The position numbers were made by a program, and so were the translations under genes. From Dictyophora rubrovolvata (taxonomy: Eukaryota; Basidiomycota; Agaricomycetes; Phallales; Phallaceae), in contig CP114121.1 of assembly GCA_029959195.1 (NCBI GenBank), forward strand, positions 1,612,001 through 1,676,000: a stretch of 64,000 nt of DNA, in the 5' to 3' direction. Shown piece by piece: positions 1-64,000 of the stretch. Position 1 is the first letter of the stretch, and every line of letters starts with the position of its first letter. The notes under the pieces are model-generated. The model ran no database searches and was not told the origin of the DNA. It saw only the letters and a list, made by a program, of their open reading frames with translations.

Positions 1-3000
1 TCTTTGAAAGATTTGGGGCAGCATATTTTTGTCAAAAAGGCAGCTACCATGCTAGGTTCTTCCTTTGGCGAACCTACAGTACTTGCCGTCAATGGTCGAA
101 TATGCATTGGTACCGATAGAGGCTACGCTTTGGTATTCAATCTAAAGCAAGAACTAGTATGCATATGCAAAGGTGGAATTTCATGTGAGTCTCTCGCTGT
201 CATGAAGACCACAAATTTTCATACAAGTTGTAGCTGCTGTAACCGGCCCCGTTACTGCTGTCGCATTATCCCGAGATCATACCTTTGTTGCTGTCGGCTA
301 CGGTAGAGGCTACATAAACCTCTTTGAGATATCGCGGCCTCATACCCCAGCACGTGTTGTCGCTCCAACTACACTGACTGCTGTAGCCTCCGGGCGAAAA
401 GAAGGACATATCGAAGGTGCTGCGATAACGGGTCTTGAGTTCATAGGTTCTCGACATACCACTATTATCTCTATCGATGACGCTGGATTAGCTTTTTACC
501 ATAGCCTCGGAAAAATCCTCTTTGTTGAAGCGACTGATACACTAAGGATACTCGGAAAGTACTCTGATTTTCCGTTTGCTGCCCAGAACAAAGGGATCAC
601 GAAAGATAATGAGGCTGGGGCAGCACATTCTACGGCTCGAAGGGGTAACATAGTATTGGCAATGGCATCTTTGCCCATAGGGCCGGTTCCTCATTCTATT
701 GAGAACTACTCAGTTATCGCCTTGTTGACACCTTCTAAACTGGTTATAGTTGGATTAAAGCCTGCCCCACGCACCTGGTATCGCAAACATCGTGTTAACG
801 TGGACGAGCTTCCTGCTGAAAGTTCAAAATGGAGAGGATGCCTCGCTTGGCTCCCAAGCATGGATACTACCTGCATCGCTGCCGATGGAAGTATTATATC
901 AAGTAGGCATGACGAAAAAAAGGCTTCATGTACTCAGCCTATGTTGGCTTATAGTTGGGATCGCACTATCTTCTTATTGCAGGTGATGGAAAAGAAGGTT
1001 AAGAAGAAATTGGATGATTCGAAGGGCACTTCAGCAACCGACATCGAGTTTTTGGACTTCAAAGAGCTCGCTCAATGGTCGACTAATGAAGACTATCTAG
1101 CTCTTCAATGGTTTAACGCTTATGTATGTTTGACTGGCGCTTAAACAAAATTGTTGCCTGAAACTGAAATCCCCAATTAGTTACTCGTGGCCTGCACCGC
1201 TACGCGTATTGAAGTTTGGGATGTACGGCAACCGTCGCGTGTTGAAAGCGTTCAGACACCAATCCTGTCATTGTCACCATCACACGCGCAAAAGAACATA
1301 GATTATGGTTGCATTGCGCATGGTATCCGGATTTATAAAGGGAAGCTTTTTCATTTAGTACGTCGTCCATTTTGTACATTGAACAGTTACTTACAACTTA
1401 GTAGTGTCAACATGAATTACGCGTAGCGTTTTTATTATCCTGGGCAGATAGAATTCTGTCTTCCGTGGAAGATGGGGATTTCTTGGCTGCTATAGAAATA
1501 GCCAGAACATATTATACCTTCAATGCTCCGGGGAATCGTCTGGGTTTGCCTATAGATGAAGTCGCTTTAAAAGCTTTAGTCGGAAAAAGGTTGCGGGATT
1601 TGATGCTGGCTTCAGCCCGTTACATTTTTTCTGAAGATCGTCTAACCGATTTCACACATATTACACCGGAGAACCGTGGAGTAGACCGGACCTCACTCTT
1701 CGAAAATATGGTGAAAACGTGTCTAGATGCTTGCATTGCTTTAGATGACTTCGAGTTCATCTTCGAAGACTTGTTTGATTTCTATCAAAACTCGGGAATT
1801 ACATCAATATTCTTGCGGCAGCTGGAACCTTATGTCCTGGATGGTACAGTCCGTGCGATTCCTCCGCGAATAACGCAAAAGCTTATTGCTATGCATGAAA
1901 ACGATGGAGCTTTCGATCATGCAGAGCGCATCATTTGGCACATTGATCCCGAGTGTTTGGACGTTGATCAAGCCTTATCACTGTGTCGGAAGCAGAGGCT
2001 TTATGACGCTCTCATCTATGTTTATACCTCCTCCCTCAAGGACTATCTTACACCATTGGTTGAACTGATGGAATTAATTCCCCAGATTCTCCAAAACCGC
2101 CACCAAGCATATTCCAGCACCAATTCAGACTTTATGGAATACGAGACGGAGGCTTCCATTATAAATGCATATAAAATATTTTCATATCTGTCGGATACTC
2201 TAACAGGTTTGGTATACCCAAATCAATATCCAATGCCCTCCAGTGATCGTACTCAAGCTAAAAAGGACATTTACTCTTTTCTGTTTTTTGGTCACACACA
2301 TGCCTGGCCTCAAGGCGAAGCTGGGAAACTGACCATAAAAGCTAGAAGTGGACCCGCATATCCCTATGTTAAGCTACTCTTACGGCTTGATGCAGAGGCC
2401 TTCTTACATACTTTGGACATTGCTTTTGAAGACGAATATTTCAATGACGAGACAGAGTTTATCAGTCGACTTGTCATCGTCAAGATCTTGCTTGAAATTC
2501 TAGCTTCATCTGACATGCCACCCAATGTCAATATGATGATAAATATTTTCATCGCTCGCAACGTACCCAAGTACCCCCAGTCCATCTATACATATATGAC
2601 CCCGAGTAGTCTACAAACAGTCTTGCTTAGCCTTGCCGAAGAAGACGATGCATCGACCCGAGAAGATCGACAACTAGCAGCGGAATATCTTCTCTCAGTC
2701 TACAATCCTCACGATCACGAGGAAGTGATTAAACTCTTTAGACAAGCTAGATTTTACCGGATATTACGAACATGGTATCGAAATGATCAAAACTGGACTT
2801 CCCTAATTTGCACCTATATCGAGGATCCGGATATCGATCCAGCCCAAATTTTTGAAAGCTTGGATGAAGTTCTCGCTTCGATGAAGCAAGTTACCAAGGA
2901 ACCGGTATCAACGGAGACCTTGGATGTCATTTTAAGTGTCCTTCCTCGTCTTTTAGAAACTGAAGTTACAGAAACCGCCGTTTTCATCGATACACACTTG

Positions 3001-4077
3001 CAAGACCTCCATCAACGTGTTTTGAACGAAATCCCGTCTCCTCACAAGCAATTCATTTACCTACGATGTTTACTTGAACCAAATGCGTTACCTGAAGAGG
3101 TTTTCTGGTACAATACAAGCATACGCCAACGACCACCTTCGTTACACTTACCGGGTAGTCTTCGGGGGCATTATCTAAAGCTGTTGTGTCAATATGATGC
3201 TAAAGACGTCATTAACTGTCTTAACAACCTTCCTGACGACTTCCTTGACGTCAATCGTGCAATATCGATTTGCGATGACAATGATATTCATGACGCGGTC
3301 GTTTGGATGCTTGATCGCCGAGGTGATACCAAGGAAGCGTTCAGGAAGCTCAAGGCGTCGACTATGACACTTGCTTCCCGACTTGGAGAGTGCTTGACTT
3401 TGGAAAGAGAGAAGCCCGAAAATTACATACTTGCACAAAGTCTACTAGACAAATTGAAAGGTTTGGGGGATATTGGTCTCCGCATTTGCGTGGATCGATC
3501 TGCCATCAGATCTTCTACTGCTGTAGAGGATTTCTGGTTTGAGCTATTAGCAACACAAGTTGATGCCGCTCAAACTGTCTCCACTTTTCACCACTATGTG
3601 AATAATGCCCAGGTTCAATTTCAGGACGAGGAAGCTTTGGCCTTATTACGGTCATTGGTACAATCGACTTTCACATCTCTCATTTCAATAGGTTCCTCCT
3701 CCACCATATCTTTCCCTCGCTTGTTCAAAAGACTGGTCGAGTCCGTTTCTGCATCAACATCCAACCATTCTTCATACTCGGAATTCAGAGTAATTTTAAC
3801 TTCGATGATGGATTCCTATAGGGGTGAAGGTGATTTGCTGTCAATAACTGACCACCTGGTGAAACGGGACCTGTTTGAAGCAACAGAGCAATTGGCACGA
3901 TCGAGACAACGGGGATCAAGAGCACGCGAGACGATGTGCTCAACCTGCAGGAAACGTGTTTTGGAAAGTGTGAATGCAAATGCAAAGGACGTGATCGACC
4001 AGGAATGGGCAGTTCAGAGACTTTCTGGTCTCGTTTTCCATCAAAAGTGCCTCCCAGTTGTATTTGCATCAGGTTAG
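1..4077 (+). CDS. VPS8: Vps8, CORVET tethering subunit (5' end missing)
   Basis: Subunit of the CORVET complex, which binds Rab5-type GTPases on early endosomes and tethers vesicles before fusion. The gene enters from the left edge already in frame. The opening exon reads as the Vps8 beta-propeller (GEPTVLAVNGRICIGTDRG, then GYALVFN). Frames join across short introns at about 185-228, 1122-1179 and 1358-1426. The propeller continues with AVGYGRGYINLFEISRP and ends near IRIYKGKLFHL. The last exon (about 1427-4077) encodes the long alpha-solenoid starting at SWADRILSSVEDGDFLAAIE. It closes with a degenerate C-terminal zinc-finger/RING-like region (CSTCRKRV, then FHQKCLP about 40 residues later). 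About 1,250 residues are visible; fungal Vps8 proteins are usually longer, so only the N-terminus is missing. The stop is at 4075-4077. The family call is confident; exact splice sites are my inference. Confidence 0.9.
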
Positions 4078-4301
4078 ATCTGGCCATGAGAATATATGTA
4101 TATTTAAAAAAGTTATCAACCAGTGAATAGTCATAATTGTACGATAAAACTAATTTTTGTACTACTATGGGTCATTGGATTCTGCTGTACCGGAGTCCGC
4201 CGAGTCATGGGTCCTTGAAGGTGGCCGGAGTCGTGTGGGCCTCATAACCTGACTTATCACTACCATCTTTCGCATTAGTTAAAACACTAAATAACACCCA
4301 T

Positions 4302-6408
4302 ATGTCTGATTATGAGTACTCTGACGCTGACGAAGATGGCTATTATGACGACGACGAAGAAATGGATCAGCAAGAAGAAGGTACATGAACACATGTCTGC
4401 CTCCTGTCCACTGCCGATTCACTCATACTTTTGCAGGTTCATCACATTCGGAAGAGGAAGAGGATGATATGGATGAAGAGTACCAGTACATCGACGATGC
4501 TCGTCTACCTTCTCCTAAAGGCAAACGCAAGCAATACGACGTTACGTATGAGTCTCTGTCAGTGAAAGCCATAGAAGAGATTATACAGAAGGAGGCAGAG
4601 CATATCGTCGGGATATTTGAAGTTGATGTGTGTTGTGTTGCATTATATCAAATTTTGGGTTAATTCTTTTGGTTTAGCTAAACACTGCGATTTTATTACT
4701 ACGGTCCATGAACTGGAACAAGGAACGTCTCATCGAGAAGTTTATGGACAACCCTACAAGCGTTAATCGGTCCGCGGGGCTTGTAGTCGAACCGCCCTCT
4801 TTTCCTTCTCAGCCTGTTTCTTCTCCCGTCCGTCAAAACCCTTCGCGAAGGACAGCTCGGTCTCCTTCCCCACTTGACTCGAAGCGTTCAATATCGCAGG
4901 TTATTTCCAGCGAACATTTCGTGTGCCCTATTTGCTGTCTTGAAGATCCCGATGAAGTTTTGTCATTGAAATGTGGTCACAGGTTCTGTTCCGATTGCTG
5001 GACCATGTATATTTCGTCCAAGATCCATGGGGAGGGGGAGGTGTCTTTTACTTGCATGTCAACGGGCTGCTCTCTTGTGGTTCCTGACGCGTTCATCACG
5101 AAAGTCTCCCCGCCACAAATTATTGAAAGATTCCATGAATTGATCGTACGAAGTTTTGTGGCACATCAATCACAGTTGAAGTTTTGTCCCGCGCCGTCTT
5201 GCGTTTACACCGTCAAGTGCACCTCTTCTATAACGAAGTCAACATTGAACAAGGTAGTACCTACGGTGCGATGTACGGAGGGGCATGCATTTTGTTTTGG
5301 CTGCGCTGTTGAATCAGATCATCGACCTCTGGTTTGCAGTGTAGCCAAACTATGGCTGAAGAAATGTCAAGATGATAGTGAAACCGCGAACTGGATCAAA
5401 AGCAACACCAAGGAATGTTCCAAATGTCAAAGTACTATCGAGAAGAATGGAGGCTGCAAGTATGTACTTATGTCCTTTTATTCGACTTTCTGTAACAGTC
5501 CATATTAGCCACATGACCTGTAAGAAATGCAAGCATGAGTAAGTTTCACAAATTGATAAGATATCATTATTAATTTTTCCCAGATTTTGTTGGGTTTGCA
5601 TGGGTAAGAAGGAAAGCGAATTCCGTTATATGTACTGATTTGCTTCTTCAAGGACCATGGTCTGAGCATGGGACTGCCTGGTACTCATGTAATCGATATG
5701 ATGAGAAGGCTGGTGTGGATGCCAGGGATGCACAGTCACGTAGTCGAGCATCCCTAGAACGATATCTCCACGTAAGGTGTCTCCAACTCCTAAAGTGGGC
5801 CTTATTGATTTTCGAACAATTCAGTACTATAACCGATGGGCAAATCACGAACAGTCAGCCAAGCTATCTAAAGAGTTGTATGCAAAAACCGAGAAGAAGA
5901 TGGAAGAAATGCAAATAACGTCAGACCTAACATGGATCGAGGTTCAGTTTGCTCGAAAGGCCGTTGATGAGGCTGAGCGCTGCCGGATGACATTGAAGTG
6001 GACATATGCGATGGCATATTATTTGGAGAAGGGGAACGAGAAGGAGCTTTTTGAAGATAATCAGCGGTAAGTTAAAGTAAAAGAGGGTCAAAAATATATA
6101 CTTACTGACATATAGAGACCTTGAGAAAGCCGTTGAGGACCTTTCGGAATTGCTAGAGGAACCCATCAATCCCGAAAAGATTGCAGACCTTCGGCAGAAG
6201 ATGACTGACAAAACGGTGAGCCAGATTATTTTATTAAGATGCACGATGAAGACCAAGTCCCACTTTGAAGGTTTACGTTCAAAAACGGAATGAAATCGTT
6301 TTGGAAGATACAGCACAAGGTTTTCTGGAGGGAAGATGGAGATGGAATGTTCCTATTGAAGGTTTTGATGAAGATGAAGACGAAGATTACTTTGATCAAG
6401 AGGATTAA
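4302..6408 (+). CDS. Ariadne-type RBR E3 ubiquitin ligase
   Basis: RING-between-RING E3 of the ariadne family. It takes ubiquitin from an E2 on RING1, carries it as a thioester on a RING2 cysteine and passes it to substrate. The start at 4302 gives the acidic N-terminus [20 protein letters not shown] typical of ariadne-1. Introns include 4381-4436, 4628-4677, 5460-5508, 5539-5583 and 5604-5652. RING1 begins [20 protein letters not shown]. The IBR holds CPAPSC and [20 protein letters not shown]2 reads [19 protein letters not shown] across an intron that splits the Asn codon, then KKCKHEFCWVCMGPW. In this family the catalytic Cys is the one in GGCNHMTC. The ariadne helical domain follows ([14 protein letters not shown]) and the protein ends [11 protein letters not shown]. 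About 520 residues, complete. It starts about 220 bp after the Vps8 stop, on the same strand. Confidence 0.92.
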
Positions 6409-6650
6409 AGAACCCTGGAATTTGACTGGGATGTACGTACTAGTACTTGTTAAGTAGTAATACTGTCTGAAAGTTCAAAGTCCCCAACTCACAAAACGAC
6501 CACTGAGCGCAGCATTACTATACTAATTCAGAGTAATGACTGAAAGATTAGCTAGAAACCATAATTTACGACGGCTGCCCGACTGAGAAGCTATTATTGA
6601 ATCGCCCAGTATTTTGGATGATTACGTAAGAATATATATCGTTTTCTACT

Positions 6651-7742
6651 ATGTTAACTGGCTCCCTATTATCTCTGAAAAATTCACAAGCTATCATCAC
6701 CAGGGCATTTACATCTAGCAAAGTTGGTATGGCAGATTTTTACGCTTCCCGTTTGTAAATTTACACTGCGACATGTAGCCTGTAAAGGGAAACGGCGTTC
6801 ATTAGCTGCTCAAGTTCTGGACGAGGATGATTTTGCCTTCGATGGATCATTGAAAGAAGATGAAGACTTATTTGGATCTTCCCCGACTCCGGGAACTGCT
6901 TTAGAAATCACTCAGAACGACTCTCACCGGAATATGAGGGTCGAGCTATTTAATGCACTTCATGTGTCTTCTCTAGCAATCCTGACCATGGGGAGACAAA
7001 TGTCACAGCCGCCTAGGAAAAGTACAGTGGTTAGGTTAATATCTCTCGCTAGCAGCAAAGAGGATTTGCGAAAAATTTTGGACGTCATAGCGGCCTTTCG
7101 GAATATTTCGCGACCACCTGATCTCAAAACTTGTGACGATTTCTTTGGTCAGTTTTGCTATTGCTCAACCCATACTTTTGGCTCACTTCTGCTACACAAT
7201 TAGGCCGTTGTATAACTCTTGGTCATCCAGAAATTGCCTTAGAGACTTCACAAAACCGGTCCAAATACGGTATAGATATTCCATCTATCGTGACGGCTCG
7301 ACGACTTTTACACGCGTTATCGCGACCTTCTTCAAAAATCACTCATCAGATCCTATCTGATACTCTTCAATTTGCTGAACTGTATCCCATCTACGGACTT
7401 CCATCTGCTTCTACGGATGTTTTTTCTTGTGCTACGGTAGCATCTGCAATCTCTCGTTTCGTTGTAGAGTCATCAGGACAGGAAGATCTGCAGACCAACC
7501 TGATTAATACGGATGCTGTAAGCCCTGCGTGGAAAGAGATATTACTAAACTTGAAGAAAACATCGGGAGAGCAGATGGCCGAGCATGACACCGTGGAAGC
7601 CAGGACGTTACATAGGTTGAAAGGACGTGTAAGCGAAATACGAACGGCAATGAGGAAGTCCGAAATGCGATCTGAATTATGGCTCAAACGACTAGAATCA
7701 AAGGTTACCCGTAGCTTGAATACTGTCGCACCTAGTGCGTAA
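6651..7742 (+). CDS. Putative mitochondrial protein of unknown function
   Basis: A 327-residue protein I cannot assign to a named family. The start at 6651 is chosen because it opens MLTGSLLSLKNSQAIITRAF, a basic amphipathic stretch free of acidic residues that looks like a mitochondrial presequence. Two introns restore one frame: 6727-6778 (phase 1, GTATGG donor) and 7148-7203. The rest is helical. A repeated layout (LRKILDVIAAFRNISRPPDL, then GRCITLGHPEIALETSQNRS and ARRLLHALSRPSS) is reminiscent of helical-hairpin proteins involved in mitochondrial translation or RNA metabolism. The C-terminal part is a charged helix (TLHRLKGRVSEIRTAMRKSE). Targeting is inferred from composition only. A mitoribosome-associated protein is one possibility. 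Confidence 0.7.
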
Positions 7743-7947
7743 AAGTGTAGATTCCGGCAATGAACACGATTTAATGTGGAGAAATACATATTTGAATACA
7801 TATAGGCATGACAAATAGAAGAAACTCGCTTTTTAGAAATAATCATGGCATACACATGATCGTTTAGTTATTATTATAGAGTCGAATGATTGTCCGTTGT
7901 AAATCTCGAGCATATTAGTCATAGTGCATGCAACAAACTAGTACTGT

Positions 7948-8956
7948 TCATACGCCATCAGTTTCGTCAAATATCTTTAAAACAGCTGCAGCCCAGTCGT
8001 CCGAGGCGCGAACTTGATAGTTGACTCGAGGAGGTCGGGAATCTTCAAGATGCTCTTTAAACTTGACTTGGGATGTAGTTCTCTTGAGAGGGGAAGCATC
8101 CGCTTCAGCGAAAATCACGGACGACATTGTCCATTCCGTAAAGGTTCCCAGACGAGACTGTTCAGTCTCCAGTACCGTCAAAGGTGACTTTAAAGCTTGG
8201 GATTCATCTTGCGCATTAAAGAAGTCCCGGGACGGTGTTTTATCCCGCATAGATTGCCGTGAAGCTGGTCGAGAAGGCTGAGACCATGTTGTTCGCTGAG
8301 AGGATTCAGAGAATGTACGACCATTGGTCAACCATGGACAATGAGGGACTCCTCGAGTTTCCGACTGAACTCCTAATTCATCTGGCCAGCCTAAACTGGT
8401 ATCGAGATCTTCTCTAAAGGAGAGTGGAAGCGTCAAATTAGGATGAGGAGTAATCTGTTCTTCAGAGTCTGTAGCGCATGGCGGTGGGTTTTGAATTGAT
8501 GAACTCAGGGAGGCACGATTCATGGCTTTCCTAATTTTTGAATAATGTCTACGGGGTTTAGTTTCTGTCGGAGAAGCATCCTCATCCTTCGCTTCCTGTT
8601 TATCCACGAAGCTCGGGGCTAAGTAAGAGTTACGCTTGACAACAGATCCGTCGATTTCATGTAAGGAGTCACTGGAACACGGGCAACCTATGTAACTTGA
8701 CAGAAGGGCGAATTTCCTCAAAGATGGCGAGGAAGGAGTTGGGTGTGACACTGGTGAATTAGATGGTGTAGAGGGAAATGACACAGTATTTCCATGAGGA
8801 GAATCAAGTAGTGGAACGTCGCAAAACGAACCCTCAGAAACGGCTTGAGACTATGTAGAAAAACAGTTGTTGATAGAATAAATCTAAAGGGCAACTACAT
8901 ACTTTTTTCTTCCTCCGCGTAAGGAATGCAGGACTTGGCACTGAATACTTCGACAT
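7948..8956 (-). CDS. Ser/Pro-rich protein with C-terminal DWAxAVL motif
   Basis: About 320 residues, two exons. The start at 8956 gives MSKYSVPSPAFLTRRKKK (18 codons). A 52 bp GTATGT..TAG intron (8851-8902) follows, then SQAVSEGSFCDVPLLDSPHG and a Ser/Pro/Thr-rich, largely disordered body. The first 18 residues are strongly basic. The last residues (ASDDWAAAVLKIFDETDGV) look like a short helical docking peptide. A very similar ending, EEEDWASAVLSI, closes the RhoGAP about 6 kb away (stop at 14413). No enzyme domain is visible. The gene lies next to the gelsolin-like and RhoGAP genes on the same strand, so a role in cell polarity or actin regulation is a reasonable guess, but no more than that. 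Confidence 0.72.
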
Positions 8957-10033
8957 GTTCGGATAAGCTGTAGATAGGATGAGTTATAACCAATTCACTT
9001 TTCGTCGTTTCGGGTGGTGGCCAGCGAGAGTGTGAAAACGAACCACGAGGTGTGAATAAAAGATAAATATGAACTGGATGCTGTTGCGCGCTCGATTGGT
9101 GAATACGCAGCGGAGAATAGAAAAGGAAGACTACTAACTCAAAAGAATGAGACCAGACTTGGGGTCTCTGTCATTTATAACAGTTGAAAGGGTCAGGTTG
9201 ATGACGTTCTTATTGCTGAAATGAAAGCCCAATTGCCAGAGGTTGTCAGCAATTACTAGTAAACCTAATCTGACTAGATAGTAATTAGCGAAGATCATCG
9301 GAATGGACGGCGTGGATTTACTGTTGTTGTAGTCGTAACAAGTGGAACAGCTTGTTGTTCTGCTTCTGTTATCTTGAGAAAAACGACAAGTCGAGCGAAG
9401 TCGAGCGACCTGGAGCTTTTATCCTGCCAACGAGGTCTCAGGACCGTCGACACGTTTCATGAACACGTTGTAGGATTCAGGAAGAATTACATGTTGATTT
9501 GCAAATTGATCATGCCGCTCATCATGGAATTAGATTCACTATGGACTTTTTAGCAAAATACCGCGCGCAATGCGGAAACAAAAGTGAAAAGAAATGAAAT
9601 GGTCGTAGACTGGCATGATGCTGAATCGGAGGGTCAATTATTACGTAACCGATCTGGAGTGCATTTGCTTGGGCGACTCATTAATAGAACTGTCAATTCT
9701 CTAGGCATCGAGCATCGAGCGCATTGATATTTGCATAAGACGGTGTTTCCAAAAACAAATTGACTAGATATTACAATTCAAAACGAGGGGAGAATTCAAG
9801 AATTCATGAACTTGAAAGCATACTGGGATCGACTCCCACGGGCAAGAAATTGGTATCAGTGAATGTGGAACGTGGCCAGATAGAACGGCGCATCTAAAAA
9901 AACATGAGCGAGCCTATTTTTTTCACAAACAAGTACGAAAACTTGCGTGATCCACAGCATCCGACAAAGTGACTAGATTCATATGATCCGGAACTTTACC
10001 TCCGTTCTAAACATTGAGACAACCATATGTTAT
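8957..10033. other. Intergenic, no gene recognised
   Basis: About 1.08 kb between the start of the Ser-rich gene and the stop of the gelsolin-like gene, both on the minus strand. I see no convincing open frame, RNA gene or repeat. It must hold the promoter of the Ser-rich gene and the 3' end of the gelsolin-like gene. Confidence 0.5.
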
Positions 10034-13000
10034 TTAGAAGGAAAAAAGTGCGGATATAGTTGGGCACACCATTGTGGCTTCCTCACAAAAACGTAACGCT
10101 GCACGCAATTCAAGAGGCAACTTCGAGGGCAGTACCACAACATGTACTGGGGGAGTAAAAGGCCTTTTGTGGGCGGCGGCGGAAGAGATATTCTATGGAA
10201 GTTCAGAATCTTTCCTGAAATAGGATATGCTTAACATACCTCAGCAAGGGCTAAAGCTAGTTGAATATCGGTGCGTTTCCCCCGTGCTTCGGCTTTGATT
10301 AAAATATAAACTTCTAATCTGCAATCTATGACGAAGATGCCTTCCTGTAATTCTCGAGCAGAAACAGAAGGAAGAACTTGTACCTGAATTTCAAATTCAG
10401 GGCTTTTGTTCCAATTTCGACCGAAATTTCGACTCACTGGCGTTCTCGTCTTAGATGAATCAATAGCATATATACGTGCGCCTAATCTGTCCAGATGATT
10501 TCTGAATTTCCAATGATGCGCATTGGCGTATTCAGCTTGTCCCAAAATCATCCAGAAGATTGCATCCTCCGACCTTTCTTTAAACTCGACCATCGGTAAC
10601 GAATTTTGCGAAATAGTGGCGGCAAATGTAAGTGCTACCTTCTGTTCAGCTTCGGACGATCCGCGACCGTGCCATATATATATTGTTCCCAGAATAGATA
10701 GGCAATAACTGTAAGCAGAGCATAGATTCCATACGCCCTGAGAACCATATAAGCTTTAGAGAATGAAACGATGGTAGTAGTGAAATTTTACCAAATCAAC
10801 CTCATCGACAAATATACAATCACCAATCTGGTGGACACGATGCATCGTGGTATTTTCAGCTGACCAATGCGACCGCGTACCCTGAAAGGATAAAAGAGTA
10901 ATGAGAACTCAGATGACAGGTAATACGATGCAACCACACTTGTCGGGTAGCCAAGACGCCGCCCAATACATGTATTAACAATGGAGGCTCCGATCCTTGA
11001 AAGCAGTTCACCTTGTACTTCGTAAGTGATCTAAAGGAGAAAATGATAGATATAATCCGTATACAGCTTTTTTATCAAAACGTCCTGCCAGGTCAGTTGC
11101 CTTGCGTCCCTCACGGTCCCAGCTCGAGTTTTTTCCGCGCCAAATCCAAGCTTGGTTTGAAACAAGTTCTGAAGAATTCGATTTCGACCGATAAATGACA
11201 ACTATTACTTCTGTATCGTAGAATATATTCTGCTCCTGGGTAATTGGTATTATCGCTCCACCGGATATAATATTGACTTCGATTGATATTGTTTGTATGG
11301 TGGAATCAATTACAAAGGGCGGCTCTTTCATGACCTGCTGTGGATTAAAGGGAGGGGGGAGCTTCGCCTGAAAGTCTGGGGGACATCAGGATGGGAATGA
11401 GGTGGAGATACAAAAGCATGACCTAATTCCACCATTTCAGTTTCATTGTTTTGTGAAGACCTCTGAATTGCTTCCGGCAACTTTACATTCGAATCATCTA
11501 ATGCTCCGTTAGTAACAATTTTCTGAATTGTTCCACAAAGGCTTGTTACTTTCTCCTTGAGATATATCTACAGTTTGCAATTGCTCCTTGGGGGCACGAA
11601 TTGATGGTACCTGGGCTCGTTCCCGGTTAAGGGTACTGCGAGATAAAGATGCTTGCGGCGTTTCCACAGGGGTTTGAACTTCAACAAGCGGAGGTAAGGT
11701 AGTTGCAGTAGCAACAGAATACCTCTCATAACTAAATTTTCTTGTCTCAGACGAGGATGCAGGAACAAAGTTCCGGCCCCAACGAGCGACTATAGCTTTC
11801 ACATCTGCTCGCGATATCTCTTCTTCGTTTTGAACATCAGAGGTTTCATCTTGTCTTTGATCTTGCTCAGGCTTTTCACCGGTGATTTGTTCGTGTTCTT
11901 TCAAAGCCTGTGCCACGTCCATAACTGTTGGGCGCTGCCCAGTGCTGGGTATACGACCAGGCCGATTGGGAGACCTAGGTGATTCAACACCAGGCAGGGC
12001 TGAAGGCGTAACTGGGGTGGTGGGCCGTGCAGGTTCAGCTATGAATTTTTTTACAACGACGTTTTGAGACGGGGAATCATCGATCGTACCAACTTGGGGG
12101 GAAATCAATTCGGCGGACTCTTTTAATTCCCGTTGTTGACCATCGGGGTCACTGTCGCTGCTGATTGTGGTGTGTGTGTGCTTTTCTCTTTGGGGCTTTT
12201 TAGGACGACTACGAGTTGGCTAGTTTTTCTGGTTAAATCGAAGGTACACAGGTATAATATATCTGCTCACATGATTCAATGAGGTGTTAGCCATAACGGA
12301 GGTTGATTTGTGAGGAGACGCAGACACTGAAGTAGCAATGACGTTGGATTCAGTTGATTTATATGTGCTGCGTTGAATATCCCCAGAGACCATTCCAGGA
12401 AGACGGATTGGAGCGGCTTTCGATTCTCCAATTATTCCTTTAGAAGCGTCGTTACTGGACTTATGAGCAAGAGGACTGGTGTCAGGTTTTTGGACCGTTT
12501 TAATTTGTTCAAGTGTTTTCGTCCTTTCTGGGATTGCAGATGTTGGTGTGTGCGAAGATAAAGCTGGTTGCCATCTGTCTAAGACTGAAGGACGCTTCCT
12601 TAAGTTTGGAGGAGAGTCATTAGTTCGTCCTTCAGTCTCAGAGGGAGGAGACTCTTTGGAAGGAGTAACGGCCTTGACCCTTTGAACGACAAAGCCACGA
12701 CCCTGTAACTTGGTCAAGCTAGGATGTAATTCCTCTGTTGTTGGACCAGGTCGTAAAAACGCGGGCGCAGGGGCCGGAGACTCAGGTACGGCAGTAGAAG
12801 GAGAAATGTTGACGTGAGGTTGTGTTGATCGTGCAAGAGAAGGAACGGCAATAGAACCCAAAGATGTAGAAGGATTGGGTCGAGAGGAGCTAGGTATAGC
12901 GGGTTTTGATGAAGGTGGTACCGGAGGGACAAGTTGTGTTTTGGTCAAGCCTGGTAACGGTCGTCCTTGGAGAATAGAAACGCCAGCAACTTCACTATCT

Positions 13001-13740
13001 TCTTTCACCGGATGAGACTTTGTAAGTCGAGGACCTGATCCTTGACCGCCAACAGCCTCCGCCAACGACGTGGTCCGCATTGATGGGGTAGGTTTCGGAA
13101 TGGAGGCATTATTACTAACGAGTGATGACGCGACTCCAGTTTTTGGTTGAGATAAAAGACTAGCAGGTCTAGCATTCGACTGTGCTTGTGAAGGACGTAT
13201 AAGTGCTTTTCCAAAGATTGGATGGGGACCGTCGTGTTTGGGCAAATCAAATAGGTCTGCATCATAGTGATTGACTTGAGGTGCAGGCTTCGTAAGAACC
13301 GGTCCAGTTGCACGTCCTCCAATGAAAGCAGCTAAAGAGATAGGTTCTTTTGGATTATTCGATTTGGATTCGGAGGCCGCAGGACGTTTGTTGATAGTGT
13401 TGATATCCTTCGCAGTTTTGTTTACATTGTCTCCCGATACATTCTGAAGTGAAGAAATCGCAGTAGAGGCATTTTTTGCTAATATTATCACTGAACAAAA
13501 TGACGAAGTTGAGATTCACGAGTACATACTCCAATCGACCGATGCGGTGTTTCGCCGTCTCGCTCGTTCCAACCTGGACGACTCTATCTCTTCCTGCAGT
13601 CTCCGTTGTTCGTCTTCTGTATCTTTATCAACTTTGTCCTGGATTGCCCTTACTTTACTAGCCCATTCAGAAAGTCCCGCATCAGTGGCTTTCGGCAGAT
13701 CGAATGAAGTGAGCCTTTTGGAGAGTGAGGGATTATCCAT
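10034..13740 (-). CDS. DUF4045 / gelsolin-repeat protein (villin-like)
   Basis: Fungal protein with an N-terminal DUF4045 region and C-terminal gelsolin-like repeats. Gelsolin repeats bind, cap or sever actin filaments, usually under calcium control. The start at 13740 gives MDNPSLSKRLTSFDLPKATD, then a charged coiled helix (DEQRRLQEEIESSRLERARR). A long Pro/Ser-rich region (about 13491-11509) contains repeated FIGGRATGPVLTKP-like blocks. A first gelsolin repeat is seen at 11331-11008 (YDTEVIVVIYRSKS, then NQAWIWRGKNSSW, with the classic W-x-G core). A second spans about 10880-10240 (IGDCIFVDEVDL, then ILGTIYIWHGRGSSEAEQK and DAIFWMILGQAEYANAHHW). The last exon (10034-10192) is joined in phase after an intron at 10193-10239 and ends with PPVHVVVLPSKLPLELRAAL. 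Roughly 1,000 residues with many small introns. Outer ends are firm; some middle introns are approximate. Confidence 0.82.
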
Positions 13741-14412
13741 ATTCGAGTGCTATTTGAGAGTTTCTGGGTTAGAAAAATAGTGAGTGAAAGACAGTTGTAT
13801 GCCCGTGGAAGTCGAGACTTTAGGCAGACGACAGCCTGGGATCAAGAACTTCAAGCCGGTTCATTATGTTATACGGCCCGTCTGCACTGGCGACGCGAAC
13901 TTGAAATTCTTCCTAATCTACTAGTTTGCGGTGTCATAATTGCCATTGCTGACCTTTTAAACGATCTAGCCGAATTCATTGGTTATATATTGACTAACAA
14001 CAGTCGTTCAGACGAAAGAAATGCTACTTGTAACGGACTCGAACGGCTACTTGTATTCACAACATAATACACATGATAACTGCAGCGTAAATGCTTGATT
14101 TATGTAATGCATAGAATTGCCCAAAGTTTGAATGAAAGCCATGGCAGGGAAGTGAAGTGAAATAAAAACGTTCACGAATGCAGAGTATGAAGAAAATTAG
14201 AACAGAACCATTCCACGTCAGCGAACCATACATATACAATTCGGTGTCGCGGCCGCGAAGAATATGGGGAAGGCAATAAGATAAGAATATGCCACAGAAC
14301 AAGAGGATGCCTTAATTCAAGTCAAGCACTGGTTAAATGCAGGACAGAAGGTGGCATACGTACAACATGATCGAAAGACAGTCCGTTATATTACAAAAGA
14401 AGAAAAAAAAAA
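13741..14412. other. Intergenic, no gene recognised
   Basis: About 670 bp upstream of the gelsolin-like gene and downstream of the RhoGAP gene, both minus strand. Short frames on either strand have no recognisable content. The A-rich run at about 14400-14412 lies right at the RhoGAP stop. Confidence 0.45.
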
Positions 14413-17400
14413 TTAGTCAAAGCCTTTGTCAACACCAGAAGTTATCGATAACACAGCGCTGGCCCAGTCTTCTTCTTCGAATGATGACCTTCGTAAATGG
14501 AAGCTGATATGGGGTGGAGAAGAGGGTGTAGAGGACCGAAGTGACAAGGATCTTGACCCAGATCCGGCTTCAAGGTCTCTCAGCGAAAAGGATAGATCAT
14601 GTTCTGGAAAAGTGTTCGCTTTATCATACGAAGAGTCTGAAGCAGAAGCCGTGGAGCCCTCAGCAAACGACGAGAGAATGGAATCGATAATGGTTGGTGA
14701 GGCTTGTAAGTATGGATCATTGAAGTTCTCGTCTGCCCCTGCGAAAACAGTAGCTGGAGGATGTGTCCCATGTGGACCGTTAGTACTGAAGAAATCATTC
14801 GAAGAAAGAAGATATTCTGTTGTTGGACGGTGAGACGACGGCTGTAACAACTGCGATTCCGTCGACCCTGACTGAGACTGGTGAATCGGCATTGTAGGCT
14901 GCGAAATTGCAACAGGTCGGGGATGTAAGGAAGCAGTGAACGATGTTGGAGGCGGTGTTGGTAAAGATAAGGAACCGGACGATTGAGTGGAGGCTGGCGG
15001 AGGCGAAATGCTCCTATCTTGCGCCGTAGAAACACGGAAAACGTCCTCCCATCCCAAACTGCTCTCACCGCTATCCATTCCCAAACTAAGCGTAGGAGGT
15101 GTATCGGCTACGATGACTGTCTTTGAGGTCGTAAGTGAAGGTAATACCTCTTCCCATTCACCTCCACCCCCTACATTCTGGAACAGAATCGGTCCGGATA
15201 TGGTGGGTGTTCTCGACCGAGGTGAAGAGGACGAAGTCGATCCACTTGATCCATGCTTCATATTAAATAACAGGTTTAGTGACGGACGACGTCCCATTCT
15301 TTTAGAAGGTGACGGTGACGCAGAAGGGCTGTCCTCCTCCGAAGTAATATTATCAAACGTTTTTGAATTCCGTTGAGCAAGGCCGATAGTGAGTTTCTTG
15401 AGTGAACTTGGCGACACTGGAGCCTGAACAGCATCTGGGTTTGAAGCACCGATAGAAGGAAACACTACGCTAGGTGTAGAGGCTCCTGAGGAACCAAGAA
15501 GAGATGGGCTTGAAAAAGACCCTATACGATTCATGCGACGTTGCTTTGAATGCGATGATTTGCTGGCTTTGTGGCCAGCACCACGGACGCTTGTCATAGC
15601 ATGCTCCGATGATGGTATTGCAGCTCTACGGGCTGTGAGAGCAGCAGAGAAAGCCGAAAGCGAGGTGGGTGTACGAGGCGAAGCAGGCAACGACTTATCA
15701 AAGTTGTAATATTGGTCAGTGAGTGGAGAAGACGACTTGGGAGACTGATTAGGCGGAGTCCTATGAAAACGAGGGGTGTTGTTATTAACACGAATGGCAA
15801 GGCTCATCCCAGTCTCAATATCCGCATCGCCTTCAGAAGACAATAATGACACTTGCGAGACAGTTTGAGAATTTGAATTCGGCTGTTCCATCGACTCCGA
15901 GGATTGAAAAGATACCATGGAATCTGAATGTGGCAGTGTTTGATCACCTTCTGAAACTGATGGCGAAGGACTCGAACCAATGCTGACCGGGTTACTTTGA
16001 CCGCCCTGCTTATCATTCACTTCTTGCAGATTCAACGGGGGTATGGGTATACGCCGAATCTGCTGTCGATGTTTGTTTTCTCTAGTTTTCGAAGAAGGTA
16101 TCAAGATGACATCCTCGTCTGCAGATATTTCCAAATTTCGCTCGTATGGTTTATCGTCTGTTTCATCGTCTGTTTCATCATTCGGTAAAGATTCCGTGGT
16201 TGTCACATCATTCAAATAAACAGAATCTTTCACTGTGCTCTTTTCGTCTTGGTATTTGATCGTTTCCTTCTCTCCAGTGTTTTGACTGTGATCGTCTTCA
16301 GAAAGCTCGTGTGAATGTGCTGCGTCATCGTCCTTTTCTCGTAAGCTCTCATCTTCGTCTGCCTGATTTTGCTGTCCATCAGGATGGTCTGACTTCGTGC
16401 TGGCCTTCATGTAGCTCTCTGAGGCTCCTTCCCAGACCGATGGAACATCACATAGCACCCTCAAAAGGGTCGGCGACATACTCAGGCTAGGACAAAACAC
16501 AAGTAATAAATTGCTCAAAGGCATTTTCGTTATGGAGTGGTTCGCCGCAGTCGCACGAATAAGCTCCACAACCGTTAAAAGCAAGTCATAATTCTCTTTG
16601 GGAAGACGGGATACGAGATCACGGACGATGTTGGTGAGCGTAAGGCTAGGAGCGCGAAGCGTTGATGTATTAGGTAGCGTAAAAGTCGAGAGCGATGGTG
16701 GTTTACGAAGAGCTTGCGGAGATCGGGTGATGAGATTCATGTTCACTGGAGAAATAGGACTCATCGCTTTCCCCGTGATGTGCGGTCCACTTGTACGACT
16801 ATTTTCGGCATTAATGGCATTATCGAAAAGAGGACTTAATACCCGTGTAAGGATCACGTCGGGAACTAGTGGTTTAATTAATTAAATTAGTTCATTTGAA
16901 CCAGACTTGTGACATACGTTCACGAAGATATGCTTTGAATACCGATGCGACAGCATGTGGATCGAGATCGGCGGGCGGACAATCAGTAATGTCATAATCA
17001 GCTCCTAGACAACTATTAGACGACAGCGGCAGAGCAAAACCAACAAAAACAAGACGATACGAACCTCCATCAAAATCACTCCTCAAGCGCGCTACATGTC
17101 CTGCACGTCCAGATATCCTATTGTGCAACAAATACATTAGTATGAATAGATTATGATTTGACAGGGAAGAAAGAAACCGGTCATGAGAACATGCTCATGA
17201 TATAAGAAATATTACTCTAAACTTACCTGAACAGTCCCTCTTCTTCCAGACCCCACTTATGCAGATGCTGCACACAACGGTAAATTAAAGCAGGAATCAT
17301 TCGGGACGCGAGAGGATCATTCAGAGACGACGCAGTCGTCTTAGTGTCCTTAACGCACTCCCATAATTCCCTCTTGAAAACCAAGCCTGACGGGGCACGC

Positions 17401-19364
17401 GGTGGGCGAACAAGTCTCGGGCGTGAGACTAATGAAGCGAAACTGCTAGGTGTATCGCGTCCGTCGCGCTCAGATGACGATCTCGAACCTTGGGATTGAG
17501 AAGGGATAGACCACGAACCAGAACTGTTAGGCGGTCGTTTTGAATTAAATGCGGACGGGCCATGACTTAAACTCCGGTCTTGCCCTACGGGATATAATTG
17601 CATCGGTGATCCACTTATAGGACTCGGGTGGTGATAACTAGAGGTATCGGAACCCGAGCCAGACCCAGTATGTGAACTTGCCCCTCCCCACACCCTTCCA
17701 ACTTTCTCGTAGGCTTTCTTACCCAGACCAAAAGCCATGGCACTAGCATTGTTTGTGAGTGATGTAGCTGCTTGACGAATATGACCTGCTGAGCTAGATA
17801 GAGAAGAACTGGAGGGCGATCGCACACGACTTTGCATCTGACGAACATAGCTCACAGCTTGTAAATCTGTTACACTTGCGTCAGATGTGAGAGGTGTCCT
17901 GATATGGGTTGAGCTATAGCCAGTGGATGTGGTGGAAAGTAATGAGGGGGATGACGTTGACGCCTGAGCGACTGGAGACGGAGAGGGCGAGGGTGTACGA
18001 TGAGAAGGATGAGCCCAAGCAGCTAGACGACCTCGTAAATTGTTATTTTTCGGGGGATGAATGACAATTGAGGCAGGAGAAATGCCACATCCTTGGTTGG
18101 TGATTGCTGTGTCGGTTGCATTAGCTGCCGAAGCGAATGACGTGAAAGGTACAGAGTTAGTAGACGCATGGGAAGAAGATACATGGGGATGATAGTGGTT
18201 CAGCTGGGAAGCATGGTGCCCCCGAGTCGATGAAGTACTGGGTATCGTCAGGGACAATGATCTTCGCTTCGCTTGTTTATCGGGGGCGGTACTGGGTCGT
18301 TCGTGACGCTGACTGGAAGGCGAGGCTGTAGTAGAAGCGGGAGCAGAGGGAGGAGGTCGAGGCTGTACAGCAGGTTTCCACAAGATATCCTCCTCGTCTA
18401 TGTCTTCGGCGTTATTGCTACCGGCGAGATAGGCACTAACACGTCTGCTCTCAGACGGCGTCCCAGTACTGGTGGCAGGTCTGACGGTGTGACCACTATC
18501 CATTGTCGAATCGCTGCGTCTCCAGCGTTCTTTGGTTTCTTCCGAAGCAGAAAAGGGGGTTCCGGAACGCTCGGAATGATCGAAACCCAAAGGCGCGACA
18601 CCCCCGATCCGTTCGGCGACAGCAACGACCATGCTTGAAGGTGAAGAGGGTAACGGAGACTTGGTATTACTGGACTGCTTTAACCGTGGCTTGGGAGGGG
18701 GCAATGGAGGGAGATGGTTTGTCTCCGGAATCACAGAACACGATGATAAGTGCATTTGTACTTGAGCTTGAGACTGCAGCTGGGAAGGAGGATGAGAGGG
18801 TGATGCTGGGGAAGATTTCGATAATGGAGGGGTAGACAAAGAAGTTGAAGAATGTGTTGTTGTACTAGGATTCAGCTTATTATTATTAGTACTGTAGTTA
18901 ATGTTATGATTATTAGCCTGTGCTTGTTTTTTGGCACTAAATATGTTCATAGAAAGTTTTGCAGACGAGGGCTGAGATGAAGGAGTGGACTGAGACTCTG
19001 CTGGCCATGGATTATTCAACGGACTATTCGGGAGAGAAGGAGAGTTAGCTGGAGAAATCACAGCCAGTAGCGAGCTAGAATCCTGGGACTGTTTACGACG
19101 CTTCCCAAATGCCCTTTTGAGCTTTTGCGTTGTCGAAGCCGTAGAGGTAACGATGCCCAACTGAAAAGGGGGTTGCTGGAGTGACGCTGACGACGGGGTC
19201 GAGGAGGGGCTTGCGGCAATATTATATTGAGAGATATCGCCTCGAGGCATCGAGTTGTCAGATTGTGAATCGTCGAGAACGAAAAGAGAGGACTTCGAGG
19301 AGCTGAAGCTGGAAGATGATCCAATAGAGGACGGGGTGAAAGTGACGACTCGATCACTGTTCAT
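14413..19364 (-). CDS. Large Rho GTPase-activating protein (RhoGAP)
   Basis: A RhoGAP of roughly 1,590 residues, which would switch off Rho/Cdc42-type GTPases at the cell cortex. The start at 19364 gives MNSDRVVTFTPSSIGSSSSF. About 640 Ser/Pro-rich, poorly ordered residues follow before the GAP domain. The GAP domain is split over three exon blocks. The first is SGLVFKRELWECVKDTKT to HLHKWGLEEEGLFR. The second is RISGRAGHVARLRSDFDGG to DLDPHAVASVFKAYLRE. The third is VILTRVLSPLFDNAI to LLLVFCPSLSMSPTLLRVLC. The arginine finger is the Arg in EEGLFRISG, interrupted by an intron at about 17137-17222; further introns lie near 16860-16900 and 17000-17065. After the GAP domain comes another roughly 650-residue disordered tail. 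It ends EEEDWASAVLSI near the stop at 14413, matching the end of the Ser-rich protein encoded at 7948-8956. No BAR, PH, SH3 or LIM domain is visible. Confidence 0.88.
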
Positions 19365-19606
19365 GCCCTCTGATTGTCGCGGAAAATGCTGTGTGTATCG
19401 TCGTTGTCGACGTGGATGATGATGATGAATGATGGACGTGTGTGTACAAGTCTATTTTACTCGGGACTGGGGTCTTAACTCAGGTTTTGCACATGGCTTC
19501 CCTGTCACTACTACGGTCACACCGCTGAGACGAACAATTATGGTAAATCTAAAATTATCAAGTAGACAATAGAAATGGAAATCTATCAGCAGCACCCGAA
19601 ACCCCC

Positions 19607-21100
19607 TTAGACAGCATTCAGCAACTCCTTTACTGTCTCATACGTGAAAAATCTTGGCCATAGTTGAGTGGAAACGATACAGGTAAAAAGGTACAGAGGC
19701 AAACACTTACGATGTAGCAATGCTTGGCGCGACTTTTACTACAAGAAATTAATGAATCGAATTCACATGCAAAGAAAATGCAAAGAAAATGCACACTCAC
19801 GAAGATTCGGCCATAAGCCGCGATAGAGACCGACAAACCCTTCGTTCTTGATGATCTCTTGTAGTGCTTCCAAGGCACCATTGTATTTGTAACCAAGCGC
19901 ACCCTGGCCCATCCCAACTACTTGCATCTTCCGTCGCAAAACATCAAATGGATATGTTAGTGTCTGCGAAATCGATCCTGAAAACTTGTATTATAGATAT
20001 GTTTGATGCCAATGATGGCTACCTTACCCGCCAGTGCACCACATGCTAGCTTCCTCACAACAGTAGCCTTGCCCGGGGGTGTGAGGACTCCCCGTAAAGC
20101 CTCATAAGCAGCGAAATTTATCCCAACATAGGGTGCGACACCCATAGCAGTGGTTACCAACCCCCTATACAACGCACGGACACCACCTTCTTCACGCATG
20201 ACTTTCAATGTCATGCCCCAAATTCCGAGATCGACCGCCCTTCGTGAAGCAGTGATCATATCACCAGAGATGGTAGCTGCGGCAGTATGGTATCCTGAAC
20301 GAGCACCAGCTGACGCGGCAGACAAGGTTGAATTGGCTTGATTCTGTAGTGGCAGCGACGCTGATGCAATGCTCAACCGCGACCTCACAAGGTCAAGAGG
20401 ATACGTGGTGCATACCGACGTGATGCCCGCTAAGGCACCTGCCGCAAGACGTGTTGGCGTATCCAATGGTCGCGATCCCTGAAGGGTGAACATCTGCAGA
20501 GGCGGGTCACTCATAAGTATGAAACTAATGCGCAGTTTAACCAGCGGAAAGATTTCTCACCTTTTTCAGCTGTTCGTAACTAAAATAAAAATTGGAGTAT
20601 CAGTTCTCGGTGCCTCTAAACGAGATCCTTTGATAAACTTACGTTGTAAACTGAACCGCACTATACGGTACAATCCTCAAACAATTGATACCATTACCTC
20701 TCATAAATCCTTTGAATCCTTCTTCCCTCCACATTCTGACAAGACTTGCCCATACGCCCCGATACTGTCCGGACCCAGATTTCGGCTGGACTTGCCTTTT
20801 TTAAAGTTCATATGAGAACAGTGCATGTACAATGATTAACCGCACCTACTGAATAATTTTGAGTCGCTCCAAAGGACTGACAACTGTGCGCGATGTAGCA
20901 CCAGCGATACCGCCTGCAATGAAATACGATGACACTTGCGGATCCACAAAGCTCAGTACAGAGCGTTTCGAGCTACCCGCTGAGCCAGATACTGATGCGG
21001 ATGTTGAGATTGTCTTTAACGCATCACTTTGTGATCTGACCTCTCCTACGCGACTCTGTTCTCCAGAGGAAGAAGATGGAGACGAATTAGCAGTAGCCAT
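19607..21100 (-). CDS. Mitochondrial carrier (SLC25 family)
   Basis: Inner-membrane solute carrier with the three-repeat mitochondrial carrier fold. Each repeat shows its Px[D/E]xx[R/K] signature: SPLERLKII in the first (after SSYFIAGGIAGATSRTVV), YPLDLVRSR in the second and YPFDVLRRKM in the third. The segment GNGINCLRIVPYSAVQFTTY between repeats places it near the APS/PAPS carrier of yeast (YPR011C type) and the ATP-Mg/Pi and CoA carriers. The substrate cannot be fixed from sequence alone. The start at 21100 (MATANSSPSSSSGEQSRVGE) gives a short Ser-rich N-terminus without the EF-hands of calcium-dependent carriers. The last exons are very small: KVAPSIATS, then FFTYETVKELLNAV and the stop at 19607. 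It diverges from the dynamitin gene with 226 bp between the start codons. Confidence 0.88.
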
Positions 21101-21326
21101 TGAAGAGATTATGGGGAAGGTGAGGGGGGGAAGTAAGGGTATAATGATATTAGAAGTCCATGCAACAGGTTTTGCGTTAGGAGATGTGGAGTCAAAAAAA
21201 CAACACAGAAAAACGATTTCAGCAGTGCGCCGTGGCCGTGGCTCGGAGGTTGCCGAAAGCCGACACATAGCTGTGATCCCGACTGTCACTGTCATTGTGA
21301 GTATCCTAGGCACCACACCGATAGCG
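21101..21326. promoter_or_regulatory. Shared divergent promoter region, carrier / dynamitin
   Basis: The 226 bp between two divergent start codons must hold both promoters and both 5' leaders. No clear TATA box or other element stands out. The assignment rests on gene layout only. Confidence 0.5.
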
Positions 21327-22827
21327 ATGAGTGCTGCAGCCAAATATTCTGGTCTTCCTGATATTGTAAGCTGCGTTTCCAAATAATACACGCCCTTTCC
21401 TGACTGTGTCTCTTTAAAAATAGGACACCGCTCCTGACGTCTATGAAACGCCTGACACATTCACCAGTGTTCATGAGGATGTGCGCGGGTTGCACCTCTA
21501 CCTCAGTACAAACCCATGTTAACTTCTTCTTCTTTAGGGGAACTCGAGTGAAGATGACATTCTGTCGCGTCCTTTAGGACGGGGACGAGGTACAGACGAC
21601 GCAAAACCTCCATCGAAAGAAGAATTAGACGATGCATCACTGCTTTCTATGGACGCAGCAACGAAGAAGTTTCGCGCCGCGGAAAAAAAACGTTGGTTTG
21701 ATGTCATTAATATTCCTACTATCATTGAAATCGGTTTGTTTCGGCAGATCACCGTCCACGACTGACATATACCTACCCACCTTCACCGACTTCAAACTCG
21801 CCTCCGTCTTCTCCAACTTCAAAGTTGCGTCCTCCACCTGTATCAGTCCGTTTGCGCATGCTACAACATGAACTCGCTTCTCTTGAAACGGAATTGTCCG
21901 ATCCATCAAATCCGGCTCTTCACGAGGACAACGGAGAGTTGGCAGATCCTGGCGTTCTCATGAAAGGTCTATTGGATGTTCGAAAACGTCTTCAAAAAGT
22001 GTCCAAACCCCATGAGGGCCGAGGGAGACTCATTGAAAAAATTTTAAACCCAAATTCAACAATCGCGCGACCTGAATATACCATGGAGAAGAAAGATACC
22101 CTAGCTAAAGACGCGCGACCTGGTGTGCTCGATCTTGCAACTATAGACAATCGTGTTAGTGAGTTAGAATCACTCATTGGATCATCGAGCACAACTCTGG
22201 ACGAGGTATGTAATCTCTGATCTCTCTTTCTATTTCATGATCGACTTAAAAACAAAACAGTCATCACCTCTTCCGGCACCGCTGTTACCACTGATCACAC
22301 GGCTTAATGCCCAACTAACCTTGCTTACTCAACCCCGACATATCGATTCTATATCCCGACGTCTAAAACTTCTTCTATCTGACCTTGAGCGGGTCTCAGC
22401 GGCTTCGGGAAATGTGAATGGCATTCCACTCGGCGCAGGCACAACTCAGGGCCAAGGCAAACGTCAAAACCAACCTACTGACCGGATCCAACCAGACAGT
22501 CAGAATTTGGCATCGACAAACGTGCGCGATTCATTACTACCGACCTTGACGCGTCTGTCGCCTCTTCTGCCTCATATCCCCCAAGTCCTTTCCCGGTTGC
22601 GAACGCTCTCTACGCTCCATAATGATGCGGCTGCTTTTCAGGCGACTCTGAAAAGCATGGAAGAGGAAGAACGGAGAATTAAAAATGTTCTCAATGATCT
22701 TGAAAGGGCTGTTGATGCAGTTGAAACCAGTTTGCAAGAAAATAGTGTGGTAATTTCCGGCAATGTTGCAGGACTTGAAAAGCGAGTAGAGGAGTTGGGA
22801 AGGAGAATGGAGGGCTTGGGAAAATAA
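21327..22827 (+). CDS. DCTN2: Dynamitin (dynactin subunit 2, p50)
   Basis: Structural subunit of dynactin, the dynein co-factor; p50 forms part of the shoulder linking the p150 arm to the Arp1 filament. The start at 21327 gives MSAAAKYSGLPDI, and after a short intron DTAPDVYETPDTFTS. This is the conserved N-terminal dynamitin motif (LPDID...DVYETPD) that anchors p50 to the Arp1 filament. Further exons carry SSEDDILSRPLGRGRGTDDA and the predicted coiled coils LRMLQHELASLETELSDPS, LLDVRKRLQKVSK and a C-terminal helix (LEKRVEELGRRMEGLGK) before the stop at 22825-22827. Total length is near 400 residues, normal for the family. Four or five short introns are needed; those near 21366-21422 and 22206-22260 are clearest. 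Confidence 0.87.
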
Positions 22828-22953
22828 CATTGTACACTTAATATCCCCATTAACATTTGCAATGGCAAAAGAATTTAAAAAATCTCAAAAGAATCGTGTA
22901 GGAGGGAAGGTAAACACCTACTTTATGGACAGTTGGTGTGTTTCAAAAAAAGA

Positions 22954-23047
22954 CGACGCCTGTGAGATTCGAACTCACGTGTGCAAAGCACATTCGCTAT
23001 ACTACAGCAATAGCAGGCGAACCCGGTAACCACTGCGGCAAAGCGTC
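22954..23047 (-). tRNA. tRNA-Ser(GCT) with intron
   Basis: On the minus strand, 5' GACGCTT pairs with 3' AGGCGTC to form the seven-pair acceptor stem, followed by discriminator G (usual for tRNA-Ser). The D arm contains AGTGGTTACCGG. The T arm is GTGAG-TTCGAAT-CTCAC. The anticodon stem is TTCGC/GCGAA, and its enlarged loop reads CT-GCT-A followed by about 12 extra bases, as expected for an intron just after position 37. A long variable arm (TGTGC-TTT-GCACA) marks a class II tRNA, supporting Ser and anticodon GCT (codons AGC/AGU). A run of seven T residues just past the 3' end is a Pol III terminator. Confidence 0.9.
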
Positions 23048-24413
23048 CATTAAAGTTCAGTAGCCAAGTATCCAATATAATCAAACGCACTGAACACCAA
23101 GTACTAATTTCGCACTTAAACTATCTTTTCATCTTCTAGCACTCCCGGTCTTTATCAAATGAATTTTTTGACACAAATGTAAAAAATTCCGTTATTCAGC
23201 GTTCAGGTTAAAGACAAAAACAAGATCAAGTTAAGAACGTGTCCAACCCAGTATTGTCTAACAATCTTTTCATTACTGACGTCACAGATCCGCCATTTCT
23301 GAGACCAAGCATATAATACGTTCGAAATCTTCCTCCAACTTGAGGATCGACTATATGCGTTCGTTAAGACGGGTCAGCCCCACTACTTTTAATAGATATA
23401 ACAGCGCTGGAGCACTGCTTCAAAACTTGCGCTATATGCAGCTCGATCCGACATAAGAACCTGCCAAAACATTCCAGGGTTACGCCACAAATAAACCCGA
23501 CTTCGGTCATAATTGCTTCAAACACCCGAAACGATTTCCTTTCATAAGGTGGGATTTTATGACATTTCAGCAGCTGAGAATACATATTCTGCGTGCATAG
23601 GGTGAATGAAAGCACAAAGAATATCTTGAGAAATGGGTTAATTATATGGTTTTGAACCGGTGTACTTTCTGGAAGTGGAAAGTAAGGAAGGATGTCTACA
23701 AAAAATATGGACACCCATGTTCAGAAACGCATCTCAATCAAGTGTATAATACTACCCACTATGGGAAATGCACCGCCACCATAAGAACGAGAATTTTGCA
23801 TACTGAATGACGTAAAAGTAGCCTATATCGTGCGGGTTGATGATACCAGGAAATAACGCGATGCCGCCACCGATGGCGAACCATGTCAATGAGCTAAGGA
23901 AACCCAGGAACGAGGCCGAGGTCGAGGTTGAGAAAAATGCCACCCTGCTCAGCACAGGGAGGATAACCAAACCAACGGTGAAGAGATATGCGTCGCAAAC
24001 ATAGGTTAATGAAGTGGGAAGGCACATTAACAAGGGTCGTTGAAGGGTACTACTCTCTTCGCAATCGAGATCGCGAACGTGGCATTGTACTTTTTGAGAA
24101 TCGCAAGGGTCAAGAAACGTGCCGTCAGAATCCGCCAGAATTCGCAATGGCCCGTTTACCGTTCTTTTCGAAAGCATTTGAAAAGAGTAGAAGAAGGGCA
24201 AGAAGAAAAAATCAAATGCAATTTTAAAAAATAAATATATTTATTACGCCCTATTCTCTTTTCATCCCCCTTTTTGTGCTTCCGATAAATGTAGTAATAG
24301 GGGGGTGGTACCAGCCCAGCACAGTGGTTGGTTTGTAAGCCTGAAGCTCAGCAGTCGAGATTGAGGTCGGGGAAAAACTATATTGCCATCAACATAAGCT
24401 CAGTTGTTTGTTG
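23048..24413. other. Gene-poor stretch with a possible decayed membrane-protein ORF
   Basis: About 1.37 kb between the tRNA gene and GPI18. A minus-strand frame at 23752-24201 has hydrophobic stretches (YLFTVGLVILPVLSRVAFF, and FLGFLSSLTWFAIGGGIALF) that could be two or three membrane helices. A second minus-strand frame lies at 23364-23714. Neither begins or ends like a complete gene, and I recognise no family. It may be a relic of a small membrane protein, or chance. AT-rich sequence follows at 24220-24290. Confidence 0.3.
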
Positions 24414-25828
24414 TTAAGCGGGCGGTAGGAAGGCAGTCCAGAGAATAATGCTTGTCAGCCCCCACAGAATGCTCCATACGATCCAGCGGCGGCCCCACGC
24501 GGGTTTTTCTAAAAACAGTTTCGCAGCACTCCAATAGAGAAAAGGAACTGATGATGCCTGGCGTAATATAATCTGAGTGTGCGAGAAGAAGAGGAGTATC
24601 AGAGTAAATAGAAGCGCATAGATTGCATGCGGGAGAATTGACTTTGTATGAAAGGGGTTTGGACGGTCCCTAAATGATGATATATGGGATGGCCCTCGAA
24701 AGACAACAGTAGTGCCGACATTTGTGATAGTTGTCAGTGACCCCCAAAGTAGAAGAAGAACAACAGGGGCAGATATGACGAAGTTGGGTAACTGTTGGCG
24801 CGTCCAATAACGCAGGAAGCCACCACTATTCCAATAAGACGACTGTACATATGTATAAATGAATGGAGGACGACCTGAGCACCAAGGCCGAGGATGCAGA
24901 GTGTGGACACAAAATGCTTGGTAGCCATTATATTGGTGGAGTAAAAATGGAACAAGTGGGAATAGTGAAAGTATGGTAGCTGACACAAATTTCAAGGGTC
25001 TGATCTGTGTCAATAGTAGCGTCAGTCAGGAGGAATGGACAGTATCATGGAAGCATGGGCAGACTTTTTTACCACCCAGCCAGGTCTCAATATTCTCAAT
25101 GATGGCACCCCAAATAATGAAGCCGCCGAGCATGAATGCATTAGATCGGAAACAGCCTGCAAACAAGAAGACGCAGGCTGCTTTGAGCCATTGATGCTGG
25201 GCACAGTAAAGCATGCCTATAAGCGAAAAACAATGACTGCCTAAAATAGAATATGGAACAAAGCATTTTTACCTTTGTAGGAAGCCCATGTAAACCAAGG
25301 TTCTGTGTACGGGGCTACTAAATGCAATACGGAAGGACTTGAGGGTAAGAGAGATAGATATGCCGAAAGCAGTGCAATGTGTCTAGACCCGGTATGATGC
25401 AAAGACAAAAGGTAAAGTAGACGAGTAGTATCGAGGGAAAAAAGGGTGGAGAGGATGAAATGGGGTATGATAGTTGAGACTAGAAGCTCGGGTGAAAGCC
25501 AAAGACCGAAATGAGATAAGATACGGAGGAGAATAGGCAGGCCGGGCATGAAAGCGTATTGGTGCTCATAGCGGTAACCACGGTGGGCGATTGTGAGGTA
25601 ATGGAACGCGTCCCATCTCATGGCAATACTGGCAAATCTGGATAAAAGGGGAGAATCTGGATCGCTGCTTACGAGAGAGGGAGAAGCATCGAACAGGGAC
25701 AGATAAGATGAAAGAAACGCAATCAAGATTGTGAGAAATCGAAGGGCCAGTGTAGACCAAACGAGATTGCGGATATCGCGAGAACTGGGAAGCGGTGGAG
25801 ACTGTTGTTGGTAAGCAGGTGATAGCAT
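24414..25828 (-). CDS. GPI18: GPI mannosyltransferase 2 (PIG-V / Gpi18)
   Basis: ER multipass enzyme that adds the second mannose to the GPI-anchor precursor using dolichol-phosphate-mannose. The start at 25828 gives MLSPAYQQQSPPLPSSRDIR, followed by a first membrane helix. The family signature is clear: SRFASIAMRWDAFHYLTIAH, then HRGYRYEHQYAFMPGLPILL. These carry the W-D pair of the luminal loop and the tail-proximal FMPGLP motif. Later conserved segments are LHLVAPYTEPWFTWASYKG and a C-terminal hydrophobic region (GRRWIVWSILWGLTSIILW). The stop is at 24414-24416. One intron lies near 25241-25255 and others fall between about 25010 and 25240. Length is about 430 residues, normal for fungal Gpi18. 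It is divergent from the arrestin gene with about 430 bp between starts. Confidence 0.9.
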
Positions 25829-26257
25829 TGGTAACTGAAACAACACAATAAGCGTCGCAGCAGTGCACAACTGAGGGAGCAGCCTGCGAGCCAGCACAGG
25901 TCAGCACGCGGGTTGGTATCTCGGGACGACTTCGGAGCGGAGGGGTTGCTTAGTCAGAATACAGAGGAGATATGCACGTACGGAATGAAAAAAAAATAAT
26001 TTTATTTCAAATAGTTTTTTTTTGGATACAGCTTTTTAGGGCAAAGAAAAAACCCTCAAAGCGCCACAAAGGAACACCCGCTTGGGCCAGTGCTCAGTGC
26101 AGCGCAAAGACAAAGTATAAGAGACTAGATTCCTTACGTAATTTGATCGGCCCGGAAACATACAACAAACAGAATAAAGAAGGCACTGAGTGGCAGTTGG
26201 AGAAGAGCCAGTGAGCCAGTGACTAGTGTTGTCCTCCTCCTTGCTTATATACGCACT
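25829..26257. promoter_or_regulatory. Shared divergent promoter region, GPI18 / arrestin-like
   Basis: 429 bp between divergent start codons. It includes A- and T-rich runs at about 25987-26045 but no recognisable RNA gene or frame. The promoter assignment is from layout only. Confidence 0.5.
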
Positions 26258-28698
26258 ATGTCCACCTCTCATCCGCCCTCACCTCATATATATCCCCTGG
26301 ATGCATCTGCTGCCTCTTCCTCTGCCTCCCTCGTCCACCACCATCTCCCCATGGGCCAGCAAAAACAGCACAACTCTTTGTCCATCGTTCTCCCGTCGCC
26401 CTTCGTTTGTCTGCGCGGCACAGGTGTCAGCGTCGAACCCTCTGTCTTGCGAGGCTATGTCCTCCTCGAGCTCTCCGAGGCCACCGCGTTCAAAGACATA
26501 AATCTCCAGTTTCGCGGCAAGGCTCGTCTCCCTACCTCGCAGGGCGAAAGGCAAGCCAATCTCATTATTCTTGCTCGATTAGTTGTCGCATATAGTCAAC
26601 TTACATCTCGTTTATTCCACTCAGCTCGTCTGTTTTGGGCGGAAGCTATTCGAATAACGTTATCTTCAACCACGAGTGGTCCTTTCTGCAGGGAGAACTC
26701 ACCCATACTCCTACCCTAAAGGCAGGCCGCCACGTCTTTCCCTTCACCCTCCAGATCGAGGATTGGCTGCCCTCCACCCTTTCCATCCATTCAGGTCTCG
26801 CCGGCATAAGCTACAAGCTTAGGGCAGCTGCCGTCCGCCCAGGCTTCTCTTCAAATTTACATGCTGTATCTCCCGTCAGAATCCACCGTTCATTTCCATC
26901 AGAGGCTCTCGAGTACCAGCAAACCCTCGAGCTGGAGAACACGTGGCCAGAAAAGCTCATGTATGCTATTATGGTTCCTCACAAAGCCTGGGCTGCCGGC
27001 GACACCCTTTGCGCACTCGTCAAATTCTCCCCTCTCAGCAAGGGCATTCGCATCACCGGCATAACTACCTCTCTCCACGAGCATCTCAAAACATTCGGTA
27101 GATCCGGAGCAACTCATGATGAAAACCGCGTCGCTTGCTCAGTTAAACATGAGATACATAATGGTCGTGCCGTTTCCGTTCCTTATTTTAGTGCAGCCAG
27201 TAGTCTTCGATGGACACAACAACACAGTCACTCCCCGTTTTCTACAAATTTGAGCACACCTTCCGTGTCGGATGATGCTCGTTCGCCCTTATTATCTGAA
27301 CCATTTAACCCATCCACCGCTGCCACGTCGAACTCTGGCCGAACCCCGCTAGACACTCCTTTGGATATCGCACCAAGTCCACGAAACACATCAGGAGATG
27401 GATCCTCACTCACTCTGACGAGTTCGGCATCAAATTTGGCTGGCAATTCTTCTTCTGCAACAATAGCAGCAGCGTGTTTTACGGGAGATAATAATAGTTT
27501 TGACATTGGTGAACAGGAAATCGTAACAACTCTTGAACTACCTCTACCGGGCACACTGACCCCGACACACGCTGTTGAACCTGTTCATCTCTCGCATCGA
27601 CTGCGTTGGAACATTCTCCTTTCCAATCCTGATGGACACGTATCAGAATTGCGATGTTCGTTACCAATTCATATTTTGGACAGCAGCAGTCTTGAGGATG
27701 CTCGAGCCGCAACTAGGGTTACCAGGAGACTCTTGTTTGGACTTGAAATTGCTCAAGACGACGGCGATGAAATTCAGTTACCGAGCTATCCCTCTCACGT
27801 TATGGATCGTGTCCCGGACGATGAAGAGCAGGCGGCCGCGGCTCTAGCCACTATGGGTGGTTCGCAAAATGGTACACCGTCCGGATTAGATTGGGTCAAT
27901 ATGCAACTGATGTCAGACGGTCAGAGCAGTCGCCCAACCTCTCCGCCGGACAGCAGATTAGCAAGCCGCACGTCTAGCCGCGCTCCAAGTCCCGAACGAA
28001 GAGACAGAGAAAGGGGCCATCATGGATTCTTTTCTTCATTGAAACCTTTCACCAAAGTTACATCGTCATTTAGTAATCATTCACGTCAAAGTGCTCAGTC
28101 GCACATGCACGGTGATAATAATAGCCATGCTACGGACGAATCGTCCCTTTCGTCTTTGTCACTTACACTCTCTCCTTCTCATGGCTCAGCAACACTATCA
28201 GGAAGTTTTCCTCCTACACCCGATCGCTCCCAGCCAGGCACACCACCGTTGTCGTATCCAACAATTCAGAATGGAACTCCACAACGTCGACCGATCTCAA
28301 CTTCTGCTTCTGCTTCGCGAACCAGTTCGCCACGGAACACTGTAATTACATTGCCAGGCACCGACACTACTAGTATTGACAACGAAGTCGCCGCTCTTTC
28401 CCGTGTCCCACACTACGCGATCGCGTCACGCGGATTTCTAGGTGGCATCACGCCTATCTCGAGCCTTCGAGGTCTTCCATCATATGAGGAGGCATCACGT
28501 CCATCAAGGACTACAGCTGCATCGCCCGTCTCAACCGTCGTGGATTCATTGCCTTCATCCCATTCACTGGGAAGACAGCTCCCTGCGCTCATGCCTATTC
28601 AGAGTACTAGAGAAATGAGCCGGCGAAGCGCAGCAGAGAGATCTTTCAGTGAAGGCGATTTGGCTGCTCGGTTTGCCAACGCCAGTCAGAGGCGATGA
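26258..28698 (+). CDS. Arrestin-domain trafficking adaptor (ART type)
   Basis: Alpha-arrestin of the ART/Rim8 type. These proteins recruit Nedd4/Rsp5 ubiquitin ligase to plasma-membrane transporters and trigger endocytosis. The start at 26258 gives MSTSHPPSPHIYPLDASAAS. The arrestin N domain follows (CLRGTGVSVEPSVLRGYVLL, KDINLQFRGKARLPTS), then HEWSFLQGE and AGRHVFPFTLQIEDWLPSTL. The arrestin C domain begins near NTWPEKLMYAIMVPHKAWAA. The tail is long, Ser/Thr/Pro-rich and likely phosphorylated. It contains GLPSYEEASR, an LPxY-type PY motif matching those that bind WW domains of Rsp5. The single intron (26551-26624) starts with GC rather than GT, and joining there gives a continuous SQGESSSVLGGSYSNN. 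About 788 residues, complete. Confidence 0.88.
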
Positions 28699-29707
28699 CG
28701 ACCACTTGTTTTTCATCTGCGCGCACGTGAATATATAATCTAGTTCTGGAAGGATGCAATGGCACAGTGGAGAAGAGTTGGAGTTGGGCTTCGTCTAGCC
28801 TTTGTCTCTATTCTTCTTGCCACGATGACATTTGTTCATCGTCCATTTATCTATAACTGATTTTTTTTTCACGATGCTGCCAGTGCATGATATTAGTTTT
28901 CATTTCTCGCTATATCTGGCCAATTGTTGGTTGGTTCCCAATTATTTACTAATTTCCGTATATGAACGAGCTTTACTTCGATCATATATCTCTCATCATT
29001 CAAGTGCATTATCTTGCTTTTTAGCAGTTTTGCAATTCTCACTCGCACTTGCGAAACACTGCGTTGATGTTCGGAAGTGTCTCCTTCAAAATCTCCATAT
29101 ACGGACCAACTTCGTCTTCTCTTCGAAGTCGGTCGATGTTCGTTCCACATGCTTTCTGTTTCAGGCTTCAAATCGAATTTGGCCAAATTCGTAGTGATTA
29201 AAAACATCATAATAATATAAATACAATGCTCTATCTATTTCACCCCCTCTTCTCCATTTATTTATTTTAGACATCGTCCAGTTACTATCTAACCCCCCTT
29301 TTTACTTCGTCCGCGGAAAAGAAATACATCTGTAACATCATCTTTTGGCATCATATAGACTATTTAGACTTTGCATTGTCAATCACCATTCTATTCATAA
29401 ACTGTTGATTAAATATCATACTTTGTTGTTACACTCAGCTGACTTCGCGTCCAGGTGGCACTTTGCAATGGGAATGCTCACCATCAATATCTCAGTATCT
29501 AATAGAGTGTAAAACTGACTAAAATTTGAATATATGAGTCAAAATATTAATACTATTTCAAATACTTTCTAACCATCCTCTACCATATAATATTTCTAGG
29601 GTTATCTCTACTTCTACGGATCTAAGCATCATTGAAAGGGACCAAAACTTCGAAATTACATCATGAGGTATTGATATTATCTATTACCCAAAAAGAAAAA
29701 AGCAAAC
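28699..29707. other. Convergent 3' intergenic region
   Basis: About 1 kb of AT-rich DNA between the arrestin stop and the CCP1 stop, which face each other. It should contain both polyadenylation regions. Two short frames at 28832-29210 look like chance. I see no repeat or RNA gene. Confidence 0.45.
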
Positions 29708-31263
29708 TCATTTGCTGGTCTGCTCATCGATGGTCTTCATTTCCCAAGGGTCCGCGGCGGTCCATTGCGCGGAAGGTACACCTAACTCAAGCAGCTTGCT
29801 AAAGGCTTTTGAGAAACTAGGAAGAAGGGTTAGTTTCAAAACTTTGAAAACTTTCGGAAGAGGAGATTCCCGAGGCACGACATACTCTGCAAAAAATGCA
29901 TTCTCATCATCCGCATATTTCTTAACATGGGATTTGAACGACTTGTCTTGAACAAGGGCGTAGTCGGCTCTAACGGTATATGAGCATGAGTAGATGTCAT
30001 AGTCTATGAAATTTATTGTACATACGGAAGCATCATCAAGGATCGGGTACTCTTGTCTTCAAGTTGCTTGGGTCCACCCCACTTACGCCAGCTCCATTTT
30101 TCATCTACCAGTAGCTTGTAGAACGAATTCGTGAAAGTGGTGGGAGAGAAGGTCCAAGGTCCTTCATAGCCGGAACGATCAGTATGGCAACGTCCGACAG
30201 CATGAGCGCCGATTAAAGCAACAATTTCTTGGTCATTAAAGCTGGATCAATGATAGTTAAATTAGCACGATTCTACCAAACTAGTGTGTTGAAAAAGAAC
30301 GGTACCCCATGCGATAAAAGATCTATAGATGAATTAGAATGTGCCAAAGATATGGATATGTATGTACTCACGTCCCGAATGTGTCCTTGTCCTTGAGCAG
30401 CGTCGGGAAGACGGCCATCTGGGGTAACGTCCTTTTCAAATCCGTCGATTCTTCCTGGACGCCAAGGAATTCTAGGACCTTGCATTTCCTATCGGGTGTT
30501 GTGTGTTGAGAAATAGAGAGAGAGAGAAATGACAGAGGAAAAATTACATACTTGAATAGCGGCAACGCCAGCAAGAGTCCAAAGATCGCCATAGCTTATC
30601 CACGGAAACTCCTTTTTTACCTGCTCAAGTAGATCACGAGCGACAAGTAGACCGTTATTAGCACCGTGAAGAGATTCAGGAGTGAATCTCATGGTGGCAT
30701 AATTGCTAATTTGGGATTAAGAAAAGGTAATCTACGAGACTGTATTTGGGGGACTACCTTCCACCGGTTTTGGTGTCTTTATCGTAGGTGCCGGAAGCAT
30801 GCCAGGCAAGACGAACGAGAACCGGACCATACGAACCGTCGTCATATTCTGATGCGTCCAAAATGGAGGCAATCTTGTTGTATACCTTTGGTTGAAAGTG
30901 AGACATAGTGAACAAACAAATATTTTTTTTTTTAAGAAAAAAAACCTTTTGATAGTCTGCTTTGGACGGAACAAGGTTGGTGGCGACTTTAACAGATTGG
31001 GCGGTAGACTTGGCAGCTGTGGCAGCTTTATCGTTGGAGGCGAATGCATAGTATGCGCCACCAGCAACGACGGCGCCCACACCTAGCCAAACAAAGACAT
31101 TTATGTTCGACTTGCTGTTGTTGTTGGGCGGAGGGGATTCACCAGCTCCCGGATTTGCTGTGGTATATTGTTTAGCCAAAACACGATGGAAATTTGACCT
31201 TGACGAGACGAAAGAACGGAGGGCGGGGCCGGTGGCAACGCGAGAACGAAGAATGGAGGCCAT
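29708..31263 (-). CDS. CCP1: Cytochrome c peroxidase, mitochondrial
   Basis: Class I haem peroxidase of the intermembrane space that reduces hydrogen peroxide with electrons from cytochrome c. The start at 31263 gives [20 protein letters not shown], an Arg/Ser-rich presequence. A single membrane segment follows ([19 protein letters not shown]), the layout used for two-step processing by m-AAA and rhomboid proteases in yeast. The distal catalytic site is [19 protein letters not shown] (Arg, Trp and His in the usual spacing). The proximal haem ligand is the first His of [17 protein letters not shown]. Downstream motifs include [24 protein letters not shown] and the C-terminal [18 protein letters not shown]. 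The stop is at 29708. About 380 residues with seven or eight short introns. Confidence 0.93.
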
Positions 31264-31405
31264 GGTATTAAGACAAGGGTTATTGGGGGGTTATGTAAAT
31301 TGAAACTGAACTGAAACTGAATTGAAATGATTTTTTTTTTTTGGCAAAATAGCGCCGCTATCCCGCCAGGGCGATAAGACCGGCGGTCCCCAAAGTCTTA
31401 CAATT

Positions 31406-31437
31406 CCGAGTCCGAGTCCGAGTCCCGAGTCCCGAGC
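31406..31437. repeat. Short tandem repeat, GAGTCC-like
   Basis: Five imperfect copies of a 6-7 bp unit (CGAGTC/CGAGTCC) in a row, just upstream of CCP1. It looks like a simple minisatellite. Confidence 0.75.
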
Positions 31438-31499
31438 CCAGCCTAGCCATGCTACTTCATAAGGGAATGCAAGTGCAATTTCTGCGTCTTGATTTATGT

Positions 31500-32312
31500 A
31501 GTTTGCTGCATGAGTGTCGGTTCTATAGAATGAAAATGCGGTATGGCGTTGAAAGTATCAATAGCGGAAACTTGTTTCTTTCGAAGGAAAGGCCCTTTTT
31601 TAGGACTTTGAAGAGTTCGAAACTTGACTTTAACTCTCGTACGCCTTTTCAATACCAGAAGCGTCTTGTTTTCGTCGCTGTCAGTGTCAGTGTTGGTGTC
31701 GACACCGGGTAACGTCTTCCGCATTGGAGAGCCTGAAGGCCATCAGCAAATACAATTCATTACATCCAGTATTTTCTCCGGAGTCAAATCCGATTCCTGA
31801 AATGACAGTTGGGCAAAGCACTGGTGACCTCTCTCTCGGATTCCGGTGAATCCACGATGTTTCAACGACTTTGTCATGCTTTTAAACTCGTGTTGTTCGG
31901 AGAAGAGCAAGTTATGAAGTACATATGATACTGTTGTTTGTTTGGCAGAATTTTCTTTTTCACACAGGCAAAGAACCACCGACTCTAGTGTCCCTTATGA
32001 GCAATGGTGAGGTTCGCCTCACTCTCACGACCTAGTGCACAGCCAATCCCGTCTTCTCGCTTCATGGCGGGTCATGATCTTGTTCTGAAAACAACAGGAC
32101 AGGACTCTATTCACCATTATACTTTTCATACTGTAGAACATCCTGCGACGTGCCCAATCTCGAGCTTCTTAAAAATTGCCCACAACCATCTTTCTTCTGA
32201 CGCGTTTATCAAGTCACTTTAGATTCGGACTTCCTCTAGGATAACATAAGGTAAATATGTAGTCTATCTACTACATTCTCCCGAAGCTCGATTGAGATCA
32301 GGGAAGATGGTA
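31500..32312. repeat. Dispersed repeat, copy A
   Basis: About 0.8 kb that aligns, in the same orientation, to about 46,480-47,842. Shared blocks include GCGTTGAAAGT, CTTTCGAAG/CCTTCGAAG, GTGTCGAC/GCGTCGAC, GATTCCTGAAAT, TTGGGCAAAGC, TCCGGTGAATCCA, CTTTTTCACACAGG, ACAGCCAATCCC, GAACATCCTGC/GAGCATCCTGC and TTCCCGAAGCTC/CTCCCGAAGCTC. Many substitutions and small gaps separate the copies, so the duplication is old. On the minus strand both copies retain a similar peptide block (GFTGIRERG here, GFTGVRERVERG in copy B), which suggests a decayed gene. The plus strand of copy B also shows leucine-rich text, so the original coding strand is uncertain. Confidence 0.75.
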
Positions 32313-32375
32313 TAATTATATCAGCATAACATCTACCGCGAGGGCCTGCAGGCTGCAGCTCCCAAGTACACGTTC

Positions 32376-33665
32376 CTACTCCTTCGTCTCAGCTTCTAAC
32401 CACTGCCACAACGTTTGCCCCAATGCAGCATCTTCAGCCTCCCGTTTCATTTCGCTCAGGCGAGCCCAAGGGATGAAATACTTTTGTTATCTTCAGTATT
32501 CAAATAAAAAGTTTCTTGAAAGATTATAAACGAACCTTTCCATTGAGATTTGCAGTCTCGGGGGATACCGCAGCATACAAGGGTGTCAGTGCACCAAATG
32601 GAGCAGGAGAGAACATCCATCCCTGCATTATTTCCATTCAATTTCCTTTCAAAACAAAATACCTCTTACTTACAAAAAGTGCCATAAACAGCCGTGGAGT
32701 ATGTCTTTGCAAGTCTGTTTTTAGGTTTCCTGGATTAACGCTATTCGACATTATTCCCTTGTCTCCATAACGTTTTGCAAACTCATTCGAGAGGACAATA
32801 TTTGCCTGTAAAAACGAATTGAATCAATGAATAAATCCTCACGCGTTTATCGGACAAACAACATACAAACTTGCTTTCGAGGTAGAGTTGAGCTGGACCC
32901 AACTTCTTCAATGCTGTGACGTCCTTCATTGCATCAATGTTGACTGTTTTAGTGAACATCATTGCAGACGAAGATGTGTGAACGACGTGTGATTTGCCAT
33001 CTGCGGAAGTTGTGGCTCCTGCTTCAAGCAGCGGAATGAGTCGTTTCGTGAAAAGGTAGTGACCAACAACATTGACTCCGAACTGCAAATCAATCCCATC
33101 AGCGGTAAGCTGCCCGGGAGGTGTATTCATAACGCCCCTGATGAAGATATAATCACATCCCAAATATACTCAGTCGTAATCGAGGACAAACCCGTTGTTG
33201 AAGAGCACATGTAAAGCAGTTTCTTTCCTGACAAATGTTAATTAAATCATGAATTAGAATAACCAAAGCGAGTAACGAGACCAGACATACCTTGCGAATT
33301 CATCGGTTGCCTTTCTTACCGAGTCGAGATTCGCTAAATCCAACTCCAAGAAAAATGCTTCTTTTCCTGTCTCCTTTTTCAGGCTCGCAATTGCTGCATC
33401 TGCTCGTTCCCGCGAGCGAGTTGCCATATAAACTTTCGCATTCTTTGTTAGAAGAACCTGCCATGTACATATAAACTTGAGTGACCACCGAAATGGACAC
33501 GACCGTAGTCAGGAGGTGTATACATACCTTGATAATTTCGTATCCGATTCCACCATTGCCACCAGTAACGAGTATAACTTTGCCATCTAAGTCTGGGATG
33601 CTGTTTGGATCAAACTTCGACTTGGGTGGAAATGACTGAGCGACGTAGCTCCAGAGGTTGCCCAT
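32376..33665 (-). CDS. Short-chain dehydrogenase/reductase (retinol-dehydrogenase-like)
   Basis: NAD(P)-dependent oxidoreductase of the classical SDR superfamily, closest in layout to the retinol dehydrogenase/WWOX-like group. The start at 33665 gives MGNLWSYVAQSFPPKSKFDP. The cofactor motif is VILVTGGNGGIGYEI (TGxxxGxG). The NNxG block reads LHVLFNNGGVMNTPPGQL across an intron. The substrate-site Ser lies in HVVHTSSSAMM and the catalytic pair in YLESK (YxxxK). The end region is SVNPGNLKTDLQRH, then LFAGWMFSPAPFGAL, stopping after LEAETKE at 32376. About 335 residues with five or six introns. It is the first redox gene of the putative biosynthetic locus; its substrate is unknown. Confidence 0.87.
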
Positions 33666-34457
33666 GGGTATCGAGTGTGGAGAGTAGTGGCAAAGAGGTT
33701 GGGTTTAGGGGGCTAGAACTAAATTCAAATTTCATAGCTTCCAAACATTATCATTGGCTGTCAAATGCATGATCTTTGTAAAATTGTCGCCGGGAGTTCT
33801 TGAGAGGAGATAGGTCTGGGCGTGAAATAGAAGGAATCGTTGAGAGTATTTTTCACACGCTAAATATGTACACAACACCGTCGCTGATGCACAGGCACAC
33901 GTCGCCCGCCGCAGTCCAGGTGCCGTTATTTCTGGTTCTACATCAAAACCGGGATTCTATTCCTCAAAGGCACTAGTATTTGATATTCCCTATCGTCAGT
34001 TGAGGCATCGCCGCTGTTGAAGAATTTCCAGATGCAGCGTTGTGATTGCTTCATCTTATGGCAGATAAAACGCACGTTGCAGCGATCTCACAACCAATCA
34101 TCACCATCAACCAGCACGTCTTCAGGCTTATGTATGCACAGTAGAATGGGTACCTTTAGAGGCCATGTCGCAGGTAAAATTGTGGGCAGGAGGACCTAAT
34201 CTGTGCGACGTCGCATCGCGACAGTATTGCGTGATTATTGATAGCTAGAATTATTAGCCAGTCTATTCACATGTCGTGCGCAGACCCCATAATTCTGTAT
34301 TTGATTTTCTTTCGTTGTCATTAGTTAGTCGACTAGATATATTACAGTACTCCAGCTTGTTCTCTATTCGCTGCCTCATAGTTCATCCTCGAGTAAGGCT
34401 TCACAGTCCGAGTCCAATATTTCCGGCCTCGTTTTTCGTCTCAGAGCATCGGAAAAC
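33666..34457. other. Intergenic, no gene recognised
   Basis: About 790 bp between the two SDR genes, both minus strand. It holds the promoter of the first SDR and the 3' end of the second. A plus-strand frame at 34017-34199 has no recognisable content. Confidence 0.45.
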
Positions 34458-35703
34458 TCAGTCAAAGTTCGCCCCACCGTCTACGGATATGCTTTGTCCT
34501 ATAAGAGTGATGATGAGCCGGGCCAAGGATTCATGCAACGCGAGTGAAAACCTACCGGTGATGAATGATGATTCCTCCGATGCTAGGAAAGCTACCAGAC
34601 TGGCAACTTCTTCAGGCTTGCCGTTTCTTTTTAGTACGGTCTGTTCAGCGCCCTGAAAACAATAGCAGCAAAAAAGAATCAATCAAAAGTAAATTTTATC
34701 AAAAAGCCCATGAGACTCATTTTACCATTTTGGCATATGCTTCTGGCCCGCCTTCGCTACCGAGCCCTGGCATACCTTCCGTCAGCTTGACAAAGGATTG
34801 AGCGCAAGTTTCAACTAGCAATAATCAGCTTCTCTGACCCTCTTGAATTAGACCTGCTGGGCATACTCATATCCGTTACGATAACCCCAGGAGCGTATGA
34901 ATTCACGGTGATTCCGTACGGTCCAAGTTCCATGGCTGATAAGCCAATGATTAGCAAACCGGATATAAGTGATGGTTGGAAATTCTTATCATCTACTTGC
35001 CCGCTGATTGAACTAATCCCCGTATGGCGAATTTGGTTCCAACGTATGCCGAGTGAAGAAAGCCGCCTTAATACAGAGCGAGGACGATTAGAGTTACTAG
35101 AACCGATGTCAAACGGTGGTTATTTCACCTTTCTTTCCGGCCAATGATCCAGCGACGATAATCCTAAGGCTTGAGCCTTTAACGCCTTGAGTTGTTACCA
35201 AATTTACCATGGCGGCACCGGCATGCTTAATGGTAAACAGCGTTCCATGAATATTCGTATCGATCATGGCTTGAGCATCTTCATGTTTGGCTGCCATAAC
35301 AGTTTCTTGGTAAAGATAATCAGAATCAAGGTTGGCTCATGACATACTTTGAATAAGAGGGTTGATGTTGCATATTCCTGCGTTAGCCACTACCTGTTCG
35401 GGCCGTTCATTTCACCGTCAGCTGAAACTGCATGAGAGTATTACGACGTACCACGTCAAGTCGTTTGAACTTGTCGAGCGAAAAGTTGATTAATGCTTGA
35501 ACTTGCTCTTCGTCTCTGATGTCGCACGGAATAAAGAAACATTCAACACCAAAGCCGACTGCTGCCTCTAGTATGTCGCTGCACGGATTGTTAGGAAGAT
35601 CGCTGGCGACGATGTTGTATCCGTCTTTAGCAAGTCGTAAAGCAATAGACTTTCCAATGCCACGCGCGGCGCCAGTAATGATAGCAATTCGCCCAGAAGT
35701 CAT
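34458..35703 (-). CDS. Short-chain dehydrogenase/reductase (acetoin/diacetyl reductase-like)
   Basis: Second classical SDR, of the family that includes bacterial acetoin reductase and 3-oxoacyl reductase. The start at 35703 gives MTSGRIAIITGAARGIGKSI with the TGxxxGIG cofactor motif. NIVASDLPNN follows, where the Asp after strand 2 favours NAD(H). The active site is assembled across an intron: LRIIVAGSLAGKKGGFLHSA, then YVGTKFAIRGLVQSA (YxxxK). Next come AMELGPYGITVNSYAPGV and the C-terminal GQSISVDGGANFD typical of this group. The stop is at 34458. About 265 residues with six or so short introns. It is divergent from the membrane terpene cyclase, with 527 bp between the starts, which fits co-regulation. 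Confidence 0.87.
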
Positions 35704-36230
35704 GGAGAGTGAGATGGAGAAATACTATCAGATAGGTGTTTGGAGGTGGGGCCTAGAGTGCCAATTCACTATATAAGTGCTAGTACCTGGCTGAAATAAC
35801 ATTGAAAATCGTTCTCAGCGCTGGACGTATGACATACATGGTAAGCTGAATTTCTTCCGCAACTGAGATCGCATGCCAGTTTGATGCCAGAAAGTATATC
35901 TATATCATTGATGATGTCAATGGCTGGTGGCCTGATGGTCGCGCGGGCACAGACACAAGAATACGAGCGCTTAGCGCTTGCACGTCAGCGCCACGCGTCA
36001 CGCGTCACGCCAGATAATCACCTCGATATTGAAATGCCGTTTCTACACGCAACTTTGCTCTATTTTTGCTTGATTTTTCAAGTAATGCCTTTTATGTATA
36101 GTTAAATGAGGGATAGTAACATATAAAAACCATTAAAGCAAAAACCTACTAGTTGGGGACCTACAGCTCTATTCTCATTTTGGCCCTCAGGTTCAAATTC
36201 CCTCTTTTTCCCCAAGACTGCTCCCCCTCA
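35704..36230. promoter_or_regulatory. Divergent promoter region, SDR / terpene cyclase
   Basis: 527 bp between divergent starts. At about 35993-36010 there is a small cluster of CACGCGTCACGC-like repeats that could bind a regulator, but this is unproven. No frame or RNA gene was recognised. Confidence 0.45.
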
Positions 36231-37117
36231 ATGAGTGTTCAAAAGGCACCACAGAACTACTCACACCTTTTGGCAGGATGTTTGAATGCCGCATGTGGAA
36301 TACTGTGGACAACTGCATACATCTTATATGTACAGCAGGCCCGCAAGGATCAAAGCTATGGGATGCCTCTTTTGGCTCTTATTCTCAACATTAGTTGGGA
36401 GTTTGTCTATACATTTGTCTACCGTCTCAACGGCGTAGGAAGATTCTTCCATTTTCCATGGGTATTTATTGACGGGTATGTTAAGTTCAGCTTGAACTTG
36501 TTCCTGGCAATAATATTTATTCTTCTAGTTTCCTTGTTATGGAAACACTGAAACATGGTCCTGAAATATGGGAAAAAACCAGTCCAATTGTAGCCGATCA
36601 TTTCAACATGATCGTTTTCATCAGTTTGCTTATCGCAACAACCGCCCAGTGGACTTTTGCTAGCCAGTTCTCTGGCTACAACGCTAGCTTTTGGTCCGCC
36701 TATGTTTGTCAAAACGTGGGAATGCATCCGCATGAATTTATATCAGTCCTCACTGACGTATGACCTCAACAGGTTTTGTCCTGGGGTTCGCTCTGGATGC
36801 TATTGACTCGCGGAGACAGTACTGGACACTCGATGCCAATCTGGTAGGAAACTAACATTTGGTTGTTTTTCAGAAACTAATGTTGTATTATAAGGTGGTG
36901 TCGCTTCCTTGGCAGTCTTGTCGCCAATCTTCGTTATTTATATCGAGTTAAGACTTGGCCACAGAAATACGGATTCATCTCCGGTGTTTTTTCTATCTGG
37001 ATTTTATGGATGCCTTGTCTAGCTGATCTGGTATATCCGCTTGTCTTTAACTATATTAAACAAACGCCAAATCTTTTTGCCGGAGGTGCAAAAAACGCAA
37101 CTTTATTTTTTTATTAG
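36231..37117 (+). CDS. Integral-membrane terpene cyclase, Pyr4/PaxB type
   Basis: Small multipass protein of the Pyr4/PaxB/AscF family. Known members protonate an epoxide or terminal alkene and cyclise the prenyl chain of meroterpenoids and indole diterpenes. The start at 36231 gives MSVQKAPQNYSHLLAGCLNA. Conserved blocks appear in order. ILNISWEFVYTFVY carries the key Glu. FPWVFIDGFLVMETLKHGPE carries the key Asp region across an intron. Then come NMIVFISLLIATTAQWTFAS, LLTRGDSTGHSMPIW (the RG-x-S-x-GHS-like loop) and VKTWPQKYGFISGVFSIWIL, then PCLADLVYPLVFNYI. Introns lie at about 36477-36530, 36716-36772 and 36844-36894. About 230-245 residues and six or seven hydrophobic segments, the normal size. 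The stop at 37117 is 56 bp from the convergent P450 stop. The product cannot be predicted. Confidence 0.85.
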
Positions 37118-37122
37118 ATTCA

Positions 37123-37208
37123 GACCCATTCTAAATAGAGAATTCTGCATATGTCTTATAAATTAGACCTATTCTAGATAGAGAACTCTGTATATGCCTT
37201 ATAAATTA
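37123..37208. repeat. 43 bp tandem duplication over the P450 3' end
   Basis: Two adjacent 43 bp units (37123-37165 and 37166-37208) that differ at five positions, all transitions. Each encodes, on the minus strand, the same P450 ending: [10 protein letters not shown] plus stop in the used copy and IYKTYAEFSI plus stop in the outer copy. The outer copy therefore lies beyond the active stop codon. Confidence 0.88.
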
Positions 37209-39277
37209 AAGCCTTTGCTCCAGGAGATCGCGGTTTGATATGGCATTTGAAAGGAGTTGGGTGACTGTAATAGTGTAAATAAATAGTGCGGACAAGGAAA
37301 AACACCCAGACCTTATAAAACCGTCATCAAATTTGTATATGGGAGGCTGTCCGTCGACGGCTGAGATATTGAAAACTGATAAGATGGATGCAATAGCAAC
37401 AAAAAGCGTTCTCTCAGCCAGAAATCTACCAGGGCAGACTCTTCAAAGGAATTTTAACTAGCCCAGCTTATCGGCGGAAGAAATTCTTACCTTCTTCCGA
37501 AGCCGAATACGAGTTCCCTTGGGTCCAGTTGTGGGTGTGGGTCAAGGAATCTGGTTGGATCAAAAATCATCGGGTCGTGATACAGGTCAGGATCGTGGCA
37601 TATTCCCCTGTGAATTGTCATGGACATTTTATACCAAAAAATAAAGAAAAAATATACCATATGTTTGCCAACACGGTGGCGTTCCGGGGAATTTCATACC
37701 CTTGATAAAAATCTGTTGTATTCGCTCTTCGTGGAGCGCCTAGAGGCAATATGGACCCCCAGCGAAATACTTCTAGAATAATTGCATTGGTATATTTTAA
37801 CCTTTCTTGATCCGAAAATTGTGGTAGCCTGATTCCGACGTCTTCACCCAGTACGTTATCAAGCTCTCTCTGGGCCTCTTTCTGTACGTCAGGGAACATG
37901 GCCATTGCCAAAAAGAAGGTTGTAATGGCGGATACCGTCTGTTGCGTTGCAAGGATATTAAACGTATAAATCCAAAACTGACACGGGGTTACTTACGGTG
38001 TCTGAACCGGCTGAGTAAATGGAAGCTGCAGACCACATAATTATGTCCTCTTCGTCCTTGGTGAGGTTAGGGCACTTGTCCAAAAGCGTTTGAGAAAATG
38101 ATTGTGCATTCAGCTAGATATAATTTCAGATAACTATTTTCCTGCAAGTTACGAACAATAATTAAGAACCTTTTGGGCTTTTACAAGCTCCCAAGGCCGT
38201 ATGACCCAATCGTCCATTTCTCGTCGTGTCTCTTCAGCATACTGCTTAAAGTGACCACCGGGAAACCAGCGAGGTATATAGCGGACTGTCACAGATATAC
38301 TTATGAAAAATAAAGCTGCAACATCGATAGGAACGTACATATGGGGAATAGATCAACGGCCCATGTACCAGGCTGAGCATCGCGCGACAATTTTTGCATT
38401 ATGTGACCGGCCTGGAGCATGTGGTAGTCATCTTTAATTGCTACTCTATAACCATCTGTACACAATCAGTACTTACGGCAAAGACAATTCAGTAGGTATA
38501 GTACTTACAGGACACGAGCATAATAATATCCACCGTTAACCTGGTGAAGTAGTTATTAGTTTTGCGTGTTTACTAATACTAGTCAATACAAGGGAGCACA
38601 CCATCTATTATGAGAAACGAAAGCGTCTGGATCATTGAGTAGTTTGTTCAAGTATGTCGGGATTTCTTTCTCCATAATCTCTTCGTAGCGTCTACAACTT
38701 TTAGATCCAATCTCAGAATTCAAAACTTTACGAAGTTCACGCAATCGAAGGCTGTGACCGTCAGGAGCTATCGCAGGGAATCTATCAAATCCACATCTAT
38801 ACATAATTTGTTTGGTGGTTTATTTTTCCGGCTGAGAATGAACAACGTACAGTTCTCCGACCATGGTGAAGTATGGTCTGTGAGCATATAAAGCACCCCG
38901 TTTCTCAAAGAATTCACAGACAGTAGCCCAGTCATTCAGAATAATCAGATGTTTTCCAAATGCAGACAGATGGACAATTGAACCTTAAACCACTTTAGCA
39001 GCTTCATTTAAATACTACTTAAAAATGACCTGCCATATTTCTAGGGCTGTAATGAGGGGCTGTATTGGCATTATATTTCGGCTAGGACACTTACCTGTTT
39101 CCATGATTGAATACGGGTAGCCATATCAGCCACAGCGGGAAAGTCATATATATTACCGACGAGTGGATACGGTTTCGGGCCGGGAAGGTTCCTAACTTTC
39201 GAGGACTTCCGACTCGCAAGTTTCAGAAGGACTATTATGAATAGACCTATGATTAACTGAGTGAAGGGGGAAGACAT
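37174..39277 (-). CDS. Cytochrome P450 monooxygenase
   Basis: Microsomal haem-thiolate monooxygenase. The start at 39277 gives [20 protein letters not shown], an N-terminal membrane anchor, followed by the proline hinge [19 protein letters not shown]. The I-helix shows a SAGSDT oxygen-binding motif. The K-helix ExxR is in ILEVFRWGS and the PERF-like region in [17 protein letters not shown]. The haem-binding loop is assembled across an intron as [17 protein letters not shown], with the axial Cys present. The protein ends [14 protein letters not shown] at 37174. Sequence style resembles the multi-gene basidiomycete P450s annotated as O-methylsterigmatocystin oxidoreductase-like. About ten introns; total near 510 residues. 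Its position next to the cyclase and GMC oxidase suggests tailoring of a terpenoid product (inference). Confidence 0.88.
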
Positions 39278-40443
39278 GTGAGACAAGATGAGACGTGGTG
39301 AAACGACAATATGCTCATAAAAATTCCCTTATTACGATATGCGCATAAAAGCTCACCCATTACAGCTAGGCAGAAATTTAACTCCAAGAACCAATCGAAT
39401 TCGTAGGCATACAATAGGTCGACAATGTTTTGGGGTCCTTCTCCAAAAAACGCAATCGATTGATGGCCAAAATTCCGATACTCTGTGGAGAACCAGGCAT
39501 TGAGTGATGCATGATGGCGGTGGTATGGCGGTGGTATGGCGGTGACTCGACTCGCACTACCTATGTTAACCACAGCGGCCACGCTCATTTACCGAGTGGG
39601 AACATCATACTCATAGATTCCCGTATTGACATGAGAGGATCTAGCGTTTTGTGTCGATTGAGGTATATCGTGGATTAAATTAATATGCTCTCCAATCGGG
39701 TAGCCGCCCTCATTATGCACGGCGCCATATGGTGCCCATTGCTTTGATGCTGGCGGTCCTTGTGAGTTTTCCTAATATAAATCAACTACTTACGGCATAA
39801 TACAAAGTAAGCGAAATTTCCCCGACTTACTTTTCAGAACACAGATACATACCTGGATCAAGTCGAAATTAAATGATGTATCGATTGAGCCTTTTTGAGC
39901 GCACGGCTGTAGTAGGTCTACTCCGCATTTAAATTAATATCAAATGATTCGAAAAAAAGCAGTGATATTACGGCAAGAGAGCGCCACGTTAATATTGAAT
40001 TTGTTAATTAGAGAGCTTGACTCCACGGCGTCGGCTCATCTCCGCCGCGAGCTAATACTCCCCAACCACGGATCGTGTACCCCTTGGCCATTTGCAACCG
40101 GTGCAAGGGTGATGAAGGTGGATCAGGTTGTTCATGCCAAAGTGTTTCCCATTGTCAGTTTTCAAAGCCCTCGTGAGGCCTCCCGACGATACACGGAACA
40201 TCGATCAAATTATTTCACTATCCAATAATTTAACAACACATTTCGTGCGGAAAAACCTGGTTTTGATGATGTGTTATCAATACTAGCGTTGGTAAGGGAA
40301 TAAACGAGTGTTGGTAGCATGCTTCAAGTTCATTGAGTAATATTAGATTAACAAAAATGCACTAGTGCGGTCACCCTCACAATTGTTCATGAGTGTGAAA
40401 TTTATTACTATAAATAGGTTGTTGGCATTTTTCACTAAACCCT
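39278..40443. other. Intergenic, P450 upstream region
   Basis: About 1.17 kb between the P450 start and the GMC oxidoreductase stop. A minus-strand frame of 111 codons starts with ATG at 39588 and ends at 39253, overlapping the P450 start. I do not recognise it; it could be an upstream ORF or chance. A short GGTATGGCGGT-type tandem repeat sits at about 39517-39544. Confidence 0.45.
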
Positions 40444-43443
40444 TTACAAGGAAGCAATAATCATATCAGCCGCCTAGAAAAATCGGTTAAGGGTAAGCCG
40501 AAGGATAGTTGAAATGGCTCACCTTCTCAGCAACGGCGTAGACGAGGGTTTGAATATGAGTGGCCACGTGCATTGGGAAAATGCTTGTGCATACTTTATC
40601 AGTGAGAGAGAAAAAGATGTCGAAAACTACGAGTCTCACCTGGCGTCGATAATTCGCAAGTTCTGTGTTCCATAAACAAAAAGATCCTCTCCTACAACGC
40701 CTGGAAAAGAAAGGCATCAATTTTTATTATACCCGTCATCTTTGGTGAGTGGATAGTAGATACCTCCGAGTTCCTCAGAAGCAAGGGCGGCGGTACCTGA
40801 GATGTGGTAGTGATCAGCCAACGATCCTTATGTAGCGTTAGGATAGGAACAACTAACCAAGTGCGTTAAATTCCGGCTATGATGAAACTTGAATAAATAT
40901 GCTACAAGTGTGGGATAGTTTCAACGTACTGCCAAATTTGTATCTATGTAGTCATTGAGGGCTTGACCGCCTGTAATATTCGGCGAGGGGTTCAACCGAC
41001 TCTCGATCAGGTTGCCCAAGGGTGGTGCTGCAGCAATTCTTGCAGAAAGCTGAACACTCAGAGATAGAATAGAGCGATCTATGAATTTTAGTTTGTATGG
41101 GCACGATATATGCCGTCAATTTAGAATAGCCCGGCTTACCGAATTCAAAGTCCATGAAGTTGGGGTCTATGTTAGGCGGATCAAGTGGTGAATTGGACCC
41201 AATGTGCTAAATTCGCAATTATTTAGCCAGAATTCTGTGTCTCTGACATTTTTTTTTTAAAAAAAAAAACACTAACAACGGATCCTCGACTAAAAAGATG
41301 CTGGTAGACAGCGCATAATTAGTATAACTCCTCATGTAGTGTGCTAAGCATCTCACCTGGCCGAACCCAATAAGCGAAACATAATTCCTTCCAGGCACGA
41401 GAGGATTTGGTAGACCAGGAATCCCCCCTAGTAAAACCTATGTTCAATGTCTCCGACAACACGCGAAAGGGAAGTACATACCGCCAAATGGAGCTATCTC
41501 AATTTGGCCTATTTCCCCCTCTTTCAGCATCGCAATCTGCATGTTTGCTTGCAATCGGTGTAAAGTCGATAATGTTCGTTCATTCAGCTCTTTTGTGGTT
41601 TCATTAATGAGACTTGCAATTTCTGCTGGAGAAAAAAAGCTTTGCAGGGGGTGATACGAATATGTGGGAACAAGAGTCAACAGTCCGGTATGATTTTCAA
41701 GACTGTGGAATAGGTCAGTAGGCTCCTATGATATAAAAGGCTATACATTGTCCTACTAAAGAAGTTGTTGTTCCATTGCGAAGCTTGCATTATTGGTTAA
41801 ATCGTCTAAGACTGAGCTGAAGTCTCAAGTTTCAAGTATTAACGGGAAAACCTCACCTAGAGTGATGGGCGAGGGCTCTTTCAAGAGATACGTGGTCGAA
41901 ACGGAGTTATGATCCTAGGTCGTGTCAGATTTGAGACACGAGGAGGAGGTGTTGAAAATTTACCTGGAGATTTTCTCCGACAGTTGGGATATCTAGAAGC
42001 GTAGGAATCCCCAAACTTTTTAAGAGAGAACTATTTCCTATGCCCGATAATTCTAAGAGTTGTGGCGTTTGAATTGCTCCTATACAGATATTTTTATTTC
42101 GGGGATCCACGGACATGATGAAGAAAAATTACCCGCTGTTAGTAGAACCTCACGAGCAGCAGTTGCGGTATATGTGACATTTCCCTGAATATACTCAAGT
42201 CCAGTTGCAGTAAGTGGTGTAGAATTACTCGAAAAGAGGATTTTAGAAATCTGATAATTGTCATCTGTTTTTGATTTTATCGACGGTTCAGGTGTACTAG
42301 TACTCACCCTTGCGCCAGTTAGTACCAAGAGGTTCTCCCGTCCTTGATTCGGAATAAAGTATGCTGTCGCAGCGTATGAACGATTTCCCGTGGCAATATC
42401 CACCGAATGTTGTGAATTAAAGACACCAATGTTATTTCCACCTTCCTGAACCCACACCTCGTGAATCTCTTTATCAATAGAAAGTGGTACAGACTTACAG
42501 GAACTTGGTTTAAAACAGCCCCGATGTTGAGAAAACTCTGTACGGTCGGCGTCTGAACCCCTGTAAATGTCGGGTCGTAGCTGACTTGAATGGGACCTTT
42601 CCGGCCGTTTACTGAAGAATCAACACCAGAAGGTTGCGTGGAGCCGGGAAATGCTGCGCTGCTCCCGATGCTGACATTTTCCGATTTAATCATGTAAGGG
42701 AGAAGACCATCCCAGTTCCAGCCACCTTGTACTCCGAAGTTTGACCAATTGTCGAGGTCGTCCTTCCGAGGCCGAACCCAGGCCATGGCATTCAGTCCAC
42801 TGGAGCCTCCAATCATTTTTCCCCTATAAAAATGTGCTCAAATATCTTGGTTTATTTTTTAAAAAAATTACCGTGGATAAGAGACTATACGGTTTCCTAT
42901 ATTGTCTTGGGGAATAGTATTAAAGCCCCATGAAAGAGTTGGATTGGTGAAAGATTCTCCAGATAAACCTAAATAATAATGATCAGTATGGTTCTATAAC
43001 GAGATCACCGTACGTATTACCAGGGGTGTCTACAAGGGGATTCTGCCCAGGGATGATAAGCTCTCCTGCTTCAATTACACCAATCTGGAGCGAAGTTCCT
43101 TCAGACAGTCTATCCAGGCACGTTTAGACAAAGATACTAAAGAAGTCGAATGGCATGACATACCGCGCCGCTAAAGTGATGCCAGCAGTTCCTCCTCCTG
43201 AGGTATGTAAGAACACAATGATAATCGATTTCAGCACATTTTATATACCTGCAATAAGAATATCGAATTTTTGTTTTGAAAATATCGAGGCGTCAGAGGT
43301 GATGCCTAGACATTCTTATTAGTGATACCTTTTTGCTTTTACTTGATAATGAACGTACCATGCGGAGAGCCCGTCGCAGCGACCGTCTTCAGCAGGCACA
43401 ACGCCGCTGAAATAATACTGGGATGGGACAGCTTGGAAAACAT
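40444..43443 (-). CDS. GMC-family FAD oxidoreductase (aryl-alcohol oxidase-like)
   Basis: Flavin-dependent alcohol oxidase or dehydrogenase of the glucose-methanol-choline family. The start at 43443 gives [20 protein letters not shown], then VAATGSP, a likely secretion signal. The FAD-binding motif is joined across an intron: FDILIA + [13 protein letters not shown]. The second GMC signature is [21 protein letters not shown] third is [20 protein letters not shown]. The catalytic His block reads [20 protein letters not shown], and the end shows [20 protein letters not shown], then AADMIIASL at 40444. In the family the first His of the HYHISGTA block is the base; here it is present. Roughly 600 residues with many introns. 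It may act on a secreted product or on lignin-derived alcohols outside the cluster pathway. Confidence 0.87.
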
Positions 43444-43916
43444 TCAGTGATTGGTAGGAATATCAGAAACTTTCTAGCCTGAGAGTCAGGGCAATGAAAT
43501 AACATCTTTATTATCAAGAATAGTGCCATAAATAAAGGAAGAAGTTTCAGGGTCAATGAGCGGAAGCACTGCAATCATCTGGCGAGTCGCTTCCCGGGTT
43601 CAAAGATCTGAGCCGGGAGCGCACTTGCCCAGACTCACGGAACCTCACCGGAAGCGCCCATCATGTGTACCCATCACAACTCAATCCGATGGATAATATC
43701 ACTGCATCACTGTTTCATGAAGAACGAAGATTAGTTTGATAGGCCTGTATGAACCCCGGTCACCGCTTTGTCGATTATTCTCAGCCACTCTACTAGCTAA
43801 GGAATTGGCCACGACAAGTCTGAGATGCCTTAAATACACCAAGCTCATCTTTATCAGCTACCTTTCACCTTTCACCTAGTCTACTCAACGCCTAGTATCT
43901 CTCATCGACCTCATTA
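43444..43916. promoter_or_regulatory. Divergent promoter region, GMC / DUF6534
   Basis: 473 bp between divergent starts. A direct CTTTCACCTTTCACC repeat lies just upstream of the DUF6534 leader (about 43861-43877). No gene was recognised. Confidence 0.45.
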
Positions 43917-45507
43917 TGGATTCTGCCAGCGACCAGCCTGTACTCCTGCCGATGAGCTTCGCATCCATGTATGTATAGCCGTGGTATGGTCAACTCAACC
44001 CAGGTCGCACCATAGACTAATTTTTCGAATCTAGAACAGGTCCGATGGTATGTGCATGTCCGCCATTCTTGCCATGAAGACGCATCTTATTTGCGACTTA
44101 TATCAAGTTACTAGGCCATCTTCTAAACTACGGTACGCGGTTGACGTGCTTTCATGGCTCAGCTATAATCTAGATTACCATAGCTTTGATGGGCGTTCTT
44201 GCCGTCCAAGTATACATCTATGCACTTTCGTTTCCGCGGGATTTTTGGCCAATCAAAGTGATAGGTATGCACCCCAGTAACTTTCACACTGTACACCTTC
44301 GATTTGTTGCTGACAATCCTGCGTACAGTGTATCTGGTTCTCTTTACTGATATATTACAAACTTGCTTTGCAAGCCATTACGCATGGTAGGCCTCGAAAT
44401 CATGGCTGTTAGCAACTACTCACAGTCCCGCAGGTATGTGATGGCTGCTGGGTGGGGTGATCCACGAGTCCTTAACTTCACCCCATGGAGTCTTGCAACA
44501 ATCCCGCCTTTGGCTGGTTTCAGTAAGTCTAGGCTCCGTAGTTCCACCTGGCATAAATCTTACCGAAATAGTTGCTTTGATCGTGCAATCATTTTTCTGC
44601 TGGCGCATCTGGACGCTGGCGCAGAAAAGCCGAATATACCTCCCGCTTGTCGGACTTATATCTACGGTAAGTCTCTGAAGATTTCCGTCATGACGAACTA
44701 CATTGGTGTTTACCTTCTCTCGATTAGCTTTCCATTGGTTCATGCTGTGTCGCGTTTTATACCGGTATTTTGGTGTGTCATTACGGTCGATTTTAAACGT
44801 CATCATACATACTTAATAAGATAATAACTAGTCTGGAACCTTGAGAAATGTGGCTGAAGCGGATCTACTCGATAAGCCGGTAATTGTAGGTCACTCTTCC
44901 ATTCTCGCTGTTTTCTATTTCTTGATTTATATGACAGGGCTGGCTATCTACGAGTGTGGCATGTGACCTCCTAATAACCATAACACTCGTTCTGCAGGTA
45001 GGTATTAGCTGTATTCAATGGATATAATCTCAGAATAGGTTCAGCTTTCTGCGAGGAGAAATAAGGGGTTTGGAAGTTTGGACGATGTCATTCATCGAGC
45101 TATTCGAATGTCGATCGAGACCGGAGCGATTACCACTATATCCGTAATTGTGGAATTGATTCTTTATTTGCAATCAAGCCTTACTAGTTGGTATTTTCTT
45201 CTGTGAGTCTAATTCATGTGGGAAATTCGACCCTCATTGACAATATTTCAGTGGAATGATTATAGGGAAGCTGTATTCCAACTCTCTGATGGCCAACCTA
45301 AATTCACGATCTTCTCTATTCAAAACAAAAAAAGCTGATGAAGAATCGGGTGTCCATGTTTGGAAAAAGACAGAGCCTTTGGACATCAGAGTCACCACGT
45401 CTACTACCACTGCTGATCCCTCCGGTGACCTCCTGGCAACGAAGGACGGTATTGAACTGGCCAGTTTACATGATAGGACACGCTCATCAAACGAGAGTGC
45501 CTGTTAA
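43917..45507 (+). CDS. DUF6534 multipass membrane protein
   Basis: A member of a large mushroom-specific family of predicted seven-helix membrane proteins with no known function. The start at 43917 gives MDSASDQPVLLPMSFASI, then TGPM. Exons joined across short introns give GHLLNYGLMGVLAVQVYIYA and the family signature QSFFCWRIWTLAQKSRIYLP, then LVGLISTVSL. The DUF6534 C-terminal hallmark GKLYSNSLMANLNSRSSLF is clear and is followed by a cytosolic Ser/Thr-rich tail ending SSNESAC at 45507. Seven or eight introns are needed and the middle ones are approximate. It borders the biosynthetic genes and could be a cluster member or only a neighbour. DUF6534 genes are very numerous in Agaricomycetes, so the neighbourhood is weak evidence. 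Confidence 0.8.
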
Positions 45508-46479
45508 TCTCAAATATATCTATATACCGAGGTTTTGGAATGATGCTGTAACGATTATTATTTCTATCTTGGAGTTCAAAATATAGTGTACACGTATGAC
45601 AGTCTTTTCCCATATTTAATGCTTACAAACATTCGAGAGACTGCACGTATATTTTCACCTTTGATATCTATAGAAATTAGTTATGAAACTCATGGAAAAC
45701 CTGGGCGTCACTACGGTACCTTTCCTGTGTCCAGCGTCAGCACTTACTTGCTATACCGTTACCGTGCTGCCACCAAACAAGCGCGAAATGAATCAGCTCT
45801 AGAAATATAAACATTTCAGATTATTGCGACACCATAAACATAAAGACAAGCTGAGGAGAGATGATTACATCCGTGTATCAGGAAAGCTGACAAAGGCGGT
45901 TTGTTCCACTGTAGAAAGCCAGTCGAGACTAGAGTGTATGGGTAGTACCTTGAAATGGAAGCAAAAGGACTCCTGGTGATTCCCGGTGCGGTGTCTTCGC
46001 TTTTCCTTTACAGTAAATGTATAGGACTGGAAGCCTCCGCTAGATATTGTAGAATCTGGAAACTCGCGTTATTTCTAGGGAGGGAGGGAGGGACAGATGA
46101 GACCACTGGATGAAGCTGAAACGGGAGGTGGTGGCACGACACAAATTATTCAATGTGGTATACTTGCTGTGAGGAGGGCCAGTTATTGAACAAGATAATA
46201 AGAAAGATTGAGTGCTGCCACCGATAAATGGGCCTGAATCCGCTTGACATGTGCAGCTAGGAAAGGTGTGGTGACTAGCAGTTGGGCAATGCATTCACCA
46301 TACGTTCGCCATTGAGGAAGTCTCGGTAAAGTACTTAATAATTTCGAGTGGAGAGTAAATGTAGATCGGAAGCAAGACACGGACAAAAGGAGTCGGCCCC
46401 TTCGCTGCCCGCCGAGGTCTTGAATCCCGACCGTGACTTCTCTATCATTGAAGGAGATGCCGCTACAAATTACCGCTGT
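45508..46479. other. Gene-poor stretch
   Basis: No gene recognised between the DUF6534 stop and repeat copy B. Frames are short and contain nothing I recognise. A GGGA-rich run occurs at about 46079-46093. Confidence 0.4.
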
Positions 46480-47201
46480 TTTCTTTTGCATTACGGAAAC
46501 ACGCGCTCGGCGAGCCAGAATGTGCTATGGCATATGTACGAATTCGAAAGGCGTTGAAAGTTTCGAAGTAAAGTAATAAACGGGTGGAAACGTGTTCCTT
46601 CGAAGAGGCTTTTTTTCGGACTTGTCACTTTAGGGTTCAGAATTTGACCGTCAGTTGACTCTTGTTTTGTTTCGCACGCCTTTGCAATGCTTGAAGCTTG
46701 ACTCAAGCGTCTTACTCTCGTAACCGTCAGCGTCGACGTTGAGTAGCGTCCTCCGCAGCGGAGGGCCTGAAGGTGCACATTCGTCATCAGCGAATATCAT
46801 TACATGTTCTTCGACTTCGGATTCGATTCCTGAAATAGCAATTGGGCAAAGCGTTGCACCTCTTTCCACTCTCTCTCGGACTCCGGTGAATCCAAGTTGA
46901 TGCTCCAACGACTCTTGAACTCGTGTTGCTCGGGGAAGAGCAAGCTATTATGAATACATCCGGGCCCAAGCTCAGGTTGTACTAATGTATGGATGACGCG
47001 ATCGTTTATTTGACAGATCTCTTTTTCACACAGGTCAATATAATAATCACGGCACCACTGTTCCTTATCAGCAGTGGTGTGCCAGTGAGACAGTTCGCCT
47101 CACTCTCTCACCACAACACAGCCAATCCCATCTTATCGCTACATGGCGGACCACGATCTTTGTTTAGAAGCTAATGGCCTTTTCCACACCATCATCATCA
47201 T

Positions 47202-47233
<32 letters not shown>

Positions 47234-47842
47234 TCTTTTTCAAACTCATTTCATAGAGCATCCTGCAACGTGTCCAATCCAGAGCTTCTCCTGCATTCAT
47301 CGGAGCGAATCCTGTGGTACAGTTGCTATCTGGAAAGGATTGCCCACAGGTACATGTCTTAGCCTTTCGCTTTCTTTTCTGATTATTAATATTTATTTTG
47401 GTTTAGTTCCCCCATCAGTATGTCTTGAGTCTTATCTCTCAGTCTCACATCCGTTCAACTGCGAAATTTTCTCCCAGGCACTTCATTCTTTACCTTCAAT
47501 ACGGAGATCTCCCTTGGCTGTTCCTGTTATCTAAATGAGAATAGGGGACGGAAGCCTATAGAGCCATGGCGTCTCTTTTTTTTTTACAATGCTCGTGTGC
47601 TGCCAACACCTATCCCTAGTCTGCAACGCTTATTTTGAAATCGTCCTTGGTCAAAGTCTCAATCAACCGACGTTTATACCTAGGTATCTGCGCACTCGAT
47701 TTTGCACCTTTTAGAAAAAATCACTTTGGATTCGGGCTTCTTCTGGTATGACATAGTCTATATCTATTGCCCTGCTAGTCTTCTTTTGGAAGGCCTGCAT
47801 GCGTTCCCGAAGCTCACTAGACTCAAGATAGGTAAGATGGTC
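46480..47842. repeat. Dispersed repeat, copy B
   Basis: Diverged copy of the element at 31,500-32,312, same orientation. It is longer because of about 350 bp present only here (about 47,345-47,695) and an expanded CAT microsatellite. On the plus strand, 47,702-47,840 reads LLEKITLDSGFFW and LLEGLHAFPKLTRLKIGKM, which resembles the leucine-rich text of fungal F-box proteins. On the minus strand the block GFTGVRERVERGATLCPIAI is shared with copy A. I treat it as a relic of a duplicated gene with uncertain coding strand. Confidence 0.72.
47188..47232. repeat. (CAT)n microsatellite
   Basis: About 14 CAT/ATC triplets with one interruption. It sits inside repeat copy B at the place where copy A has only ACCATTATAC. 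It is a young expansion within the older repeat. Confidence 0.9.
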
Positions 47843-50185
47843 TTGATAAATATAGTAACTTGGTTTTTGAAATTGCTTTCCATCAGGCAGGACCCTGTCA
47901 CTGGCTTCTTAACCACCAAGCTCGATCTATAATCAGCTTCTGTCTGTTCAAAGTGCCAAATGGGACGGACGTTAATTCGACTCAGGCATTGACACTTGTC
48001 CGAAGACTGGTATACTTATCAGCCAGAAACGTGCTTAATGCCATTTATTTTCGTCCGGCCTCGTGTTTCCTCGTAATCTATTCGTATTCTTGCTTTCAGG
48101 AGCAGGAGTACTACCAGACGGCATTGATGTTTTTCCGCCAGTTTATGTCCTCCTTGCGTGTACATACAAGCAAGTGTCCTTATTGGAACATCTATTAGCC
48201 TGTGGATGCTTCTTGGTGGTGCTTGCACCATCTTCTTCAATATGCGACTCACGAAGTAATGTCGGAGAAATATGTCATCCGTAACCCTTTGGAGAGAAAA
48301 AGATTTTCTCTCTGTTCTGGCGTTGCACAAGTGAAACATATCCAGCTGATCCTCTGAAGTTCCCAAACCCATTGAATCGTCAGTTTCCACCTAATAACAT
48401 ACCCAGGCACATGTGGCAGCCAGCGGAATAGGAAAAGGAGAAACGTGTATTTCGGTATCGCCGCTCGCGTTCGCAGGTTGGAACTGTAAGCTCACCGATT
48501 GGTTCGAGCGCCATGTACTTGAAGCCCGACTTTCAATCTTTAATTAACATTGAAATGAGTTCTCAGTCGCTGCCGTTTTCAATTCAAATATTCACATATG
48601 ATGGAAGTTGATTGTTGACGTCGATCGTTCAATAATTTCTTCGGCCGCTTTTCCAAATGGTTCGAACCTGTTATCTTATTTTGAGTTGAGCACTGTATTC
48701 AAATATGTATCAGTCAAATTGTGAATTTTGCGTCCAGTGTAGGATCTTCTGATAAAAAAAATCAAAAATAGAACGGACCATTTTCAATGGCTATCTCTCG
48801 CGCAGATAGATAGTAGTATTTAGTAATAGTGCAGGTGCTAGTAGTATGACTAATATCATAACGGTATACTTGCAGTAATGACTAGTTCCAGGCCGTGACA
48901 CAATAATCCACGTTGAGCTTGAATGTAAGGTTCAATCTTTAAAAATTTAACCCTTTCACTCGCGAATTGCGTAGTCGTTGAAAAACGAACAACGACGGGC
49001 AACAGGCAGGCCTTTTGCTTAACCATAACGGAGTCGTGCACTCCGGGCAGCCTGTAACCATCCATACTGAACGACTGCGAAGCTCTTTCTTCTTTTTTTT
49101 TCCTCTGAAATTCTGGAAATCGCAACTGGAATCTTTTCGTTCAGATCAAATACATCTCTTGGCGGATCGAGGAAATTAAAACGCAGTGATCTATACACGT
49201 ATCTTTCCCTTAATTATCAATTGATACTAGTTTCTCGACCTCTTTTTCAAATTAGGTTCACTTACTTAGTCGATGCAGGCTATCAGGAAGTACATCGTTA
49301 AGCGAGGTCAAATAGCATTGTGTCGGTCAAAGCCACCACTAATACCGGCGTGACTGTGTTGGAATGCTTTGCCCGCTAAGTATAGAGAAGCACCTCCGTT
49401 TTCGCCTACCGACATGAAGACCTCTTATTCAACCTCCCTTCCTTTGATCTAGTCCGATATCATCTGGCTTCTCGCTTCGCTTCATTCATTCTGGATATTT
49501 GGTAAGTATAGACAACAAATCACCTTGTTTAAAGGGCATTAATTATGTCATTATTTTATATATCAAGTATTCCAAATTGGGATTATCAAACCGTGTGGAA
49601 AAAAAAAATTTTTCTCAAAGCTTATACAACTTGAGAGTCTGACAGATTCAGATTGATTAGAAAGACCTTCGGCCCCCCTCTTCTACACCTCATGTTCCCG
49701 AATATTATCACATTATCTTTCTTGGAATGGTAACATCCTTCCTTCCCCACTACAAATCTGTTGACGCCACGCGATTACCACCGGTCTCAGGAAGGTCAAC
49801 CTCATTAGGACCTAGTAAGTAATGACGGCACGCGCCGTTTGAGTAATATCAACCCTGCAAGCGAATCAATTGTGCATTTTTATCAAAAAACCCGGAATGT
49901 CGGCAAACGCTGTTTACACAGAAGATCTAGAGCTGTTACGCAGTTGAGCAATGTACTGGTGGCCCCGACACGTTCACATTGTTATTGGTCTGTTTCAACG
50001 GAGATGCACCCTTGTGAAAGAAGCAGTTGGCATCATTAGGTCAGCTACGGGTCTCTGAAGGAACAAGTGAAACAATATAAATGACGAGGCTCTCTTGAGC
50101 CAAAGATCGAGTCCTTCCTCTTTCTCCCCTCTTCCTCAGAACGGCTTTCATAGTTCATTCATTCATTACCCTTTTCACGACTGCA
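47843..50185. other. Gene-poor stretch
   Basis: About 2.3 kb without a recognisable gene. The minus-strand frame at 48019-48390 (123 codons) and the one at 48856-49125 match no family I know. The last few hundred bases before 50186 should be the promoter of the DUF6699 gene. Confidence 0.45.
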
Positions 50186-50941
50186 ATGCCCGCTCTTCCT
50201 CTTCGCTCGAGTTTAACCCGGCGGTCAGAGTCAAATAGCCCGCCTGGCTCCAGCCACGGAAGCACGAAATCCAGTCCCAAGTCAGCACGAAGCGTAACAT
50301 GGGACCCCGCCGTCATCGCTTTGGACGAGTCAAAAACAAAGCAATCATTGAAAGGTACTATCTCCCGCTAATCATACAATCTCCTCGTTTCTAATTTTTA
50401 ATTTGTAGATGCTCGAAATAACATGTCTACAACCACTAAAGGACGCGAACTTCCCCAAAAGGTTTCATATCAAAGTCCTATCCACCCTCTTCTTGCCTCG
50501 CAAACCCATGCAACTTTCGATATTCGATTAAGTCCGTCTTCAATAAACCCTACAGCTGGCATAATGGAACCAGCGACATCGAGCCGGTCTCGTTTTCTTC
50601 GTATAATTTCGCGAGATTTTCCGTGGACACTGGAAGTCTCAAATAAATACCAAGGCCCCGTCACCTGTGCAGACGTTTTCAACGCGCTCTACGCCGCATT
50701 AAGCCTCCCCCTTACCCATGCAGAATGGACATTAGCCGATGACCTGAAAAAGGATTCATTAATGAGGGCAAACAGGAACCGCCGCGGAGGGCAGGTTCGA
50801 CGTCTGCGACGGATTGATTGGCTGGGGTCGAAGGTATATTTCAAGGGATTGGTACGGAATGATGAATTGGGAAGATCACGATTACTTCCCGAAGACGATC
50901 TATGGCCTGACACTTGGGTTGTGAAGTTCGGTTCCCGTTGA
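50186..50941 (+). CDS. DUF6699 domain protein, paralogue 1
   Basis: A 233-residue protein of the DUF6699 family, an abundant basidiomycete group of unknown function. The start at 50186 gives MPALPLRSSLTRRSESNSPP, a Ser-rich basic leader. One intron (50355-50408) follows, joining TKQSLK to DARNNMSTTT. The domain runs from about SRSRFLRIISRDFPWTLEVS through VTCADVFNALYAALSLPLT, MRANRNRRG, LRRIDWLGSKVYFKGL and DTWVVKFGSR at the stop. It is clearly related to the inverted gene at 55510-56450 (shared DFPWT, R[IV]DWLGS, FKGL, W-V-V-[KR]-F-G). Confidence 0.85.
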
Positions 50942-52146
50942 ACAAATGTACACATGTATTACTACTAGTAGCGCAGGTAGCTGCAAAACATGATTTCGGC
51001 ATGTTTCTGTACAATAGCTATTACTTTATTCTCTTAGATACAACTAGTTTAAGATTATGAATGGATACAACTTGTACTTCTGAACTCTAGTTTGCTCTAA
51101 TTCTGAAATGCCATTATCGCAACTCCTGAAAGGAAGGGTCAAAGAGAAAATGGAGATAGGCACAGAAATTGGCCTGGAAGGCCTTCTAAAGTCGGAAAAC
51201 CGGATGCTTTGGGATTCGGATTATCTGCAGCGAACCAATAACGGGGATTCACGTGTGTTGGCAGTGTTTCAAGTATAGGATTAGATACAATCGGCCGCTA
51301 GTCGGGACAGGTTAGACCAAACTTGATTTGTTAGTGATGATTGCGAATCGTTGAAGCCAGTTGAAGTCCGTATCAAAACGCTATATGACAAAGATGTGGT
51401 TTCTCCTGAGGCCTGAGGTGGCATGGTCTTCCGAATCGTTCAACACGCGTCTCATCATAACCTTAATAAAGACAAAATTCAATTTTCTAGAAAATCTATC
51501 TTCTAAAAAATGGTTAAAATCTCTTCTAACAAGTGAAATACTTATGCCAGTCAAGTTTGCCTTTGGGCATCGACACAGATGTCAGAGTGTGATTCAACAG
51601 ATTCACTGAAAGCTTGGTGTTGCAGAGCTTATGTAACCGCGGAAGCAAACCTTAGGCAAAGGCTGCTTGCCTTTTTGAGAACTTTTTCATTCTGACTGCA
51701 ACAACTGACTGACATACTGAAACCAAGTCATGGTTTCCTTTCAGTAAGTTGTTGGTTTATATGAATTGTTTTTCTTTACAGGCGGCGCTAATTATTCCCC
51801 AGGTGTGATGGTAATTTGAGATTCCCCGCTTTTCGAAATCTTCTGCCAGCTTGAGTGCGTTTCGCCGACGTCTTTTTTTTCGCAGGTTGTAGTGATGTTG
51901 TAAAGAAGCCAAAATTAGACCAGCATCGATTTAGATGCAATGCGTCTTTTACATGCATTGATTGCTCTAAAACATTTCCTACTCCCGCCGATTGGAAAGG
52001 TTGGTTCGCATTTACCATTCTGTGGAGATGATACGTATTCTCACCACCGTGCACACACAGGTCATACATCCTGCATAACCGAAGCCGAGAAGTACGAAAA
52101 ATCTTTATATAAACCAAAAAATGTTATTTGTTTTCCCCCTATCCCT
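50942..52146. other. Intergenic, no gene recognised
   Basis: About 1.2 kb after the first DUF6699 gene. A minus-strand frame at 51788-52117 and plus-strand frames at 51361 and 51940 have no family I recognise. It may contain an unseen upstream exon of the Lys-rich gene. Confidence 0.4.
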
Positions 52147-53316
52147 ATGTCGCGACAGGTCTAATAATATTTACATTCATACCTAGAGCCACGATCGGGG
52201 ACGGAATGCGAACTTTCAAGGTCGGAATGGTAAATTTAACAATAACAACGCATCCTGGAATAAGGGTACTCCTCGTTCCCAGGCGACTGGTGCCAACGAT
52301 ACACCTTTAGGAACACCTATCCGCATGTCGCCCATAACGACAACAGAAAACGAGGCAAAACAGTCGACGCCAAATGGCGACTCCAAAAGAGTGGAAACAT
52401 CTATATCTCCTTCAGGACAAAAACGAAAGGCAGTTGAGATGTCATCTGATGTGAGTTCTTTCATGATCCTTTCCACCTCCCGCTTACTTCGCCGTGGCAT
52501 AACGCCAACTTCTTACTCGGTCAGAAACCATCTGATGAAGTCAAAGAGGAAATCAAGTCCAGTAAAAAACGGAAATCGGATGTGAAGGAAGTTGACCATA
52601 CAAAGGTCGGTATATACTCGGATTTTTTGGTTGAATGGCAACACTAATGCTAATTTGAAGACTGGCGGCGCTGGCGCTGACACGTTAAGGGAGGTAAATC
52701 CCGAAGTTCAAGCTGACGCTGGCAAGAAGAAGGATAGGAAGATGGACGAAATTAATGGAAAGAATGAGGGTGATTCAAATACGACTGTAGAAACGGATTC
52801 TAAGGTCAAACAAAAAAAAGAGAAGAAACGCAAGAAAAATGAAGTGTCGGGAGAAGAAGGAACTGCAGAGATCGCTGATGAAACTGCCCAGGTGGAGGAC
52901 AAGGGCAAACAAGAAGAAAACCAAGATGTGAAACTAAATAAGAGCGAGAAGAAAAAGAAAGGCAAAAGTACAAAAAAGGATGGGTTAAAGGACGATAACG
53001 ATGAGGTATGTATGTTTACTGACCCTAAGCAAGGATGTGTTATACCTTTTTGTAGAATGTGAAACCCGGTGATGTATTAAACGTCAAGAAAGAAGAGAGG
53101 AAGAAAAAGAAAATCGACAAAGATAATCGAGATGGGATTGAAGACAAGGACATACATACTGAAAAGGAAGGTTCGAAGCTCGATGAATCATCTCCAGCGA
53201 AAATAGACAAAGAGAAGAGCAAAAGGAGCAAAAAACGAAAGCAAGCTGAAAACGATGAAGAACCATCGGTAAAAATAGAATTAGCGGCCGAAAAGAAAAA
53301 AAGGAAAAAGGATTGA
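52147..53316 (+). CDS. Lys/Glu-rich nucleolar-like protein
   Basis: About 300 residues of low-complexity, highly charged sequence. It opens with an Arg/Gly/Asn-rich stretch (SHDRGRNANFQGRNGKFNNN). A Ser/Thr block with TPLGTPIRMSP follows, then Lys-rich blocks (KKDRKMDEINGKN, KQKKEKKRKKNEVSG, KSEKKKKGKSTKK, KKEERKKKKIDK). It ends AAEKKKRKKD at 53316. Introns are clear at about 52451-52525, 52606-52660 and 53007-53057. The composition resembles nucleolar SRP40/NOP-type proteins, with several basic runs that would act as nuclear localisation signals. The start is uncertain: ATG at 52147 gives MSRQ and would need only a 28 bp intron (52159-52186) to join the next exon in phase, so an upstream exon is also possible. 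No named family is assigned. Confidence 0.6.
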
Positions 53317-53454
53317 TCTTTACGCTTTTAGCTCGTTTTGTGCATTTTACGATATATTCGCTTAACACCATATAGTTAGTTCTATACCGCCTTGCTCTTG
53401 CTTTCAATTTGTGCATACATACATGGATACATGGGTATAAAGAATAATACTGCT

Positions 53455-55044
53455 TTAGAATGCAGTGGTCGAGTCGACCTCAATTGTGGGTACGATAGAG
53501 GCGATAAATTTCAAAAACACGATTAAATAGAAGTCTACCCTCATGCCTTCAACAGGATCAGCAGCGTCCGTTGGTTTCTTGCCATCATCTCCCCCTGATC
53601 CAGTAACTTTGCGAAGGAGCCACTTTCCTTTGCTACCTTCCTTTCCACGGGGTCGTTGTTGTACTTCCATGACGCCAGAGTTCATTTTTTCGATGATTTT
53701 TTTCATCACGCTAGCATGTTTACAGGGATGAACGGAAGCGGCCTGAATGGAACTGTGAGGGAATGGTTCAATAGTGACAGTTTTCAGGGCATGATCAGCA
53801 GACACATCCTGAAAAATTTGGGGACCAGTTAACGGTGTTCCTTTCTAAAATAACAGGGAATGAGAAAAACAGCTGGACAATATTAAAACCGACATGCCTC
53901 GTCATAGCCCGACAGCCATACTCGTGGAGTTTGATAATACTTATCATATGTAATCATAACATCGTACGTCCGCACTTGCAGCAAATTACCCTTAGCAACC
54001 TCAACCTCCCTACTTGCATCAGATATCTGCACGACGATTAGGGGAAATAACATACTCGACGGCCTGGGTTACTACTGGCTTGGCAGTCGCCTCATCCTCC
54101 TCTGTTTCAAGATTTTCCTCCTCCATGTCTGGAATATCGTCCAGATCAGGGATTACACCTGAATCATCTGCAGAAACGGGACCACCATTCAAATTCAACG
54201 AGTTCATGTTACTGGTGACCGAGCCGGGACCATCAATATCGGGGATGTCGTCAATTATCCCAGCTGAAGCTGCCGATTCTCCTGCTTCTGTTTGGGAGTT
54301 CAAAAGGACAGCAGTGGACGCTTTGACTTATGCAACTCACTCCGACCTGTATGGGTCTCAACCCACTCGTCATCCTTGTCTTTAGAACCACCTTCGGCAA
54401 AGGATACGAGTCTTTCAGCATCTTCATCAGCATCGGTATATGCAAGCGAAGTTGCACGTCGTAAACAAGGGACTGTCTCATATGTCAAGATCAGATCAAA
54501 ATACCAAGACGCATATCTGTTTTTCGCACCTCCACGAGTCACCAGATACTGCTTGTCTGAAGGTAGATAATCACGAGCTTTCGCTTGATCGCCTTTATGC
54601 CTATAATAATGAAAAAGTGAGTATAGGTCATGGTTTTGATACCCATGCTTTCGCTCACCACGACCACACTGGAAACTTGTAGGTCAGAAAGTCACCAGCA
54701 GCAACGAATTCCTCTGTTTTGCCCATTTTTAAAACATTATGGACCCAAGAACAACCCTATACTACTAACCAGGAGTTATCCTTCCATGTTCTTTAAATTT
54801 GCTCTCCTTCAAGACCTGAAACGTTAGCTGTCAGCTGAAGTAGCAGTATGGGAAGCCTTAAATATCATACAGGGCTCAAATACTCCCTCATCGCCCAATA
54901 TTGTTGCTATCTCAAATCATTAGATACTTGTACGCCATAGGTTAGCAAATACACACTTGAATCGCATGCATCTTCGGGATCAGTAGTCTTTGACGATGCG
55001 CTGCTAAATTTGTTTGGTTGAGTGGGCGATGTCAGGGCGGCCAT
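53455..55044 (-). CDS. ATG3: Atg3, E2-like enzyme for Atg8 lipidation
   Basis: Autophagy E2-like enzyme that receives Atg8 from Atg7 and transfers it to phosphatidylethanolamine. Core N-terminal text is [20 protein letters not shown] (amphipathic helix region) then EHGRITP. The handle region follows with [31 protein letters not shown], and an acidic flexible region ([20 protein letters not shown]). The catalytic Cys is in [13 protein letters not shown]. The end is [20 protein letters not shown], then VDSTTAF at 53455. The most upstream ATG in frame, at 55044, adds 30 residues ([20 protein letters not shown] and so on) ahead of the usual start, joined by a phase-0 intron. That extension is uncertain. 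Length is about 350-390 residues with about eight introns. Confidence 0.9.
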
Positions 55045-55509
55045 GTCCGTGATTAGGTGACGGTAACGCGCGCGCCTAGCTCATGCAGAAAGGCGCCGGT
55101 TCAAACTTCATCCGCACGTCTCTTACGCAAAAACTACTAAATATCGTTCGTGCTGCGGAGGTACTTGCAAAAGATGCTAGGCTGATCTTATCGACTATGT
55201 CCAATTTGGGATCGGATAGTTGTAGGTTGCGGAACAGGTGATTTATGTTGGCGGGACGTCTCCGGTTGGATGAGGGTTTATCGCGTACTCTTATCCAGAA
55301 CTTGGGAAGAAAAAAACAAGCTGAGAAAGTGTGTTCACCTCGTACCACTCCATCGTCTTCAAGCTGAATATGCTCTTTTTTTGAAGAAACTAGAACCAGC
55401 TAGTGGACTCTTTTATTAGATAACATGCATTCCTCAATATTTACGAAATCGAACACAAGTCGAGTCAAATCTCAAAAAAAAAAAGGAATGAAAGAGGAAG
55501 AGGAATTCG

Positions 55510-56450
55510 TCAATTAGCAGGCGATACTGGCATTGTTCCAAAACGCACAACCCATACATCGCTAGATTGATCTCCGGGCATGAGCCGCTTCCTGGCCAAT
55601 TCTTCATCCTTTTCCAACCCTTTAAACATGCATCTCGAACCCAACCAATCCACCCGTCGTATACCCATTGCGACTGTCGATTTCCGCCGATTCTTATTCG
55701 CCTTCATCATTAAATATCTTTGGACATCAACTGCCAATGCCCATTCAGATCGCCTAACTTCCTTATACAGGCTTTCATACAGAGCCTCCAAGACGTCGAT
55801 CACTGTGAGTGGTTGTCCGTTGGTCGTGGAGATCGCTATTGTCCAAGGAAAGTCATGAGAAATGAGACATATGTATCGCGATTTGTTGGACAACGCAGGC
55901 GCCATGAGACCCTCGCCTCGACGTGTATTCTTGTACAACTGACGCAAATGGATTGGTGGGTCCCGAAGGTCCCACCTGATGGCTCCAGACCCAATGGCTA
56001 ACATCTGTGCAGGTGCACCTGCTGTTGTCGCTAATGCTCTTTCAAACAACCAGTTGGTCAGATAGCTGAAACTGGAGACATACTGTTATTATTAACTGGG
56101 TTCATCGTCCTTTGCGATGCTTCTTCTCTAGGACCAGAATTGCCTCTCGCCATGTTGGATGCTCCAGATGCTGTTCGAGTTAATCTGGGATAGCGGCTGG
56201 TATCGTTGTCTAATTGGGAATATTCAGAATGCAGTGAGACTTCAGACGCAGCCTTTCGAGTGGGTGCTGCTTCTTGAGGGAGGTATGGGATATTCTCAAA
56301 CGAAACGTGAGGAATGCCTCCTGAGTCAGGACTTTGCCTATTATATGGACCATGTCTGTTGGATATATTTGAGGCGGCGTAAGATGCTGCCTGGCTAGCG
56401 TAGCGATCGGCAACTGTGGAGCTTTTGCGAAGTCTGGAGAGGAACGACAT
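55510..56450 (-). CDS. DUF6699 domain protein, paralogue 2
   Basis: About 295 residues. The start at 56450 gives MSFLSRLRKSSTVADRYASQ, a basic Ser-rich leader, then a disordered region (PQEAAPTRKAASEVSLHSEY). A 48 bp intron (GTATGT to TTGAAAG, about 56040-56087) joins MNPVNNN to RALATTAGAPAQMLAIGSGA. The DUF6699 domain reads SRYICLISHDFPWTIAISTT, then VIDVLEALYESLYKEVRRSE, MKANKNRRKS, IRRVDWLGSRCMFKGLEKDE and DVWVVRFGTMPV. It pairs with the gene at 50186-50941 in inverted orientation, with the Lys-rich gene and ATG3 between them. Function unknown. Confidence 0.85.
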
Positions 56451-57463
56451 ACTATAATCGACTGGTATCAATCGAGACGAGCGAAGGAAAATTCAGATGG
56501 CTTGTTGTTTCCATGATAAAGTTTTTGGTCCGGTTTGATATTTAGATTTCCTGCAGGAACTCGCGCGTAAGGCAAACGTTGTCAGCGAGAACAGGATATT
56601 GTTTCTATGACGGAAGTACAGCCTTTAAAACCCCTTACTGCGGCAAGTATGACCCTCATAACCCTTCTTTCTGTTTAGTGACGCTGGCCTCTTTAGCCTA
56701 GCATATTAATATTACCACTATTCTTCGCGCGGCATGGCATCGAAGTTTCGAAGTGTCATCATTCTTGTGGTCCGGCCCCGTACCGGGAATTAGCCAACCA
56801 CGTAAATTAATGAAAGAATCACGGAATTACTTATCAACTTATACACAAGCGATTTGTGACGGGGATTCCCATAATATCTGCTTTTATGTTAAACCTTCCT
56901 CCTTTGGCCTCTCAGAATACATGACTGCCACTCAGTCCAATGGCATCCATTGCGAACCCACGAGCGTGATTCTTTGTTTCGATCACCTTGTGTGCTACAC
57001 ATGCTTTGTCCATATGATCCCTTTCCTTCACCGATACCTTACTGGTCTCGTCCAATGCTCATACTATGGTTTACAAAAGGATTATTCTTTGTTTTTGCTT
57101 CGCATAAAAATCGACCACAACTTCATTTCTCTGAGACATGGCCTACAGGGATGAACTCGTATCTTTACAATCTGAAGCATTTGTATTATCTCGAATTCCA
57201 CCGTTTGTGGGCATAGTGACGTTTGAATTCAGACAGAACTATGATTTTCGGGGCTGGAGTCTGAACGTGCTTTATGCATGCCTGATACGAGCGCTGATCC
57301 TGCCCGTAACCTTATAGGTATACTGTCATTCGGAACTTTACATACTTCATTAAACCATTTAAACCACTTGACCATTCATTTGAATCGGGTGGTGAAATAA
57401 TAATGAAATACAAAACCTACGGCGTGCCACCATGCGAAATGCGAGCAGCTGTTTCTCCGGCCT
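56451..57463. other. Intergenic, no gene recognised
   Basis: About 1.0 kb between DUF6699 paralogue 2 (start) and the aldolase (stop). The plus-strand frame at 56753-57154 (133 codons) is not recognisable and has no splice-supported extension. Confidence 0.45.
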
Positions 57464-58443
57464 TTACAGAGCTGTCTCCCACTCTAGCATACGTTTGATG
57501 CGTTCCCCTTCTTTACCCATTAATTTCTCTGGGCCTGCAGCGGTAAGCGGACCTCTAACATCTGCTGTGCCGTATCCGAAGAGATCAGAGACTGCTCTTT
57601 TTAAACCGGTCACTCCACCCAATTTGGCTACAGCCCAATCCGTGTGGCCCAATTCTTCTTGAATCTTCATAGCCTCATCAATTTTCCCCTCCTTCCACAA
57701 CTGATATAATCTGGTATGTAATTTCGGAAAGAGGTTTACTGTTGCCCCAATGAGCCCAGCCGAGCCACATATCAATCCTGGTAATGTCCATTGAGATTGA
57801 CCCGCGAAAACCGCGAATTTAGAGACCGAGTCTGATGTTAAACGATGAAGTTTCCCAATCGACCCGCAAGACAACTTTGTGCCGACGATGTTTGGGTGTG
57901 AAGCAAGGGCGTTCAGAATATCGGAGTCTAAGTCTATTCCAGCGCAGACAGTTGGAAAATTATAAATTAGGACAGGTAAAGGAGATGCATCAGCGACCTA
58001 GACAATTGTTTATTAGTACCAAATATATATGAACAAAACCAGTATAATCTCGCCTGCCGATGAAATTTCAAAATATTGTCACGAGTCATCTGAGGAGGCC
58101 AAACACTAGGTGTTAGGACAAGAACATAGTCAGCCCCAGCCTCTTTCGCTTTCACGTTGAGAAGTTTCGTTTCCTTTGTAGACGGTGCGCCCGTTCCAGC
58201 CATTACAATGACATGCTCAAATCCATTTTCATTGAGGGTTTCCCTTGTAGTCTTGATTATCAGACTACGTTCTTCATGAGAAAGATGCTGAGCTTCCCCA
58301 TTGGAGCCCTGGACCAGTATGCCAGTTACGCCTCCTCCTGCCAACCTAAGAACATGTTTCTTGATAGAAAGTATATCAAGCTCATCATCCTTGAAAAAGA
58401 CGACAGCAGGGACGTAGATCCCAGGCGGAGGCGCGGCGGCCAT
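57464..58443 (-). CDS. DapA-family aldolase (dihydrodipicolinate synthase/HOGA-like)
   Basis: Class I aldolase of the DHDPS/N-acetylneuraminate lyase superfamily. Fungal members usually act as 4-hydroxy-2-oxoglutarate aldolase or L-KDR-type sugar-acid aldolase, because fungi do not make lysine through DapA. The start at 58443 gives MAAAPPPGIYVPAVVFFKDD. Motifs: GGGVTGILVQGSNGEAQHLS (the GxxGE substrate loop), VIVMAGTGAPSTKET, DYVLVLTPSVW, PLPVLIYNFPTVCAGIDLDS with the catalytic Tyr, and HPNIVGTKLSCGSIGKLHRL with the Schiff-base Lys. It ends RIKRMLEWETAL at 57464. One intron at about 57997-58054. About 308 residues, complete. The exact substrate is not determined. Confidence 0.9.
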
Positions 58444-58721
58444 GTCCTTTGTAGTATGAGCTTCCGCTGAAACCACTGTGAGAGGGCTATGTGACTTTAG
58501 TGACCGCACCCTTGAATCATATATATAACGTTGTACTAATGAGCCCTTTGTCTAAAACAATCAATAGAGCGGAATAACGAATGTTTTTTTTGAGCAGTCT
58601 TTCTACATGACATATTATGCCGATGATTCTCTGAAATAATGCAGTGAATAGATACGCGATATCTACGTAAATACCAAAATATCCAAGTGCATAAGGGAAT
58701 AAATGACATAGCGCAACATTA

Positions 58722-61112
58722 TCAACAATGATAAAGCGTGTCCAAGAAAATATTGGTAACTTCACCCACGAATGTGGGCCCGACAGCGCTAGATGTACCA
58801 AGACCTATGGAGTGAGGGGTCAGCGTACATAGTTAGTTGAAACGTCAATCAAAACCAACCGTATAAGGTTACCATAGTTCCCGAACCTTGAGGATTTGTT
58901 TTAGCTTCCTGAACGCACTCCTTTAAGTCACTGATGAATTGATCAGAGGCGTTGACTGTCAACCGCTTTTGAAAAGAAAAGGAGAATAAGCGATATGTCT
59001 GGACTTAAAAACCTCTCACTGACCGTGCAAGCTATATGGATGCCCGCTGGATAGCTGAGTGAGCTCAGGTGCCAGCCACGTTTACTCATAGCATCCCCAA
59101 CCTCGTGAACGTTTACAACAGCTGCATCCGTCGAACCAAATGCAATAACAGACGCAGGAGGTTCTCCAAGTATGTACAATTCAGGTATTTCTTTCTCAAT
59201 CGCCTTTTTGATTTTCCTGGCGCATCCAACTATAGAGCGGCATGACTCCAAATAACCACTGAAAAATGACAGGGTGACATTCGAAAATAGCCCCGGAAAA
59301 CATGCTGGAATAACATACTCATGGCCCATATACTGCATCACTGCCCATGTTCCCGCGATTAGTGCTCCAGGTCTAGAACGGAATTATTATGAATAAGGGC
59401 CGATCATGCGCTTGCCCATATACTTACCGAGAGCCTGCTAAGGATGGGCTGCCATACATGCCACCTTCACAAGAAAGTCAGATGATGCTTCGCTGAATAT
59501 GAAATACCACCGCACCAGCCCACTCCGAGTAGACAAAATATTGATATCTACGGAGGTCGGCGGAACGGTACATGACTACCGAAGAACCCTGCATGTGGTG
59601 TGAAAATATGTCGTAATAACCCAATGGAAAAATATGCTGACCTTGGGAGAAAATCCATACTAAAAAGATTACAATTAAATGTGTATCATACCCCATTTCT
59701 GTGCCTACCTTGTGTGTGTCGCACGAGATACTCGTGACCCCAGGTACTCGAAAATCAAATGGTTCTATAGAAAATCCAGCTTGGTTAAGGAAAGGAACAA
59801 TAAAACTGCCGAGACAGCAGTCAACATGTAATCCAATTTTATTCCTCTGTGCTACTTTTCCAAGCGCTACGATATCATCCATGCAACCGTCGGGAAAATT
59901 CACAGCGGACCCTACAATCTGAAACCAGTTCAAAGATGTACAAAGAGAGTAAAATATCATTCACCATTATAGTATTGGGATTTCTATAAATTGAATTGAG
60001 AGATACGTCGAAAGGGACCGATAAAGCTTACATTGCCCGTGTCATTTTAGAAATGACGGCTTTTCGCGAGATTGGGTCTACAGGAATGCGGTACACTTTG
60101 ATACCTAGATATTGCGCAGCCTTCAGGAAGGCAGGATGAGCAGACGTGGGTATAACCCTAAAAAGAAATTGGAAATGTTTCACAAGTATCTTTATGAAGG
60201 AACTGTAACACTCACATTTCCGGGGATTTAATGCCCTTAACAACCCGTGCCCAATCGCGATGAGTTTTCACGGCCATGACAATAGACTCAGTCCCCCCAG
60301 ACGTTGTTGCGCCAGCTCCTTCAGGGTTATTAAACCTAGACTTTTTTTTTAGAGAAGATAGACCAGGAGTTTTGGAGGAATCCTACAGTTTCAGACACAT
60401 GGCGACAATCTCAGCCTCCATTTTTCGTATAACTACTCAGAAGGTCAATAAAGAGTTAGGAGCTGAACGTGCTCTAGGAACTACCTGGAAAGGCATCCGG
60501 ATGTAGGGGATTGGATAGTAGATATCTTTTGACAGCCTGTAAAACAACTTCTTCCAAATCTTCCCCACCATCTAAATTCCAATATTAGGAATTCTGAAGG
60601 GCCTGTGCTGGCGGACGTACGATAGACAGCACCGGATAATTTTCCGGTTCGAAAGTCAGTCGCATGGCAGACTTTGTCCAAATTTGACATCTCTGCTTCA
60701 ATGGAAGCTAACGAGCGTCCTACCCTCGGCAGTTCGCAATGTCTTACTACGGACGGATCGTTTGGCACGAGTTTGCTCATAATCAATTGTCGAGTTTCGC
60801 CCAGCTGTGAGTTCACCTTGTATCTGCCAGCGGGCGTTTTTAAATACAAAAAAATAACTTGCTGAGATTTTATCAGAACAAGAAAAGCCCTTCAAATATC
60901 AAACTAATCACCTTTTGAACCCAGGTCCACCCATGCTTGAGAACGGTAAAAATGCCATAACCACGCACGTGCCGATAAAATTGAAGGGTGTGTAGAAGGG
61001 CTAAGTAGACGATGACCAGGGATTTAGCATTCTCCACGGTTAAAAACCCGCGAACCAGCTGAATGTGTTGTGCATTACTGAATGCTCGAAAATTGGATAT
61101 GAGCGTTGTCAT
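58722..61112 (-). CDS. DPL1: Sphingosine-1-phosphate lyase
   Basis: ER PLP enzyme that splits long-chain base phosphates into a fatty aldehyde and phosphoethanolamine, the exit step of sphingolipid breakdown. The start at 61112 gives [20 protein letters not shown], with one membrane helix ([18 protein letters not shown]). The catalytic domain has [23 protein letters not shown] then [33 protein letters not shown] (phosphate-binding loop), [40 protein letters not shown] and [20 protein letters not shown], whose Lys binds PLP. It continues [20 protein letters not shown] and ends [15 protein letters not shown] at 58722. About 560 residues with about ten introns. An upstream exon that would move the start is not excluded. 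Confidence 0.92.
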
Positions 61113-61405
61113 CGAATACAGCGAGGAAGATGACACGCTTTGTAAGGTATATAAGCACTATTGAGTTATGGGCGTTAGTGGATCCGGGTCGACTTACGAC
61201 AAAGCTGGTTTGAGGTCTTGAATAAACGAGCTAATCGGTGTTACTCTCTAAAGTTGATTTCGATAAAATATATCCCCAACAACTCTGTTTCAAGCTGCGG
61301 CCAGGCGGCATGGGTTCAACTGGCGCCGGTGACATAATCACATGTTTTGTGCCGTGGGAAACACACCACACGCGTTCAGTCGAGTACCGCGCCAATGTCT
61401 ACTTG

Positions 61406-62430
61406 ATGTCTAGAGACTTGTCGTGGACATCAGAGGGATCGCCCTTTGAAACTGGATCCCCAATACTGAGAGAGGCTCCACCGTTTTTATCAAATGCTCG
61501 GCATACTGAACACGGAGGCGAAGATTTGTCGTTGTCAGAGCTATATCTGGACTCCGAATATTCACGCTCTCATTCCAACCGTCACGAAGAACCCTTCAGC
61601 CTGTTGGCCCAAAACTTCAAGAATGATCACATTCCGGACAGTCCGATATCTGATCCCAAGTCTTCTGAAGCCATGGCCGCATCCGGAAAGCAGCCCAGTC
61701 TGTCGCGGCGAGACCAGCTGCAACGTGATCTGTTCCTACTGAAGAAGTTGAATGCCTCGATGTCAGCGTATATAACCGCCATAGGCAGTGTTTCTACTGC
61801 CACCAAAGTGGGTTACCCCAGCTCTTTCTGGTTCTCCGTCATCGTCGATTATTTATAGAACGTTGCCACTCAAATGGACCGAACGGAAAGATTATTAAAT
61901 CTATACGTCGATCTATTACGGGAAACCGAACGGAATTCACAACTTATTTTTGACGAAACATGGCAAGGAGGTAGTGATGTGAGCAGAAAAGCCCTTTGAT
62001 TGTTCATGTTTGCAATTGATTGAATATGGTTATAAGGATATGAACACTTGGACAAGGCTGAGAGAGGCAGCTGCAGAAAAAGAAAGGAAGGAGCGTGAGG
62101 AAAGGGAGCAACTGGCTCGAATGGAACAGGAAAGAGCGGAAAGGGAAGAACGAGAACGGCTGGAAAAAGAGGCCAAAGAACGTAGAGACCGTGAAAGAGC
62201 CGCCGCCAAGCTGCAGAAGGCTACTCGTGGAATGCGAGGTAAATCATTTTTTTTCAGCTGCAAATACACTTTCTCACTCTATTTCATCTCACTTGTCTCA
62301 TTTTATTTCTCTCTTTCTTTGGTCAGGAGTTTCCCGGGGGCGCGTACAAGTTAACGCAGCCTCCGGAAGAGGTGGCGCATCAGCGATTCCTGCACTAAGA
62401 ACAGGGGCTGCTACTGGCAGGCGAGTTTGA
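61406..62430 (+). CDS. DUO1: Duo1, DASH/Dam1 complex subunit
   Basis: Subunit of the DASH (Dam1) ring that couples kinetochores to spindle microtubules. I start at 61406 (MSRDLSWTSEGSPFETGSPI); an in-frame ATG at 61310 would add 32 residues. The Duo1 domain spans an intron (61809-61857): RDQLQRDLFLLKKLNASMSA, YITAIGSVSTATK, then NVATQMDRTERLLNLYVDLL and RETERNSQLIFDETWQGGSD. This matches the family pattern of a central coiled region and a conserved LL-D-x-W-x-G end. A highly charged helix follows (EEREQLARMEQERAEREERE). A Gly/Arg tail (VSRGRVQVNAASGRGGASAI) comes after an intron near 62240-62325. The stop is at 62430. Confidence 0.87.
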
Positions 62431-62663
62431 TCAGGATAATTATGAATTTCTCCTTTATAAATATGCATACCCTATACCAAACGGAAATCCTTGTCGCTCC
62501 TGTATTTACTTAGAACTGTGAAATTATGTAAAACTCCAATCTAATGATCGCGTGCGTGACGCGTGAACTGAACTGAACAAGTTGGTAGTGGACCTTTGTC
62601 CGTCTTCCACTAACTCCAAGACATATCTGTCGCATACTGCATACCTTTTGCCTTTCCTTTTGC

Positions 62664-64000
62664 ATGGAGGTTTCCAGCGTTTCAAGCGTCTCACTGAAAT
62701 ATCGAGTAGCAAAATGCACAGGTCATAGTGGTGCTTATGTGGCAGAAGTACGTAGTCTATTTTTGTCGAATGGCAATCGATGAAGTGTCAAGCTTTGACG
62801 ATGTAGAATATTCTCGTGAATAATCCCTCGGATGAGACTTCAAGATGGAGCGGTAGTACTACATCTGAGAACGTTCGACAGTGGATTCTGCTTGAGCTCG
62901 CAGAGCTTAGCTTGGTTCGCAGTATTACCTTCGGCAAATTTCACAAAAGTAGTATTTATTTTCTCTTTGCGTGAATATTTTTTTAATCTCTCTTCTTTTG
63001 AAAGAGCATTTATGTGATATGAAAGAGTTCAAGGTACGTTTCTCTTTCTGCGTCACTGTAATATGTTATCTTTCCAGTCTAAAATTACAGATCTATGTTG
63101 GCCGTTCAATGGACAATTTATCTCTGGCTCTGCATGAATGCTTAATGAATGACCCCACGCCGGAGACTTTCGAATTTCGACGTATCAATCGTTCTGGATT
63201 ACTTGTCCCGATTCGCTATATTAAAATTGTTCCAGTTTCGTAAGTACCCCACCCGAGAGTCTTTGAACACCACTCATATACATCCTCAAGTGCTCATAGT
63301 ACAGGCTTCAATACATCAATATGGCATGTCGCACTTTCTGGAGTCAGCGAACCCCAAATTGTAAGACATACACAAGACGCTTATACTCGAGTAAGTTCCT
63401 CCAACGTGTTCTCGTCGTATTCACTCACTGTTTGCAGTACATGAAAGGGCAAACTATACGACATATCCTAAAATTCTTAAGGCAACAACGCCATCTTACT
63501 GCATTTGATGCTTTGCTACGTCGGGCTGATCAACCGCTAGAGCACCCCATTATAAGCCGGCTGTATGATGAAATCATACTAGGTAACTGGAGCACGGTAG
63601 AGTCTTTGATTGCAACCGTAGCATCTGAAGGCCTTTTCGACCAAAACGTTGCTCAACACGATCCTAAAGCTGTCTGGCGACGTCTAAGTGGCTCAGGAAC
63701 GACAACGGACTTACCTTCAGCACGAGGCGGACATCAGATGTCTATTGATGTTGAAGCTCGAAATATTTATCTTTTTGGAGGATGGAACGGGCACCATGAT
63801 TTGGATGATTTATGGAGTTATTCCATTGATGAACAACGATGGAGACTGTTGAGTTCCCATACTGCCGAAGTTGGCGGTCCCAGTCCGCGTAGTTGTCATA
63901 AGATGGTTTTCGATCCGCTTACTGGTTACCTATATATCCTGGGTAGGGTTGGAGACACAGATGGTTCTGCAACAACAGGCGTGGCAGCTTCGTCTCAGCC
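62664..64000 (+). CDS. MKLN1: Muskelin-like kelch protein (3' end beyond window)
   Basis: Fungal muskelin, a kelch-repeat protein that in animals is a substrate-side subunit of the GID/CTLH ubiquitin ligase. The start at 62664 gives MEVSSVSSVSLKYRVAKCTG, then HSGAYVAE. An intron (about 62750-62803) joins NILVNNPSDETSRWSGSTTS and ENVRQWILLELAELSLVRSI, the discoidin-like N-terminal domain. It continues with DMKEFKVYVGRSMDNLSLAL, HECLMNDPTPETFEFRRINR, PIRYIKIVPVS and FNTSIWHVALSGV. A LisH/CTLH-like helical part follows (YMKGQTIRHILKFLRQQRHL). Kelch repeats begin with PSARGGHQMSIDVEARNIYL, FGGWNGHHDLDDLWSYSI, then PSPRSCHKMVFDPLTGYLYI. The gene runs off the right edge. Confidence 0.88.

Follow-up and report, generated by a model that had tools for sequence, protein, structure and literature searches.

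A Pyr4-type membrane cyclase with P450, GMC and SDR genes in Dictyophora rubrovolvata: a possible small terpenoid gene cluster with no core enzyme found nearby

Within a 64,000-nucleotide stretch of the Dictyophora rubrovolvata genome (contig CP114121.1, positions 1,612,001 to 1,676,000; hereafter the window), we found five adjacent genes encoding two SDR enzymes, a Pyr4-type transmembrane terpene cyclase, a cytochrome P450 and a GMC oxidoreductase. We tentatively read the locus as a small specialised-metabolite cluster combining a cyclase with redox enzymes, the prenyl substrate of which would be made elsewhere in the genome; we hold this to be quite possible, if somewhat short of an even chance. 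The features are as follows (positions in the window).

32376-33665, minus strand: SDR1, 311 aa; adh_short match at 8.1e-29; TGGNGGIG and YLESK motifs
34458-35703, minus strand: SDR2, a classical SDR, 273 aa; adh_short_C2 match at 2.7e-53; TGAARGIG and YVGTK motifs
35704-36230, no strand: divergent intergenic region between SDR2 and the cyclase, 527 bp
36231-37117, plus strand: Pyr4-type transmembrane terpene cyclase, 237 aa in 4 exons; Pyr4-TMTC match at 2.7e-61
36231-36475, 36529-36703, 36773-36843 and 36895-37117, plus strand: exons of the cyclase
37174-39277, minus strand: cytochrome P450, 505 aa in 12 exons; PF00067 match at 207.9 bits, 3.3e-61
40444-43443, minus strand: GMC oxidoreductase, about 644-655 aa; scored model with 20 exons

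SDR2 and the cyclase are transcribed divergently and lie 527 bp apart, the cyclase and the P450 converge with 56 bp between them, and the P450 and GMC genes stand in tandem at a spacing of 1.17 kb. Gene models were obtained with a home-made script and by-eye reading, without transcripts; the last exon of SDR2 (34458-34498) is such a by-eye reading. The spliced frames are open through all five genes and the introns are mostly ordinary (51-69 nt in the cyclase, 47-61 nt in the P450), while the P450 model requires a 7-nt exon (39034-39040) and one GC-AG intron. Together with the Pfam matches, these models confirm the gene set, order, orientations and outer coordinates proposed in the first-pass annotation. 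On the left, the cluster is flanked by genes for a cytochrome-c-peroxidase-type peroxidase and a PIG-V mannosyltransferase, and on the right by ATG3-type and Duo1 genes, with DUF6534 and DUF6699 genes lying in between.

The cyclase matches Pfam PF25129 (Pyr4-TMTC) at 207.6 bits against a curated cut-off of 27, covering positions 3-226 of the 227 in the profile, and this full-length match confirms its earlier identification as a Pyr4-type membrane cyclase. Three acidic residues, E57, D81 and D208, are invariant in all three aligned proteins (the window cyclase and two bacterial relatives), and E57 is located in the stretch NISWEFVYTFV and D208 close to the C-terminus. We take the essential acids of Pyr4 to be E63 and D218 and presume that they are equivalent to E57 and D208, the aligned references being bacterial. 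Judged from the sequence, E57 and D208 are likely the acid pair that would protonate the substrate. Pyr4-like transmembrane cyclases have about seven membrane helices; the window cyclase shows eight hydrophobic peaks, two of which overlap, and a model of a bacterial relative contains seven long helices, albeit at a mean pLDDT of 56.4 from 2 sequences. No solved structure matched the cyclase by sequence (best E 0.67). The genome also holds an old, broken second copy of the cyclase, in which E57, D81 and D208 are kept. The two copies share 74-81% identity in exons and 46-61% in introns, with a dN/dS of about 0.25, and the window gene seems intact as read from its sequence. Genome-wide scoring of 3 of 3 candidates revealed no PF25129-family cyclase beyond these two copies.

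The neighbouring enzymes carry the hallmarks of their families. The P450 has a hydrophobic N-terminus, AGSDTT, an ExxR motif (EVFR) and the haem loop FGFGRRVCPG. SDR proteins are marked by TGxxxGxG and YxxxK, and both SDR proteins of the locus have motifs of these types in addition to their Pfam match; solved chains matching SDR2 include butanediol dehydrogenase and diacetyl reductase. The GMC protein matches GMC_oxred_N (PF00732, 6.8e-30) and GMC_oxred_C (PF05199, 7.5e-22), its best solved chain is the GMC oxidoreductase 7vkd, and its hydrophobic N-terminus resembles a signal peptide by eye. Active sites of this family consist of a His before a GT motif and a His or Asn near the C-terminus. 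Here the second position is His. The residue at the first position varies with the splicing assumed at 40764-40876, one reading giving Asn and the other His; this choice is uncertain, as is that at 41757-41914.

The first-pass annotation had described a redox set without a core enzyme nearby, and both profile searches of the cluster contig (C5) and a scan of gap ORFs bear this out. UbiA (PF01040), ketosynthase (PF00109) and DMATS (PF11991) profiles had no match on this contig, with all genome-wide candidates scored (10 of 10, 9 of 9 and 2 of 2, respectively). The same holds for FAD_binding_3 (PF01494) among the best 20 of 48 candidates, and PF00348, the profile for a PaxC-like GGPP-synthase-type enzyme, had no match on C5 either. 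Scoring those 20 of 48 candidates gave at least 13 FAD_binding_3 loci in the genome, a count in which VibMO1-like enzymes are not told apart. The scan comprised 30 stop-to-stop ORFs lying within the gaps or close to them, 25 of them from at least 48 gap ORFs, and left out several larger outer-window models, for example 49-5087, 11328-13740 and 14413-21295. None of the 30 ORFs matched a terpenoid-type family above cut-off; the families that did were PIG-V mannosyltransferase, gelsolin repeat and Kelch repeats. A classical fungal meroterpenoid cluster, in which a PKS, PaxC-like or UbiA core accompanies an FAD epoxidase, was not retained, as neither a core nor, among the 20 FAD_binding_3 candidates scored, an epoxidase was found beside the cyclase. 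A missing core on the same contig was likewise set aside, given the results for C5 with the stated scope for FAD_binding_3.

We take AscF of the ascochlorin pathway to be a member of the Pyr4 family. AscF and the DMOA-type cyclases are described as using a farnesyl chain that has been epoxidised, and P450s take part in tailoring; the pathway differs in starting from the polyketide orsellinic acid (excerpt of PMC8902786). A general need of Pyr4-type cyclases for an FAD epoxidase, as assumed before, did not hold up: MfmH cyclises a plain, un-epoxidised farnesyl chain (PMC10882540), and in zigralone biosynthesis the epoxide is made by a P450 (PMC13307353), so that such an epoxidase is not obligatory. 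Of the earlier pathway reading, the cyclase with a redox set and no core found nearby therefore stands, whereas the FAD-epoxidase requirement does not. The mfm cluster of Annulohypoxylon moriforme resembles our locus in combining a Pyr4-family cyclase with a GMC, an SDR and two P450s, with no epoxidase in the sections of the source at hand; it differs in being from an ascomycete, in having its own PKS and DMATS-type prenyltransferase, and in that GMC and SDR are dispensable for the product (PMC10882540). The zig cluster is similar to the epoxide version of the proposed route in that a Pyr4-like cyclase uses the P450-made epoxide, but it is bacterial, and a UbiA prenyltransferase, a polyprenyl synthase and a TPP enzyme are part of the cluster itself (PMC13307353). 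Pleurotin from Hohenbuehelia grisea is a basidiomycete meroterpenoid whose UbiA enzyme lies in no fungiSMASH cluster; its early pathway differs in that the cyclase is not identified in that part of the account (PMC11574748). A Floccularia review deals in its accessible part with UbiA-type cyclases only (PMC12733772).

We infer the joint action of the five genes, the order of the steps and the substrate. The prenyl chain would come from beyond the cluster. An unlinked UbiA prenyltransferase would most likely supply it on an aromatic or quinone acceptor, and the first candidates for this role would be two COQ2-like genes, one at C6:1380 kb and the other at C10:795 kb. With its acidic residues, the cyclase would then protonate the polyprenyl chain at its end, which would be either an olefin or an epoxide formed by the neighbouring P450, and would fold the chain into a ring system, decalin-like or larger. 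Oxidation of the product would come last, first by the P450 and after it by the two SDRs and the GMC enzyme of secreted type, and would turn alcohols into ketones or aldehydes.

Six UbiA loci (10 pieces) are present in the genome, and their flanks were examined at C6, C8 and C10, and at C1, C2 and C4 to about 1.5 kb only. The C6 protein is weakly COQ2-like (fragment, 33.6 bits, below cut-off) and has neighbours that look ordinary by eye, and the C10 protein resembles COQ2 (111 bits for a fragment, also below cut-off) and is adjoined by a P450 gene; one of these two should be the ordinary ubiquinone gene. At C8:1096 kb, a phenol-hydroxylase-type flavoenzyme (PF01494 and PF07976), which is taken not to be an epoxidase, lies 4-6 kb from the UbiA gene. 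The C2:1824 kb protein is COX10-like (TIGR01473 above cut-off), and those on C1 and C4 carry NQ...ED..NKP..RPIP, presumably a mark of UbiA-type terpene cyclases. As a UbiA locus with pathway neighbours, none of C6, C8 and C10 was retained, their flanks showing no evident pathway, and no link of these three loci to the cyclase cluster was found.

Among 28 GMC and 84 P450 loci, four GMC-P450 pairs lie within 6 kb, measured between match starts. They occupy three places, of which the two outside the window are C7:1010-1019 kb and C4:2735 kb. About one such pair is expected by chance genome-wide; with 92 of 262 P450 candidates scored, P450 loci may be too few in this count, which would raise the expected number. 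These family counts are lower bounds because only the best candidates were scored (P450 as above, GMC 69 of 73, SDR 19 of 148); the GMC grouping used 49 of 63 rows, the remainder being extra rows for the window gene (11) and for loci already entered (3).

A split pathway is favoured by the open spliced frames, the family matches, the conserved acids and the dN/dS of about 0.25, as well as by the ordinary genes on both sides, the uncommon P450-GMC adjacency and the P450 gene beside the COQ2-like gene on C10. The matching partner families of the mfm cluster (PMC10882540) and the pleurotin UbiA enzyme, likewise outside a recognised cluster according to the excerpted source (PMC11574748), point the same way. 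What argues against it is that the UbiA flanks at C6, C8 and C10 are without an evident pathway, that one splice reading places Asn at the first GMC catalytic position, and that GMC and SDR are dispensable in mfm (PMC10882540). Moreover, no upstream word of 7-10 bases was common to all four regions tested; the lack of a shared motif speaks against the split pathway and would also suit five genes that are neighbours by chance. Since the P450, GMC and SDR families are large here, the neighbourhood could indeed lack a single pathway, the cyclase standing alone and having, by chance, P450, GMC and SDR neighbours that serve catabolism or wood decay. GMC-P450 pairs at two other sites in the genome are in keeping with this, as are the 690 of 1050 surveyed pyr4 loci given in Tang et al. 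2024 as having no additional core gene (PMC11109268). We nevertheless consider it unlikely, because five redox and cyclase genes stand in a row between ordinary genes, the gap between cyclase and P450 is 56 bp, and the roughly one pair expected by chance does not yet take the cyclase and two SDRs into account. Decay of a cluster that has lost its core, with the remaining genes drifting, appears very improbable: the broken second cyclase copy, the GC-AG intron of the P450 and the odd active-site exon of the GMC gene would fit, yet all five frames are readable with mostly ordinary introns and the cyclase pair has the low dN/dS given above.

Less probable than a split pathway, though a serious competitor, is a self-contained cluster for a pure terpenoid, whose cyclase takes a ubiquitous polyprenyl (farnesyl or geranylgeranyl diphosphate or alcohol, or another isoprenoid) that the P450, GMC and SDRs decorate. 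A cyclase acting directly on such a substrate would leave no prenyltransferase missing, and isoprenyl diphosphate synthase genes do occur elsewhere in the genome. Against this, we know of no characterised Pyr4-family enzyme that acts on a free C15 or C20 diphosphate. Such a pathway was suggested, although not shown as a result, by Tang et al. 2024 for two prenyltransferase-free basidiomycete clusters, and the family takes squalene-derived substrates in onoceroid pathways (PMC11109268). The more specific version, in which the epoxide on the free polyprenyl is made by the P450 and not by a flavin enzyme, so that the five genes amount to a full terpenoid pathway that needs no prenyltransferase, PKS or canonical terpene synthase, seems to us rather doubtful.

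Loci of this kind are already known from genome mining: the survey of Tang et al. 2024 (PMC11109268) lists 25 basidiomycete pyr4 loci among 1050 and names Marasmius tenuissimus and Psilocybe cf. subviscida CBS 101986 as having homologous prenyltransferase-free clusters. Ours is like these in being a basidiomycete locus with a pyr4-like gene, potential biosynthetic genes and no prenyltransferase or core enzyme, a likeness taken from their description in that source. The fungal members characterised by then were, as stated there, all from ascomycetes, and our literature search, in the portions of the papers accessible, found no basidiomycete Pyr4-family cyclase characterised later, in agreement with the first-pass view that such clusters are little characterised. 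Some pyr4 clusters went undetected by antiSMASH (PMC11109268), and cluster finders based on core enzymes can overlook loci like the present one. The five genes are few enough for joint expression, and the choice between a free and an attached prenyl substrate is directly testable in basidiomycete cyclases.

The window is C5:1612001-1676000 of a genome with short introns that comprises 28.24 Mb in 11 contigs. Its gene models were built with a small gene finder, for which long ORFs served as training set, and then by reading three frames by eye. The models, together with Pfam matches for all five proteins, confirmed the order and orientation of the genes that the first-pass annotation had placed at 32376-43443: two SDRs (SDR1 and SDR2), a Pyr4-type cyclase, a P450, and a GMC oxidoreductase. 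The following genes flank the cluster:

Left: peroxidase (PF00141), of the cytochrome-c-peroxidase type by eye
Left: PIG-V mannosyltransferase (Pfam)
Right: DUF6534 and DUF6699 genes (Pfam)
Right: ATG3-type gene (PF03987)
Right: Duo1 (PF08651)

DUF6534 and DUF6699 are families linked to mushrooms, and their presence nearby fits a basidiomycete. Among 30 ORFs scanned in and around the gaps (25 of the 48 listed for the gaps and five others), no terpenoid-type family was found.

The five-gene locus is real and was well described, and its kind is already in print. According to Tang et al. (2024; PMC11109268), mining of 1990 fungal genomes yielded 1050 pyr4 loci, 25 of them in Basidiomycota, and two homologous basidiomycete clusters without a prenyltransferase are named there. 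Judged by this published description of make-up, our locus is of the same kind. A literature search, mostly outside subscription papers and judged largely from listings, found no characterised basidiomycete Pyr4-type cyclase, in line with the earlier remark that such clusters are poorly characterised.

The cyclase has 237 amino acids encoded in four exons and matches the Pyr4-TMTC family (PF25129) at 207.6 bits. A prokaryote genome collection was scanned with this protein as single query, which reaches close relatives only; of the 12 pattern matches, two code for relatives, one in Longimycelium tulufanense and one in a Clostridia bin, with 28 and 30% identity in the alignment. The NISWEFVYTFV block, E57, D81, and D208 are invariant among the three proteins. 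Pyr4 itself depends on the acids E63 and D218, whose likely counterparts here are E57 and D208. On the Longimycelium contig (L062, 155-6126), the cyclase adjoins, by eye, two P450-like ORFs and a 945-aa ORF resembling two acetolactate synthase units, a make-up similar to that of the zigralone cluster. The Clostridia protein (L063, 408-1127) has the complete block and its gene adjoins an arginyl-tRNA-synthetase-like ORF (by eye); no terpenoid gene is evident on this 3.3 kb contig.

One further cyclase copy lies on the same contig at C5:293.3-294.1 kb (5227-6130 of L049, the stretch C5:288001-298000). It is old and broken, lacking an ATG at the homologous position and shifting frame within exon 2, and a Tc1-type transposase ORF (PF13358, PF01498) lies about 1 kb away. 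Nucleotide similarity between the copies is confined to the gene (72% over 918 columns), with 74-81% identity in exons and 46-61% in introns. Over 234 codons, leaving out one aligned stop codon and gapped codons, dN was 0.17 and dS 0.68, which gives a ratio of 0.25. The second copy retains all three acids. These comparisons indicate that our exon model is broadly correct and that selection has maintained the protein since the duplication, both branches combined. A diverged GMC gene, pieces of which are 30-44% identical to the GMC of the window, is located about 6 kb from the second copy (L061, C5:299796-301631). The two are perhaps the remnant of a sister cluster.

The reported absence of a prenyltransferase, a polyketide synthase, and an FAD epoxidase from the window held, and it extends beyond the window, for the FAD epoxidase on the basis of 20 of 48 candidates scored. 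Genome-wide, we detected ten UbiA pieces at six loci, eight ketosynthase pieces, three DMATS pieces (all one gene), one oxidosqualene-cyclase-type piece, six isoprenyl diphosphate synthase pieces, and, with 20 of 48 candidates scored, at least 23 FAD_binding_3 pieces, none of which was reported on C5. The sole DMATS-type gene found (C6:169763-171041) is near neither cyclase copy, and two PKS-type ketosynthase genes lie about 20 kb apart at C9:973898-995257.

Enzymes of this family form a cation by protonating a prenyl chain at its distal end, as the cyclase here would. The need for an FAD epoxidase assumed in the first-pass annotation is loosened by three published systems. MfmH cyclises a plain farnesyl chain, and its cluster has a GMC, an SDR, and P450s without an epoxidase (PMC10882540); turning farnesylated 4-hydroxybenzoate into a product takes no more than mosB, mosC, and mosD, by a route that the authors propose to lack epoxidation (PMC11109268); and zigralone biosynthesis relies on P450s for the epoxide (PMC13307353). 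By analogy, the P450 of our cluster may be an activating or a tailoring enzyme.

As to the substrate, a prenyl chain attached to its acceptor by an enzyme outside the cluster is slightly ahead of a free polyprenyl. Most of the characterised members named in the cited papers act on attached chains, and the UbiA enzyme for pleurotin, a basidiomycete case, is described as lying outside recognised clusters (PMC11574748). The genome also holds two COQ2-like UbiA genes (C6:1380 kb and C10:795 kb), the latter directly adjoined by a P450 gene (L050, C10:794619-798084). This neighbour leans toward external attachment, and we left the weighting unchanged. For direct use of a free polyprenyl speaks the suggestion by Tang et al. 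(PMC11109268) of such a substrate for clusters of the same make-up; we place it slightly behind attachment outside the cluster.

The P450 (505 aa) has the I-helix, ExxR, and haem motifs. At 38984-39040 its model appears to require a 7-nt micro-exon and, directly after it, a GC-AG intron (one of 11 introns). The 28 solved chains matched at E 1e-30 or better are of the CYP1, CYP2, and CYP21 types and thus uninformative on substrate. Among paralogues in the genome, the best-scoring piece is 47% identical over 163 residues, and shorter pieces reach 53%. SDR2 matches solved chains that include butanediol dehydrogenase and diacetyl reductase; SDR1 matches one, 3rd5, which has no functional name.

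The GMC protein aligns with 7vkd over nearly its full length, and its model is uncertain at two sites. At 41757-41914, exons read by eye (41857-41914 and 41757-41805) give about 11 residues more than the scored model and look better. At 40764-40876, splicing out an ordinary intron of 61 nt yields PEFNALGTAAL, in which Asn takes the position of the 7vkd His, before the GT motif; an overlapping alternative with a 31-nt intron would keep an 11-residue stretch with His before the GT motif. This active-site position is His in three of five paralogue stretches, the motif being unmatched in the other two.

With 92 of 262 candidates scored, 104 P450 matches correspond to at least 84 loci genome-wide. 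GMC matches fall at 28 loci or more, and at least four GMC-P450 pairs within 6 kb occur, at three places; random placement would give about one, and more if P450 loci are undercounted. At C7:1010411-1019246, a P450 lies between two GMC genes, of which the one at 1017-1019 kb is the best-scoring paralogue match of the GMC in the window.
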